A stretch of 51,760 nt of DNA from Bryobacterales bacterium (GTDB lineage Bacteria > Acidobacteriota > Terriglobia > Bryobacterales > Bryobacteraceae). Where the stretch lies: assembly GCA_003170915.1 (NCBI GenBank), contig PMYB01000128.1, forward strand, positions 2,160-53,919, written 5' to 3'. Below are positions 1 through 51,760 of the stretch, piece after piece. A program made the position numbers and the translations under genes. Numbering within the stretch: position 1 is the stretch's first letter; every line of letters begins with the position of its first letter. The notes under the pieces are model-generated. The model was not told where the DNA came from. It saw nothing but the letters and a program-made list of their open reading frames with translations, and searched no databases.

Positions 1-273
1 TACACGTTCTCTTCGGTTTTCTTTTACACCAACCGGCGCGCCCTGTTGCTGAACGGGCGGGTCAATAATCTGGTCTATGGGTCTTACGCGCCGGATGCGC
101 CCACAGACGTTTTCATCGATGATCGCGACCTCGCGGAGCGCTGGCCGCGCCGGGAGCGGTATTACCTGGTGGCGGAAGGGCCGCAGGCGCCGCGGATCGA
201 GAAGATAGTAGGCAAAACAGCCTTGCGCGCGGTCGCCGCGAGTGGGGGCAAATTCCTGTTCACAAATAAATAG
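1..273 (+). CDS. Family 39 (PMT/ArnT-type) glycosyltransferase, C-terminal end only
   Basis: The reading frame is open from the first base, so the gene starts outside the window and only about 90 C-terminal residues are present. They include [17 protein letters not shown] and end in GGKFLFTNK. This ending is typical of the soluble tail of integral-membrane glycosyltransferases of the ArnT/PMT superfamily, which move a sugar from a polyprenyl phosphate donor to an acceptor on the outer side of the inner membrane. The membrane part and the catalytic Asp are not visible, so the family call rests on tail similarity alone. Its partner at the far side of the phage cluster is an O-antigen ligase, so the cluster sits among surface polysaccharide genes. 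Confidence 0.65.
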
Positions 274-368
274 AAGTTTTCTTCACCCTGTTTTCAATCA
301 CTTAGACATCTGAACCCGGCTGAATGCAGGATCCGGGATGCTACTGTCGAATTGGGAAGAGAGTTGCG

Positions 369-401
369 CGGCTTCGCGGATTCGCGAAGCCGTTTTTTTT
401 T
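369..401 (+). terminator. Rho-independent terminator just before the phage cluster
   Basis: A perfect 10-bp stem (CGGCTTCGCG paired with CGCGAAGCCG, 369-378 with 383-392) has a 4-nt loop GATT and is followed by nine T. It ends about 11 nt before the ATG of the first cluster gene, and the SD of that gene (GAGGA, 402-406) directly abuts the T run. It can stop transcripts from the glycosyltransferase. Because no promoter fits between it and the ATG, it may instead act as a leader attenuator of the phage operon. Confidence 0.85.
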
Positions 402-412
402 GAGGAGCACGA

Positions 413-652
413 ATGGAAACCACGGTGAACGAAGAAGAGAAGGCTCCCAAAACTTTGAGAGTTCGTATTTCGGATCTTTTGGACAAAGCCATAGTGGGGA
501 TCGAAGACCGGATCAAGGCCAAGGACTTCAAGCCGACCATGGGGGACTATCTCAAACTTCTGCAGATGGAAATCGAACTCGAGCAGGAAGAAATCAGGGA
601 GATCAAGGTCACATGGGTCGAACCCCCGCCGACGTCCGACTCGGGGAAGTAG
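413..652 (+). CDS. Small acidic protein at the head of the phage cluster, TerS position
   Basis: This 79-aa protein starts at an ATG with SD GAGGA. It is charged and probably helical (many Glu/Lys, with a run around QMEIELEQEEI). Its 3' end overlaps the start of the large terminase by 40 nt, which implies translational coupling. A small terminase normally sits here, but no helix-turn-helix is visible, so the role is guessed from position only. It could be a packaging accessory or an unrelated small phage protein. Confidence 0.6.
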   Translation: METTVNEEEKAPKTLRVRISDLLDKAIVGIEDRIKAKDFKPTMGDYLKLLQMEIELEQEEIREIKVTWVEPPPTSDSGK

Positions 653-1929
653 CTCGGGACATAGCTTATCACCCGCTGCCTTCGCAACAGAAGTTCCATG
701 ACTCGGAGGCCCGATTCAAGGGCTTCTCCGGACCCATTGGCAGTGGGAAGAGCCAGGCGGTCTGCCACGAGGCCATCCGCCTCAGCTATCTGAACCAGGG
801 GCGCCTGGGACTGCTGGGCGCGCCGACCTATCCGATGTTGCGGGATGCGACGCAGGCGGCGCTGTTCGAGATTCTGGATGGGAACAAGATTCCGTTCGAT
901 CACAGCAAGGCGGAAAACACGCTGATCATGCGCGATACGCGATCCAAGATCCTGTTCCGGCCAATGGACGAATTCGAGCGGCTGCGCGGCACCAACCTGG
1001 CATGGTTCGGCCTCGACGAACTGACCTATACCCAGGAAGAGGCGTGGCTGCGCCTGGAGGGGCGTCTGCGCGACCCCAGGGCCAAGCGCCTGTGCGGCTT
1101 TGCGGCGTGGACGCCCAAAGGCTACGACTGGGTTTACCGGAGGTTCATAGCAAAGCCGGTCCGTGGGTACGAGACGATCATCGCCCAGCCGCGCGAAAAC
1201 CGGCACCTGCTCCAACAAATTCCGGATTACTACGACCGGCTCAAAGACAGCTACGACGACCGCTTCTATCAACAGGAAGTAATGGGCCTGTACCTAAACC
1301 TGGATGCCGCGCTGGTATATGCCTCCTTCACGCGCGATGAAAACCTCGCGGTCTTGAGTTTCGATCCTGGTCTGCCGCTGCTTTGGGCGCTGGATTTCAA
1401 CGTGGATCCGATGAGCTCGCTGGTGGTGCAATTGGTCCGCGGCAAGGTGCGGGTGCTGGATGAAATCGTGCTCCGGCACGCCACCACGCGCGAAGCGTGC
1501 GAGGAGTTTTTGAAACGGTTTCCAATAGACCCGGCCGGCATCGTGGTCTACGGAGACGCTTCGGGGTACCAGCAACACACCACCGGAGCGTCGGACTACG
1601 ACATAATCCACGAGTACTTCCAAATCCACTCCGCCATGCCGGTGAAATACAAGGTGCCGAAATCGAATCCGGGCGTGCGGGAACGGATCAATCTGACCAA
1701 CGCCAGGCTGCGTTCGGCGGCCGGCGATATCGGGCTGCTGGTGGACTTCAAGTGCAAGGAACTGATCATGGATTTCGAGCAGGTGTCTTTCAAGGCCGAC
1801 ACCTACCAGATCGACAAGGACCGGGACCGGCTGAGAACGCACCTGTCCGACGCGCTGGGGTATCTGCTCTGGCAGGAATGCATGCCGGTCAAGGCTGTCG
1901 GGGAGCAACGGGGGCGAATTCTTTCATGA
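613..1929 (+). CDS. terL: Phage terminase large subunit
   Basis: This 438-aa protein is the ATP-driven DNA packaging motor and nuclease. Walker A is GPIGSGKS at residues 40-47. Walker B is WFGLDEL with D135/E136. The C-terminal RNase H-like nuclease domain shows acidic residues at D261 (ALDFNVDP), D315 (YGDASG) and the Asp of HLSDALGY. The open frame extends further upstream to 352, but that extension reads through the terminator hairpin and the small gene, so the ATG at 613 is preferred. It overlaps the portal gene by ATGA. All key motor and nuclease residues are present, so it looks intact. Confidence 0.93.
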   Translation: MGRTPADVRLGEVARDIAYHPLPSQQKFHDSEARFKGFSGPIGSGKSQAVCHEAIRLSYLNQGRLGLLGAPTYPMLRDATQAALFEILDGNKIPFDHSKAENTLIMRDTRSKILFRPMDEFERLRGTNLAWFGLDELTYTQEEAWLRLEGRLRDPRAKRLCGFAAWTPKGYDWVYRRFIAKPVRGYETIIAQPRENRHLLQQIPDYYDRLKDSYDDRFYQQEVMGLYLNLDAALVYASFTRDENLAVLSFDPGLPLLWALDFNVDPMSSLVVQLVRGKVRVLDEIVLRHATTREACEEFLKRFPIDPAGIVVYGDASGYQQHTTGASDYDIIHEYFQIHSAMPVKYKVPKSNPGVRERINLTNARLRSAAGDIGLLVDFKCKELIMDFEQVSFKADTYQIDKDRDRLRTHLSDALGYLLWQECMPVKAVGEQRGRILS

Positions 1930-3326
1930 ATAATATTAACCGGGAACATCCCGAGTACATCGCGCGCAAGGCGATGTGGAAGCAGTACAAAGACCTCTAT
2001 GCGGGCGGCGAGCGATTGCGCGCGGACGCCTCGGAATACCTGGTGCGCCGGCACAAAGAGCCGAGCGAGGTCTACCAGGAACGGCTCAGCCGCGTGTTCT
2101 ACCAGAACTACATCGGGTCGATCGTCGACTGGTATGCGGCGACACTCATGCGGCGTGAGCCGGTCCTGTTGATGGACGGAACCGACACTGCCGCCAGGAG
2201 CTTCTACACCGTGCTGGCGGACGATTGCGATTTGAAGGGGACCACCCTCAGCGAGTTTTTCCGCCAACGATTCATCCAGACCATGGTGTGCGGCGGCAGC
2301 TTCATCGTGGTGGACTTTCCGCGGGTTGGCACGGAGGACGCCCCCGCTCCACTGACGCGGGCGGAAGAGGACGCTTCGGGACGGTCGCGCGCCTACCTGG
2401 TGGACTACGGAGCGGACGAGGTCATCAACTGGAACTACGACCCGTCGGGCGGGCTGGAGTGGGCGGTGATCCGCACCTCCTGCCTGCAACAATCCAAGGT
2501 CACGGATTCGAAATGGGAGCGGGAGACGCGCTGGATCTACTACGACCGCGAGAACTTCTTGATGTACCGCCAGGCGGGCGATTCCAGCCCCATCGAGCTG
2601 ATGGACCAGGGACGGCACGGGTTGGCGTCGCTGCGGCGGGTGCCCATGTTCCAGATGAAAGTGTCGGAGGGGCTGTGGCTGCTGAACAAGGCCGCGCTTC
2701 TGCAACTGGAGCACTTCAACAAGTCCAACGCGCTTTCGTGGGCGCTGACGATGGGGCTTTTCGCCACTCCGGTGGTCTATTCGGACCGGGAGTTCACCCA
2801 AATTGTCGGCGAGTCCTATTACATCCAGCTCGGGCCGAATGACCGGTTCGGATGGACGGAGCCGGAGGGAAAGGTCTACCAGATCGCGGCCGACAACCTG
2901 AACCAGTTGAAGGACGAAATCTACCGCGTCTGTTACCTGATGGTCCAGGCCGGGGAATCGAGCGGCGGAGCCCGGCAGTCTGCGGTGAGCAAGCAGTTGG
3001 ACTTCAACACCACGCAGGAGGTGCTGCGCGGGTACGGCGATGCCGTGAAAGACACCATGAAGCAGGTCTTGTGGGCCATCGCGGCCGCGCGGCAGGACGG
3101 AATTTCGATCGGCGTCTCCGGGCTGGACGAGTTCGACATCGACGATCTCAGCACCGAGCTGGACGACGCCAAAAAACTGCTGGACCTGGGGATCGGCTCG
3201 GAGACGTTGACGAAGCAACTCTTCAAGAAGCTGGCCTTCAAGTACCTGAGCGATGCGCGGCAGGAAGTCAAGAACCAGGTGGCGGAAGAGATCGATCGGA
3301 TGAAGTACCGAGAGGGAGTTTCTTAG
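1926..3326 (+). CDS. Phage portal protein
   Basis: This 466-aa protein starts at an ATG overlapping the terL stop (ATGA). Order (terminase, then portal, then scaffold and coat), length and composition fit a portal, the dodecameric ring at the DNA entry vertex. The N-terminal part (HPEYIARKAMWKQYKDLY and YLVRRH) resembles DUF4055-type portals. The C-terminal third is rich in amphipathic helix (SAVSKQLDFNTTQEVLRGYG), as in portal crown regions. A longer frame upstream from 1497 lies inside terL and is not used. I cannot name a catalytic motif, as portals have none. Confidence 0.85.
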   Translation: MNNINREHPEYIARKAMWKQYKDLYAGGERLRADASEYLVRRHKEPSEVYQERLSRVFYQNYIGSIVDWYAATLMRREPVLLMDGTDTAARSFYTVLADDCDLKGTTLSEFFRQRFIQTMVCGGSFIVVDFPRVGTEDAPAPLTRAEEDASGRSRAYLVDYGADEVINWNYDPSGGLEWAVIRTSCLQQSKVTDSKWERETRWIYYDRENFLMYRQAGDSSPIELMDQGRHGLASLRRVPMFQMKVSEGLWLLNKAALLQLEHFNKSNALSWALTMGLFATPVVYSDREFTQIVGESYYIQLGPNDRFGWTEPEGKVYQIAADNLNQLKDEIYRVCYLMVQAGESSGGARQSAVSKQLDFNTTQEVLRGYGDAVKDTMKQVLWAIAAARQDGISIGVSGLDEFDIDDLSTELDDAKKLLDLGIGSETLTKQLFKKLAFKYLSDARQEVKNQVAEEIDRMKYREGVS

Positions 3327-3333
3327 GAGGCAT

Positions 3334-3885
3334 ATGGAAGGCATCGACGTTCAAGCGATCGTCCGGCAGGCAATCGAGGAGTTCGCGACCAACGAGCAGT
3401 CCAAGAATGAGCCGGCTTACAAGGCGGAACTGCAGGAGGAGCGCAAGCGTAGGGAGCAACTCGAGCGCAGGCTGAACGAGTTGGTGGCGGAGAACAAGCG
3501 CAGCCGCCAGATCGCCGCGGAAGCCGAGCGAAGCTCGGCCGTGAGGGCCGAACTGCAGCGGCTGGGCGTGGCCAAGATCGACCTTGCGTTCAAGGCCGTG
3601 CAGGACGGGATCGTGCGGACCGAGGACGGGCGGCTGGTGGCCCGCGGCGACGCCGGCGAAACGCCGTTGAAGGAACACCTGGCGGCGTTCGTGAATGAGA
3701 ATCCGGAGTTTCTGCCGGCTCGCATTGCCGGCGGAACCGGGATGACCGCGACCTTCAAGGCGCCGTCAACGGGCAGAGAAACGGTGAGCATCGAACAGAT
3801 CCGCCCGGGCATGAGCGCGGAAGAGATGCAACGGGTACGAGAGGAAATCGTGCGCGTGGCGTCGCAGACCCTTCGGGGCCTGTAG
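3334..3885 (+). CDS. Capsid scaffold protein
   Basis: This 183-aa protein has a strong SD (TAGGAGG) 7 nt after the portal stop. Residues about 28-70 form a charged coiled coil rich in Glu, Arg and Leu (QEERKRREQLERRLNELVAE). A basic/acidic C-terminal tail with predicted helix follows. Such coiled-coil proteins directly before the coat gene are scaffolds that guide procapsid assembly. No prohead protease is encoded, consistent with P22-type assembly in which scaffold leaves without cleavage. Confidence 0.78.
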   Translation: MEGIDVQAIVRQAIEEFATNEQSKNEPAYKAELQEERKRREQLERRLNELVAENKRSRQIAAEAERSSAVRAELQRLGVAKIDLAFKAVQDGIVRTEDGRLVARGDAGETPLKEHLAAFVNENPEFLPARIAGGTGMTATFKAPSTGRETVSIEQIRPGMSAEEMQRVREEIVRVASQTLRGL

Positions 3886-3941
3886 TAACATCCGGCCCAA
3901 ACACAAGCGGCCGGCAAGAACAATCAAGTCAAGGAGAACGA

Positions 3942-4847
3942 ATGGCAGCTATTACCTCAACTAACGTCGCAAGCGCGATTGTCAAGCTGGTGGCGGCGGA
4001 CGCATTGCCGGTGCTGGTCGGGAACCTCGTAATGGGGAACCTGGTGAATCGCGACTACGAGCCGGTGCTGGCAAATGCCGGCGACACGGTAAACATACCG
4101 ATACCCCCGACGATGTTGGCCAACAACATCCTCGAAGGCTACTCGGTGCAGACGCAAAACCCCAGTCTGGGAAACGCGCAGATTGTGCTCAATACGCACG
4201 TGGAAGCGACCTTCCAGATTCCAGACGTGACCAAGGTGCTGGCGGTCCCGGACCTGCTGAAGATCTACATGCAGCCGTCGGTGGCCGCCATCGCCCAGAG
4301 AATCGAGACCGACCTTCTGAGCCTCTACGCCGGTTTCTCAACCACGGTGGGAACGGCGGCGACGCCGATCACGGAAGGCGTCATCGACGCGGCGGAAACA
4401 GCGCTTTTCCTGCAGAAGGTTCCGCCTCAAGAGCAGAAGTTCATTGTGGTGGACGCGGCGACCTATTCGACCTGGCGGCAAATTCCGCGCTTCAGCGAAT
4501 TCCAGAACTCGGGCGAAGCGGGCCTTCGTGCGATCATCGAAGGCACCGTCGGGAAGATCAAAGACTTCTTTGTCTTCCGCTCGCAGTTCGTGCAGAAGAC
4601 GGGCACCACCACGGTGACCACCCACAACATGGCGTTCACCAAGGACGCCCTCGGCCTGGTGATCCGGCGGCTGCCGCAGCCGCTGCCCGGAACCGGCGCC
4701 ATCGCGGAGTATGCGGAGTTGGGCAACTTCGGTATGCGCGTGGTGATGAGCTACCAGCCCAACACGCTGGCGCAGCAGTTCACGGTGGACGTGCTGTACG
4801 GCTGTGGCGTGCTGCGCAACACCTCGGGCGTGCAGGTCAACACGTAG
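3942..4847 (+). CDS. Major capsid protein, P22 coat-like
   Basis: This 301-aa protein has the N-terminal pattern of P22 gp5-type coat proteins: an early helix, then DTVNIPIPP and a short loop leading to EATFQIPD. The segment AIAQRIETDLLSLYAGF is the spine helix, and EQKFIVVDAATYSTW belongs to the HK97-fold core. It ends with a beta strand (GMRVVMSYQPN). SD AAGGAG lies 6-7 nt before the ATG. At 301 aa it is shorter than P22 coat (about 430), so it lacks the inserted I-domain. It forms the icosahedral shell. Confidence 0.85.
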   Translation: MAAITSTNVASAIVKLVAADALPVLVGNLVMGNLVNRDYEPVLANAGDTVNIPIPPTMLANNILEGYSVQTQNPSLGNAQIVLNTHVEATFQIPDVTKVLAVPDLLKIYMQPSVAAIAQRIETDLLSLYAGFSTTVGTAATPITEGVIDAAETALFLQKVPPQEQKFIVVDAATYSTWRQIPRFSEFQNSGEAGLRAIIEGTVGKIKDFFVFRSQFVQKTGTTTVTTHNMAFTKDALGLVIRRLPQPLPGTGAIAEYAELGNFGMRVVMSYQPNTLAQQFTVDVLYGCGVLRNTSGVQVNT

Positions 4848-4915
4848 GACGGCAGACCACTGCCCAGCGGTCGCGGCTCCGATTCGGAGGCGCGACAGCC
4901 GGGGAGTGGTCGTTC

Positions 4916-4940
4916 GGGGCGAGCTACGCCTCGCCCCTGT
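4916..4940 (+). terminator. Hairpin after the coat gene, possible partial terminator
   Basis: A perfect 8-bp GC stem (GGGGCGAG with CTCGCCCC) has a 6-nt loop and is followed by TGTTT. The T run is weak. It may reduce read-through so that coat is made in excess over downstream tail proteins, or protect the 3' end of the coat message. The SD of the next gene follows at about 4947. Confidence 0.5.
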
Positions 4941-4958
4941 TTCATTCAGGAGATATCG

Positions 4959-5285
4959 ATGGATTTGAGGCTCTATTACCAGAAGATTCGCGACATGGAA
5001 TCGAAGATTACGGAAGCGTTTCCAATCGTGGTGAGCAATGAGACGGCGGACGGTGGCAAGCCGGGGGTTCTGACGGAAGTGACGCCCGGAATCGCCGCCA
5101 AAATGCTGGTGCAAGGGGCGGCTCGCCTGGCCACCGCCGAGGAAGCGATGGCCTTCCGGGCGGTGCAAGCGGAAGCCAAGCGAGTGGCCGACCAGGAGGC
5201 GGCGGCGGCCAAGGTGCAGTTCACGGTGCTGTCGACCACGGAACTGAACAAGTTGAGGGGCGCTTTGAAGTCCTCGAAAGACTAG
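4959..5285 (+). CDS. Unknown phage protein behind the coat gene
   Basis: This 108-aa protein has SD AGGAGA and a clear start. An N-terminal helix (YYQKIRDMESKI) is followed by a short beta-rich stretch (FPIVVSNETADGG, PGVLTEVTP) and an Ala/Glu/Lys-rich helix (EEAMAFRAVQAEAKRVADQEAAAAK). The position suggests a head decoration, head fibre or connector protein. No family is recognised, and the assignment to the particle rests on context alone. Confidence 0.6.
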   Translation: MDLRLYYQKIRDMESKITEAFPIVVSNETADGGKPGVLTEVTPGIAAKMLVQGAARLATAEEAMAFRAVQAEAKRVADQEAAAAKVQFTVLSTTELNKLRGALKSSKD

Positions 5286-5295
5286 GCGAACAATC

Positions 5296-6075
5296 ATGGC
5301 TCTCTTCACAGACGGTCCCGCTTCGTCGATGGAAGACCTTACGGCGCAGGATTCGCAGCTTCTCGACGTGGCCAGCGTCGAGGGAATCGACGTGACCCAG
5401 AAACTGGTTCTGGCCCAGGACGAACTCGCCCTGGAGCTGGACGCACTGTTGACCAGGTTGAGCTACGTGAACCAGTTGTTCTGGCTTGCGCCCCAGCCGA
5501 ACCTCGGCAGCGTGGTGGTAACGCCGGCGCTGAAATTGTGGCACACCTTTCGCAGTCTGGAAATGGTTTACAGCGACGCATACAACAGCCAGTTGAATGA
5601 CCGCTACGCCGGCAAGCGCGACCAGTTCCACTCGACCGCGAAGTGGGCATACGAAATGCTGATTGCGGCCGGTATCGGCGTAGCGTCGGTCCCGGTACCG
5701 CGGGCGGCCATGCCGGCGGTGACGGCAGCGGCGGCCCCGGCGCCGGGCACCCCACTGCCGGACGGCAGTTACTACGTGACCGTGGCCTGGGTCAACGCCG
5801 CGGGCGAAGACGGAGCGAGCGCCCTACCGGCAACCATCGCGACCACGGGGAGCTCTCTGCTGGTCCAGCCGGAAGGCGCTCCGCCAAAAACCGCGGCGGG
5901 ATGGAACGTCTATGTAGGCGTCGGCCCGGATTCGATGGCCCTGCAAAACGGATCGCCCATTGCCATCGCGCAAACGTGGCTGCAACCGGTGCCCCTGGCG
6001 GCGGGGCGGCCACCGGGACCTGGACAACGTCCCAGTTATCTGAAGCCTGTTCCACGGGTGATCCAGAGGGGCTGA
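5296..6075 (+). CDS. Head-tail connector-type protein with an Ig-like C-terminal domain
   Basis: This is a 259-aa protein. Residues 1-120 are mostly helical, with LSYVNQLFWL and a helix ending in DRYAGKRDQFHSTAKWAYEML. That style recurs in adaptor proteins between portal and tail. After an Ala/Pro linker (about 128-150), residues 155-240 form a beta-sandwich with GSYYVTVAWVNAAGEDGAS, a fibronectin III or Ig-like fold common on phage particles, where it is thought to aid surface contact. It overlaps the next gene by TGATG. Confidence 0.6.
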   Translation: MALFTDGPASSMEDLTAQDSQLLDVASVEGIDVTQKLVLAQDELALELDALLTRLSYVNQLFWLAPQPNLGSVVVTPALKLWHTFRSLEMVYSDAYNSQLNDRYAGKRDQFHSTAKWAYEMLIAAGIGVASVPVPRAAMPAVTAAAAPAPGTPLPDGSYYVTVAWVNAAGEDGASALPATIATTGSSLLVQPEGAPPKTAAGWNVYVGVGPDSMALQNGSPIAIAQTWLQPVPLAAGRPPGPGQRPSYLKPVPRVIQRG

Positions 6076-6575
6076 TGACAGCGAAAATCGGAAGCGCAAC
6101 AACGGCCCAAGTGATGCAGCGCATCACGGGCGCGAGCGGCGTGAATTCGAGCCTGGCCGCTCTCACGCAAGCGGACCGGGCGTTGGCCGGTCCGCTGGAC
6201 CTGGCGCAAGTACGCGCGCAGAACGTGGCGGCGGACCTGGCCGAACGCAGCAGCACGGTGAAGTACCCGGTTGTGAACGTGTACTGCGAGCAGGTGACGA
6301 ACCGATTGACGGAGAAGTTTCGGACCTTCTCCGGCACGGCTCAGATGACCATCGAGGTTCGACATTCCCAGGACCGGCTGGAGGGGCTCCAGGACAGTCT
6401 GCAACTCTACACGGACGCTGCCACGCAGGTGCTGGCCGCGAACCTCGGCGATTGGGGCAATGGGATGTTTTACGCTGGCGGATACGAAGCGTCCTTCGGA
6501 CCCGTCAAGCAAGGCGGGAAGAATTTCATTCAGGTGGCCAAGGTCACCTTCGAGATTGGAGTGAGTAAAAGCTAG
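6075..6575 (+). CDS. Tail completion / tail terminator-type protein
   Basis: This 166-aa protein starts at the ATG inside TGATG of the previous stop. It lies directly before the tail tube gene. It combines an N-terminal helical stretch with strands around KYPVVNVYCEQV and AQMTIEVRHS and a final strand FIQVAKVTFEIGVS. This fits tail terminator or head-closure proteins (gpU/gp17-like), which cap the tube and join it to the head. A longer upstream frame in the previous gene is rejected. Confidence 0.55.
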   Translation: MTAKIGSATTAQVMQRITGASGVNSSLAALTQADRALAGPLDLAQVRAQNVAADLAERSSTVKYPVVNVYCEQVTNRLTEKFRTFSGTAQMTIEVRHSQDRLEGLQDSLQLYTDAATQVLAANLGDWGNGMFYAGGYEASFGPVKQGGKNFIQVAKVTFEIGVSKS

Positions 6576-6576
6576 T

Positions 6577-7752
6577 ATGGCCTCTTATATTTCCTCTAAC
6601 GCAAACCGGTTCTACACGGCGCTGGAAACGAGCTACGGCCAGGTGGGATCGATCACATCCGGCAACCGGATTCCGGCTCTGAAGCTGACGGTCCAGCAGA
6701 AACTCGAGGCGGCGCAGCGGAAGGACAAGACGGGCAGCCGGACGTTTCCCGGCCAGGCGCCGGGCGGCCGGCGGCAGACGAATTTCGAGCTGCAGACATA
6801 CATGACGAGCTGGCAGAAAACGGGCGGAAACCCGGGATATGGCCCGCTGTTTCAGGCGGCACTCGGGGGCGCGCCGCTGCAGTTCGCCGGCGGGACCGCG
6901 GCATCCGCCACGGCGGGCGGAAGGCTGGGGTTCGCAGCGCCGCACGGGCTGGGCGCGGGGCAGGCGGTCTCATGCGCGGGGGAGATCCGGTTCGTGGCCG
7001 CCATCGTGGACACCAGCACGGTGCAATTGAACGCGCCGTTTACCACGCTGCCCGGAACCGGCGCGGCACTGGGCGCCGCGGTCACCTACGTGCCCGCGAC
7101 GGAGCTGCCGAGCGCCAGCGTATTCGACTACTGGAGCCCGGCGACGGCGGTGCAGAGGCTGCTCTGCGGGGCGGCCGTCGACCAGATGGAAATCCAGGTT
7201 AACGGCGATTACCACGAGTTCCACTTCAGCGGCCTGGCGCAGGACGTGCTCGATAGCAGCAGCTTTTCCTCCGCCAACGTCGGACAGCTTCAAAGCTTTC
7301 CCGCGGAGCCGGCGCTGGCCGCGTTCGACTATTCGATTGTGCCGGGAAACATGGGCGAGGCGTGGCTGGGAACTTCGCCCTCGCAGTTCCTCACCATCAC
7401 CAGCGCATCCATCGTTCTCAAGAACCAACTGGACACGCGCTCCAAGGAGTTCGGATCGAACCTGCCGCGCAGCATTTCTCCGGGCCAGCGGTCCGTGACG
7501 GCGGCATTCGAGCTCTTCAGCCAGGACGACGACGCTACTAAAGGTCTCTATCAGGCCGCCAGGCAGCAATCGCCCATCAGTGTCATGTTTCAGTTGGGCG
7601 TGGCCGAGGGACAGGTCATGGGCGTGTACCTGCAGAGCGTGATTCCTGAGGTTCCGGAGTTCGATGACGGCCAGAACCGGTTGCAGTGGAAATTCCGGCA
7701 GTCGCGCGCGCAGGGCACGGTCGACGACGAAATCGCGGTGGCGTTCGCATAA
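6577..7752 (+). CDS. Major tail tube protein
   Basis: This 391-aa beta-rich protein starts one base after the previous stop. The start YISSNANRFYTALETSYG and the end (PEVPEFDDGQNRLQWKF) match tail tube proteins that stack as rings. An inserted domain of about 70 residues (AASATAGGRLGFAAPHGLG to GAAVTYVP) looks like an Ig-like decoration facing outward. Position between the terminator-type gene and the G/GT chaperones supports the call. Confidence 0.75.
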   Translation: MASYISSNANRFYTALETSYGQVGSITSGNRIPALKLTVQQKLEAAQRKDKTGSRTFPGQAPGGRRQTNFELQTYMTSWQKTGGNPGYGPLFQAALGGAPLQFAGGTAASATAGGRLGFAAPHGLGAGQAVSCAGEIRFVAAIVDTSTVQLNAPFTTLPGTGAALGAAVTYVPATELPSASVFDYWSPATAVQRLLCGAAVDQMEIQVNGDYHEFHFSGLAQDVLDSSSFSSANVGQLQSFPAEPALAAFDYSIVPGNMGEAWLGTSPSQFLTITSASIVLKNQLDTRSKEFGSNLPRSISPGQRSVTAAFELFSQDDDATKGLYQAARQQSPISVMFQLGVAEGQVMGVYLQSVIPEVPEFDDGQNRLQWKFRQSRAQGTVDDEIAVAFA

Positions 7753-7754
7753 TC

Positions 7755-8120
7755 ATGACCTACGAAAGCGTAACGACGGTGGAGTCGCAAGTCGCCCGCG
7801 GGGTGACTTTCACGCTGGCGAAGATCTCCTTCGGACGCCGCGTGGAGCTGATGCGCCGGGTGCGGGAACTGGCCCGGCGAATGGAGTTCCTGGAGGCCGG
7901 CCAGGCGCCCGGCGACAAGATGGACGCGGCGCTGCTCCAGACCGAAATCGACCGGCTGTTCCTGACGTGGGGACTGCGGGCCGTATCGGGACTGGAACTG
8001 GACGGCGCGGATGCCACACCCGAACTCCTGGCGGAAGCCGGGCCGGAGGACCTGTTCCGGGAAGCGCTGGCGGCGGTGCGGGCAGAGACGGGATTGTCCG
8101 AGGCGGAACGAAAAAACTGA
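7755..8120 (+). CDS. Tail assembly chaperone, G-type
   Basis: This 121-aa helical protein starts with MTYESVTTVESQ, two bases after the tube gene stop. Between tail tube and tape measure, siphophages and GTAs encode tail chaperones made as a short (G) and a frameshifted long (GT) form. Its last codons are CGA AAA AAC followed at once by TGA, a classical -1 slippery heptamer. A longer upstream frame start (7686) lies in the tube gene and is not used. The protein is not part of the finished particle in known systems. Confidence 0.75.
   Translation: MTYESVTTVESQVARGVTFTLAKISFGRRVELMRRVRELARRMEFLEAGQAPGDKMDAALLQTEIDRLFLTWGLRAVSGLELDGADATPELLAEAGPEDLFREALAAVRAETGLSEAERKN
8111..8117 (+). promoter_or_regulatory. 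-1 ribosomal frameshift site A AAA AAC
   Basis: In the frame of the G-type gene the bases read A AAA AAC directly before TGA (8118-8120). This is the canonical X XXY YYZ slippery pattern. Slipping back one base leads into the open -1 frame that runs to 8458. A small hairpin (CCAACC with GGTTGG, 8145-8161) lies 27 nt downstream, further than the usual spacing, so the stop codon itself may supply the pause. The placement between tube and tape measure matches known G/GT genes. Confidence 0.72.
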
Positions 8121-8458
8121 TTGTCGCCTTCCACTTTCAATTCTCCAACCAGGCCGGTTGGAAGTGCGACGTCTGCCGGAAGTCCGGCCTGGAGAAAAAG
8201 CGCCGGTGCGGGTGGCTGGCGATGGGCGAGGACGCCAGTGGACCGCTGGTCTGGGCGCGAAGGGATGTAGCGCTCAGAACCTGCCCGAAGCCGTATATCA
8301 CGGCTGAGAGCCAGACGCTGGTGGAGGATTTTTTTGTGCGGCGCCGGCTGCGAGGGATGGATTTTGCGGAGCTGAGCGCGCGGCAAGTGGAAGCGTTCGT
8401 GATTCTGGAAAGGGCTTTTGCCGCGGAGATCGACTATGGCCAGCACACCACAAGATAA
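8117..8458 (+). CDS. T-type extension of the tail chaperone, made by -1 frameshift
   Basis: This 113-residue extension is read after slippage at 8111-8117 and gives a GT fusion of about 234 aa with the G part. It has a Cys-rich patch (KCDVCRKSG, then RCGW and RTCPK) that could bind zinc, then a helical end (FAELSARQVEAFVILERAFAAEI). It lacks its own good SD and ATG. Re-initiation at a non-ATG codon near the G stop is a less likely alternative. T domains bind the tape measure protein during tail assembly. It overlaps the tape measure start by 23 nt. Confidence 0.7.
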   Translation: MIVAFHFQFSNQAGWKCDVCRKSGLEKKRRCGWLAMGEDASGPLVWARRDVALRTCPKPYITAESQTLVEDFFVRRRLRGMDFAELSARQVEAFVILERAFAAEIDYGQHTTR

Positions 8459-9122
8459 ACTCTACGAAACTTTTGTAGCGGCGTCGGGGCAACAGGATCC
8501 CAACCTGGATGGGACGCTCGACAGCGGCGAAGAGATTGCGGTCTCACTGAGCGACACGGTGAACCAGCTCGGCGAACTCCAGGGAAGCAGCGCGGCGCAG
8601 GCGACCGGCGGCGGCAGCACTTCCACCGCGGGCACAACCAGCAGCGGCAGCACTTCCACCGCGAGCACAACCAGCGGCGGCAGCACGGCGGAGTCAATCG
8701 CAACCACAGTTCTGGAGAGCGGGCTGGGCATGGTCCCCTTGATTGTCGGGTTGCTGGGGCTATTCGGAGGCGGGGGCACGCCGGCGCCGCCGACGCTGGA
8801 GAAATATGCGATGCCGGACCGGCTCTACTTCGAGGGCGCGGACACCGGCAGCGACGTGAGCGGCGCCGATTACGACCAAATGGGGATGCCGAGGACGTAC
8901 AGCGCGGCGCCGGAGGGAACGAGCGCACAGGCCAGCGGGCTTGCGCCTCCCGGCAACAGCGGCAGCGGCGCGAGCAGCGGCGCTGCGGCGCCTCAGATCA
9001 CCGTGAACGTGCAAGCCATGGACTCGCAATCGTTTCTGGACCACAGCAACGAAATCGCCCAAGCGGTTCGCGCCGCGATGTTGAATTCCAATTCGATCAA
9101 CGACGTGGTCAACGACCTCTAA
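8436..9122 (+). CDS. Very short tape measure protein
   Basis: This 228-aa protein occupies the tape measure position. Its C-terminal stretch with ITVNVQAMDSQSFLDHS and AVRAAMLNSNS is the ending seen in many tape measure proteins. The centre has a Ser/Thr/Gly repeat (GSTSTAGTTSS, then GSTSTASTTSG) and one hydrophobic segment (GMVPLIVGLLGLFGG). Tape measures usually have 600-1500 residues. At roughly 0.15 nm per residue, this one would set a tail of about 30-35 nm. It could be intact and define a stubby tail, or be a shrunken remnant. Confidence 0.68.
   Translation: MASTPQDKLYETFVAASGQQDPNLDGTLDSGEEIAVSLSDTVNQLGELQGSSAAQATGGGSTSTAGTTSSGSTSTASTTSGGSTAESIATTVLESGLGMVPLIVGLLGLFGGGGTPAPPTLEKYAMPDRLYFEGADTGSDVSGADYDQMGMPRTYSAAPEGTSAQASGLAPPGNSGSGASSGAAAPQITVNVQAMDSQSFLDHSNEIAQAVRAAMLNSNSINDVVNDL
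8613..8684 (+). repeat. 33-bp tandem repeat inside the tape measure gene
   Basis: Two full 33-bp units start at 8613 and 8646, and a partial third starts at 8679, each with GGCAGCAC. Each encodes 11 residues of the GSTSTA-TTS type. The length is a multiple of three, so copy-number change would alter the protein, and perhaps tail length, without frameshift. Confidence 0.85.
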
Positions 9123-9123
9123 C

Positions 9124-9483
9124 ATGTCCACCTTTCCCAAGCTAAAGACCAACGCGGTGGCGCAGTATCCGGCGACCAGGGCCCTCCGGTTTCAAAACCA
9201 GGCGCTGCGATTCGTGGACGGAGTGGAACAACGCTACCGCGACTCGGCCGGGCCGCTGCACCGCTGGGAGATCCGCCTGGACGCGCTGGATGAGAGCGAA
9301 ATGGCGGCGCTGGAGCAATTCTTTTTCGACAACCAGGGATGTTTCGGGAACTTCGCATTCACCGATCCATGGGACGGAACTCAATACCCCAATTGCAGTT
9401 TGGCCAGCGACGAACTGGACCTGACCGCCATGGCGGAAATGCAAGGTAAGACCTCGCTGACCGTGATCGAGAACCGGGGATAG
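9124..9483 (+). CDS. DUF2460-like distal tail protein, first copy
   Basis: This 119-aa protein has the pattern RWEIRLDALDESEMAALEQFF, then GCFGNFAFTDPWDGTQYPNC and an ending SLTVIENRG. It fits the DUF2460 family, which includes the GTA distal tail protein (g12 of the Rhodobacter capsulatus GTA). These proteins join the tube to the hub and base. It is shorter than usual (about 200). It starts one base after the tape measure gene and is followed by a paralogous second copy. Confidence 0.7.
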   Translation: MSTFPKLKTNAVAQYPATRALRFQNQALRFVDGVEQRYRDSAGPLHRWEIRLDALDESEMAALEQFFFDNQGCFGNFAFTDPWDGTQYPNCSLASDELDLTAMAEMQGKTSLTVIENRG

Positions 9484-9486
9484 CAC

Positions 9487-10269
9487 ATGCTGGTATACCC
9501 ACAACTCGCCACCGGAGCTTTGAGCCAGTTTCCGGTTCAAAAGCGGCGCCGTTTGCGGACGGTTGTGAATACGTCTCTGGACGGCAGGCCGATCAAGCTG
9601 GCCGATCCGGGAGCGGAAATCACCGAATGGCAGTTGGCGTACGCGGGTTTGACCGATGACGAAGTTGCCGCCTTGCAGCAGTTCTTCGCGGCCACCGAGG
9701 GAACGCTCAATAGTTTCACGTTCCTGGATCCAACCGCCAACCTTTTCGCCTGGAGCGACAAGCTGGACAATGCGGCTTGGGCCAAGCAGCCGTTCCTTTT
9801 GGTTGCAGGCGGAATCGCCGACCCCGCGGGCGGGACGAACGCATGGCACCTCACCGATTCCGGCGCCGGCGCTCAGAACATTTGCCAGACGTTGTCCGCT
9901 CCGGCGGGGTACTTGTACTGCTTCAGCGTATTCGCGCGGTCGCTCGAAGCCACCGCCGCGATCCTGCTGCACGGAAGCAATCGCGCCGATCGAACCCTGG
10001 GAACAAATTGGAGCCGGATCGCTTTGACAGCCAGCGGCGACGCGTCGGCGGAATCGATCGCCTTTGGCGTGGAGCTGCCGGCCGGAGGGTCCGCGGATGT
10101 ATTCGGCCTGCAAGTGGAGCCGCAGGCTGGCGCGTCGCTCTACAAAGCGACCACCACGGGCGGCGTTTATGAGAACGCGCGATTCCGCGATGACGTCCTC
10201 TCCATAACCACAACTGGCGTAAACTGCCACTCCGCCACGGTCAACATCATTTATGCAAACCATCTCTGA
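9487..10269 (+). CDS. Second distal tail protein with a carbohydrate-binding-type domain
   Basis: This 260-aa protein repeats the motif of its neighbour in residues 1-85 (EVAALQQFFAATEGTLNSFTFLDP). The rest (about 88-235) is a beta-sandwich with W-rich starts (NLFAWSDKLDNAAWAK), reminiscent of carbohydrate-binding modules found in phage adhesins. It probably arose by duplication of the upstream gene followed by gain of a binding domain. It overlaps the hub gene by 17 nt. Confidence 0.65.
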   Translation: MLVYPQLATGALSQFPVQKRRRLRTVVNTSLDGRPIKLADPGAEITEWQLAYAGLTDDEVAALQQFFAATEGTLNSFTFLDPTANLFAWSDKLDNAAWAKQPFLLVAGGIADPAGGTNAWHLTDSGAGAQNICQTLSAPAGYLYCFSVFARSLEATAAILLHGSNRADRTLGTNWSRIALTASGDASAESIAFGVELPAGGSADVFGLQVEPQAGASLYKATTTGGVYENARFRDDVLSITTTGVNCHSATVNIIYANHL

Positions 10270-13200
10270 GCTGAAGGAACAGGCGGTCACGGATACGCCG
10301 CTTCTGGTCTTCGACTGCGTGCTCTCCAACGGCCAGACGGAACAGTGGAGCACGCACCAGGTGACCGTGGATGGCGCGACGTACCAGCCGCGAGTTCTTC
10401 AGCACAGCGCCTTCGACATTCAGACAGCGTCCGACCAGGGCATCGACGGCAGCCCGCGAATCTCGGTTGTGCTGGCCAACGCCGACTCGCACTTTTCGGA
10501 AATCGAGCGCGCGACTGGATGGAAGGGCGCGCGGCTGACCGTAGGGTTCCTCTTTTACGATTTGCGAAACGACGCCCCGCTGACGGATACGGCGGTGGTG
10601 TTTCAAGGAATCTGCAACCCGCCGGATCAGATCAAGGAATCGACATTCCGCCTGACCGCCATCAACCGGATGAACCTGCAACGGCTGCTGCTTCCGCAGG
10701 TCCGCATCCAACGGAGATGCCCGTGGGAGTTCCCGGCGACCGCGGGTCAGCGGACAGAAGCCGTCAACGGCGGCGCGAACGGCAAGTACTCGCTCTATTA
10801 CCGTTGCGGCTATTCCGCCGGGGTCGCCGGGGGAACCGGCAGTCTGAATGGCGGCGCGCCGTTTACTTCGTGCGGGTACACGCGGCAGGACTGCCAGGCG
10901 CGAGGAATGTTCACCCGGTTCGGCGGGCTCGAGTTCGTTCCGCCGGCGATCTCCGTGCGCGGTTACGGAAAAGACTGGTCGACATCGGCCGTCTCGGACA
11001 ACCAGGCGCGCTATAACGACTACGTTCCGATGGTGTACGGCACGGCCTGGTGGGAGCCACTGGTGGTGTTTGCGCGCAACGACGGCAACCTCACCCGGAT
11101 GGAGGCGCTCCTGGGAATCGGCGAGATCCAGGGCGTGCTGACGGTGCTGGTGAGCGGTGTCGAGATTCCCATGGGAGTCTCCGGCAGGAACATGACCGGC
11201 ACGGGCTGGTACAACATTCAGACGATGGGGACGCGCGACGGCGCGTTCGACTACAACTTTCTGGATGGTAGCGGGAATCCGGCGGGAGACCCTTATGGCA
11301 GCATGGCGTACCTTTCCGTGGTGGTCCCCAATCAGTTGAACAATGGGACTTCGCTCCCAACCGTGAAGGTGCTGGCACAGGGACTGAAGGTGCCCACCTA
11401 TGCGGCGGACGGAACGTACATCAGCGACCAGTTCTCGAGCAACCCCGCATGGATCCTGCTGGACGTTCTTCGGCGGAGCGGATGGGCCGCTTCTGAAATC
11501 GACCTCACCAGCTTTGCGGCTGCCGCAACATATTGCGATGAATCGATCGACTCCACCGACCTGAACGGCAACCCCATCACCCTTCCACGGTTTCAGTGCA
11601 ACCTGGTCTTACAAAACAGGCGCAGCGGCGGAGACGTTGTCCGCGGCGTCCGCAATGCCGCGCGGCTTTACCTCACCTACGGACCGGGAGGGGTGCTGCA
11701 GTTGCAGGTGGAGAACACGGCGGCACTGCAGCAGCCTGCCAAGCCGGACTGCTCGAACAGCACGCAACCACTGAACGGAGGCTGGCCGAGTTACGAATTT
11801 GGAGACGGCAGTAGCGGCTTCTCGGGAATCCTGAGGCGGCCGACTGGCGAGCCGAGCGTCACCGTGACCGCGCGCAGCATCGCGGATACGCCGAACCGCC
11901 TCTCGGTAGAGTTTCAGGACGCTCTCAACGGCTACCAGCAGGACAGCTATGAGCTGGTGGACTCGGCCGACATCGCCCTGGCGGGGCAGGAAGTTTCCAT
12001 GACGCTCCCGGCGCTGGGCCTTCCGCATTACGATCAGGCGGCCCGGATTCTGAAATTCAATCTCGACAAGTCGGTTCGCGGAAACACTTACATCCAGTTC
12101 GATACCAGCGTAAAAGCCTTCGGGATCCGGCCGGGCGACCTGATTACGGTTACCTACCTGAAGGAGGGCTTGAATCGCCAGCCGCTGCGGGTTCTGAAGA
12201 TTTCTCCGGCCACCAACTACCGGACTTCCACCATCACGGCGCAGATCCACGACGACGCGTGGTACTCGGACACGAACGGCCAGGTGACTTCGCCCGGAGG
12301 TGTGACACAGGGGAACCCCGGCGTCGGCGTGCCGAGACCCCTAATCGGCGCCGTGTTGGACGAAAACGGAGACGTTCAGTTCGGCATTGTGGAATCGACG
12401 GCCACGAGCAGCGATAACACGGTGGAAGCGAGCGTATCGGTCAGTTTCGTTCCACCCGCGGGCCCAGGCGGCAGCTCAGCGGTCGCCGGGCCGGGCATAC
12501 CGTTGTTGGGCCTGGTACCCACGGTTGGAACAGGTGGAACGCTTCAGGCTGGGCAGACGCTGTACTATGCGGTCTCCGGCGAGGACAGCGCCGGAAACGA
12601 GAGTGCGTTGTCATTCATCGTCAGGGCGTCGATCTCGAGCGCTGGGAGCAGCGTGACGCTGTCGGCGTTGAGTTTCGCGCCGGGAACGAGCGCGTTTCGC
12701 GTGTATCGGGGAAGCACTCCGGCGGAACTTTTTCGAATCGCTTCAGACCAGGCTCTTGCTGGTCAGTTCACGGATACGGGTCTCGCAAATCAACTGATTG
12801 CCCCTCCCGATTCCAATTTCGATCACGCCAACTTTTACTGGCGGATGGAGCTGCAACCGGAAAGCGGCGTGACGCTGCAGTCATCGACGTCGGTGGGAAA
12901 CGGATCGTTGCAGATGACCGCGAACCGTTACCAAAGCATGATTGCGCGGATCACGCGAGGCACCGGCGCCGGGCAGGAGCGCGCCATCGCGGCCAACGAC
13001 ACAACCAGCCTGACGATCGCGCCCCCTTGGAGCGTGGAGCCGGATGCTACGAGTTTCTTCGTAGTGGCGGAAACCGGCTGGCGGTTCGGCGCGCTCTCCA
13101 GGAGCAGCCCCGTGCAGTTTGCGGTTCCCAACCGGTCGGGAGAGGTGGTTCAGCTCACCGGGCGCGCGGCCAACGTGAACGGCGTGGAATGCGCGCCGGA

Positions 13201-14143
13201 GATATCCACGGTTACCCGGTGGCAGATCGGCGGCGGCGGGACGAGCGACAGCGACGTTCCCCCGATGCCATTTTTCGGGCTGGGTCCGGGCCAGCGTGGC
13301 GGTACGGTGGAACTGAGCGGGGTTTCCTTCACGGACTTGACCGACACGCGGACCATTTCGGCGGCTACGCTGACGATGTACTACTGGGATGAATTGCAGG
13401 GCACGCCGGTGATTACGCTGGCCAGCGCCGTGGCAACCGGCGATACTCTACTGAGCCTGAGCTCGCCCGGATCCGCGCAGGCCGGAAGCTTCATCCAGAT
13501 TGAATTGGAGGTGATCCGCGTCGAGGCGGTCGAGAGCAACGGCGCGCAGTACAGTGTGACGCGAGCCATCGATGGCAGCCAGGCAACGGCACACGCCGCA
13601 CAAACACCGGTGTATCATCTTCTGAGCAAGACGGTGATCGCGCCGTTCCCGCCGGACTTTTTTGGCAGTCCCTACAGCGGGAGCTGGAGCTACCCCATTA
13701 CGCTTCCGGATGTGCGGGTGGCCAGCGCCGAGTTGTTTGTCACGAACCAGAAGGGGAACAGCCCGGCCAAAGACATCTGTCTGACCCATACCACCGACAG
13801 CGGGCTGCGCACGCTGTCGGGCGGGCAGTACTCCATTCAGGTGGACGGGTATCTGGCAGTGGATCAATCGGCCGCGCCGGCGCTGGTGATGGAGGCATCG
13901 CACGCGGTGCGGGATGTGTACGCCGTGCTGGGTAAGGCCGCCGACGCCGCGGTCGGGCTCCAGTTGAACCTCAACGGTGCGTCCTATTGCCAACTGACAT
14001 TTGCCACGGGGGCGACGGTTTCGAGCACCGTGGACGGCAACACACTGGCCCCGCTGCCATCGGGAGCGCAGGTGACGCTGTCGGTGCTGTCGGTGGGACA
14101 GACCAATCCCGGCTCGGACCTCACCGTCATCATCCGACTCTAA
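10253..14143 (+). CDS. Tail hub / host-specificity protein, DUF2163-like N-terminus
   Basis: This 1296-aa protein has residues 1-300 like the DUF2163 hub protein of GTAs and lambda gpL. They contain a set of four Cys (C156, C185, C207, C214, the last two in CGYTRQDC) that could hold an Fe-S cluster, as known in related hubs. The middle (about 300-670) is a baseplate/tail tip-type region rich in beta strands (YDQAARILKFNLDKSVRGN, then FGIRPGDLITVTY). Two Ig/FN3-like domains follow (around 745-850), and the end looks like a receptor-contact region. No NlpC/P60 peptidase gene, usual in GTAs at this place, is present. It overlaps the next gene by one base. Confidence 0.78.
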   Translation: MQTISELKEQAVTDTPLLVFDCVLSNGQTEQWSTHQVTVDGATYQPRVLQHSAFDIQTASDQGIDGSPRISVVLANADSHFSEIERATGWKGARLTVGFLFYDLRNDAPLTDTAVVFQGICNPPDQIKESTFRLTAINRMNLQRLLLPQVRIQRRCPWEFPATAGQRTEAVNGGANGKYSLYYRCGYSAGVAGGTGSLNGGAPFTSCGYTRQDCQARGMFTRFGGLEFVPPAISVRGYGKDWSTSAVSDNQARYNDYVPMVYGTAWWEPLVVFARNDGNLTRMEALLGIGEIQGVLTVLVSGVEIPMGVSGRNMTGTGWYNIQTMGTRDGAFDYNFLDGSGNPAGDPYGSMAYLSVVVPNQLNNGTSLPTVKVLAQGLKVPTYAADGTYISDQFSSNPAWILLDVLRRSGWAASEIDLTSFAAAATYCDESIDSTDLNGNPITLPRFQCNLVLQNRRSGGDVVRGVRNAARLYLTYGPGGVLQLQVENTAALQQPAKPDCSNSTQPLNGGWPSYEFGDGSSGFSGILRRPTGEPSVTVTARSIADTPNRLSVEFQDALNGYQQDSYELVDSADIALAGQEVSMTLPALGLPHYDQAARILKFNLDKSVRGNTYIQFDTSVKAFGIRPGDLITVTYLKEGLNRQPLRVLKISPATNYRTSTITAQIHDDAWYSDTNGQVTSPGGVTQGNPGVGVPRPLIGAVLDENGDVQFGIVESTATSSDNTVEASVSVSFVPPAGPGGSSAVAGPGIPLLGLVPTVGTGGTLQAGQTLYYAVSGEDSAGNESALSFIVRASISSAGSSVTLSALSFAPGTSAFRVYRGSTPAELFRIASDQALAGQFTDTGLANQLIAPPDSNFDHANFYWRMELQPESGVTLQSSTSVGNGSLQMTANRYQSMIARITRGTGAGQERAIAANDTTSLTIAPPWSVEPDATSFFVVAETGWRFGALSRSSPVQFAVPNRSGEVVQLTGRAANVNGVECAPEISTVTRWQIGGGGTSDSDVPPMPFFGLGPGQRGGTVELSGVSFTDLTDTRTISAATLTMYYWDELQGTPVITLASAVATGDTLLSLSSPGSAQAGSFIQIELEVIRVEAVESNGAQYSVTRAIDGSQATAHAAQTPVYHLLSKTVIAPFPPDFFGSPYSGSWSYPITLPDVRVASAELFVTNQKGNSPAKDICLTHTTDSGLRTLSGGQYSIQVDGYLAVDQSAAPALVMEASHAVRDVYAVLGKAADAAVGLQLNLNGASYCQLTFATGATVSSTVDGNTLAPLPSGAQVTLSVLSVGQTNPGSDLTVIIRL

Positions 14144-15591
14144 TGCCGGACCAACTCTCCAAACTGCGCCCGGACCGGGATTTGCAGTGTTACTTTCAGG
14201 AGCCGTCGGCGGTGGCGGCGCTCAGCGGGACCAGCCAAAGCGGGTTCGCTGTCTCGGGGTGCTGGAGGCAGCAATTCGACTGGGTGGTGGTGGAATGGAA
14301 CCGCGACAACGTGTTCCAGCATCCCGCGCTCCGCAACCTCCCGGACGGAGATCTGAGCGGATTGCATCTCAGCTACGAAGAGACCCGCACCAACTGCATC
14401 CCCCTGGATTCCACGACGTACGACTCAATAAGCTGGTCCTACTTGAGAATCTGGGAGGAATCCAACAACGCCGAGAACTTTCATCGAGTTCCTATCCTTC
14501 AGTATGCCGTGGCGGTGGACGGCAGTTACACGCAACCTACGGCGGTCTTCGAGTTTCAAGGCGCGCCCGTAGCCGGGGATATTGTGGGACTGGCGTGGCT
14601 GGACCAGCACCCCAATTACTGGGTTGTGGCAGGTAACAGCGCGGCGGACGTGGCCAGCGGCCTGGCGGCCAACATCAACGCCCAAACCAGCACCAGCAAT
14701 GTTTCGGCCAGGGCCAGTGGCAGCCAGATCACGCTGACCTATAATGGCGCGCCAGGGGCGAACGGGAACCGCGTGGGCGTGTATGGGTGGGTGTACAGCC
14801 CTAGCAGCGGCACGGGGGCGTGGTCGCCATCCTGGGCCATGTTCCAAGGGGGAACATCGCCCGGCCGCTGGCGCGTGAATCTCGATTTCAGCAATCTGAA
14901 AGATGAATTCGGAAACACCGTCACCACCACCAACGTGCGCAAGCTGCGCTGGACGTGGGCCGCGGACTTACAGTCCGGTAACTTCACGCGAAGCGAGTTC
15001 GCGGTGGTGGTAACCAACTGGCAGGTTACGGGAGCCAAGCTGGCGTACAGCGTTGCGGGGCCGGGCAGCCGGAGGATTGAAGACATCGCGCCGGAGATTT
15101 CGTACACCGGCGCATGGGTGGAGGAGCGCGGCAATTACTCCGGGGGATCGATCCACCACACGACTACCCAGGGTAACCACCTGCAATGCACTTACTCCGC
15201 CGCCGCGCACACACTGTACCTGGGGACGCGGTACTCCGACAACGGCGGACAAGTCACGGTGCAGGTGGATAGCAATCCGGCACTGATTGTGAATCTGAAG
15301 CGATCGCTGGAGGACGTCCTCATCAGAGTTCCGCTAGGGCAATTCTCAGGCCAGGCGCAGCATACCGTCACAGTCACTAACACCGGCGCCGCGGGAACGG
15401 ACGTCTACTTCGATTTCCTGGAGATTGCCATCCCCACCGCGGACCTGCCGGTGTTCGCCGCCTACCCCACCACTGCGCTGGCAACCGACTGGGACACGGA
15501 CCACTCGCTGGCCATCGCGCCGGAGAGGACGGCTTGGCTCATCGGCACGCTGGGCTTCAAAGGCCGGGCCAATCATTATGCCGGAGCGTAG
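14143..15591 (+). CDS. Receptor-type tail protein, 5' part, split by the mobile element
   Basis: This 482-codon frame starts at the ATG overlapping the hub stop (TAATG). It is beta-rich, with domains around FSNLKDEFGN and VFEFQGAPVAGD. At codons about 479-482 it meets the mobile element and ends at a TAG five bases beyond the crossover. The matching 3' part lies at 27472-28736 in the same frame. Joined, they give one 901-aa protein. The truncated product would lack the C-terminal catalytic-looking or binding domain. Length and last position in the cluster suggest a distal adhesin or fibre. Confidence 0.8.
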   Translation: MPDQLSKLRPDRDLQCYFQEPSAVAALSGTSQSGFAVSGCWRQQFDWVVVEWNRDNVFQHPALRNLPDGDLSGLHLSYEETRTNCIPLDSTTYDSISWSYLRIWEESNNAENFHRVPILQYAVAVDGSYTQPTAVFEFQGAPVAGDIVGLAWLDQHPNYWVVAGNSAADVASGLAANINAQTSTSNVSARASGSQITLTYNGAPGANGNRVGVYGWVYSPSSGTGAWSPSWAMFQGGTSPGRWRVNLDFSNLKDEFGNTVTTTNVRKLRWTWAADLQSGNFTRSEFAVVVTNWQVTGAKLAYSVAGPGSRRIEDIAPEISYTGAWVEERGNYSGGSIHHTTTQGNHLQCTYSAAAHTLYLGTRYSDNGGQVTVQVDSNPALIVNLKRSLEDVLIRVPLGQFSGQAQHTVTVTNTGAAGTDVYFDFLEIAIPTADLPVFAAYPTTALATDWDTDHSLAIAPERTAWLIGTLGFKGRANHYAGA

Positions 15592-17302
15592 CTTCAAGCG
15601 GTATGGTATTGCCGCTGCCATCCCACTGCTCAACATAGCGCCCGGCATGAGGCTTGAACGTGTAGCAAATTCGGATGCTCGGCTGCTTCTGGCCGCTAAC
15701 CGGCGTCACGGTGATGCTGGCGACCAGCGCCACGACGAGCGCCCGGCGCTGCTCGAACGGAAGCACCGATGCCTTGCCGGTGCCGTCGGGGAATGCTGTA
15801 TCGCGCAGCCGTTCAAGCGCCGAGCGAGCTTGGCAGAGGGCGGAGGCTTGGCTTTCCGTGCTGGCGGCGATCTCTCGCAATTCTGCCAAGCGTCCCTCAA
15901 CCTCGGTCTTTTCCCGGTCTATGGATGCGATCTCCTTGTCGAACTGGGGTTCGGTGATTCTTCTGCGTGTCAGTTGCCGGAGCGCCATCGCCCGTGCTGA
16001 ATCTAATAGCTTCAGCCTGGGCTCCAGTTCAGCGATGTCGTCCGCCACGAGGCGGCCTTTGCCACCCCCGGCGGCCATCTGCTGTTCAAGTTGGCGGATG
16101 ACCGCGCCCGGCTTCACTAGGAACACCTCGATGTCACTCCAAACCGCCGCTTCCAGGTCGGCACGCCGCACGGTCGGGGCCGGACATCGCGGGTGCTTCT
16201 TGCCGTACAGGTAACCGGCGCAGTAGCGGCCAATGCAGGCGTAGCGCGTGCCGCGTCCCCCGAACTTGCAGCCGCAACCGGGGACACCGCAACTGATAAG
16301 ACCCCGAAGCAAGTAATCGTTCTTGGCGTGCGCCATTGCCACGATCTGGTTTTCGTGAAGCGCGGCGTTCGCCCGCTGCCACAAATCACCGTCCACGATT
16401 GCGAGCTCGGCGCGCTCGACTGTGACGATGTCCTTGTCTGGGTTTCTCTTGAGGTGATGCTTGTCAATCCATGAACGGCGGCCCCATTGCAGGGTGCCCT
16501 TGTAGATTGGATTCCTGATGATCACCCGGACGCTGTTGGGTCGCCAGACGCCCGGCTTCCCCTTTCTATTAGCGCCCCTGAGGTTCTGCTTCGAGGGTGG
16601 CACCCCCAGCATGTTTAGCCAATCGGAAATTTTCTGACATGACCTGCGCTCTGCGGTCATCCCCAACATGCGGCGGGCTATTTCTATGGGAGAAAGCTCC
16701 AGGCCCGGCAGCGGGGTGGTGTCCGGCATCAGACGGGCAGTGCGCTTCTTACCCTCGTGATGGTATTCCACACGGTACCCAAACGGAACGAAGCCGCCAG
16801 TGTACCCGCCATTTTCGGCCGTCCGTCGCAGCCCGTCCCCCGTTCCTTTTAGGATGCGGAACCGGGCGGATTCCGCTATGCCGGAATGCAGCATAACCAT
16901 CAGGCGCCCTTCCGGAGTGTTTTCAAAATCCCCTTCAAAAACACTGCGAATCCGGAAGCCCTGCTCAAGCATGTCCAAAGCGGTGTCTGCCGTATCGCGC
17001 CCATCGCGCCCCAAGCGGTCGAGGTAATTAACGAGAAGGCCCAGGCTCCGACCAGATCTTGCCTTCTCGTTCACCGCCTGCAACAGCGCTCTGCTGCCAG
17101 GGCGATCTACGAACTTAACCGTGCCGGACACGCCATCATCCGCGTAGATGTGGTTGGCGGGAACCAGTTTGGTCCGCTCGATCTCGCGGCGCTGGGTCTC
17201 GATAGTTTGTTTGTCGCGCTGATCGTCACTGCTGACTCGAATGTACGCGAACCAATCCTCCTGATCGTTCGACACAGGCGGCGTGGGTTTCAGGTTGTTC
17301 AC
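15557..17302 (-). CDS. Large serine recombinase (element integrase)
   Basis: This 581-aa protein starts at GTG (17302) behind a strong SD (GGAGAGGGAGG) with 6-nt spacing. The N-terminal resolvase domain has the catalytic Ser in YIRVSS (S24), then DDGVSGT and YLDRLGRD. The recombinase domain follows (GGFVPFGYRV to NPIYKGTLQWGRR). A zinc ribbon with CGVPGCGCK, CIGRYC and RCPAP comes next, then a coiled coil (about 455-540) that usually controls direction. It overlaps the upstream gene by GTGA. The last seven to eight codons lie beyond attL in the receptor gene, so its end differs between the inserted and circular forms. Confidence 0.93.
   Translation of the reverse strand: MNNLKPTPPVSNDQEDWFAYIRVSSDDQRDKQTIETQRREIERTKLVPANHIYADDGVSGTVKFVDRPGSRALLQAVNEKARSGRSLGLLVNYLDRLGRDGRDTADTALDMLEQGFRIRSVFEGDFENTPEGRLMVMLHSGIAESARFRILKGTGDGLRRTAENGGYTGGFVPFGYRVEYHHEGKKRTARLMPDTTPLPGLELSPIEIARRMLGMTAERRSCQKISDWLNMLGVPPSKQNLRGANRKGKPGVWRPNSVRVIIRNPIYKGTLQWGRRSWIDKHHLKRNPDKDIVTVERAELAIVDGDLWQRANAALHENQIVAMAHAKNDYLLRGLISCGVPGCGCKFGGRGTRYACIGRYCAGYLYGKKHPRCPAPTVRRADLEAAVWSDIEVFLVKPGAVIRQLEQQMAAGGGKGRLVADDIAELEPRLKLLDSARAMALRQLTRRRITEPQFDKEIASIDREKTEVEGRLAELREIAASTESQASALCQARSALERLRDTAFPDGTGKASVLPFEQRRALVVALVASITVTPVSGQKQPSIRICYTFKPHAGRYVEQWDGSGNTIPLEATLRHNDWPGL
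15577..15600. other. attL of the serine-recombinase element
   Basis: Left junction of receptor gene and element. It contains TATGCCGGAGCG and the inner arm TAGCTTCAAGCG. The stop codon of the recombinase lies outside it, in the receptor gene. Confidence 0.78.
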
Positions 17303-17775
17303 GACAGGCCTCCCTCTCCTTCCGCATCCAGGAGGCCCCGCAGGCCCTTTAACTGCGCCGCGGCGTCGGGCTTGTACTCGCGCTGGATGGTGAAGCGCGT
17401 CGGGTCGTAGTCGAGGTCGATGATCTCGGTCCACCGATCCTCTTGACGCTGGCGCGCGATTACCTCGTCCCGGTTCTGGGACCAGAGGATCACCTGCGGG
17501 TTGGCATGGGCTTGATCCAGCATCTTGGCGGCAGCGCCGACGCCGCCAACAAAATCCTCGTCACCCGGTTTAGGGGGATTGGGGTCGGTGGGGATCGCAA
17601 TCAACCCGTACCAGCGGCCCGGCTTCGGAGGGGAGGGCGGCTTAGCTTTCCCGTACCGTGACAGGACGGCATGTCTGGCAGCCGCGCTGCGCTGCTCGGG
17701 CGTCAACGTCTTCAGCCGCGCCTTCCCGCCCTTCCGGCCCAGGGCGACGGCTGCCGGGTCCTTCAGTTTGCTCAC
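17299..17775 (-). CDS. Unknown protein translated with the recombinase
   Basis: This 158-aa protein starts at a GTG about 7 bp downstream of a TATAAT box, so the mRNA may be leaderless. Residues 5-40 have ALGRKGGKARLKTLTPEQRS, a basic Gly/Lys-rich segment seen at the start of many small bacterial proteins of unknown role. The rest has one conserved-looking block (RWYGLIAIPTDPNPP) and an acidic end. It overlaps the recombinase start by 4 nt, so the two are co-expressed. It may be a recombination accessory such as a directionality factor, but that is only inferred from coupling. Confidence 0.65.
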   Translation of the reverse strand: MSKLKDPAAVALGRKGGKARLKTLTPEQRSAAARHAVLSRYGKAKPPSPPKPGRWYGLIAIPTDPNPPKPGDEDFVGGVGAAAKMLDQAHANPQVILWSQNRDEVIARQRQEDRWTEIIDLDYDPTRFTIQREYKPDAAAQLKGLRGLLDAEGEGGLS

Positions 17776-17781
17776 ACCCTA

Positions 17782-17787
17782 ATTATA
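17782..17787 (-). promoter_or_regulatory. -10 box for the recombinase operon, leaderless start
   Basis: On the minus strand TATAAT is followed about 7 nt later by the GTG start at 17775. It lies in a direct AT repeat (TAGTATAGTATAATTA) that may carry an operator. No clear -35 box is seen. Confidence 0.5.
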
Positions 17788-17867
17788 CTATACTAAGCGC
17801 TCCGCGAAACGCACACATCCCACTTGGCAGCCCGGTTTGGCCCTAAACTTGCTCAAGGTTCAGGGGG

Positions 17868-17884
17868 CGGGGTTTAAAACCCCG
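17868..17884. repeat. Palindrome CGGGGTTTAAAACCCCG in a 270-bp non-coding stretch
   Basis: This perfect 17-bp palindrome is followed by TTTATT. The surrounding stretch 17788-18052 has no gene. It could be a weak bidirectional terminator after the genes at right or an operator. Nothing else is seen there apart from GC-rich short inverted repeats. Confidence 0.5.
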
Positions 17885-18052
17885 TTTATTCGCGCTACGG
17901 GGCGCTAGGACGCGCCGCCGGGGCCAAGGTGGGAATAACCTACGGCCTAGGCCCCGCGCAGGCCTTAAAGCGCCTTAAAACGCGTCGTTTTTCGGGCAGC
18001 TTCGCGTTTATCGATTGAAAACAAAGGTCTTAATTGGAAAACCACAGTTGGC

Positions 18053-18244
18053 CTACCGGAAAATGGGGGATCGGGAGGGCAAAAAGCCGGGCAGGACACG
18101 TTGGATTCTCCGCCTCTCGGCGTAGTCTTCCAGGCTCTCATCTGCGATCTCTTCGGCCCGCTCGGAATCGCCAAGCACGTCACGGGTGAACCGGACGGCT
18201 TGTTCCTTCCGGGCTTGGAGTTGCTCGCGGGTGAGGGACTTCAT
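18053..18244 (-). CDS. Small unknown protein
   Basis: This 63-aa protein begins MKSLTREQLQARKEQAVRF and continues with RAEEIADESLEDYAERRRI. The charged helical first 48 residues look like a real conserved small protein. The last 15 may come from read-through. The start has no strong SD. It stands alone between the non-coding stretch and the membrane proteins and may belong to the same minus-strand transcript. Function is unknown. Confidence 0.5.
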   Translation of the reverse strand: MKSLTREQLQARKEQAVRFTRDVLGDSERAEEIADESLEDYAERRRIQRVLPGFLPSRSPIFR

Positions 18245-18334
18245 TCATGGCAAGAGTGCCACGAATCGGGCGGGATTACGAGACGGAGAATTGAGGCGGG
18301 AGTTTTCCCTGCCCATTTCGGTAGGGTAGCGATT

Positions 18335-19171
18335 CTACTTAATGTAGTTGTACTCACGACAGTAGTTGCTGGCTCCCGATGCAAGGTGGGAATAGCAAAA
18401 GCTGGTCTCGTAACTCCCACCGTATGAGTCGGTGTAGGTAATCTGCACTCGGATTCCGATGCCATTATCGGACGCAAACAGTTTATTGAACTGTTCCTGT
18501 GTCATCTTTGGGGGAAACACCACGGTATTGAACTGATCTCCAGTTGGAGGAAGTGGCGCTCCAATATCACCACTGAAGTTCGCAGGGCGTGCTTGGAACT
18601 GGGGAACTAGCAGATTTCCGACCTTACCAAATTGGCGCACTCTCAATCGGTACGCTGGACTGCGACCGTAATTCGTCATGTGCCATGTCCATATGATCTG
18701 GCCCGCTTGGGGAACAAACGTCGGCTCTCCGAGACTGGTGACCCATATGTACGGGCGTTGATCCTGGCGGAAATTGTCTCGGGTCATATCGAGCGCTTTC
18801 TGAGCAGCCGTGGCAGCGTCGGTGGCAGCATGAGCAGATTCTTTGGCGTATTCGGTTTGTTGGCGGATTTCCACAAGGGTGTTACTCATCGTTCTGGACT
18901 GCTGGCCTGCGTAGCGGGTATAACAGATCACCACTATGAGTGCGGCAGTTTCAAACCACATCTTGGGGTCTTTGAGAAACTGCCAGAGTCGATAATTATC
19001 CAGAATCTCGCGACAACGGTAGAGGAAGGTCCGTTTCTCGCTTCCGGAATGGGTTGTCTGCGGTTCGGCCTGTTCCTGATTTGATCCGAGGTTCCCCGGC
19101 ACGCTATGGCACTCCGCACTTTCCGAACTCTCGGGCTTGTTCTGCTCTTCTGTGCTCAACGCCGTTCTCAT
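18335..19171 (-). CDS. Single-pass membrane protein of unknown function
   Basis: This 278-aa protein has a polar, Gln/Ser/Glu-rich cytoplasmic start (about 70 residues), one TM helix (WFETAALIVVICYTRYAG), a coiled-coil stretch with TLVEIRQQTEYAKESAHAA and the block RDNFRQDQRPYIWV. A beta-rich extracytoplasmic domain follows. The DQRPY block after a coiled coil recurs in a broad group of uncharacterised bacterial membrane proteins. Its place among other orphan envelope proteins in the element suggests cargo acting at the cell surface. Confidence 0.62.
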   Translation of the reverse strand: MRTALSTEEQNKPESSESAECHSVPGNLGSNQEQAEPQTTHSGSEKRTFLYRCREILDNYRLWQFLKDPKMWFETAALIVVICYTRYAGQQSRTMSNTLVEIRQQTEYAKESAHAATDAATAAQKALDMTRDNFRQDQRPYIWVTSLGEPTFVPQAGQIIWTWHMTNYGRSPAYRLRVRQFGKVGNLLVPQFQARPANFSGDIGAPLPPTGDQFNTVVFPPKMTQEQFNKLFASDNGIGIRVQITYTDSYGGSYETSFCYSHLASGASNYCREYNYIK

Positions 19172-19232
19172 CTCGATCCGAAGCCGACGGACGGGCGAGG
19201 ATGCATTGCTACCTGCTGAAAAATAAGCTTAA

Positions 19233-19769
19233 TTAACAATTTGGTTTCAGCTTCTCTAACTTCGAATGTAGACCAGCGAGACGGCGCTCCGTTTGCTTCC
19301 TCCAATACTCAGCTTCCTTACCATAACGCAGTTTCTCGATATCTCGTAAGGCACTCTTGAACATCACGGCAGGCAGCACAAGAATCGTCATCCCAATAAA
19401 CACAAATGGGATGCCTAGTGTTAGATGGCTCTCCAGAAAGGTTGTCGCGGGCTTTACCATTGAAACCTCGGCCTTCTGAATTTGCAGCAGAGTAGTAAAA
19501 CCAAGAGATAATACGAGACACACCAACATGAAAAGGCCCCAGAGAGACTTCTTTAAGGCGCTGACTAAACATTCTTCAATAGTCGGGGCGGTCGTTAGCT
19601 CTTGTTCAAGTCGGGCAATCCGACTCTGCAAACTCTTGAAAGACCGAGATGCCCACCAATCCTTCACCTTCGGCGTCAAAATATTGCCCAGGATAGCAAG
19701 CGGGACCGTAGCTAACAGCGCTGCCAGAGCGAGAACAAAACCCCAAAACGCCAGTTGGTCATTCGTCAT
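19233..19769 (-). CDS. Multi-pass membrane protein of unknown function
   Basis: This is a 178-aa protein. The ATG at 19769 (MTNDQLAFWGF) follows AAGG at a good distance and is preferred over a TTG at 19808. It has an N-terminal TM helix (LALAALLATVPLAILGNIL), a soluble coiled segment (SLQSRIARLEQEL), two more TM helices (LWGLFMLVCLVLSLGF and LGIPFVFIGMTILVLPAVMF) and a basic C-terminal helix. No family is recognised. It is one of several envelope proteins in the element and may act with the neighbouring membrane protein. Confidence 0.58.
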   Translation of the reverse strand: MTNDQLAFWGFVLALAALLATVPLAILGNILTPKVKDWWASRSFKSLQSRIARLEQELTTAPTIEECLVSALKKSLWGLFMLVCLVLSLGFTTLLQIQKAEVSMVKPATTFLESHLTLGIPFVFIGMTILVLPAVMFKSALRDIEKLRYGKEAEYWRKQTERRLAGLHSKLEKLKPNC

Positions 19770-19964
19770 ACCAACAACCTTTTCACTCCCTCCTGTTGCC
19801 GTTTGCAAAAGTGGCTAGTGCCTGAAACGCCCGCGATGAAAACGGAAATCACGAATCGGGTTTCAGGTCCCTGGAATCTTCCCACGGCGTCGGCCTGCTC
19901 GATCTCCGTCATAACATGGTAGCCGAGGACTTACCTGAGCGATCACATCAGTTGCTGTGGGAGA

Positions 19965-20441
19965 TTACTCATAAGACCATCCCACAACAACCTTCGTAAT
20001 ACTCCTGACTTCCGAGGCAGAGAGATCGGTAAAGACCGCGGAAACATTCTCTGTTCGTCGGAGCCGGGGCATCTTATAGCTAACCTCGCCATGCCCAATC
20101 ACGACTCCCTTTGCGGACAGCGCCTCAAACTTGATAGCGTCGGTTAGCGGACTAGCGATTTTAAAGAACACTTCGTCGATCTGAGTCGTAATCTTCGCAG
20201 TCGCTACAATCCTATAACTTGAGGCGTCCTTAAGAGGCAAGCACTCGACCACTACTTCATCTATGGAGGCCGCAGAGTTTGCGGTTTCCCATCTGATTGC
20301 TTTGCTCGGTATTGAGGTTTCTATTTCATGGCAGCTACTTGTCAATTCCGTGCCTAACCGATCACAAGAACAAAGCCAAACCGCAACGAGCATTGTCAAG
20401 CAAGCCACAGACCTGTGTCTTGAGAGGATCACTTTACGCAC
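19965..20441 (-). CDS. Small lipoprotein
   Basis: This 158-aa protein starts at GTG behind GGAGGG. The signal peptide ends in a lipobox-like VWLCSC, giving a lipid-anchored protein. The mature part has beta strands (DEVVVECLPL, YRIVATAKITTQIDEVFFKI) and may be a single beta-sandwich. Function is unknown. It lies in the same strand as, but about 200 bp from, the membrane protein at 19233-19769. The gap 19809-19964 shows nothing notable. Confidence 0.6.
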   Translation of the reverse strand: MRKVILSRHRSVACLTMLVAVWLCSCDRLGTELTSSCHEIETSIPSKAIRWETANSAASIDEVVVECLPLKDASSYRIVATAKITTQIDEVFFKIASPLTDAIKFEALSAKGVVIGHGEVSYKMPRLRRTENVSAVFTDLSASEVRSITKVVVGWSYE

Positions 20442-20468
20442 AAGCCCTCCGTGCTAGACGCCACGCAA

Positions 20469-20720
20469 TTACTGTGGAGGTCGGCACACGCTGCAAGGCG
20501 TGTAGCCCTTCGTTTTGGCGTCTTTGAGCGACATGGGAATCTTGCTTTTAGCCAGATACCGGCATGTAGCGGTGTGATACTTCTTTCCCGTCTTCGTGAC
20601 GTAGACGGTCTGCTCTTTGGTTTGTACCTGTTGTTGGGGTGCGGGTTCGCGGGCGGGGATGATTGCCGCCACGCTTGCCAGCATGAAGACGGCGAGCAGG
20701 AGCGTGATGATTCGTCGCAT
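20469..20720 (-). CDS. Small secreted protein with a Cys-His metal-binding-type domain
   Basis: This 83-aa protein has a signal peptide (about 1-23), a Gln-rich linker, then VYVTKTGKKYHTATCRYL and GYTPCSVCRPP. The H-x3-C and C-x2-C pattern resembles a short Ada-like zinc-binding domain found at the end of many nucleases and surface proteins. Here it stands alone. SD GGAG precedes the ATG. It could bind metal or a ligand at the envelope; the role is unknown. Confidence 0.68.
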   Translation of the reverse strand: MRRIITLLLAVFMLASVAAIIPAREPAPQQQVQTKEQTVYVTKTGKKYHTATCRYLAKSKIPMSLKDAKTKGYTPCSVCRPPQ

Positions 20721-20738
20721 ATTCGATTTCTCCGTTGC

Positions 20739-20999
20739 TTATTTTTTCGGCGTCTTGGTGCCGCGCTTGCCATTGGTCGGGTTCACGTTTGGCTTCGACG
20801 ACCAGTTGTCCCTCTGGGTTACGTTCGGGGCGGTGCGAACGTACGGCTTCGTGACCTTTCCCTTCTTCGACACGGAACCTCTGACGGCGACAGTTGGCGA
20901 TTTAGGTTTCGCGGGTGCCCGATGCGCTCCCTTTGCGATAGAGAACGAAGGGAAAAGGAGAAGAACGGTGACGAGGAGCAGATTCAGGAAACGGCGCAC
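20739..20999 (-). CDS. Small secreted basic protein
   Basis: This 86-aa protein starts at GTG. The signal peptide (LLLVTVLLLFPSFSIAKG) is followed by a very basic, Pro/Lys-rich, probably unstructured chain ending in NVNPTNGKRGTKTPKK. A TATACT box lies at 21017-21022 on the minus strand. It sits 18 bp before the Cys-His protein and likely forms a two-gene unit with it. Function is unknown. Confidence 0.58.
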   Translation of the reverse strand: MRRFLNLLLVTVLLLFPSFSIAKGAHRAPAKPKSPTVAVRGSVSKKGKVTKPYVRTAPNVTQRDNWSSKPNVNPTNGKRGTKTPKK

Positions 21000-21068
21000 G
21001 ATTAGCTCGGCTACGAGTATACTCCTTATTGGGGCCGGAAGCTCTTTTTTCTTGCCCTGTGCGGGATT

Positions 21069-21224
21069 TTAATCTAAATCGACGTTCCGGGCGATGATTG
21101 CTGCCTTTTGAAGAGTGTCGATGCATTCAGCGAGTTGTTCCGCTCGTTTAGCTCCGGCTCGCCGGGGTTTCCTTCCGTTTCCCGTACCAGCGCAATTCGC
21201 GCTCTCCTGCGCGGTCACACCCAT
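21069..21224 (-). CDS. Possible small protein
   Basis: This 51-aa frame has a basic middle and a helical end (GRKPRRAGAKRAEQLAECI). The larger open frame to 21425 crosses a hairpin and is unlikely. No SD stands out. It may be a real small gene or chance in GC-rich DNA. Confidence 0.25.
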   Translation of the reverse strand: MGVTAQESANCAGTGNGRKPRRAGAKRAEQLAECIDTLQKAAIIARNVDLD

Positions 21225-21261
21225 CGCGCGCCGCGCGTGCCGCATCCGGGTCCAGACGTGA

Positions 21262-21318
21262 AAAGGCCGAAAGCAGACGCTGAATCCATCCCGCCATCCA
21301 GATCGGCTTTCGGCCTTT
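21262..21318 (-). terminator. 13-bp inverted repeat behind the gene at 21448
   Basis: AAAGGCCGAAAGC (21262-21274) and GCTTTCGGCCTTT (21306-21318) are perfect inverted copies 31 nt apart. Read on the minus strand the hairpin ends in TTTT and lies about 130 nt after the secreted protein gene, so a terminator is the simplest reading. Confidence 0.45.
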
Positions 21319-21447
21319 GGACATTCTCTCTCAAAATAGTGCGGGACGCACCAGGAAGTTCTCTCAAATTTCAAAAATGAGCCGCAACCGGGTTTTGAGG
21401 CGATCTTCCGATGCCCGACGCCCATCCGCGAAAGGCGGTTTTCTGGC

Positions 21448-21915
21448 TTAGTTCTTTACGGTCATGGTTTCCGAGTTAACAGCCTTCTTGCCGGTTACGC
21501 CTTCAAGTCCCGCCAGGACACCGCGGTAGTCGTTTTTGTCGCACTGCATCGCGAATCCACCCTTTTGGTCTCCATCAGCCCACGTCAATCCGACGTAATG
21601 CTTCTTGGATTTCGTAAGCGCCATCAGCGCCCCAATGCCAAATGAGACAATGGCAAGGCCAATTGCGGCGCCCACTCGCCGGTGAACATCCTGCCCATAG
21701 CTGATCTCCGTTACCGCTTGAACGGGGATTACAACCACGTCGTTCTTGTCTTTCACAAGCCGGATTTCGCTGGAGTCGAAATATAGTTTCATGCCGGTTC
21801 CAGCCTTGACGCCGGGAATCGATCCGCCGTCATACGCAACCTTGTAGCTGTTGTCGGAAGGGAAGATGGCTGCCGGCATCAGCGCGCACAATATCACTGC
21901 AACTATCTTCTTCAT
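21448..21915 (-). CDS. Secreted or membrane protein of unknown function
   Basis: This 155-aa protein has an N-terminal signal peptide (MKKIVAVILCALMPAAIF), then VAYDGGSIPGVKAGTG and a PH-like or beta-barrel-like strand set (MKLYFDSSEIRLV, VVVIPVQAVTEISYG). A hydrophobic helix (VGAAIGLAIVSFGIGALMAL) is followed by KHYVGLTWADG and a polar end. Similar proteins are common in Acidobacteria and remain unnamed. It is the first of the minus-strand envelope genes after the tyrosine recombinase. Confidence 0.62.
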   Translation of the reverse strand: MKKIVAVILCALMPAAIFPSDNSYKVAYDGGSIPGVKAGTGMKLYFDSSEIRLVKDKNDVVVIPVQAVTEISYGQDVHRRVGAAIGLAIVSFGIGALMALTKSKKHYVGLTWADGDQKGGFAMQCDKNDYRGVLAGLEGVTGKKAVNSETMTVKN

Positions 21916-22036
21916 CGTTCAGCCTCCTGGCCCTGGCCTATTAGAGCACATTTGGTCCCACAAGACTGCGAAAATCTCAGGGCACACAGATTTACCGCAC
22001 TACCCGTTTCGGCGGCCTGCGGCGGTGAACGCGAAT

Positions 22037-22086
22037 CCGCCAGGGACGGAATCGAACCGCCGACGCCAGCCTTTTCCGGGCTGGAA
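22037..22086 (-). other. tRNA 3'-end-like sequence beside the tyrosine recombinase, candidate attP
   Basis: On the minus strand GTCGGCGGTTCGATTCCGTC is a tRNA T-arm pattern (22043-22062). Before it is a 5-bp stem with a 7-nt loop CGGAAAA (22066-22082) like an anticodon arm with GAA (Phe), but U33 is replaced by G. The T stem has two mismatches and no acceptor or D arm exists, so it is not a working tRNA. Such partial copies mark attP sites of tRNA-targeting integrases, and it lies 18 nt after the recombinase stop. Confidence 0.5.
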
Positions 22087-22103
22087 TCTGCGGTGCTGAG
22101 TTT

Positions 22104-23039
22104 TCACGCCCTGGCCGCTGTCGCCAGATCCAGGTGCAGGTAATCCGCGGGGGCGTCGGTCAGGTCCTGATGCACGCCCAGGTATCGCTCGGTCGTCGTC
22201 AACGATGCGTGACCTAGGGCCAGTTGGATCTGATCCAGCTTCGCGCCGCCGCGATACGCCAGTTTCGCGTGCGTCCGCCGAAGATCGTGCGGCGCCACGT
22301 TCAGCCCGAGGCGCGCGGAATAGGTTTCCACACAGCGCCAGACGCCCTGACTGCTGAGGGATTCGCCGGTGACGTGGTCGCCCTTGTTGACCCCCCGGAA
22401 CGCCGGACCGGAGCCAATCTCCGCCATTGCGGCCCACGCATCGATGGCCGTCTTTGCCCATGCCGGCATTGGGATGGTGCGGACGCGCCCGTGCTTGCCC
22501 CGCATGTCCACGACGCACCAACGGCCATCGCGCTGCTGGATGTGCTCAAACGTCAGGCGCGCGACCTCTTCACGCCGCAGGCCGCAGCCGATCATCAGGG
22601 CCAGGATTGCGCGATCCCGTTTCCCCTTCAGGGCGGAGGTATCGGGTGCGTTGATGAGGCGTTCGGCTTCCGTCTTCGGCAACCAATTGCCGGCGCGGGT
22701 GCCCTGCATCTTGGCCCCGCGCACGTCGCGGATCGCCTGGGCCGCGGCTGGATCGAGCAGCCCGTTGTAGCTGGCCTCGGACGCCAGTTTGCGGATGGCG
22801 CTGAGCTTCTGGTTCACGCTGGCCGGCGCCAGACTCTTGGCTTCCAGATGCGCGCGGTAAGCCTGAACCGTCGCCCGGCTGAAACCGGGACGGCCCTGCG
22901 ACTCCCACCAGGCAAAGAAATCGTCCAACGCGCGGGCGTACATGACACGCGTCAGCGGGCTGGACACGGCGTCGAGGACCAACTGGCGAACCGGGCCGAA
23001 GAAGTTCTGCGGGGTTTGGGGGATCAGATCGTGTGCCAT
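22104..23039 (-). CDS. Tyrosine recombinase (XerC/D-type integrase)
   Basis: This 311-aa protein has an N-terminal SAM-like core-binding domain (residues about 10-100: LTRVMYARALDDFFAW) and a catalytic domain with R155 (GLRREE), K182 (GKHGRVRTIP), H251 and R254 (HDLRR), H277 (GHASLTTT) and nucleophile Y286 (ERYLG). All six key residues are present. A TATAAT box and a 30-bp palindrome lie directly upstream. A tRNA 3'-like sequence lies directly downstream, suggesting a second integration system within the element or dimer resolution of its circle. Confidence 0.92.
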   Translation of the reverse strand: MAHDLIPQTPQNFFGPVRQLVLDAVSSPLTRVMYARALDDFFAWWESQGRPGFSRATVQAYRAHLEAKSLAPASVNQKLSAIRKLASEASYNGLLDPAAAQAIRDVRGAKMQGTRAGNWLPKTEAERLINAPDTSALKGKRDRAILALMIGCGLRREEVARLTFEHIQQRDGRWCVVDMRGKHGRVRTIPMPAWAKTAIDAWAAMAEIGSGPAFRGVNKGDHVTGESLSSQGVWRCVETYSARLGLNVAPHDLRRTHAKLAYRGGAKLDQIQLALGHASLTTTERYLGVHQDLTDAPADYLHLDLATAARA

Positions 23040-23069
23040 AGCGTTTTATAACCTTTATTATAATACGCT
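23040..23069 (-). promoter_or_regulatory. Palindromic operator over the promoter of the tyrosine recombinase
   Basis: AGCGTTTTATAA (23040-23051) and TTATAATACGCT (23058-23069) are inverted copies with one mismatch and 6-nt spacing. The minus-strand TATAAT lies inside. The repeat ends at the start codon, so a bound protein would block transcription or early translation. The nearby XRE protein is the natural candidate ligand. The stretch 23070-23190 shows nothing else. Confidence 0.6.
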
Positions 23070-23190
23070 ATTCTGAAGAAGTAAAGCCCCCCCTGCTGGC
23101 CCGCCGCCTGACTGGAAAATGGCGCGAGAGGCCGGCGCGACGTAGGCCCGTAAAGACGTCTATGCCCGTTGCGCCAGGACCAGCCGCGCT

Positions 23191-23403
23191 TCAGAGCTTG
23201 CGAATCAGATCGCGCACCCGCACTTCCAAGGTGTCAGCGATGATCTTCAGAGTATTGAGGGTCATGCTTTGGCGGCCATTCTCCAGCCGGTAGAGATGCA
23301 CACGATTCAAGCCGGTGAGTTCGGCAAGTTGATCCTGCGTGATTCCTTTCCTGCGCCGAAGTGTCCTGATTCGCTCCCCGACGAGCCGGTTTATGTCTTG
23401 CAA
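23191..23403 (-). CDS. XRE-family DNA-binding regulator
   Basis: This 70-aa protein is a single Cro/C1-type helix-turn-helix: RIRTLRRRKGITQDQLAE, then LNRVHLYRLENGRQSMTL and a final helix (LKIIADTLEVRVRDLIRKL). It starts at TTG without a strong SD, which suggests low expression. It is divergent from the nuclease-like gene, and a 14-bp palindrome lies between them. It likely represses that promoter and perhaps the recombinase promoter. Confidence 0.88.
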   Translation of the reverse strand: MQDINRLVGERIRTLRRRKGITQDQLAELTGLNRVHLYRLENGRQSMTLNTLKIIADTLEVRVRDLIRKL

Positions 23404-23440
23404 GCACCCAGGCTATGGTGCTAGACTCCTGGGAAACACC

Positions 23441-23454
23441 CTGCTTAAAAGCAG
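23441..23454. promoter_or_regulatory. Palindrome CTGCTTAAAAGCAG between divergent genes
   Basis: This perfect 14-bp palindrome is 38 bp from the XRE start and 49 bp from the start of the divergent gene. Size and place fit an operator for an XRE dimer. Confidence 0.5.
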
Positions 23455-23502
23455 CATTGCCTCTGCTGAACGTTTTAGAGGCGACGACGAGGATGAACAA
23501 TT

Positions 23503-24378
23503 ATGGCGACGCCGTCGGTTCCCCAGTACGCAAAGGCTGAAGTCATCAGCCTCAAGGACCATCCACTGTTCAATGAAAACTGGGTCAAGGAGCGCATCCT
23601 CGCCGACCGCTCCATCCTAGGCTTGGGCGATCTGGCTGTGAGAGCGGTCGAGAAAGCCCAACCCAAGGCCGGACGGTTGGATCTTCTTCTCCATGATGAC
23701 GACCAGGGAATACGATACGAGGTGGAGCTTATGCTCGGCGAGGTCGATCCGAGCCACATTATTCGCACTCTGGAGTATTGGGATATTGAGCGCAAACGAT
23801 ATCCGCAATTCGAGCACCGGGCCGTCTTGGTTGCCGAGAAAGTGACTAGCCGGTTTTTAAACGTTATCGGCCTCTTCAATAGCGCAATTCCTATCATTGC
23901 TATCCAGATGACGGCCCTGGCACTTGGCGACCAGATCACGCTTCAGTTCACCAAGGTCTTAGACGTGATTGAGCCAGCAGAAGATGAGGGGGAAATCGTT
24001 GAGCCCCCGGCCAACCGGACATACTGGGTGGATCGAGCATCGGAGAAATCTGTTTCTGTCGTTGACCAGTGCCTGCCGATCCTTCTGGAGGTGCGGCCAG
24101 GTGTTGCGATTCGATACAACCAGAGCTACGTGGGGTTAACGGTGGACGGATTTGTCAATAATTTCGTGGTCTTTCTACCTAAGAAACAATTTCTGTCAGT
24201 CGAAGCCAAAGTTGAGGACCGGCCCCACTGGAAAGACCTACTGGAAGAAAAAGGAATTGAAGTGATAGCCGTAAAGGAACGCAGGATCAAGTTTCACCTC
24301 AAGGTTCAAGATGTCACAGATAAGAGAGACATCTTAAAGGAACTATTCACAGCTTCCTGTACGGAGAATGTAGATTAG
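23503..24378 (+). CDS. Nuclease-like protein of unknown function, possible defence cargo
   Basis: This 291-aa protein has an N-terminal part (DRSILGLGDLAV) and the segment GRLDLLL followed by YEVELMLGEVD. That is an Asp then Glu-x-Glu arrangement reminiscent of PD-(D/E)XK-type nucleases, but the Lys is not clear. Next come IIRTLEYWDIERKRYP and HRAVLVAEKVTSRFLNVI. The C-terminal half is a second alpha/beta domain. SD GAGGA lies 14 nt before the ATG. It is the only plus-strand gene in the element and convergent with the TerS-like gene, overlapping it by 4 bases. GC content is lower than in its neighbours. Confidence 0.65.
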   Translation: MATPSVPQYAKAEVISLKDHPLFNENWVKERILADRSILGLGDLAVRAVEKAQPKAGRLDLLLHDDDQGIRYEVELMLGEVDPSHIIRTLEYWDIERKRYPQFEHRAVLVAEKVTSRFLNVIGLFNSAIPIIAIQMTALALGDQITLQFTKVLDVIEPAEDEGEIVEPPANRTYWVDRASEKSVSVVDQCLPILLEVRPGVAIRYNQSYVGLTVDGFVNNFVVFLPKKQFLSVEAKVEDRPHWKDLLEEKGIEVIAVKERRIKFHLKVQDVTDKRDILKELFTASCTENVD

Positions 24379-24908
24379 GGACCGGCATGTTCCGCAGCCG
24401 ACGCCGCGACCACGCCCAGCATCGTCACCAACCGGCTGATCTCGCTGTCCAGTTCGGCGTCTGATAGTTTGACCTCGATGGGATCGCCGTCCGCTCCCGT
24501 GTGCTCCAGGCGCGTGGGCGCATAGATGCCCGTCAGCTTCGCGCGGTGCTCCATCACGCGCAGATCCGCCAGGATTGCCCTCACGTCGCCCTTGGCCACC
24601 CGCTTCGCAAGCGCCTTGGTCATCGCGTCGCAGCGTTCCAGTTCCAGCCGGCGCACCGCCGGCACGTTCTCTTTGATGTCGTCCTCGTAGGCCGTCAGCA
24701 CGCGCATGACGCACTGGTAGGCGGCGACGCGGCTGATGCCCAGTTTGTGTCCAATCTCTTTGTACGACCATCCCTTCTTCCGCAGTTCCAGCGCCTTCTC
24801 TTCGTGCTCGCGGGCCTGCAAGTGGCGCTTCGATCCGGGGTTGAACCGGACGCGCGGGCGCGTTACCTGCTTATACGTTAACTTGGAAAGCTTGCGACTT
24901 TGTGCCAT
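24375..24908 (-). CDS. TerS-like helix-turn-helix protein
   Basis: This 177-aa protein has SD AGGAG. Residues about 38-70 form a helix-turn-helix (ALELRKKGWSYKEIGHKLGI). A helical region with LELERCDAMTKALAKRVAKG and MEHRAKLTGIYAP follows. This order is typical of small terminase subunits of the HTH type and of related DNA-binding packaging proteins. The host cluster lacks such a protein at its TerS position. Phage satellites often bring their own TerS to redirect packaging. A general HTH regulator is the alternative. Confidence 0.68.
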   Translation of the reverse strand: MAQSRKLSKLTYKQVTRPRVRFNPGSKRHLQAREHEEKALELRKKGWSYKEIGHKLGISRVAAYQCVMRVLTAYEDDIKENVPAVRRLELERCDAMTKALAKRVAKGDVRAILADLRVMEHRAKLTGIYAPTRLEHTGADGDPIEVKLSDAELDSEISRLVTMLGVVAASAAEHAGP

Positions 24909-25070
24909 AAAAGCTCCTGCTCAATTCAGGGTCAATGCCTGTGGCTGCCCGATGCTCTTCCGGACGGCCCTTGCCTTCTGCAAGACGCGGGGGCTTTCAT
25001 TTCCAAGCAATCCGCTGCCGCGGCCGACGCTGGACCCCCACGTTGATCGAAACAGCCCTTTGCCCCAGGT

Positions 25071-25216
25071 GGTTGGTAAGTAAGTACGTCGTACACCCCG
25101 AAGAATGCCCACAGGACCAGGGGTTAATACGTCTAGTTTTAGCTGACTTACAAGTAACTGATTTAGTTTCAATAACATCATTCAGTTTACTTGATATACG
25201 TACTTACTTACTAACC
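25071..25216. other. Origin-like inverted-repeat region
   Basis: Arms GGTTGGTAAGTAAGTACGT (25071-25089) and ACGTACTTACTTACTAACC (25198-25216) are inverted copies with one mismatch. The 108 bp between them are AT-rich for this genome and contain more copies of the GTAAGT/ACTTAC word (GACTTACAAGTAAC, GTTTACTTG). Directly beside the DUF3987-type ATPase gene, this looks like a replication origin with iterons. The rest of the gap 24909-25291 is free of genes. Confidence 0.6.
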
Positions 25217-25291
25217 TTCCATGGGCGGCCCGACGGGGGCCGTAATCCCACGCCCCGCCTACAACCACCACGTACTAACCGACGCCTTTTT

Positions 25292-27088
25292 TCACACCGC
25301 AAACCAGCGCTCCGCGGGGCGTCCGCCCTGGGCGCCCGCCGCCTCCGTCCGCATCCGTACCCGCCCCTGCTTCCGAAGGTTTTCAAGCATCCGCGTGATC
25401 TCCTGGGCGACCTTATTCCCCTGGAACACGTCGGCGTAGATTTCCTTGCGCGTCAGGCCCTTCCTTCCGGTGTGGCGCAGCGCGTCTAACGCCTTCTCGG
25501 CAACGGGGTCCGTCCTGCTCACCCCGCCGAAGATGAACCGGGCACTGTCGGCGCAATATCTCCACGTCTCCAGCGCGGCCCTCAAGTGTTCCTCGCGCAC
25601 CGGCTCGGAGCAATCCATCAAGGCGTATATGCAGGCCATCCGGCGCACTTGCGGCATGGCCCTGCCCGTTACGGGGTTCTCGCTCTCGCGGGTCAGCGTA
25701 GTTCTGTACGCCGACACCCAGAGGTTCGATGCGGCGGGTTTCTCGAAGAACATGCGGCCCCGCTGGGGGCCTTTTTTCAGGCCGCGCGCGAAGTCCACGG
25801 CCTCGCGCAGCCGGTCCACCAGCGCCGTCCGCTCCTTTACGGGGACCACCCCGCCGAAGGGCAGCGACCGGGCGCGCCGCGAGCATACCCACAGGAAGCG
25901 ATTGCCGAAACCGTTCAGTATCATGGTGCGACGCATGAGGTCTCGCAGGTCGTCCTCGGTGCTGTGGACAATCAGCGAAATGTGCGCGCCCGTCGCCGTC
26001 AGGTGCGAACTCAGGCTGTTGTTCGCCAGCGGCTTCCCGTCCCAGGCGTTGCGCAGCTTGGTGGCGAGGGTGTTGCCCTGGCGCTCGCACACCTCCAACA
26101 CCTGGGCAAACTCGGGCTGTATCAGCAACAGGCGCTTATCCTCCACGCCGGGGTCGGCGACGATTATCCCTCTGCCCTTCCTGCGCGTACTGGGGTCGCG
26201 CACCATATAGATGAAGCCTTCGCCGCTAGCCAGCCCAGCGTAGGTATTCGGATTGCTGCTCCAGTTCGGGTCCACGTCGCGGAACATCGCCCTAACTTGG
26301 TCCAGACCGCTGCCCTTGCCCGCGCCCGTGGGGCCGACGATGCCCACAAAGAGATTCAGGGCATGCCGGGTAGCGCCGTGCATCCAGTGCGGACCCGGGC
26401 CGATGACGTTACTGAAGGTGGCCAGCGTCTGCATCATCAGCGCCGCGGGATCGGCCTCGGTGTGCGGCTCGATGGCGCGCACGATGTTACCGGCCAGGCC
26501 GAAAAAGGCTTCGGGCTTCAGCGGCTCCGGCCACTGCGCCCCAGGCGGCGTTTCAGTTTCCTGCTGGGCCACACGCCCCTTGCCGCAGATCTCGTCCCAC
26601 TCTTCATCCGTCATCGGGCGCCCGGCGGACATGCGCTCCACCAGCGCCTGGACCGCCATGGCCCGCAGCTTCTCGCGCTTGAACCGGACCACCTTGTCAG
26701 TGATCGAATCCGATGCGGATGGCTTCAGCAGAGCCAGGTGGGCACAGTACTCCTTGAGTTCGGCCACCGACCGCTCGCCCAGGCTTATGCCGTTGGCATA
26801 CTCCAGCACGTCGGCGCGAAGGAGCCGTCCGATAGGCTCGTGGTGCTTCTGATAGTGCTCCAGCGCGCGCTCGGCCACGATCCAGCGCGGGCGACCGTAC
26901 TTCATACCACGGAGGGGCTTGAAGTCATCGGGCGAGAGAAGATGGGCGCAGTCTTCTAGCGTTTTGCGTTCGTAAACGAGCAGGTGCGTCAGCGCATCCT
27001 GGAAATTTTCATCGTCGAAGAAGCGATTCGATTCGAGCCCGGCCGCGGCGACGCCGCCGGATAACGGTACCACGTTCAATCCTTCCAT
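25292..27088 (-). CDS. DUF3987-type replication ATPase/helicase
   Basis: This is a 598-aa protein. Residues about 20-160 resemble the N-terminal domain of DnaB-type helicases (FQDALTHLLVYERKTLEDCA). A RecA-like core follows, with Walker A GPTGAGKG at 252-259 and a Walker B-like strand LLLIQPEFAQV at 320-330. An arginine-rich stretch (RRTMILNGFGNRFLWV) and a C-terminal winged-helix (RKEIYADVFQGNKVAQEI) complete it. Such proteins drive replication of plasmids, phages and satellites. SD AAAGGA lies before the ATG. An origin-like region is downstream of the gene. Confidence 0.8.
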   Translation of the reverse strand: MEGLNVVPLSGGVAAAGLESNRFFDDENFQDALTHLLVYERKTLEDCAHLLSPDDFKPLRGMKYGRPRWIVAERALEHYQKHHEPIGRLLRADVLEYANGISLGERSVAELKEYCAHLALLKPSASDSITDKVVRFKREKLRAMAVQALVERMSAGRPMTDEEWDEICGKGRVAQQETETPPGAQWPEPLKPEAFFGLAGNIVRAIEPHTEADPAALMMQTLATFSNVIGPGPHWMHGATRHALNLFVGIVGPTGAGKGSGLDQVRAMFRDVDPNWSSNPNTYAGLASGEGFIYMVRDPSTRRKGRGIIVADPGVEDKRLLLIQPEFAQVLEVCERQGNTLATKLRNAWDGKPLANNSLSSHLTATGAHISLIVHSTEDDLRDLMRRTMILNGFGNRFLWVCSRRARSLPFGGVVPVKERTALVDRLREAVDFARGLKKGPQRGRMFFEKPAASNLWVSAYRTTLTRESENPVTGRAMPQVRRMACIYALMDCSEPVREEHLRAALETWRYCADSARFIFGGVSRTDPVAEKALDALRHTGRKGLTRKEIYADVFQGNKVAQEITRMLENLRKQGRVRMRTEAAGAQGGRPAERWFAV

Positions 27089-27454
27089 TTCTTTTTGTCC
27101 TTTCTAGTTGCCCGTGTGCCCTTTGCGTTCGGTGAATTGGGCTGGCAGGGGCGGGGAAAGGACGAACCCGCCGTTGCGCCGATGCATTCGGCCGCCAGCC
27201 CAAACTTATAAGAGCTTGTAACAGAAAAACTGCCAGGTGCGCCAAGTGTTCGGCCCGCCGCGCCAACACCGTTGCCCGCGCATCGCGCTTATGCACGGCG
27301 ACCCTCCCGACTGGCGGGCTTGCCGCTTTCCACCCTACCGGTCGCTATACCCAATTGCCGGCCCTGGGGCGGGGGTACGCTGGGGGCCGGGCTTTCCGAT
27401 TGGGCACGGCGGGCTGCTTTGGTGGGGAACTGGATGACTTTCGTAAGCGTTAAA
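27089..27454. other. Non-coding right end of the element with leader of the ATPase gene
   Basis: No gene is supported here. A possible minus-strand promoter (TATAAG at about 27205-27210) precedes the ATPase gene. In the circular form the recombinase frame would read into this stretch up to a TAA at 27289-27291. Confidence 0.5.
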
Positions 27455-27476
27455 CGCTCAAAGCTATGGTGGCGCC
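27455..27476. other. attR of the serine-recombinase element
   Basis: Right junction with arm CGCTCAAAGCTA followed by TGGTGGCGCC. The joined empty site would read ATGCCGGCGCCAT, a near-palindrome (10 of 13) centred on the proposed crossover, as expected for an attB. Confidence 0.78.
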
Positions 27477-28736
27477 ATGTGGTTCTACGAATTGTCTTGC
27501 CCGGGCAACCAGTACGCCTCGGCCACCATCGTCTTTACGGGCGCTCCACGTTTCGGCGATACCACGACAGTCACCCTGGCCGGCACTCCGCTCGAACATG
27601 TCAACCTGATCGGCGATACGGCCCAGAGCATGGCGAAGGCCTTCGAGTTTCTGATCACGGCCGGCTCGTCGGCGGTTTGGGCGCACGCAGATGGAACGAC
27701 GCTCACAATCACCGCGCGCACCATGGGCTCGGGCGGCAACGGCCTGGCCATCGCCACCAACACCGGCAACACAAACTTTACGGCGCAGCCCAGCCCGGCG
27801 GCGCTGGCTGGGGGCGCCGACGGGACCTGGCACACCGATCTGCTTGCCACTCCCCGGCTGAATCGCGCCGCGCGCGACTGGAGCCTCAGCTTCTTCCAAG
27901 CGTTGAAATCCTACGGAATCGGCGTGACAACGTCGTTCAGCATGGAGCTGCGGCACGGAGACGACAGCCTCACCGCGGGCATCGCCCAGAGATATCCGGA
28001 TGGCACCCCCGCCTGGCTCAACACTCCGGCGTTGCAGACCAACTTCTCGCCGGCCAGCACGGCGTTCTGGCGGCAGGTCTACCTGGACATGGCGGGGGTG
28101 ATGGCGAACGCGGGAGTGACTCCGTATCTGCAATTCGGCGAGGTCCAGTGGTGGTACTTCGCCGCGCCGTCCGGCATGCCTTTTTACGACGATTACACCA
28201 AGAGCGCGTTCCAAACCGCGCACGGACGGCCGCTGGGGACCATCACGAGCCAGAATGCGAACCCCGCCACATTCCCCGACGAGTGTTCGTTCCTGCCCAC
28301 CCTCATCGGCCAATTCACTCAGGCGATTATGGATTTCGTGCGCCAATCCCATTCGGACGCGCGCTTCGAGGTGCTCTATCCGCCGGACACCAACGATACA
28401 CCGCTGAACAAGCTGATTAACCTTCCGGCCACGTATTGGACACCCGCCAAGCTGGCCTGTTTCAAAACCGAGAATTTCACTTATACAGGCGACCGGGATC
28501 TGGACAAGGCGCGGCAATCCATCGAGCTGCCGATCCAGCTTGGTTTTCCACCCTCGCAGAGCAGCCACCTGGTGGGCATTAGCGACTACACCACGCCGTG
28601 GGCGAAAGAACAGCGGCTGGCCCTGGGGGAAGGGCTTGAATCGGTGGTGCTGTTTGCCCTGGATCAGTTCTGCCTGATCGGGTACGGCCTGCCGCTGGAC
28701 GATGGCTCGCGGCGGGCGTTATTCATGGGGGGGTAG
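27472..28736 (+). pseudogene. Receptor-type tail protein, 3' part beyond the element
   Basis: The frame is open from attR and in phase with the 5' part at 14143-15582. A chance ATG at 27477 could start a 419-aa product but has no good SD. Residues about 10-105 (ATIVFTGAPRFGDT, LTITARTMGSGGNG) repeat a domain also seen in the 5' part (around FEFQGAPVAGD and ITLTYNGAPGANG). The rest resembles a glycosidase-like barrel with conserved-looking QFGEVQWWYF and DYTTPWAKEQ. Without the N-terminus it probably cannot join the particle. Confidence 0.8.
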
Positions 28737-28745
28737 AAGGATTAC

Positions 28746-29960
28746 TTAGCCGGCCACGACATCTTTCTCCAGCGCGATGTAGCCGCAGGCCACCACCACC
28801 AGGAACATGGTGAGCACTTCGCTGTCGCCCAGGTTGTACTCGAAGAAGCCCTCCGCCATGGTCGCTAACACGACGGCAATGCCACCGTGCAGCAGGAACC
28901 TTCGATCGCCGCGGCCGGGCGGCAGTGCGCGAAGCCCCTTCCAGAAGTCGAACAGAATCCGAACCAGCATCCACATCATGATCAGCATGGTGGGGATGCC
29001 GCGCTCGGCGGCGTACTGCAAATAGATGTTGTGCAGGTGCCCGTACCACCCCGCCGGCAGCGGGCGCGGGACATCGGGTGGCACCCATTCCTGGAAGTGG
29101 TACTTGGGCCCTTCCGGTCCGAGGCCCAGCCACGGGTGTGCTTCGATCATACGGATACCGGTGCGCCAGGTAATCATGCGGAACTGATTGGAATCGACTT
29201 GCTGCGGCCGGAAAATGGACGTGAATCGCTCGCGAATGGCCGCGGGGGAAACCACAAACGCGACCAGGATCGCGGCCGGAACAAGCAGCGTCATCCAGCG
29301 CCGCCAGAACCAGACGAGGTAAAGACCCGCCACCGCCGTGCCGACCCAGATGGCGCGCGTCTCCCCGAGCAGCACGGCCATGGCGATGAGCCCCGCGCAC
29401 ATCAACCAGACCCACGACCGCTTGCGCGTGCCGGCGAAAAACAGGAAAGCGCCCAGCATGATGAGTGCGAACATCTCCTCGGCGGAGTAAGTGTTCCAGT
29501 GGCTGGTGAAGCCGGTGATGCGCTCGCCCACGTAGAAATCGTAGAAGCCGCGGCCCGCCTGGTGGGCCTCCTGCACCTTGCCGGCGAACTGGACGAACCC
29601 GCGGATGGCGGTCAGGCTGGCGACGCCCGCCCAGCTCAGGAACAGCCAGCGGACCACCTTCAGGCTGCGCAGAGTGGAAAAGACCACCAGCAGTTCCAGG
29701 AACACGTAGAACTTGCGGATTTGGGGCAGCCCAGCCGCCGGATCGGCCGAGAACGCCAGGGCGATCACGGTCCCGAGCATGAACAGCCCGAGCGGCAGCC
29801 GGATGCGCGGCAACCGCAATTCCTCGCCGGAAGCCAACAGAGCGGCCAGCGCGAGGGCCAGCAGAATCTGAGAAATCGCGATCGAGAGCAGGATGGAGAC
29901 GGCCGACCCAAACGTCAGCCAGCGTGCGGCGCGCGACAGAAATGGTTCCGGGGGACTCAT
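28746..29960 (-). CDS. O-antigen ligase / polymerase family membrane protein
   Basis: This 404-aa protein has about ten to eleven TM helices (FLELLVVFSTL, AVAGLYLVWFW, TMFLVVVACGYIAL). The Wzy_C-type periplasmic loop is visible: WRTGIRMIEAHPWLGLGPEG followed by HLHNIYLQYAAERGI. It ligates or polymerises O-antigen or other polysaccharides at the periplasmic face. It is convergent with the end of the phage cluster, and only 9 bp separate the stop codons. That makes it the right-hand chromosomal neighbour of the cluster. Confidence 0.85.
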   Translation of the reverse strand: MSPPEPFLSRAARWLTFGSAVSILLSIAISQILLALALAALLASGEELRLPRIRLPLGLFMLGTVIALAFSADPAAGLPQIRKFYVFLELLVVFSTLRSLKVVRWLFLSWAGVASLTAIRGFVQFAGKVQEAHQAGRGFYDFYVGERITGFTSHWNTYSAEEMFALIMLGAFLFFAGTRKRSWVWLMCAGLIAMAVLLGETRAIWVGTAVAGLYLVWFWRRWMTLLVPAAILVAFVVSPAAIRERFTSIFRPQQVDSNQFRMITWRTGIRMIEAHPWLGLGPEGPKYHFQEWVPPDVPRPLPAGWYGHLHNIYLQYAAERGIPTMLIMMWMLVRILFDFWKGLRALPPGRGDRRFLLHGGIAVVLATMAEGFFEYNLGDSEVLTMFLVVVACGYIALEKDVVAG

Positions 29961-30049
29961 GGAAACAGAACTTCAGTATGACAGAGTGAAAAACGACCGA
30001 AAGCGACAGCGGGCCGGGCGAAGCCATGCCTGTGTTACACTCGGAGCAG

Positions 30050-30259
30050 ATGAGTAATACAATTTCTGTTCGGCTGCCAGAGGATCTCGCGGAGTGGTTG
30101 AACGACGCCTCGCGCAGGACGGGTGTGTCCAAGGGCCGAATCGTCCGGGAGGAACTGGAGAAGGCTCGGATCTCGCCAAAGCGTCCGTTCCTTCGCCTGG
30201 CTGGCACGGTGGCGGGACCGGCGGACCTCTCGTCTCGCAAAGGCTTTTCCCGCAAATGA
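30050..30259 (+). CDS. vapB: Ribbon-helix-helix antitoxin of a VapBC pair
   Basis: This 69-aa protein with SD GGAG starts MSNTISVRLPEDLAEWLND, a CopG/Arc-type ribbon-helix-helix. The tail (RISPKRPFLRLAGTVAGP) would embrace the toxin. It overlaps the PIN gene by ATGA, the usual order of antitoxin then toxin. The pair normally represses its own promoter. Confidence 0.87.
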   Translation: MSNTISVRLPEDLAEWLNDASRRTGVSKGRIVREELEKARISPKRPFLRLAGTVAGPADLSSRKGFSRK

Positions 30260-30663
30260 AGGCCATCGCGGACACCGGTTTTCTGGTCGCGTTCGGGAAC
30301 CGGAACGATTACCACCATGAATGGGCGGTCGGTATCGCGGAAAGGGTAACTGAGCCGCTATTGACCTGTGAAGCCTGCCTGGCCGAAACCGCGTTCCACC
30401 TTGGCAGCAGCGCCCTGGTGCTGGCGTTTTTGCGCGACGGCCTGGCGCGTTCCGCATTGGTTTTGACCGAGCATGTCTCGCGCTTGGCGGAACTGGCGGC
30501 ACGCTACGCCGATCGCAAGCCGGATCTGGCGGATCTTTGTTTGATCCGCCTGAGCGAGTTGCACCCGAAATACCCGGTGATTACCACGGATTTGGCCGAC
30601 TTCCGCATTTACCGCCGCGGCCGGCGCGAGGTGATCCCGTTGATCCATCCCCCGGAACGGTAA
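30256..30663 (+). CDS. vapC: PIN-domain RNase toxin of a VapBC pair
   Basis: This 135-aa PIN domain shows acidic residues D6 (ADTGFL), E44 (AETAF), D90/D93 (KPDLAD) and D112/D115 (TTDLADF). Such proteins cut RNA (often tRNA or rRNA) when the antitoxin is lost. The start is the ATG overlapping the antitoxin stop. A longer upstream frame overlaps the antitoxin gene and is rejected. Confidence 0.88.
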   Translation: MKAIADTGFLVAFGNRNDYHHEWAVGIAERVTEPLLTCEACLAETAFHLGSSALVLAFLRDGLARSALVLTEHVSRLAELAARYADRKPDLADLCLIRLSELHPKYPVITTDLADFRIYRRGRREVIPLIHPPER

Positions 30664-30670
30664 CCGGCCA

Positions 30671-31893
<1,223 letters not shown>

Positions 31894-31897
<4 letters not shown>

Positions 31898-33132
31898 TTT
31901 TCCATCCTGAGAGCCTCGATGGGATCGAGTTTGGCGGCCCGCTGCGCCGGGTAGATGCCGAAGAAAAGCCCCACCGCCGCGGAGAGCGTCACGCCCACCA
32001 CCACCGCCGTAATGGGCACGGCCATGGGCACCGGGGTCAGGCTCCGCACCAGCACCGCGACAATCCATGCCAGCATGACTCCTAGAACCCCGCCGATGGC
32101 CGCCAGCATGGACGATTCCACCAGGAACTGGTACAGGATGTCCCGGCGGCGCGCGCCCACGGACTTGCGAATGCCGATTTCATGGGTGCGCTCCGTGACC
32201 ACCGCCAGCATGATGTTCATGACCACCACCCCGCCCACCACCATGAACACCGAAACCACCGCCACCGCGGTGGCCGCAATCGCCCCCGTCAACTGGTTCC
32301 AGAAGTCCAGCAAGGCATCGGAACTCAGCGTGGCGAACGTGTCGTCGTCCTTCGGCTTCAGATGGCGGTAGACGCGCAGCGCCACGCGGGCTTCTTCTTG
32401 CGCTTGCATGAGGTGGTCGTGGTCCATCGCCAGGGCGGCGTAGGTCATGCCGTTGCGCGATCCCCAGATTTTGAAATACGTCTCGACGGGAATGATGACG
32501 AACTTGTCCTGCGATTGTCCGAAGACCGAGCCTTTGGCCTTGGCCACCCCCACCACCTGGAAAGGAAGCCCTTCCACGGAGATGCTCTGGCCGATGGGAC
32601 TGGCGTTGGGGAAAAGTTGGTCCTTGATGTCGTGACCGATGAATGCCGCGTTCATGCGCCGGCCGTTTTCGGTTTCCGACAGGAAGCGCCCCTCTTCCGC
32701 CTCGAAGTTGCTGATGACCCCCATATTAGGGGACGTACCCTGGAGGCTCACATTCTCCACCAGCTCTTTGCCGAGATGCACGGAGACGCCGCGGCCGGCG
32801 ATCATGCCGATTTCGCGGGTCATGATGAGCCGCGAGCGCAGGAACGCAAACTCCTCCTTGGTTAACTGCGGGTTGCGCCGCAGCATTTCCAGGTACTTCT
32901 TGGGATCGAACTGCATCATGGCGATGCGCTGCACGCGGTAGCCGTCGGCGCCCATGCTGGAGACATTCTGGGCGATGTACACGTCCATGCCGCTAATCAC
33001 AGACATGACCGCAATCAGGGTGGTGGTAGCCAGGATGATGCCCAGCAGCGTGAGAAAGCTGCGCAGCTTGCTCCCGCGCAGGGATTGGACGGCGCCGATC
33101 ACCGCTTCCCAAAACGACGCATGCGTAGTCAT
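31894..33132 (-). CDS. MacB/FtsX-type ABC transporter permease, second subunit
   Basis: This 412-aa protein has the same layout: TM1 (FLTLLGIILATTTLIAVMSV), a periplasmic domain (about 55-290) and C-terminal helices with ERTHEIGIRKSVGARRRDI. It is a paralogue of the downstream permease, and they likely form a heterodimer. It starts directly after the hydrolase stop (TAAATG), so three genes form one operon from 34107 to 30671. Confidence 0.9.
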
Positions 33133-34107
33133 TTATAGCCTGGACGAATCACTCGGAGATTTCGTAGCGCTCTGTCCGATTATCCACTCCATTATCGCGT
33201 CATCGGCCCAAAAACGGTGCGGCCGGCGGCCGATGAAACCCAGGTGGCCGCCATGTTCGGTGGCCAGCACCTCGATCCGGGGATTCGCCCGGACGGCGCC
33301 GGCGGCGAAGATCTCGAAAGGAACAAACGTATCGTCCTTGGCCTGGATCAGCAGCACAGGTACCCGGATGCCATCCAGGTAGCGGATGGCGGATTGCGTC
33401 CCGTAGTAGTTGGCGGCGTCGCCCAAGCCGAACGACGGCGCGGTGATCCGGTCATCGATATCCATTACGGAGCGCAAGCCTCGAAAGTTCCGCTTTTGGT
33501 AGCGCCCCGTGGCGCACAGGCGGGCCCGCATGCGGCGCACGAAGCGGCGCTCGTAGAGGCGGTTGGCGGGCTCGGCGATGCGCCGCGCGCAGGCGGCCAG
33601 GTCGAGCGGCGTGGAAACCGCGCAGACGCCGCGGACCAGCGGCCGCGCCGATTCCCCCATCTCGCCGGCCAGCTTGAGCACCACGTTGCCGCCCAGCGAG
33701 AACCCCACCAGAAAGGCGGGCGCGCAGCCTTCGCTTCGAAGCTGCCGCAGCACGGCCAAAAGGTCGCTGGTGAGCCCGGCGTGGTAGAGCGTGCCGCAAA
33801 GCCGCTCGGTGCCGCCGCAGGTGCGCATGTGAAAGCGGTGGGCGGCAAAGCCCGCGCCAAGAGCCGCCGCGCTGAGGCTCCGCATGTACCCGGCTTCTCC
33901 GGAACCTTCCAACCCGTGCACCATCACGATTTCGCCCGCCGCCGTACCGCCCGGCCGTTGCGATTCCACCAGCACCTGAACATCCGGCTCGGTTTGAAAC
34001 AGCCGGCGCTCGATCGGGAACCGGGCTTCGCCGCCATCGCGTTTCCAGAGATGGCCCGCCACGGCTTGCCAGTGCGGATTCCGGAACAGTGGATCGAAGT
34101 AGACCAT
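33133..34107 (-). CDS. YheT-family alpha/beta hydrolase
   Basis: This 324-aa protein has the YheT pattern: an early PLFRNPHWQAVAG, the oxyanion loop VHGLEGS, nucleophile S137 in GFSLGGN, an Asp in QAKDDTFVP (about 258-259) and His in EHGGHLGF (285 or 288). It probably hydrolyses an ester in the cytoplasm or at the membrane. First gene of the operon with the two permeases, so it may act on lipid or an exported substrate. Confidence 0.88.
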   Translation of the reverse strand: MVYFDPLFRNPHWQAVAGHLWKRDGGEARFPIERRLFQTEPDVQVLVESQRPGGTAAGEIVMVHGLEGSGEAGYMRSLSAAALGAGFAAHRFHMRTCGGTERLCGTLYHAGLTSDLLAVLRQLRSEGCAPAFLVGFSLGGNVVLKLAGEMGESARPLVRGVCAVSTPLDLAACARRIAEPANRLYERRFVRRMRARLCATGRYQKRNFRGLRSVMDIDDRITAPSFGLGDAANYYGTQSAIRYLDGIRVPVLLIQAKDDTFVPFEIFAAGAVRANPRIEVLATEHGGHLGFIGRRPHRFWADDAIMEWIIGQSATKSPSDSSRL

Positions 34108-34145
34108 GGGGCTGCGGAAACTTGTAGTATAGAAAATGTCTGGGT

Positions 34146-34673
34146 ATGCGTACCGCGATTCTCACTTTCCTTTGCGCCACGTCGGCGCTTACCGCCATTG
34201 CGGCGGAACCCCCGCGGCCCTCGCCGCCGCTGACGATCGAGCGACTGGGCGCCCCGGCCCTCCAACTCAGCCAGTATCGAGGGAAGGTGGTGGCGCTGGC
34301 GCTCATCTTCACCACCTGCTCGCATTGCCAGGACCTCACGAGAACGCTGGGACCCCTATCGCGCGAATATGCGCTGCGCGGCGTGCAGGTGATCGAATGC
34401 GCGTTCAACGACGACGCGAAACAGACCATGGCGCAGTTTCTCGATCAGTTGCAGCCGCCGTTCCCGGTGGGCTGGACCAATCGCACCGCCGCGATGACGT
34501 ACTTACAGCGCACGATCATGGACACGAGGCCGCTTTACGTGCCGCACATGCTGTTCCTGGACCGCCGCGGCATCATACGGGCGGACTACCCGGGCGAGAG
34601 CGATTTCTTCAAGGACCCCGCCACCAACATTCGCGCGGAGCTCGAGAAACTGCTGAAGCCGGCGGCCAAATAG
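34146..34673 (+). CDS. Secreted thioredoxin-fold protein, SCO1/TlpA-like
   Basis: This 175-aa protein has a signal peptide ending near AIA-AEPP. The core has RGKVVALALIFTTCSHCQDL, with a CSHC pair in the redox or copper-binding position. PLYVPHMLFLDRRG follows in the cis-Pro region. The fold fits peroxiredoxin-like SCO1/SenC or TlpA proteins that reduce disulfides or deliver copper in the periplasm. It is divergent from the hydrolase operon. A CusF-like lipoprotein nearby gives slight support for copper. Confidence 0.78.
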   Translation: MRTAILTFLCATSALTAIAAEPPRPSPPLTIERLGAPALQLSQYRGKVVALALIFTTCSHCQDLTRTLGPLSREYALRGVQVIECAFNDDAKQTMAQFLDQLQPPFPVGWTNRTAAMTYLQRTIMDTRPLYVPHMLFLDRRGIIRADYPGESDFFKDPATNIRAELEKLLKPAAK

Positions 34674-34760
34674 GTGGCGCACGCACTCGTGCCGACACGC
34701 TGTGCGGCCGCCAAGCGTCGAGAAGAGTCTCGACGCGGCAGGCAGGAGTGCCTGCGCCAC
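34674..34760. repeat. Palindromic intergenic element between convergent genes
   Basis: The outer arms GTGGCGCACGCACTCGTGCC (34674-34693) and GGCAGGAGTGCCTGCGCCAC (34741-34760) are inverted copies with two mismatches. A perfect inner stem GCGTCGAGA with TCTCGACGC lies at 34715-34736. This cloverleaf-like structure resembles REP-type elements and could end transcripts from both sides. Confidence 0.72.
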
Positions 34761-34768
34761 GGTATCGC

Positions 34769-35269
34769 TCAGGCCACTTCCACGAACTTGGCTTTCGGCG
34801 CGCCGCAAATCGGGCATGCATCGGGTGGGTTGCCGAACTCGATGTTCCCGCAGAACGGACACAGATAGAATTTCGCTTCCGTCAGGTCCGCGCCTTGCGC
34901 GACCGCTTCCAGCGCCCGTTTATACAACTCCGCGTGCACGGCCTCGGCCTTCACTGCGTAGCCGAACATGAGCTTGGCGCGGTGGCCCTCCGCCTGCGCC
35001 TGCTCGAGCATCGGAGGATACATCGTAGTGTATTCGTAAACCTCTCCCTCGATGGCCGCCTGCAGATTCTCGCGGGTCGAGGCGATTCCGGCGAGCGCTG
35101 TCAAGTGCCCCTCGGCATGAATGCGCTCCGCCTCGGCGGTAGTTCGAAACAAGCGGGCGATGTTGGCGAACCCGTCCCGCTCCGCCCGTTTCGCAAACGC
35201 TCGGTACTTCTGATTCGCCTGGCTTTCTCCAGCGAACGACTCTTTCAAATTGTCAGTGGTATTTGGCAT
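34769..35269 (-). CDS. Rubrerythrin
   Basis: This 166-aa protein has a ferritin-like diiron four-helix part (LKESFAGESQANQKYRAF, AEAERIHAEGHL, AAIEGEVYEY, AVKAEAVHAELY) carrying the Glu/His ligands. A rubredoxin-like end follows with CPFCGN and CPICG holding one iron. It reduces peroxide in the cytoplasm. The CusF-like gene follows upstream with 12 bp between, possibly the same transcript. Confidence 0.95.
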   Translation of the reverse strand: MPNTTDNLKESFAGESQANQKYRAFAKRAERDGFANIARLFRTTAEAERIHAEGHLTALAGIASTRENLQAAIEGEVYEYTTMYPPMLEQAQAEGHRAKLMFGYAVKAEAVHAELYKRALEAVAQGADLTEAKFYLCPFCGNIEFGNPPDACPICGAPKAKFVEVA

Positions 35270-35281
35270 GATGTCTCCGGT

Positions 35282-35596
35282 TCATTTTGGACTTGGTGGT
35301 GCAGGCAAGATCTTGACCTCGGTGACGTAATACTTGTCGTCGCTCACCACCACGGTGGCTTGTATGCGGTCGCCGGCGTGCAGCTTCTGAAATTCGGCAT
35401 CCGGCTTCACGGGATACTCCATGGTCATGGCTTCCATCCAGTCGCCGATCTTGCCGTGGGCGATAGTGGCGCTTTTGGTGGCGGGGTCGAGCGCCTTGAC
35501 CTCTCCTTCCATGGCGTAGCGTTTGGTCTGGTCCTTGGCGCCGCAGCCCGCAAGCGCGAGCGCCAGCAGCAGTACGGCGGTCCGTCTGGTCATCAC
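35282..35596 (-). CDS. CusF-like copper-binding lipoprotein
   Basis: This 104-aa protein has a signal peptide with lipobox LALAGC. The mature part fits the CusF/copper-binding domain: EGEVKALDPATKSATIAHG, then MEAMTMEYPVK with the Met ligands and GDRIQATVVV. It likely buffers or hands on Cu(I)/Ag(I) in the periplasm. It is upstream of rubrerythrin on the same strand and may be a stress pair with it. Confidence 0.86.
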   Translation of the reverse strand: MMTRRTAVLLLALALAGCGAKDQTKRYAMEGEVKALDPATKSATIAHGKIGDWMEAMTMEYPVKPDAEFQKLHAGDRIQATVVVSDDKYYVTEVKILPAPPSPK

Positions 35597-35630
35597 TTCA
35601 CATCATCGCAACTTATGCCACTGTATAGAA

Positions 35631-36380
35631 ATGGACCGCGATTTTCGCCAGGGCCACATCGAGATCGATTTCCCCACCGAACCTTTCCACTCCGCGTTCC
35701 GGCTGCTGGCGAGTTCCGCCGTCCTTTTCTTCGCCAACCTGCGGTTTCTGGCGGCGGTCACGCTGTTGGTGTATCTCCCCGCAAAACTGGCGCTCCAGTT
35801 TGTGTTGTACGTACTGAATGTCCCCACCGACGGAATCGTCACCTACCTCGCTCTGGATCTCAGCGACCTGGTCCTCAGCGCGCTGGTGATTCCGGCGGTC
35901 GTTTACGGAGTGGTGGCCAGGTTCCGCGGCGGCCAGACTGCTCCCGTGCGCGAATCGCTGCGCTGGGGCCGCCGCCAATGGGGAAAGACGCTGTGGAACA
36001 TGTTCAAAGTCGAAGTCACGGTGGCGCTCTGGGGTGCCCTGCTGGTGGTCCCCGGGCTGGTGGCGATGGTCAGGCTGATCTTCACCGATGCGATTGTGGC
36101 CATCGAGGCCGACCGCGAAACCGAAGTTCTGGCGCGCAGCCGCGTCCTGAGCAAGGGCCATGGCTGGCGCATCTTCCTGGTGCTGTTGCCGCTGATGGCG
36201 GCCGGCCTGGTGGGCAGCTTCCTGGTCTTGGGCGCCTTCGAGGAAACTGCTTATTCGCGCGTGCTCATGGCGGTAGCCGACAGCGTCCTTTCCGTGGGCG
36301 AGCAATGGACCACTGTGGCCGTGCTGCTGATGTACCTGGGCGTGGTTCGCCCGGCCGCTCCGGCCAAGGCGGGTCCGTAA
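35631..36380 (+). CDS. Multi-pass membrane protein of unknown function
   Basis: This 249-aa protein has about five to six TM helices (FLAAVTLLVYLPAKLALQFV, LSALVIPAVVYGVV, VALWGALLVVPGLVAMVRLI, IFLVLLPLMAAGLVGSFLVL). The segment FTDAIVAIEADRETEVLARS followed by SKGHGWRIF resembles the glycerophosphoryl diester phosphodiesterase membrane-type or YciC-like domain. The ATG at 35631 is preferred over an upstream one that overlaps the divergent lipoprotein gene. Function is unknown. Confidence 0.68.
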   Translation: MDRDFRQGHIEIDFPTEPFHSAFRLLASSAVLFFANLRFLAAVTLLVYLPAKLALQFVLYVLNVPTDGIVTYLALDLSDLVLSALVIPAVVYGVVARFRGGQTAPVRESLRWGRRQWGKTLWNMFKVEVTVALWGALLVVPGLVAMVRLIFTDAIVAIEADRETEVLARSRVLSKGHGWRIFLVLLPLMAAGLVGSFLVLGAFEETAYSRVLMAVADSVLSVGEQWTTVAVLLMYLGVVRPAAPAKAGP

Positions 36381-36461
36381 TCGAGCTTTACCTTTCCAGG
36401 AGTTTCATAGTATAGTGCAGGAATGCCGGGCTGCCTAAGGTCCGGTCCGGAGGAGAGAATT

Positions 36462-38591
36462 ATGATGTGTTTCGTAACGGGGTCCATTTTCAGAAGATTT
36501 GCACCTTTTGCCCTGGCGCTGCTGATTACGGCGGGCGCGCAAGCGGCAACCGTGAATAGCACGTTTACCTTGACCGCGAGCGCCCCCCTCACCGGCACCA
36601 GCCTTGTGATTACCGGCCAAGCCACAATGTCGGGCGTTTACACGGGAAACGGAGCGTTCACCAGTACGGCTTCCCTTATCAGCTCGACGCCGGCGAATTT
36701 CACGATTACGGTCACCACCGGCAACACACTGACCGGAACCTTCACGTTGGCATCCGCCGCACTGAGCGGAACCGGCACCGGGTCCTTGACCATCACGGGT
36801 GGCACCGGCAGCTACGCCGGGTATACGGGAACTTTTTCTTCCCTGACGGAGACCGGTTCGACTTCGATTTCGGGTACAAGCGCGAGTCTCACACTGAACT
36901 GTAACGGCACCGGCACGGTAAACACGAGTGGTGGCGGCACGACCACTCCGGTGCCCACCATTGCCGCGGTGCAGGATGCGGCCAGCAACACGCCCAACAT
37001 CGCCCAGGGCAGTTATTTCAGCGTCTATGGCTCGAACCTCCATCCCTCCACGCAGGGCATCGCTCTCCCCTATCCGTGGCTTCAGGTCTCGAACGCCGTC
37101 AAAGTCACTTTCACTCCCACCACGGGCGGAACTGGTACCGACGCCTATCTGGTCTACGTCAGAGCCGACCAGATTAACGCCATTCTGCCCTCCACCGCCC
37201 CGGTCGGCTCGTATAACGTCACCGTCACCAACGGGACGGCCAGTGCCCCGTTTTCGACCCAGGTGGTAGCCAGCAAAATCGGCTTGTTCACGCAGGATCA
37301 GAGCGGCACCGGCCTGGCGGTGGTGCAGAACTACATTTCGCAGTCGGAGGTCGATGTGAACCGCCTGACCACAGGCACTTACAACGGTTCCCTTAGTTCT
37401 CCCGCCAAGCCGGGACAAACCCTGATCGCCTGGGGAACGGGACTGAGCCCCTGGGCGGCGGCGGATGATACGGCTGGCATCGTCCACGACTTCAGAGGCA
37501 GCCTGACCATCGCAGCCGTCGTGGGCGGCGTCTCCATCCCGGTGGACTTTGCCGGCCGCGCCGGTTACGCCGGGATAGATCAGATCAATTTCACCCTGCC
37601 GGCCAATGTTCCGACCGGCTGCGCCGTGACCTTGCAGATTTCCGTGAACGGCGTTCTGAGCGCGGCCACGTCTATCTCCATCGCTCCGAGTGCCAGCGCC
37701 ACCGCCTGCGTCCAGCCCGGTTATACCACCCAGCAGTTGCAGAGCTTCGATCAGGGCGCCACCATCACCACCGGCGGTTTTTCGCTCATGCAGATCGCGG
37801 AAACCGTGCCTCAGTATGGCACCGTGAAGCTTGATTCCATCAGCGGAGTCTTCACCCAGATCACTGGCTTCCAATTGGCCGCGTCATCCACGCAAAACCC
37901 CAGTGTGATCACTTCCGGAAGCTGCATGGTGGTTCCTAGCACGTGCTCTGGTACGGTCGCGGCAACCCATGTGACGAGCCTCGACGCCGGCACCGTCACC
38001 CTTACCGGACCCGCCGGTACGAACCTGAGCAGTCAGAAGCTCACGGAAACCAGCAACACTTACAGCTACACGATCGGCTCGGAAGGCATAAGCATCCCGG
38101 GCCAGGCCAACGGCACGATCCTGCCGGGAACCTACAGCCTGGCTGGCTCAGGCGGCACCGACGTGGGACCGTTCAACACCTCGCTCACGATCGGCTCGCC
38201 GCTCACCCTCAACAGCCCATTGCCCACCACGGTTACGGAAAGTGCGGGGTTGACACTCAACTGGACGGGCGGCAATGCGTCGGATGTAGTAGAGATCTTC
38301 GGCTATTCCGGCACCGGCTGCGGCACGGGGGCCAACCAGGTCGCCAACGCGGCCGCATTCTACTGCACTACGACAGCCGGCCAGAAGACGTTTACCGTGC
38401 CCGCTTCGATTCTCACCCAGTTGCCGACTGTGACCGCCGGTCAGATCTCCGCCGGTACGGCTAGCGGTGGGCTGGAAGTGTTTTCCGGCGTCACGCCCGT
38501 CAGTTTCAGTCCTACCCTGACGAAGGGTGGCACCGTCCCCAGTGTTTTCTCGAGCTTGATCGGCGTCGGCGGCCAGGCCGCGTATCAGTAA
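36462..38591 (+). CDS. Large secreted protein with Solibacter-type domain
   Basis: This is a 709-aa protein. The ATG at 36462 follows GGAGGAGAG. The signal peptide ends at AQA. Residues about 25-165 are a Thr/Gly/Ser-rich beta region. About 180-405 contains IPT/TIG-like units with VRADQINAILPST and DQINFTLPANVPTG, which match the Solibacter uncharacterised C-terminal domain (TIGR03437). The remaining third is again beta-rich. Probably extracellular; ligand unknown. Confidence 0.8.
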   Translation: MMCFVTGSIFRRFAPFALALLITAGAQAATVNSTFTLTASAPLTGTSLVITGQATMSGVYTGNGAFTSTASLISSTPANFTITVTTGNTLTGTFTLASAALSGTGTGSLTITGGTGSYAGYTGTFSSLTETGSTSISGTSASLTLNCNGTGTVNTSGGGTTTPVPTIAAVQDAASNTPNIAQGSYFSVYGSNLHPSTQGIALPYPWLQVSNAVKVTFTPTTGGTGTDAYLVYVRADQINAILPSTAPVGSYNVTVTNGTASAPFSTQVVASKIGLFTQDQSGTGLAVVQNYISQSEVDVNRLTTGTYNGSLSSPAKPGQTLIAWGTGLSPWAAADDTAGIVHDFRGSLTIAAVVGGVSIPVDFAGRAGYAGIDQINFTLPANVPTGCAVTLQISVNGVLSAATSISIAPSASATACVQPGYTTQQLQSFDQGATITTGGFSLMQIAETVPQYGTVKLDSISGVFTQITGFQLAASSTQNPSVITSGSCMVVPSTCSGTVAATHVTSLDAGTVTLTGPAGTNLSSQKLTETSNTYSYTIGSEGISIPGQANGTILPGTYSLAGSGGTDVGPFNTSLTIGSPLTLNSPLPTTVTESAGLTLNWTGGNASDVVEIFGYSGTGCGTGANQVANAAAFYCTTTAGQKTFTVPASILTQLPTVTAGQISAGTASGGLEVFSGVTPVSFSPTLTKGGTVPSVFSSLIGVGGQAAYQ

Positions 38592-38633
38592 CGGCGCGCC
38601 TCTCCCCGCGCCGCCCTGTTACCATGGAATCGC

Positions 38634-39062
38634 ATGAGTTTTCAATGGCTCCAACTGAGGGTCCAGGAAGAACAGGAGCGGCGCGAACGGGAGGCGCAGA
38701 TTCTGGCGCGGTTGCCGCGGGCGATCGAAGAGACCTACCGTCATCTGGCCGGGTGCGTCGAAATCTATGCGGGCGCCTTCGGACCGGAATCCGCGGACAT
38801 CCACTTGCAGGCTTCCAAAATCCGCATCACCGTGCGGGAAGAGCAGGAGGGCAAGTGGCAGCAGCGCGCGAAAGTGGAGATCTCGATCATTCCCTCGGTG
38901 CCGGGCTTCCGCATTGAGCGCGGCGGAGAACCGCTCATGATCGAAGTGGGCCTGCTCCCCGGCGACAAGTTGTTCTACCGCGACCAGGACCAGTTCCTCA
39001 CCATGGATGAACTGACGCGCCGCATCCTCGACCGCGCGTTCTTCCCCAAGCTCGGCGAGTGA
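38634..39062 (+). CDS. Conserved-looking cytoplasmic protein of unknown function
   Basis: This 142-aa protein has an N-terminal charged helix (QLRVQEEQERREREAQIL) followed by an alpha/beta part with EVGLLPGDKLFYRDQDQFL. No family is recognised. It ends back-to-back with hypC (convergent, no gap). Confidence 0.65.
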   Translation: MSFQWLQLRVQEEQERREREAQILARLPRAIEETYRHLAGCVEIYAGAFGPESADIHLQASKIRITVREEQEGKWQQRAKVEISIIPSVPGFRIERGGEPLMIEVGLLPGDKLFYRDQDQFLTMDELTRRILDRAFFPKLGE

Positions 39063-39305
39063 TTACTCTTGAAGCTCGGAAAGTACGCCCAATTGCCTCA
39101 GGTCCGCCAGCGTCCGGGCGGCCTCTTCTTCATCCACCTGGCTGATGGCGAACCCGACGTGCACTACCACATACTCGCCGGGCCGCGCCTCCGGAAGATA
39201 CGCCATGCAAACCTCGCGGCTGATGCCGCCGAAGTCCACGCGCGCCATGGGGACGCCACCCTCGTCATGCAGGTCGGTAATCTTGCCGGGAACCGCCAGG
39301 CACAT
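39063..39305 (-). CDS. hypC: Hydrogenase maturation chaperone HypC/HupF
   Basis: This 80-aa protein starts MCLAVPGKI with the essential Cys2, followed by ARVDFGGISREVCMAYLPE and PGEYVVVHVGFAISQVDEEEA. HypC carries the Fe(CN)2CO unit with HypD during [NiFe] hydrogenase assembly. No other hyp or hydrogenase gene is in the window, so it is isolated here. Confidence 0.95.
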   Translation of the reverse strand: MCLAVPGKITDLHDEGGVPMARVDFGGISREVCMAYLPEARPGEYVVVHVGFAISQVDEEEAARTLADLRQLGVLSELQE

Positions 39306-39367
39306 AGGGACAACTCCATAGTATCAGGTTGACAGGTCCCGCCCCGCTTGCTTAACTGGTAAATCCC

Positions 39368-41278
39368 ATGGCCCCGCCCGGACATCAAAGGCAGGATGCG
39401 CGCTCGCTGGCTGAAGTCCATGCCAGCGTCGGAACCTCCCAGGTGTCTTTCTGGCGGCGCATGTTCGCGTTTTCCGGCCCGGCCTACCTGATCAGCGTGG
39501 GCTATATGGATCCGGGCAACTGGGCCACCGATCTCGAAGGCGGCGCTCGTTTTGGCTACCAACTGCTCTGGGTGCTGGTGATGTCCAACGCCATGGCCAT
39601 CCTGCTCCAGACCTTGAGCGCGCGCCTGGGGATCGCAAGCGGCCGCGACCTGGCGCAGGCCTGCCGCGAGACCTATCCGCGGCAGATGAACCTGGCGCTC
39701 TGGGCGTTGTGCGAAATCGCCGTCGCGGCCTGCGACCTAGCGGAAGTTCTCGGCGCGGCCATCGCCCTCAACCTGCTGTTCCACATTCCGCTGCTCCTCG
39801 GCGTCCTGGTCACCGCCGCCGATACCCTGCTGGTGCTCTGGTTTCAAAGCGTCGGCATTCGCACCATCGAAGCGTTTGTGCTGGCCCTCATCACGGTCAT
39901 GGCGGGTTGCTTCTGCATCGAAATCATCTGGGCCAAGCCGTCGGTCTCCGAGATGTTCACGGGCCTCGTGCCGCGGCTCAATCGCGACAGCCTGTACGTG
40001 GCCATCGGAATCCTGGGCGCCACCGTCATGCCCCACAATCTGTATCTGCACTCCGCCCTGGTGCAGACGCGGCACATCGCCCACTCGGAGGCGGCCAAAC
40101 GTACGGCTTGTCGCTACAACCTGATCGATTCCGCGGTGGCGCTGAACGGCGCGATGTTCGTCAATTGCGCCATCCTGGTGCTGGCGGCGGCCGTGTTCTT
40201 CAAGCGCGGCATCGTGGTGACCCAGATTCAGCAGGCGCACCTGCTGCTGGTGCCCCTGTTGGGGACCAGCTATGCAGGGGTCATCTTTGCCGTGGCTCTG
40301 CTCTGCTCGGGACAGTCATCGACGTTGACGGGAACCATGGCAGGTCAAGTAGTTATGGAGGGTTTCCTCAACTTTCGCATGAGGCCCTGGCTGCGGCGCC
40401 TGGTAACCCGCGCGCTGGCCATTGTGCCGGCGGCCTTCACCATCTACTTCGCCGGCGATCAGTCCACTTTCGGCCTGCTGATACTCAGCCAGGTGATCCT
40501 GAGCATGCAGTTGCCCTTCGCCGTCATTCCGCTGATCCATTTCACCAGCGACCGCGCGCGCATGGGTTCATTCGCCAACTCCCTGTGGGTCCGCGTGCTG
40601 GCCTGGTCCACGGCCGCCGTGATCGTCGGCTTGAACCTGCGCCTAGCCTGGCTTGCCATTGCGGACTGGCTGGCTGCGGCGGGCGCCTGGCGCACGGTGG
40701 TCTGGCTGGCGACCATCCCCACGGCGGCGGTTCTCTTGCTACTTTTGTTGTGGGTCACCATGGAACCCCTGATCAGCCGCTGGACGCGCAAGTTCGGCAG
40801 AGCGCCGATCATTCTGCCGGAGACCGTCGGCGCAGAAGCCGCTGCCGCGCCAACTTACCACCGCATTCTGGTGCCGCTGGACCACAGCCACCTGGACCGG
40901 CTGGCCGTTAGCCATGCCGCGGCCATGGCGAAGCTCCACGGCGCCAAGTTGTTTCTGCTCCACGTCGAAGAAGGCGTAACCAGCCAGATTTACGGGCCGG
41001 ACGCCTCCACCGCGGAGGTGGAGGCGGGCGAGCAGTACCTCGATCGCATCGCCCAAGCCCTCCGCGATCAAGGGATTATCGTCGAAACGGCGATCACCCA
41101 CTCCTCCTCGCCCAAGAAAGAGATTGTGCGCTACGCGCGCGAAATCCGGCCCGATCTGGTCATCATGGGCGCGCATGGCCACGGCGGTCTGAAAGACCTG
41201 ATCTTCGGTACCACCATCAACCCGGTGCGCCACAACCTGCAGGTGCCCATGCTGATCGTCAGACCCGGCAAAGGTTGA
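39368..41278 (+). CDS. Nramp-type divalent metal transporter fused to a UspA domain
   Basis: This is a 636-aa protein. Residues about 30-470 form an Nramp transporter with DPGN (48-51) in TM1 and MPHNLYLHS in TM6, both metal-binding motifs. It would move Mn2+ or Fe2+ with protons across the inner membrane. Residues about 490-634 are a universal stress protein domain (YHRILVPLDHSHLDRLAV) with the ATP-binding pattern GAHGHGG then FGTT. The fusion suggests that nucleotide binding regulates transport. Confidence 0.92.
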   Translation: MAPPGHQRQDARSLAEVHASVGTSQVSFWRRMFAFSGPAYLISVGYMDPGNWATDLEGGARFGYQLLWVLVMSNAMAILLQTLSARLGIASGRDLAQACRETYPRQMNLALWALCEIAVAACDLAEVLGAAIALNLLFHIPLLLGVLVTAADTLLVLWFQSVGIRTIEAFVLALITVMAGCFCIEIIWAKPSVSEMFTGLVPRLNRDSLYVAIGILGATVMPHNLYLHSALVQTRHIAHSEAAKRTACRYNLIDSAVALNGAMFVNCAILVLAAAVFFKRGIVVTQIQQAHLLLVPLLGTSYAGVIFAVALLCSGQSSTLTGTMAGQVVMEGFLNFRMRPWLRRLVTRALAIVPAAFTIYFAGDQSTFGLLILSQVILSMQLPFAVIPLIHFTSDRARMGSFANSLWVRVLAWSTAAVIVGLNLRLAWLAIADWLAAAGAWRTVVWLATIPTAAVLLLLLLWVTMEPLISRWTRKFGRAPIILPETVGAEAAAAPTYHRILVPLDHSHLDRLAVSHAAAMAKLHGAKLFLLHVEEGVTSQIYGPDASTAEVEAGEQYLDRIAQALRDQGIIVETAITHSSSPKKEIVRYAREIRPDLVIMGAHGHGGLKDLIFGTTINPVRHNLQVPMLIVRPGKG

Positions 41279-41367
41279 GACACCCCGCCTCAACACCGTG
41301 TCCGAGGAACACACCGATAGGCTCCCACGCACCAATAAGTCCCGCAGAATGAATAGCTTCAGTTGGC

Positions 41368-41943
41368 ATGAGAAATGCCTCTTCCCACATCGTGAAGCGC
41401 CACCTCTGGCTTATCTTGCTGTTGGTCTTCGGGATTCGGCCGCTCCCCTGCGCCACCTTGCAGCAGTTGACCCTGGACGACATGATCGCCCAGTCCACCG
41501 CCATCGTCCGGGGCACGGTCGTGGACTCCTGGGCGGCGCGCACCGGTTCGGTCATCTATACGCACTATAAGGTCCAGGTGAGCGAGAACTTCAAGGGACT
41601 TCGCCAGAGTTCCGTCGAACTAGTGGTTGCCGGCGGAGTGGTCAACAACCTCAGCCAGAGTTTTTCGGGGTCGCCCACGTTGAACAAAGGCGACCAGTTT
41701 GTGTTCTTTCTGTGGACCAGCCGTGCGGGGCTGACCCAGATCATGGGGCTGACGCAGGGGCTTTTCGCGGTCGCGCCGGACGCTTCCGCCGATCCCATGG
41801 CCACGCGCGCCGCCACCCACGAATTGATGCTCGATCCCAAAACCGCACAACCGGTGAAAGACGCCACGCTAGCGATGCGCCTGAGCGACTTGCGCTCGCG
41901 GATCGCGAGCACGCTCAACGCCAGTCAGGGGGCCAGCCAATAA
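41368..41943 (+). CDS. Secreted protein paired with the matrixin-type protease
   Basis: This 191-aa protein has a signal peptide (LWLILLLVFGIRPLPCA) and a beta-rich mature part: DDMIAQSTAIVRGTVVDSW and KGDQFVFFLW. Similar domains occur next to matrixin-like proteases in Acidobacteria. Its stop overlaps the protease start (TAATG). A role as partner or inhibitor is inferred from coupling only. Confidence 0.68.
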   Translation: MRNASSHIVKRHLWLILLLVFGIRPLPCATLQQLTLDDMIAQSTAIVRGTVVDSWAARTGSVIYTHYKVQVSENFKGLRQSSVELVVAGGVVNNLSQSFSGSPTLNKGDQFVFFLWTSRAGLTQIMGLTQGLFAVAPDASADPMATRAATHELMLDPKTAQPVKDATLAMRLSDLRSRIASTLNASQGASQ

Positions 41944-44486
41944 TGCGGCAAACGGGGCGCATCGCGTGGGTGGCAGTCGTCGCCGTAGCCGCGGTCCTGA
42001 TGGGCACGCCCGCGCAAGCGTATTATCACTACGTCCACTACCTCCGAAACGCTCCCTATACCCCGGTTCAGGAAAAATTCGACCTCACCGTTCTGCCCAA
42101 CAAGACCGTCACGTTCTTTGTGAGCGACTCCGGTCCGGCGGTGTTAGCCCCCAATGACAGTCTCGGCTCGATTTTGGGCGAGGTCAAAGCTGCGCTCGCT
42201 GCCTGGAATTCGGTGGATAGCTCGGATCTGCGAGTGGCGTTCGGCGGCACCGAAACCGCCGGCCAGATATCCAACACGCCGGGCGGCAACGTGCTCTTCA
42301 TCGATCTGCCTCCGGGCTTGCTTGGGCAGGGCGCGCCCATGGTCATGGTGGGAACCACCACCATTATCGGGGGGCAGGTCCTGTTGTCGAACAACACCAA
42401 CAAGGGGCCGGGACCCAGCTACCTCGAGGAGTTCTACACCACCGCCGTTCACGAGATCGGACACGCGCTCGGGTTGCAGCACACCTGGACCGCCAGCGCC
42501 ATGTCGCAGGATGTCATTCGCAATACCACGCGCGCGCGGCCTCTCGACGCCGATGACATCGCGGCCCTCTCGGTCCTCTACGGCAAGGCTAACTGGACCG
42601 CAAACTTCGGTTCCATCTCCGGCCGGGTCACCTTGAACGGCCAGGGCGTCACTCTGGCCTCGGTGGTCGCCATCAGCCCGAACGGACCGGCTGTCAGCGC
42701 GCTGACCAACCCCGATGGATCGTACCAGATCGATGGCCTGCCTCCCAACAATTACCTGCTGTATGTTCACCCGCTGCCTCCGGACGCCACTCCCGCCGAC
42801 GGATCGGGCCTCCGGCTCCCGGTGGATGCCAATGGCCAGCCCATCCAGGCCAGCAGCCCATTTGGGACGATCTTCTATCCGGGCACCCTCGACCCCGGGC
42901 AGGCCACTTCGATCCCGGTGGTTGGCGGCACGGTGGTCACGGGCGAGAATTTCCCGGTGCAGGCGCGCGCGGCGGTGCCCATGTATGACGTCATCACCTA
43001 CAGTTATCTCGACCCGGTCAGCCGCTCTTCCAGTTACAACCCAGGCGCCAACGCGGTCCCCATCACACCGGCCTATATAAACACCGCGCAGGGGGCGTTC
43101 TTCGTCGTGGCCAAGACCAGTTCCGGGAACACCCCGGTGCCGCAATCGGTCACCATCCTGGGTGGCTTTGCGACAGCCAGCGGCCCGTATCTCAGGCCAT
43201 ACATCCCCGCCGGCAGCTCGCAGCAGGTGCTGGCTCTGTACTTCGGTATGCCGCTGTTTGCGGGAGCCGGTCCGCGCCACATGATCTTCAATTTCGGCAA
43301 CGACATGTACGTGCTGCCGGACGCCATCACCCTCGTCGAGAAGGGCGCGCCCGTGGTCGGTTTGGTGGCGCCGAATGCCGATGGCAGCGTCACCCTGACG
43401 GGCAGCGGTTTCGGCCTCGACAGCCGCGTTTTCTTCGATGGCATTCAAGCCACTACGCTAACGCCGTTCAGCGGCGCCGACGCGCAGGGTTCCATCGCGG
43501 TGGCGCCTCCCGCGGGCTCCAGCGGCCAGGTATCCAACATCACCGTGTTTAATAGCGACGGGCAGAACTCCACGTTCCTTCAATCCCAGAACCCGCCAAC
43601 CTACGCCTATCCCTTCACTGGAACGCCGCAGACCGCCCTGGACAAAACCGCGCTTCCGGCGGGCGTTTCCTCGATGGTGGATATCACCGCGCAGAATGCC
43701 AGCTTCGTGGACGGCCAGGTGACCGTCGGATTCGGAACGGAAGACATAACCGTGAACCGCCTTTGGGTGTTGAGCCCGACTCACTTGCAGGCCAACGTGG
43801 TGGTGGCGCCCAACGCCGCGCTGGGCGCTTCCGAGTTCAGCGTCGTCTCGGGGTTCCAGGTGGTTGCGCAGCCGTTCGCGTTTCAGATTCAGGCGGTTAA
43901 TCCGAGCCTGCCTTCCATTGGGCTGCCCATCGCGAACGCCGTGCCCACTCAGCAAACGCTCTACCCCGGCGCCATTGCAGCCATCTACGGCTCCAACCTG
44001 GCGGTCTTGCCCACCTCCGCTCAAGTGACGTTGAACAACCAGCCCGTCCAGATCCTGTACGCCTCGGCGGCGCAGATCAATTTCGTGATTCCCGCCGCTC
44101 TTTCCACGGGCCCAGCCACGCTGAACCTGAACAACGGCTTGGCCAGCGCCTTTCCCGTGATCCTGCAGATCGGCAATCCGCCGCCCGCCATCACCGGCGT
44201 GACCAACGTGTCGGGCGTGACGCTCGATGCCAGCCACTCCGCCGGCATGGGCGACATTCTGAACGTGCTGGTAGCGGGCCTTGACCCGGCCGTGCCCGGC
44301 AACCCCAGCCGCCTGCAGGTGACAGTCTCCGGTATCTCCATGACGGTACTCGAAATCGCGCCCGCGCCAAACGGCCTGTTCCAGATTCAGATCATCCTCA
44401 CGCAGTCGTTCGCGGGCGCCCAGGTGCCGCTGGCGGTTTCGGTGGACGGCTCCAGCAGCGCGCCCTTCCCCATCACCGTGCGATAG
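41943..44486 (+). CDS. Secreted matrixin-type metalloprotease with TIG and Solibacter-type domains
   Basis: This is an 847-aa protein. The signal peptide ends at AQA. The catalytic domain shows HEIGHALGLQH (H170, E171, H174, H180) and the Met-turn SAMSQD. A carboxypeptidase-like/SdrD-type beta domain follows (SGRVTLNGQGVTLASVV). Several TIG domains and a Solibacter-type end (NNQPVQILYASAAQINFVIP) complete it. It would act outside the cell on protein. It is likely co-expressed with the protein upstream. Confidence 0.88.
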   Translation: MRQTGRIAWVAVVAVAAVLMGTPAQAYYHYVHYLRNAPYTPVQEKFDLTVLPNKTVTFFVSDSGPAVLAPNDSLGSILGEVKAALAAWNSVDSSDLRVAFGGTETAGQISNTPGGNVLFIDLPPGLLGQGAPMVMVGTTTIIGGQVLLSNNTNKGPGPSYLEEFYTTAVHEIGHALGLQHTWTASAMSQDVIRNTTRARPLDADDIAALSVLYGKANWTANFGSISGRVTLNGQGVTLASVVAISPNGPAVSALTNPDGSYQIDGLPPNNYLLYVHPLPPDATPADGSGLRLPVDANGQPIQASSPFGTIFYPGTLDPGQATSIPVVGGTVVTGENFPVQARAAVPMYDVITYSYLDPVSRSSSYNPGANAVPITPAYINTAQGAFFVVAKTSSGNTPVPQSVTILGGFATASGPYLRPYIPAGSSQQVLALYFGMPLFAGAGPRHMIFNFGNDMYVLPDAITLVEKGAPVVGLVAPNADGSVTLTGSGFGLDSRVFFDGIQATTLTPFSGADAQGSIAVAPPAGSSGQVSNITVFNSDGQNSTFLQSQNPPTYAYPFTGTPQTALDKTALPAGVSSMVDITAQNASFVDGQVTVGFGTEDITVNRLWVLSPTHLQANVVVAPNAALGASEFSVVSGFQVVAQPFAFQIQAVNPSLPSIGLPIANAVPTQQTLYPGAIAAIYGSNLAVLPTSAQVTLNNQPVQILYASAAQINFVIPAALSTGPATLNLNNGLASAFPVILQIGNPPPAITGVTNVSGVTLDASHSAGMGDILNVLVAGLDPAVPGNPSRLQVTVSGISMTVLEIAPAPNGLFQIQIILTQSFAGAQVPLAVSVDGSSSAPFPITVR

Positions 44487-44532
44487 CCACTGGGCGTGGA
44501 TGTGTGTTACCGTGTGGGACCGGGAGATTCCA

Positions 44533-44994
44533 ATGAAACTGATTCTGACTGCACTGCTCGTCGCCGGATTCGCCGCACCCGCGGGAGATCCGGCAGGGTT
44601 CCATCTCTGGAAAACGGCGGAGTTGAAAGCCTTTACCAAAACGCTTGCCCCAAAGATGAACGCGTCCAAAACCGCCGTCCAACAGTTGACGAGTTTCGGC
44701 AACTATAGCTTCCTGGCGTTGCACCGTGAAGCCTCGGGCGAGGCGGAATACCATGCCACTCAGGCCGACATTTTCGTCGTGGAGAGCGGCCAGGCCACAC
44801 TCATCTATGGTGGCGCCATGGTGGATGGGAAAACCACCACGCCCAACGAGATGCGCTGCCCCTCAATCAGCGGCGGAATGGAGACCACACTCGGCGTGGG
44901 CGACGTTGTCACAATCCCCGCGAAAATGCCCCACCAGATAAAGCTCGATGCGGGCCAGGAGGTCACCTACTTCATGGTCAAGGTGACGCAGTAG
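44533..44994 (+). CDS. Secreted cupin-domain protein
   Basis: This 153-aa protein has a signal peptide to about residue 16. The cupin barrel shows HATQADIFVVESGQATLIYGG and GDVVTIPAKMPHQIKL. The metal-ligand set (H, Q, H) is partly present. Enzyme or binding role is unknown. The start MKLILTALL is preferred to an upstream ATG at 44500. Confidence 0.78.
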   Translation: MKLILTALLVAGFAAPAGDPAGFHLWKTAELKAFTKTLAPKMNASKTAVQQLTSFGNYSFLALHREASGEAEYHATQADIFVVESGQATLIYGGAMVDGKTTTPNEMRCPSISGGMETTLGVGDVVTIPAKMPHQIKLDAGQEVTYFMVKVTQ

Positions 44995-45006
44995 GGGCCG
45001 CCGGCG

Positions 45007-45678
45007 CTACTCCTTCCACATCAGCTCCGCATCCGAGCGGCGCACGTAGTTGGCATCCAGCGCCGCCGGGTCCGAGGCTGCGCCGCGCAGCCAGCGTGCC
45101 AGCGCGATGCGCGCAATCGCGGCGGCCAGCGCCGGCGGCGCGGTCGCGATTCGGGCCCGCTCGAAGCGCGTTCCCGCCAGCGCGGCGCGGAACGGCGTGA
45201 AATCGCTCGAGACAAACTCCATGTCGCCCTCCGGCAGCGTCGCCAGCCACGCCGGAAACTTAGTCACCACTTCCGGCGCAGCCAGCCGGCCGGCATCGTC
45301 ATACACCGCGCCGTAGATTTCGCCGCGACGCGCATCCAGCACTACCGCGCGCAGCGGAGCGCTGCCGAAACTTGCCAGCGCCTCGAGGTTGGAAACCGCC
45401 ACCGCCGGCTTGCCCAGCGCGTCCGCCAGGCCCTTGACGCACGCCAGTCCCACCCGCACGCCGGTGAACGAACCCGGCCCCGAGGCCGCCGCAAAGCAAT
45501 CCACCATGGCGGGCTTCACGCCATGCCGGTCGAGCAATTGCGCCAGGTGCTCGTAGATCACGTGCGCAAAGCCACCGGGCGCGTCGAGCGATGTTTCCTC
45601 AATCAACTCCTCTCCGCGCGCCAGCGCCAGGCTGCCGGATTCGTGCGTCGTATCGATCGCCAGAATCAGTGGATTCAC
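45007..45678 (-). CDS. tsaB: tRNA threonylcarbamoyladenosine biosynthesis protein TsaB
   Basis: This 223-aa protein has the TsaB pattern: LILAIDTTHESGSLAL, then AAASGPGSFTGVRVGLA and VVLDARRGEIYGAVY. TsaB pairs with TsaD for t6A modification of tRNAs. It starts at GTG overlapping the stop of the upstream glycosidase gene (GTGA). Confidence 0.95.
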   Translation of the reverse strand: MNPLILAIDTTHESGSLALARGEELIEETSLDAPGGFAHVIYEHLAQLLDRHGVKPAMVDCFAAASGPGSFTGVRVGLACVKGLADALGKPAVAVSNLEALASFGSAPLRAVVLDARRGEIYGAVYDDAGRLAAPEVVTKFPAWLATLPEGDMEFVSSDFTPFRAALAGTRFERARIATAPPALAAAIARIALARWLRGAASDPAALDANYVRRSDAELMWKE

Positions 45679-47453
45679 TTATTAAGCCCGAGGGCCGCGT
45701 CCATCGTGTACACCTTTCCGTTGGCGTTCATCCCGTAAAGCCGCATGTGCATGATCGCGGGAAAGTTTTTCGCCAGGCCCGCCAGCGGCCACATCATCCC
45801 TTTCTGCCCGGTGCCGATCACGCGATAGCCCTGGCCATCGGCCGCCACCTCGCCCGTCCACAGCCACATCATCGACCGCGTGGCGTGCGTCTCATGCGTC
45901 ATCTTGGCGGCGTACGGCGGCGGCAGGGTCACGAAGATATCGCCGCCGGAGGGCTGCTCGATGGCGAACGGCACCTTGGGGCTGTTCGATTCGATTTCCT
46001 GGAGCACGATCTCGCGCGACTCGAACTTGTACGACTTGTTCATGCCCGCCAAATGGCCTTCTCTCACCACGTGCAGCACCCAGTCGTGCGACTTGTCGGG
46101 CGGTTCGCCCGTGAAGTGGTCGCCGCTAAACTTCTTCTTCGTCTTCACCACTTCGCCGTTGATGGGATTCATCCAGTAGACGTCGTAGCCGTGTTTCTCG
46201 ACCACCAGTTCCACCGGCCCAGGCTGGGCCATGTAGACCACGTACTCCGTGTCTTCCAGCGCCACCGCCCGGCCGCCGTCCACGTCGAAGTACGGCTCCA
46301 GCTCCCAATGGCGTGTATCGGACATGAAATCGAACCACACGGTCATCTGTTTGGCGCCGGGTCCGCTGCCCGCATAAGTGACATACTGCCCGTCCATGGT
46401 CGCATTCCACAAGCGGCGGCGGAAGGCCGCGGCGTCGCTGTCATCGCGCCCAAGATCCAGGTTCACGAAAGGAACCGCATAAAGTTGATGCTCGATGGCC
46501 CCCACGTTGTCATCGGCCGTGCCGTGCGCGGCGAAATCCATCCACCCGTCGTCCAGCAGCGGCGCCGAGGTCACACTCGCGCCCGTGGTGCGCGGGTGCT
46601 GGTAGGGGTCCAGCTCCTTCAGCAGCCCGCCGATCTCCTTGAGCAGCGCGCGCCCGTCGCCGTACTCTTCAAACCGGTCCACCACCTGCCAGGTGATGTT
46701 CATGGCCGCGTAGCGCCCCACCACGTAGCGGATAAAGCGGCGGCGCTGTTCCCAACTGGGAAACACCTTCGTGAGGAAGCCCGGTCCGCCGGCCAGGACC
46801 AGATCCGCCACTATCCCCTTTTCATTCAGGTAGCGGACGCGCTGGTCCAGCCGCTGAAATTGGTCGAGGTCCGGCGAGTCCGGCGACTGGTATGCGGCGT
46901 CCCGTCCTTCCGCCATCACCACGCCGCGCAGGTGATTGAACTTCTGTGCCGCGCGCGCGTCCGCCACCGCGCGAAACGCCGCGTCGTCCAGGAATGCGAA
47001 GCGCATCTCGCTCGCGCCCATCCACAGGTGCGGCCGGTCGAGCCCCGCCGAGTCCTTTTCCGTGTAGGCCCAATGATGCATATTGGCCGCGCGGATGAAT
47101 CCCGGCGCTTCGGAAGCGGCGGCAATGAATGTGCCGGTCTTGTCGTTCCATTCGGCGATATTGCTGGTGATGTGGTAGTCCCAATCGCCGGCCTCGGTGG
47201 GAGAGAAGCGGACCGCCATGCGCCGGCCGCCATCCCAATAACCGGGGAGCGCGTAGGTGTGATGCCGCGGAGAGCGAAACTCCACCTTCAGATCGACGGT
47301 CACATAAGGCTGGGGATGCGCGGCGGCGTCCTTTTCGCCGAGTTCGAACACCAGCTCGCAGGCGGAGTATGCGGGCGTATTGTTGCACGTGCTCTGCGCC
47401 CGGAGCGCCAGCGGAACGAGCGCCAGAACTGCCGTCGCCAATCTCAAGCCCAT
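45675..47453 (-). CDS. Secreted DUF5060/DUF4038-type glycoside hydrolase
   Basis: This 592-aa protein has a signal peptide ending near LRAQ. The N-terminal domain has ALPGYWDGGRRMAVRFSPTEAGDWDY, the DUF5060 beta-sandwich. A TIM barrel follows (about 130-380) with NHLRGVVMAEGRD and ITWQVVDRFEEYGD, carrying a candidate acidic residue. A C-terminal beta domain ends it. The related family GH140 releases apiose. The substrate here is unknown. Confidence 0.8.
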   Translation of the reverse strand: MGLRLATAVLALVPLALRAQSTCNNTPAYSACELVFELGEKDAAAHPQPYVTVDLKVEFRSPRHHTYALPGYWDGGRRMAVRFSPTEAGDWDYHITSNIAEWNDKTGTFIAAASEAPGFIRAANMHHWAYTEKDSAGLDRPHLWMGASEMRFAFLDDAAFRAVADARAAQKFNHLRGVVMAEGRDAAYQSPDSPDLDQFQRLDQRVRYLNEKGIVADLVLAGGPGFLTKVFPSWEQRRRFIRYVVGRYAAMNITWQVVDRFEEYGDGRALLKEIGGLLKELDPYQHPRTTGASVTSAPLLDDGWMDFAAHGTADDNVGAIEHQLYAVPFVNLDLGRDDSDAAAFRRRLWNATMDGQYVTYAGSGPGAKQMTVWFDFMSDTRHWELEPYFDVDGGRAVALEDTEYVVYMAQPGPVELVVEKHGYDVYWMNPINGEVVKTKKKFSGDHFTGEPPDKSHDWVLHVVREGHLAGMNKSYKFESREIVLQEIESNSPKVPFAIEQPSGGDIFVTLPPPYAAKMTHETHATRSMMWLWTGEVAADGQGYRVIGTGQKGMMWPLAGLAKNFPAIMHMRLYGMNANGKVYTMDAALGLNK

Positions 47454-47485
47454 AGACCCAGTGTAGTGCGTCGAACCGCTGTGGG

Positions 47486-47523
47486 GCAGGATGAAATCCT
47501 GCGCGGCGGTTGGTTACCGCCGC
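47486..47523. repeat. Two adjacent palindromes in the 309-bp intergenic gap
   Basis: GCAGGAT-GAA-ATCCTGC (47486-47502) is followed at once by GCGGCGGT-TGGTT-ACCGCCGC (47503-47523). This is a REP-like palindrome pair without T run. The rest of the gap 47454-47762 shows a further imperfect repeat (ATAGTAGCCCACGGCGCAAGCC) and no gene. Confidence 0.7.
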
Positions 47524-47762
47524 CGTTCGGTCTGCAGCCGAGTGCCGAGCCCGAAGGGCGACAGATAGTAGCCCACGGCGCAAGCCATTGGGAACGGAAT
47601 GCGCGCTTGCCATAGTCCCGGACAGGGGCGTAAGAGTGCTTATCCCCCGCCGGCGCAGATGGGTACGGCCATTCGACGCCAGCACTCATCTGTGCGTTCC
47701 CAGGATATTGCTTACCACCGGCCGCGCAATCGCCACATCAACATGGCCTCGCAACCAGATCT

Positions 47763-49892
47763 TTACTGCAGTGCCATCGTGATTTGGCCCAATTGGCTGG
47801 CATAGAATGCAGCATAGATTATGATGGGAATGGCGGCACCAACTGGGGCGTTCTGTGGTACTTGTACATTCACCTGCGTGGCCCCCGCGATCAGACCCGG
47901 AGCTTGGCCAACGAACGTGATCGGGGCATTCACCGAGCCGATCATAATGACGACGCCAGCTACTGGCACCGGAAACGGAGGACTGAGCGGCCCGAGTGAG
48001 CCGTCGGCAAGCGGTGGATTCAGTGACCCTGCGCCCGTCATAAACACCGAGACGATGGAACCTCGCGCCGCCGGGTTCGAGGGAGAGTTTACGGTAGTGT
48101 CCTGGTTCAGAATGGCAGCTTGACCGGTACCGCTTCCGTTCACGGCAAATATGCCAGGCGCTGCGGCCGCTACGGGGAGCTTCACCGGTCCTAACGTCTG
48201 CTCGCCCGATTGGACTGTCACAGGGATTGCCAGGCCCGGAATAACTTCAAACGGAACGACCGCATTGATTTGGCAGTCGGATGCATATAGAACCGTCGCT
48301 GCGAGCTGGCCGAAGTTCACCGTTGGCTTGGATGATCCGAAACCGTTACCAAACATAGTAACAATCTCGCCCGGAGCTACCGCTCCTGCGCCTGACGCAA
48401 AAGGCGAGCCGTAGCCAGGAACCAAGCTGGCGGCGTTCAATACCGAACCCAGTGAAGGTCCAGCGGGCTGTGAAAAGTCGACCTTCGCGGCGAACGCGTC
48501 GGAATCCCCGCCGCCGTACTCGGCTTGGAAAGCATGCGGAGTCGAAAAGAATACGAGTGAATATGTCAGGCCCGCTGAATAGAGACCACCCTTGCCGTCC
48601 AAAGCAAGGTACGCGCCAGGGATGTGCGAAGTGGCCGCTACTGCGGAACCAGTGGAGTTAATGACGATAACGCCGGCATTTGATTGCGCCGCGCAAGTCC
48701 GCTGGATGAGGGACGACGAAGCCACACTGACCACGCTTACGTATGCCTGCCCGGCGGCATCCACGGCAATCGGTGTCGGGTAGCCGTTCGTGAGGCCGGT
48801 AAATGTCGAGTAAACAAGATGCCCGGAGGTATCGAGCTTTGTGACAAATCCGTTGCCGGTGAGGCTTGGCGGCTGATTTGAATTGTCGCCGCTGTAGGTC
48901 GTCGCGAGCGCGCCCGATGTGGTGGGGAAATCGGTCGATTGTGTTCCCCCGGCGATGTATACTGCACCGGTTCCATCTATTGCAATACCCAACGCGCCGT
49001 CAGGTCCGCTGCCGCCCAAGTAGGTGGAATAGAGCAGATGGCTGCCGCTGGCATCAAGCTTGGCAGCAAACGCATCGCCGTAGCGCAGCGGCCCGAGATC
49101 TACTTCGCCATGGAAGGTACGCGAGATCGCGCCCGCAGTAGTCGGGAAATTTGGCGAAACAGTTTCGCCCGCCACCCATACATTCCCCGCGCCATCGACG
49201 GCGATGGCATGTGCATCATCCGGACCCGAGCCGCCCAGGTAAGTGGTCCACGCCAAACTTCCTGAAGGCGACAGCTTCGTGATGAATGCGTTGGGACACG
49301 GACCGGTCCCATTGCCGCTTGGGCATTGCCCTCCGGGATACCGAGTTTGGTATGCCCCGGGAGTCGTGGCAAGACCCGGTCCGGCGGCGCCAGCGACATA
49401 AATGTCGCCCGCCCCATCAACTGTCATCGATTCCGCGGCGCCGCCGATTGCCGTAGTGTAGAGAACGCTCTGCGCAGTGGGATCAAGCTTAACCACGGCA
49501 AAGGAAAGAAGGTTAGCAAGCCTCTGGACCGCAAGATATATGTTGCCACTTGCATCGAGCGCGAAGGCGGTAGCACGCGACGCGGAAAGACAAACCGAAA
49601 AATCGATGGCAGTGCCAGACGGATTGAATTTGGTAACAAAGGCGCGCCCGCTGTTTGTAGAGGGCGTACCGAGGCTGGTGGACGTGAGTGGAAAATCCGG
49701 CGATGAGGTGGTCCCGGCAACGTAAGCGGAACCCGTGGAATCCACCGCCATTCCAGCCACGGTGTCCGTATACGAGCCGCCTAGATAGGTAACGTAACTA
49801 ATGAGCCGAGCGGCTGCAGCCCAGGTGTTCACACAGAAGAGGATGAGAAGAGCAGTCAGCTTAATGGAGCGGATGTTCATCGATGACGCCAT
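47763..49892 (-). CDS. Secreted SBBP beta-propeller protein with Solibacter-type C-terminus
   Basis: This protein has about 709 aa. I chose the ATG at 49892; 49880 is equally possible, and neither has a strong SD. The signal peptide is LTALLILFCVNTWA. Several SBBP repeats of the type YLGGSGPDDAHAIAVDGAGN and VAGETVSPNFPTT form the propeller (residues about 30-460). The end contains NFGQLAATVLYASDCQINAV and the closing VNVQVPQNAPVGAAIP of the Solibacter-type domain. The gap upstream (49893-50184) has a palindrome. Confidence 0.82.
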   Translation of the reverse strand: MASSMNIRSIKLTALLILFCVNTWAAAARLISYVTYLGGSYTDTVAGMAVDSTGSAYVAGTTSSPDFPLTSTSLGTPSTNSGRAFVTKFNPSGTAIDFSVCLSASRATAFALDASGNIYLAVQRLANLLSFAVVKLDPTAQSVLYTTAIGGAAESMTVDGAGDIYVAGAAGPGLATTPGAYQTRYPGGQCPSGNGTGPCPNAFITKLSPSGSLAWTTYLGGSGPDDAHAIAVDGAGNVWVAGETVSPNFPTTAGAISRTFHGEVDLGPLRYGDAFAAKLDASGSHLLYSTYLGGSGPDGALGIAIDGTGAVYIAGGTQSTDFPTTSGALATTYSGDNSNQPPSLTGNGFVTKLDTSGHLVYSTFTGLTNGYPTPIAVDAAGQAYVSVVSVASSSLIQRTCAAQSNAGVIVINSTGSAVAATSHIPGAYLALDGKGGLYSAGLTYSLVFFSTPHAFQAEYGGGDSDAFAAKVDFSQPAGPSLGSVLNAASLVPGYGSPFASGAGAVAPGEIVTMFGNGFGSSKPTVNFGQLAATVLYASDCQINAVVPFEVIPGLAIPVTVQSGEQTLGPVKLPVAAAAPGIFAVNGSGTGQAAILNQDTTVNSPSNPAARGSIVSVFMTGAGSLNPPLADGSLGPLSPPFPVPVAGVVIMIGSVNAPITFVGQAPGLIAGATQVNVQVPQNAPVGAAIPIIIYAAFYASQLGQITMALQ

Positions 49893-50079
49893 AAAACTCG
49901 TGTCCACTATCAAAGACCCTTATGAGCCGACTTCCGACTACACCTCTTGCTACGTTGCTCCCGCCCTTGCGGCCGTTTAACGATCACAGCTCCTCCCAAA
50001 ACTCCCATCTCCCATCCTCTCAACAACATGCCGATCTCCCCCGCCTTCCCCCCGCCCACTCCCATGCTACTCTCAAAGT

Positions 50080-50106
50080 AGGACAGGCTTTCCGCCTGTC
50101 CTTTTT
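50080..50106 (+). terminator. Strong hairpin with T run upstream of larC
   Basis: AGGACAGGC and GCCTGTCCT pair perfectly (50080-50088 with 50094-50102) around a 5-nt loop and are followed by TTTT. No plus-strand gene ends here, so it may end a small transcript or be a copy of a dispersed palindromic repeat. Confidence 0.65.
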
Positions 50107-50184
50107 CTTATGTCATCGATCAAACAAGTTGCAGAGAATCGCCTCCACACCTGGCGCCCCCTCGACCCCGGATGTAACCCCTTT

Positions 50185-50396
50185 GCCATCAGCACACTAG
50201 CCGCGAATTGGGTTCGTTCCGCAATTTTCCGCGTTGCCGCCCCAGTCCATCGCCGACAAGGGCTGCCCGCAAAAGACCCGAGCCTTGTGCCATCAGCACC
50301 CCGGCCGCAAATTGGGTTCGTTCCGCAACTTTCTGCACTGCCGCCCCAGTCCATCGCCTGGCAAGGCCCGCCTGCACAACACCCGAGCCTTGTGCC
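50185..50396. repeat. Tandem duplication of a 104-bp unit before larC
   Basis: Units start at 50185 and 50289 with GCCATCAGCAC, and the next boundary falls at 50393, exactly 104 bp each. They share AATTGGGTTCGTTCCGCAA and GCCGCCCCAGTCCATCGCC. Sequence between copies has diverged moderately. Its edge is 13 bp from the larC start. Confidence 0.85.
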
Positions 50397-50408
50397 ACCA
50401 TTAGACAA

Positions 50409-51569
50409 GTGCCCCTTATTTGCTATCTGGACGCATTTTCTGGAATCAGCGGCGATATGCTGGTCGGCGCGCTGGCGGACGCCGGCGCGGACCACAACGC
50501 CATCTCCAACGCCATCGCCTCGCTCGAGAGCGGTGCCACGGTCTCGTTCGAGAAGGTCAAGCGCGGCGGCATCGGCGCCACCAAATATCACGTGCAGGTG
50601 CAGGAGGCGCACGTTCACCGGCACCTCTCGCACATCGTCAAGATGATCGAAAAAGCCGACATCTCCGAACGCGCCCGGCGCAATGCCATCTCCGTCTTCC
50701 GCCGTCTCGGCGAGGCCGAAGCGCAGGTCCACCAGGTGCCCATCGAGAAAGTGCATTTCCACGAGGTGGGCGCGGCCGATTCCATCGCCGATATCGTGGG
50801 CGCCTGCCTGGCGTTCGACCTGCTCGACATTGGCGCCATCGTCTGCTCGCCGCTCAATGTGGGCAGCGGAACGGTCAAGACCGAACATGGCCTTCTGCCC
50901 GTGCCCGCGCCGGCTACGGCCCTCCTGCTGGTCAATGCGCCCATCTATGCGCGCGGCCCCGCGGTGGAACTGACCACCCCCACGGGCGCGGCCGTAGTAG
51001 CCACTCTGGCGAATTCGTTCGGCGTGCTGCCGCCCATGAAGGTGACCCGCACCGGATACGGCGCCGGCGGCCACGATTTTCCGGAACAGGCCAACGTGCT
51101 GCGCGCGATTCTCGGTGAACCCACCGGAGCCGACGAAGCACTCAACGTCTGGGTGATGGAAGCCAATATCGACGATCTCAACCCGCAGGTGCTCGCCTAC
51201 GCCGCCGAGCGGCTGCTCGAAGCCGGCGCGCTGGATGTCACTTTGCAGCCGGTGCTCATGAAGAAGGGCCGGCCCGGCCACCTGCTGCACGTCATCGCCA
51301 GGCCGCAAGAGCGTGAAGCGCTCGCCCAGCTTATCTTCGCCGAAACATCCACCCTCGGACTACGCGTCTATCCGGCCGAGCGGCGCGTCCAATCGCGCAC
51401 CTTCGCCGAAGTGGAAACGCGCTTCGGAAAAGTGCGCATGAAGGTTTCGAGCGAGGGCTCCTTCGCGCCGGAATACGAAGACTGCCGCAAGCTGGCGCTC
51501 GAATCCGGCGTGGCGTTGAAACAGATTATCGCCGAAGCGAACTGCGAGTACTTGAATCAATCGAGATGA
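50409..51569 (+). CDS. larC: Nickel-pincer cofactor biosynthesis protein LarC
   Basis: This 386-aa protein starts at GTG (50409), giving the family start ICYLDAFSGISGDM. Further matches are KVHFHEVGAADSIADIVG, then LTTPTGAAV and VWVMEANIDDLNPQ. LarC inserts nickel into the pincer cofactor of lactate racemase and related enzymes. Upstream open sequence (from 50110) runs through the tandem repeat and is rejected. It overlaps metG by ATGA. Confidence 0.93.
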   Translation: MPLICYLDAFSGISGDMLVGALADAGADHNAISNAIASLESGATVSFEKVKRGGIGATKYHVQVQEAHVHRHLSHIVKMIEKADISERARRNAISVFRRLGEAEAQVHQVPIEKVHFHEVGAADSIADIVGACLAFDLLDIGAIVCSPLNVGSGTVKTEHGLLPVPAPATALLLVNAPIYARGPAVELTTPTGAAVVATLANSFGVLPPMKVTRTGYGAGGHDFPEQANVLRAILGEPTGADEALNVWVMEANIDDLNPQVLAYAAERLLEAGALDVTLQPVLMKKGRPGHLLHVIARPQEREALAQLIFAETSTLGLRVYPAERRVQSRTFAEVETRFGKVRMKVSSEGSFAPEYEDCRKLALESGVALKQIIAEANCEYLNQSR

Positions 51570-51760
51570 AATACTACCTGACTACACCCATCTACTATGT
51601 GAATGCCGCGCCGCATATCGGCCACGCCTACACCACCATCGTGGCCGACCTGGTGAAGCGCTTCAAGCGCATGCAGGGCTATGAGGCCGTGCTGACCACC
51701 GGCTCCGACGAGCATGGCGTCAATGTCGAGCGCGCCGCCCAGCGCGCCGGTAAATCGCCC
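51566..51760 (+). CDS. metG: Methionyl-tRNA synthetase, N-terminal part
   Basis: The first 65 residues are in the window. They contain the class I signature PHIGHAY (HIGH motif) and TGSDEHG, typical of MetG, after the start MKYYLTTPIYYVN. The gene runs off the right end. It overlaps larC by 4 nt, so the two are co-transcribed. Confidence 0.96.
   Translation, partial: MKYYLTTPIYYVNAAPHIGHAYTTIVADLVKRFKRMQGYEAVLTTGSDEHGVNVERAAQRAGKSP

Follow-up and report, generated by a model that had tools for sequence, protein, structure and literature searches.

A conserved slippery heptamer and a predicted H-type pseudoknot in the probable tail chaperone genes of a head-tail gene cluster apparently inherited across the Bryobacteraceae

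The heptamer A_AAA_AAC at the end of a predicted tail assembly chaperone gene in a 51,760-nucleotide stretch of Bryobacterales DNA (GenBank assembly GCA_003170915.1, contig PMYB01000128.1; hereafter the window) is very probably a −1 programmed frameshift signal, as had been predicted from the sequence in a preliminary description. With the same high confidence, we read the locus as one at which frameshifting would yield a G protein and a minor G-T fusion in the style of the lambda G/GT pair. The frameshift is a variant of a known arrangement; what is new beyond the preliminary description is a predicted pseudoknot downstream of the heptamer, a stimulator which that description had missed, and the family-wide, inherited setting in which the signal is found.

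The slip site and its reading frames

The end of gene G reads GAA CGA AAA AAC TGA (8106-8120) by direct inspection of the sequence. The following features make up the junction:

7755-8120, + strand: gene G, predicted tail assembly chaperone, 0-frame product of 121 amino acids ending ..ERKN-stop (open reading frame, 27-member alignment, AlphaFold2, Foldseek)
8111-8117, + strand: slippery heptamer A_AAA_AAC in the frame of gene G (conservation and synonymous constraint)
8118-8120, + strand: TGA stop codon of G in the 0 frame (132 of 133 loci stop here or one codon later)
8117-8458, + strand: T domain, predicted to be reached by −1 frameshifting, 113 amino acids with the conserved cysteines CxxC..C..CP (translation, relatives, dN/dS)

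The open reading frame of G is listed as 7686-8120, with an ATG at 7755 and a product of 121 codons. The preliminary description had A AAA AAC TGA in the right phase directly before the G stop, and this is how the frame of G runs at 8111-8120. The immediate stop holds for the window and for 111 of the 133 loci compared; in 21 loci the stop lies one codon further on and in one it lies further downstream. The near 0-frame stop is missing in two loci from other families. Downstream of the heptamer the −1 frame proceeds as CTG ATT GTC and onward to a stop at 8456-8458. The 113 open codons claimed earlier were thus confirmed as far as 8458, with the qualifier that this frame is also open upstream in the window, as far as 7664. 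The bare heptamer is not a rare string in the window (three occurrences against 3.7 expected), so that the case for a slip site rests on its phase, its context and its conservation.

Conservation of the heptamer

A search with the T protein found 145 relatives on viral contigs, 80 of which were retained, and 55 loci on genome contigs whose labels are nearly all Bryobacterales, Solibacter or Acidobacteria; more distant query proteins added 12 further T relatives. A nucleotide scan of 2.9 million viral contigs with AAAAAACTNNNNGTCGCNNTYCA matched at least 120 contigs, and 77 of the 79 contigs read among the matches listed are G/T junctions. Among 50,697 sequenced phages T had no relative, and nothing that could seriously be called a relative of G turned up.

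We gathered T-gene junctions by a T protein motif, with the heptamer ignored, and obtained 240 distinct contexts, 239 of them readable; the 240th is interrupted by an assembly gap. The alignment of homologous loci proposed in the preliminary description gave AAAAAAC in 237 of the 239 readable contexts and AAAAAAT in the other two; these junctions are related by descent, and the counts are not those of independent events. A chance heptamer is ruled out by this conservation across T-gene junctions. The variant A_AAA_AAT stands in place of A_AAA_AAC at loci L022, L308, L401 and L402. At locus L131, on one genome contig, an N assembly gap (7984-8003) falls exactly over the slip site.

For synonymous sites, 118 representatives with less than 93% nucleotide identity in G were analysed. 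The lysine codon of the heptamer is AAA in all 118, while elsewhere in the same genes 259 AAA stand against 682 AAG, an AAA share of 27.5% among the lysine codons outside the heptamer. The preceding codon is CGA, AGA, ACA, ATA, GCA or TCA; its third base is A in every representative, although the amino acid varies among Arg, Thr, Ile, Ala and Ser (Gln was also found in another comparison). The strongest synonymous constraint within the G/T genes lies on the heptamer, and from these codon comparisons the constraint appears clearly independent of the encoded protein. The heptamer is also kept in one family of the same order, in two families of the same class and in a divergent paralogue in genome G492.

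Access to the T frame

Conservation of the T protein begins at its first residues, and dN/dS values of 0.11-0.29 in the nine close pairs for which they were computable indicate purifying selection. The protein might be made separately, without frameshifting, from a non-standard start codon (CTG, ATT or ATC) through translational coupling at the G stop. An AGGA, GAGG or GGAG motif 5-12 nt before the heptamer, present in 39% of loci against a baseline of 14%, would suit such initiation, as would the frequent occurrence of ATT or ATC, weak bacterial initiators, as the second T codon. However, most loci have no Shine-Dalgarno motif, and the T frame is without a conserved start codon: it opens with CTG, CTC, CTA, CTT or TTA, followed by a second codon that varies widely and can be CTA, ACG, AGG or TTT, among others. 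ATG, GTG and TTG are all absent from 43 of 134 loci when the open −1 frame up to 60 codons upstream and the first eight codons of T are considered, and 29 of 134 relatives have a −1 frame that closes no more than 30 codons upstream, often after 3-6. Moreover, translational coupling would work without a fixed heptamer and without a pseudoknot. We consider a separate start of T very unlikely and reject it; the comparative pattern argues that T would be reached only by frameshifting. Homologues with separate T starts and no slippery site, named in the preliminary description as the observation that would speak against frameshifting, were looked for and not encountered; the heptamer was universal.

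The same G-T fusion would also result from transcriptional slippage, in which RNA polymerase adds one A on the six-A run of the site and thereby produces in-frame fusion mRNAs. Six A residues are short for productive polymerase slippage, which counts against this mechanism. Longer runs are almost never seen, the next base being C or T, and polymerase slippage leaves the RNA fold that lies downstream at ribosomal spacing unexplained. We regard transcriptional slippage as extremely unlikely and favor slippage of the ribosome.

A predicted pseudoknot downstream of the heptamer

Downstream of the heptamer the RNA is predicted to fold into an H-type pseudoknot with a stem 1 (S1) of 11 bp, a stem 2 (S2) of 9 bp and loops of 15, 1 and 13 nt:

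8118-8122, + strand: spacer of 5 nt between heptamer and pseudoknot (from the S1 geometry)
8123-8133, + strand: 5' arm of S1, GUCGCCUUCCA (covariation)
8149-8157, + strand: 5' arm of S2, CCAGGCCGG, inside the S1 loop (covariation, RNAalifold)
8159-8170, + strand: 3' arm of S1, UGGAAG(U)GCGAC, with a bulged U at 8165 (covariation)
8184-8192, + strand: 3' arm of S2, CCGGCCUGG (covariation, RNAalifold, synonymous constraint)

The spacer falls inside the range of 5-8 nt given for stimulators in PMC4066793. As a prediction from comparative data, the pseudoknot is well supported by compensatory changes, synonymous constraint and the independent recovery of S2. Across 119 distinct sequences, 96.8% of the pseudoknot cells are paired and seven pairs are changed on both sides (S1: 98.8% of cells, four pairs; S2: 94.5% of cells, three pairs). 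None of 500 shuffles equals the pseudoknot on any of five measures, and control structures slid along the alignment pair 31-46%. Column pair 13-60 changes from GC to CG, column pair 47-74 does so in nine of the 119 aligned sequences, column pair 40-81 changes from CG to GC in L119, and column pair 18-54 takes all six standard pair types in a set of 222 sequences; an A in column 18 (A18) can pair with U55 if the bulge moves. In this larger set 92.2% of the cells are paired overall, with S2 pairing at about 70-94% at several pairs among the most distant sequences. RNAalifold, which is blind to pseudoknots, recovers S2 alone and unprompted. The mean synonymous constraint is 0.61 bits in 8117-8192 as compared with 0.21 upstream and 0.24 downstream, and it falls off just past 8192, the boundary of S2. 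Locus L138 has a loop insertion that leaves the S1 arms intact. L401 and L402 have CCGC/GCGG in place of UCGC/GCGA at the base of S1, and the pairing is retained.

A real frameshift might have a different stimulator, namely an extended nested stem-loop in which GUCGC/GCGAC is continued by ACUUUCAAUU/GGUUGGAAGU and no pseudoknot forms. This structure is close to the nested minimum-energy fold of the window, and 92% of the cells of its upper helix pair, although this is less than in S1. Columns 24 and 30, synonymous positions of this stem-loop, are free, whereas columns 15 and 18 of S1 are constrained, and the stem-loop leaves unexplained the independently found S2 with its GC/CG swaps at 47-74. 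We therefore judge the nested stem-loop unlikely to be the stimulator and prefer the pseudoknot, to which the stem-loop could be a transient alternative.

A Shine-Dalgarno stimulator, an optional element of such sites, was not found at the usual distance of 9-14 nt before the shift site: such motifs occur in 2% of cases in the −18 to −9 interval, below the baseline of 17%. A local hairpin, CCAACC/GGUUGG, failed the covariation analysis (87% of cells paired, a score reached by 446 of 500 shuffles). Folding of the single segment was uninformative (z −1.65), and an Rfam search revealed no frameshift element; a sub-threshold match to SECIS_2 on the opposite strand was taken as chance.

The G and T proteins

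Searches of PHROGs, Pfam and NCBIfam gave no convincing family for either G or T, so that their assignment as chaperones rests on fold and position. The AlphaFold2 model of G has a mean pLDDT of 88. Its Foldseek matches to entries named as phage tail assembly or tape measure chaperones have probabilities of 0.9-1 and E-values of 0.04-0.2; the best match, and the sole one below 1e-3, is an uncharacterised protein (E = 2e-9). A fold search of the PDB with G found nothing. The modelled fold of G appears to resemble those of named tail assembly chaperones, with modest E-values. The model of T is weak (pLDDT 72) and its fold search gave no useful match. T has four conserved cysteines and no known relatives outside the set assembled here.

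The head-tail gene cluster

Gene G lies in a cluster of 14-15 genes (637-15591) that keeps its gene order in all 20 well-assembled genomes of the family that were compared. Together with its neighbors, it is composed as follows:

637-6575, + strand: terminase large subunit, portal, scaffold-like protein, P22-type coat and three small genes (PHROG/Pfam; collinear in 20/20)
6577-7752, + strand: tail protein, probably the tail tube (PHROG 290, E = 2e-14; position; 20/20 genomes)
8436-9122, + strand: short tape-measure-like gene, 228 amino acids, overlapping the end of T by 23 nt (PHROG 3779, E = 3e-4)
9124-15591, + strand: two DUF2460 genes, a J-like tail tip protein and gene 15 (Pfam PF09343, PHROG 31; collinear)
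15557-17434, − strand: serine recombinase, XisF/Ccr-like, abutting the cluster (this genome only)
22104-27088, − strand: second mobile element with tyrosine integrase, RNase E/terminase-small-like and primase/helicase-like genes

PHROG 290 carries the label 'minor tail protein', which we read here as the tail tube. The slip site is accordingly placed between tail tube and tape measure, as the preliminary description had it, the downstream assignment resting on a weak match (PHROG 3779). Tape-measure-like candidates in the relatives are mostly 171-348 amino acids long; a protein of 228 amino acids implies a very short tail. Gene 15 is missing from some relatives. The cluster combines a P22-type coat (3942-4847) with siphovirus-type tail genes (6577-10269). 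The nearest isolate relatives of the coat, at about 25% identity, belong to siphophages of 75-88 kb of Streptomyces, Vibrio and other hosts. The element at 22104-27088 is apparently unrelated to the cluster.

Distribution and inheritance of the cluster

The T domain is present in 162 of 200 Bryobacteraceae genomes, covering 67 of 76 genera and almost always as one copy, and was not found in the other 38. A draw of 396 genomes across the whole phylum contained T in two, both Bryobacteraceae, and the coat protein occurred outside the family in three of about 230 members of the class. A tree of seven cluster proteins from 38 genomes shares 19 of 35 splits with the host tree, which is built on one gene (rpoB), compared with a mean of 0.17 and a maximum of two after label shuffling. 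The nine genera represented by two or more genomes are each monophyletic in both trees; some nodes are in conflict. Genomes of five genera have the same downstream neighbors, an ABC transporter and a peptide transporter, in common. In most pairs dN/dS is low for all cluster genes, indicating purifying selection.

These data bear on the question whether the cluster is an ordinary temperate prophage whose conservation reflects a successful phage lineage. Many contigs carrying the cluster are found in IMG/VR, a Bryobacterales-specific provirus group that is possibly the same has been described (PMC11924767), and in the window a serine recombinase abuts the cluster. Furthermore, genome G492 contains extra divergent coat copies, and T is absent from part of the family. 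On the other side, the cluster is nearly always single-copy across most of the genera, the serine recombinase of the window has no homologue beside the cluster in 20 of 20 other genomes (20-kb view), the cluster tree is largely congruent with that of rpoB, and the neighboring genes are common to five genera. We hold the prophage explanation to be doubtful, and the serine recombinase is probably a separate insertion. The viral-catalogue contigs of the cluster may be host chromosome. The additional coat copies of G492 lie at C1:847043-871506 (L404) together with a T-like gene containing A_AAA_AAC, possibly a related prophage.

By its sequence record, the cluster gives the impression of a domesticated element and is a candidate gene transfer agent. 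It behaves as such elements do: head, tail and terminase genes stand together, inheritance appears vertical with the host, and no integration or replication genes are found in the cluster (20-kb view). A gene transfer agent cannot be proven by sequence alone (PMC11841831). We regard it as an evenly balanced proposition that the frameshift is part of a previously undescribed Bryobacteraceae gene transfer agent, or of a comparable domesticated particle, in which A_AAA_AAC and an IBV-like pseudoknot would set the chaperone ratio.

Discussion

From the conserved signal and its gene context we infer both the slippage itself and the tail-assembly function of G and G-T. A ribosome translating G would meet A_AAA_AAC while facing the H-type pseudoknot 5 nt downstream; some ribosomes would slip by −1, bypass the G stop and continue through T, so that a major G protein and a minor G-T fusion would be produced in a ratio set by the frameshift. 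As in lambda (PMC5009743), binding of the tape measure would fall to the G part and recruitment of tail tube subunits to T.

The likeness to lambda G/GT extends to the gene order (tail tube, G, −1 slip, T, tape measure), to a G stop soon after the heptamer and to a T that would be made only as a fusion. The gene order, the conservation of the heptamer and the lack of a conserved T start all support the lambda-like reading given in the preliminary description. No sequence similarity to lambda G/GT was detectable in the libraries searched; known G/GT pairs share little sequence, and there is no family match here in PHROGs, Pfam or NCBIfam. The lambda slip heptamer is G_GGA_AAG, whereas the signal described here consists of A_AAA_AAC and a conserved H-type pseudoknot, and its T has four conserved cysteines.

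In layout the signal is like that of coronaviruses of the IBV type, with an H-type pseudoknot, an 11-bp stem 1 and a short spacer after an X_XXY_YYZ heptamer; the stem 1 of IBV is not functionally reducible below 11 bp, and on mammalian ribosomes A_AAA_AAC ranks with the shiftiest sites (PMC5009743). It differs in being read by a bacterial ribosome, in its independent sequence, in a loop 1 of 15 nt and in a stem 2 of 9 bp, and no common origin is implied. In Escherichia coli, A_AAA_AAC slips far less than A_AAA_AAG (PMC5009743), and hence the pseudoknot may matter more here.

Bacterial precedents resemble parts of the signal. We take the IS cluster A_AAA_AAC_1 to be IS1. The same heptamer is used there in proven bacterial −1 frameshifting (PMC4066793); these elements differ in being without an established stimulator and in encoding transposase rather than tail genes. 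The tail assembly genes of corynephage phi16 share the gene context and a predicted H-type pseudoknot, but as far as the accessible text of PMC5506516 goes, that proposal is a single-genome prediction with GGGGGAA and an internal Shine-Dalgarno sequence, and with no comparative support reported.

Gene transfer agents of the RcGTA type have a head-tail cluster of about 14-15 kb, a short tape measure and DUF2460-type tail genes, and they too are inherited vertically under purifying selection. The Bryobacteraceae cluster differs in its P22-type coat and its host phylum. Provirus group (i) of PMC11924767, specific to the Bryobacterales and treated there as a provirus, agrees in host group and provirus-like calls and may be the same as this cluster; frameshifting and tail chaperones go without mention in that text.

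Tail chaperone genes are familiar sites of frameshifting, but the stimulators behind it have seldom been defined. In the present case, a single heptamer and a single pseudoknot can be traced across a bacterial family and into other families, with a covariation that is strong enough for base-by-base testing. Bacteria would thereby have come to a coronavirus-like signal layout on their own, with a heptamer of low shiftiness in E. coli. More surprising than the frameshift is the candidate gene transfer agent: a family-wide, vertically inherited cluster that would present a testable gene transfer agent case in a dominant soil phylum.
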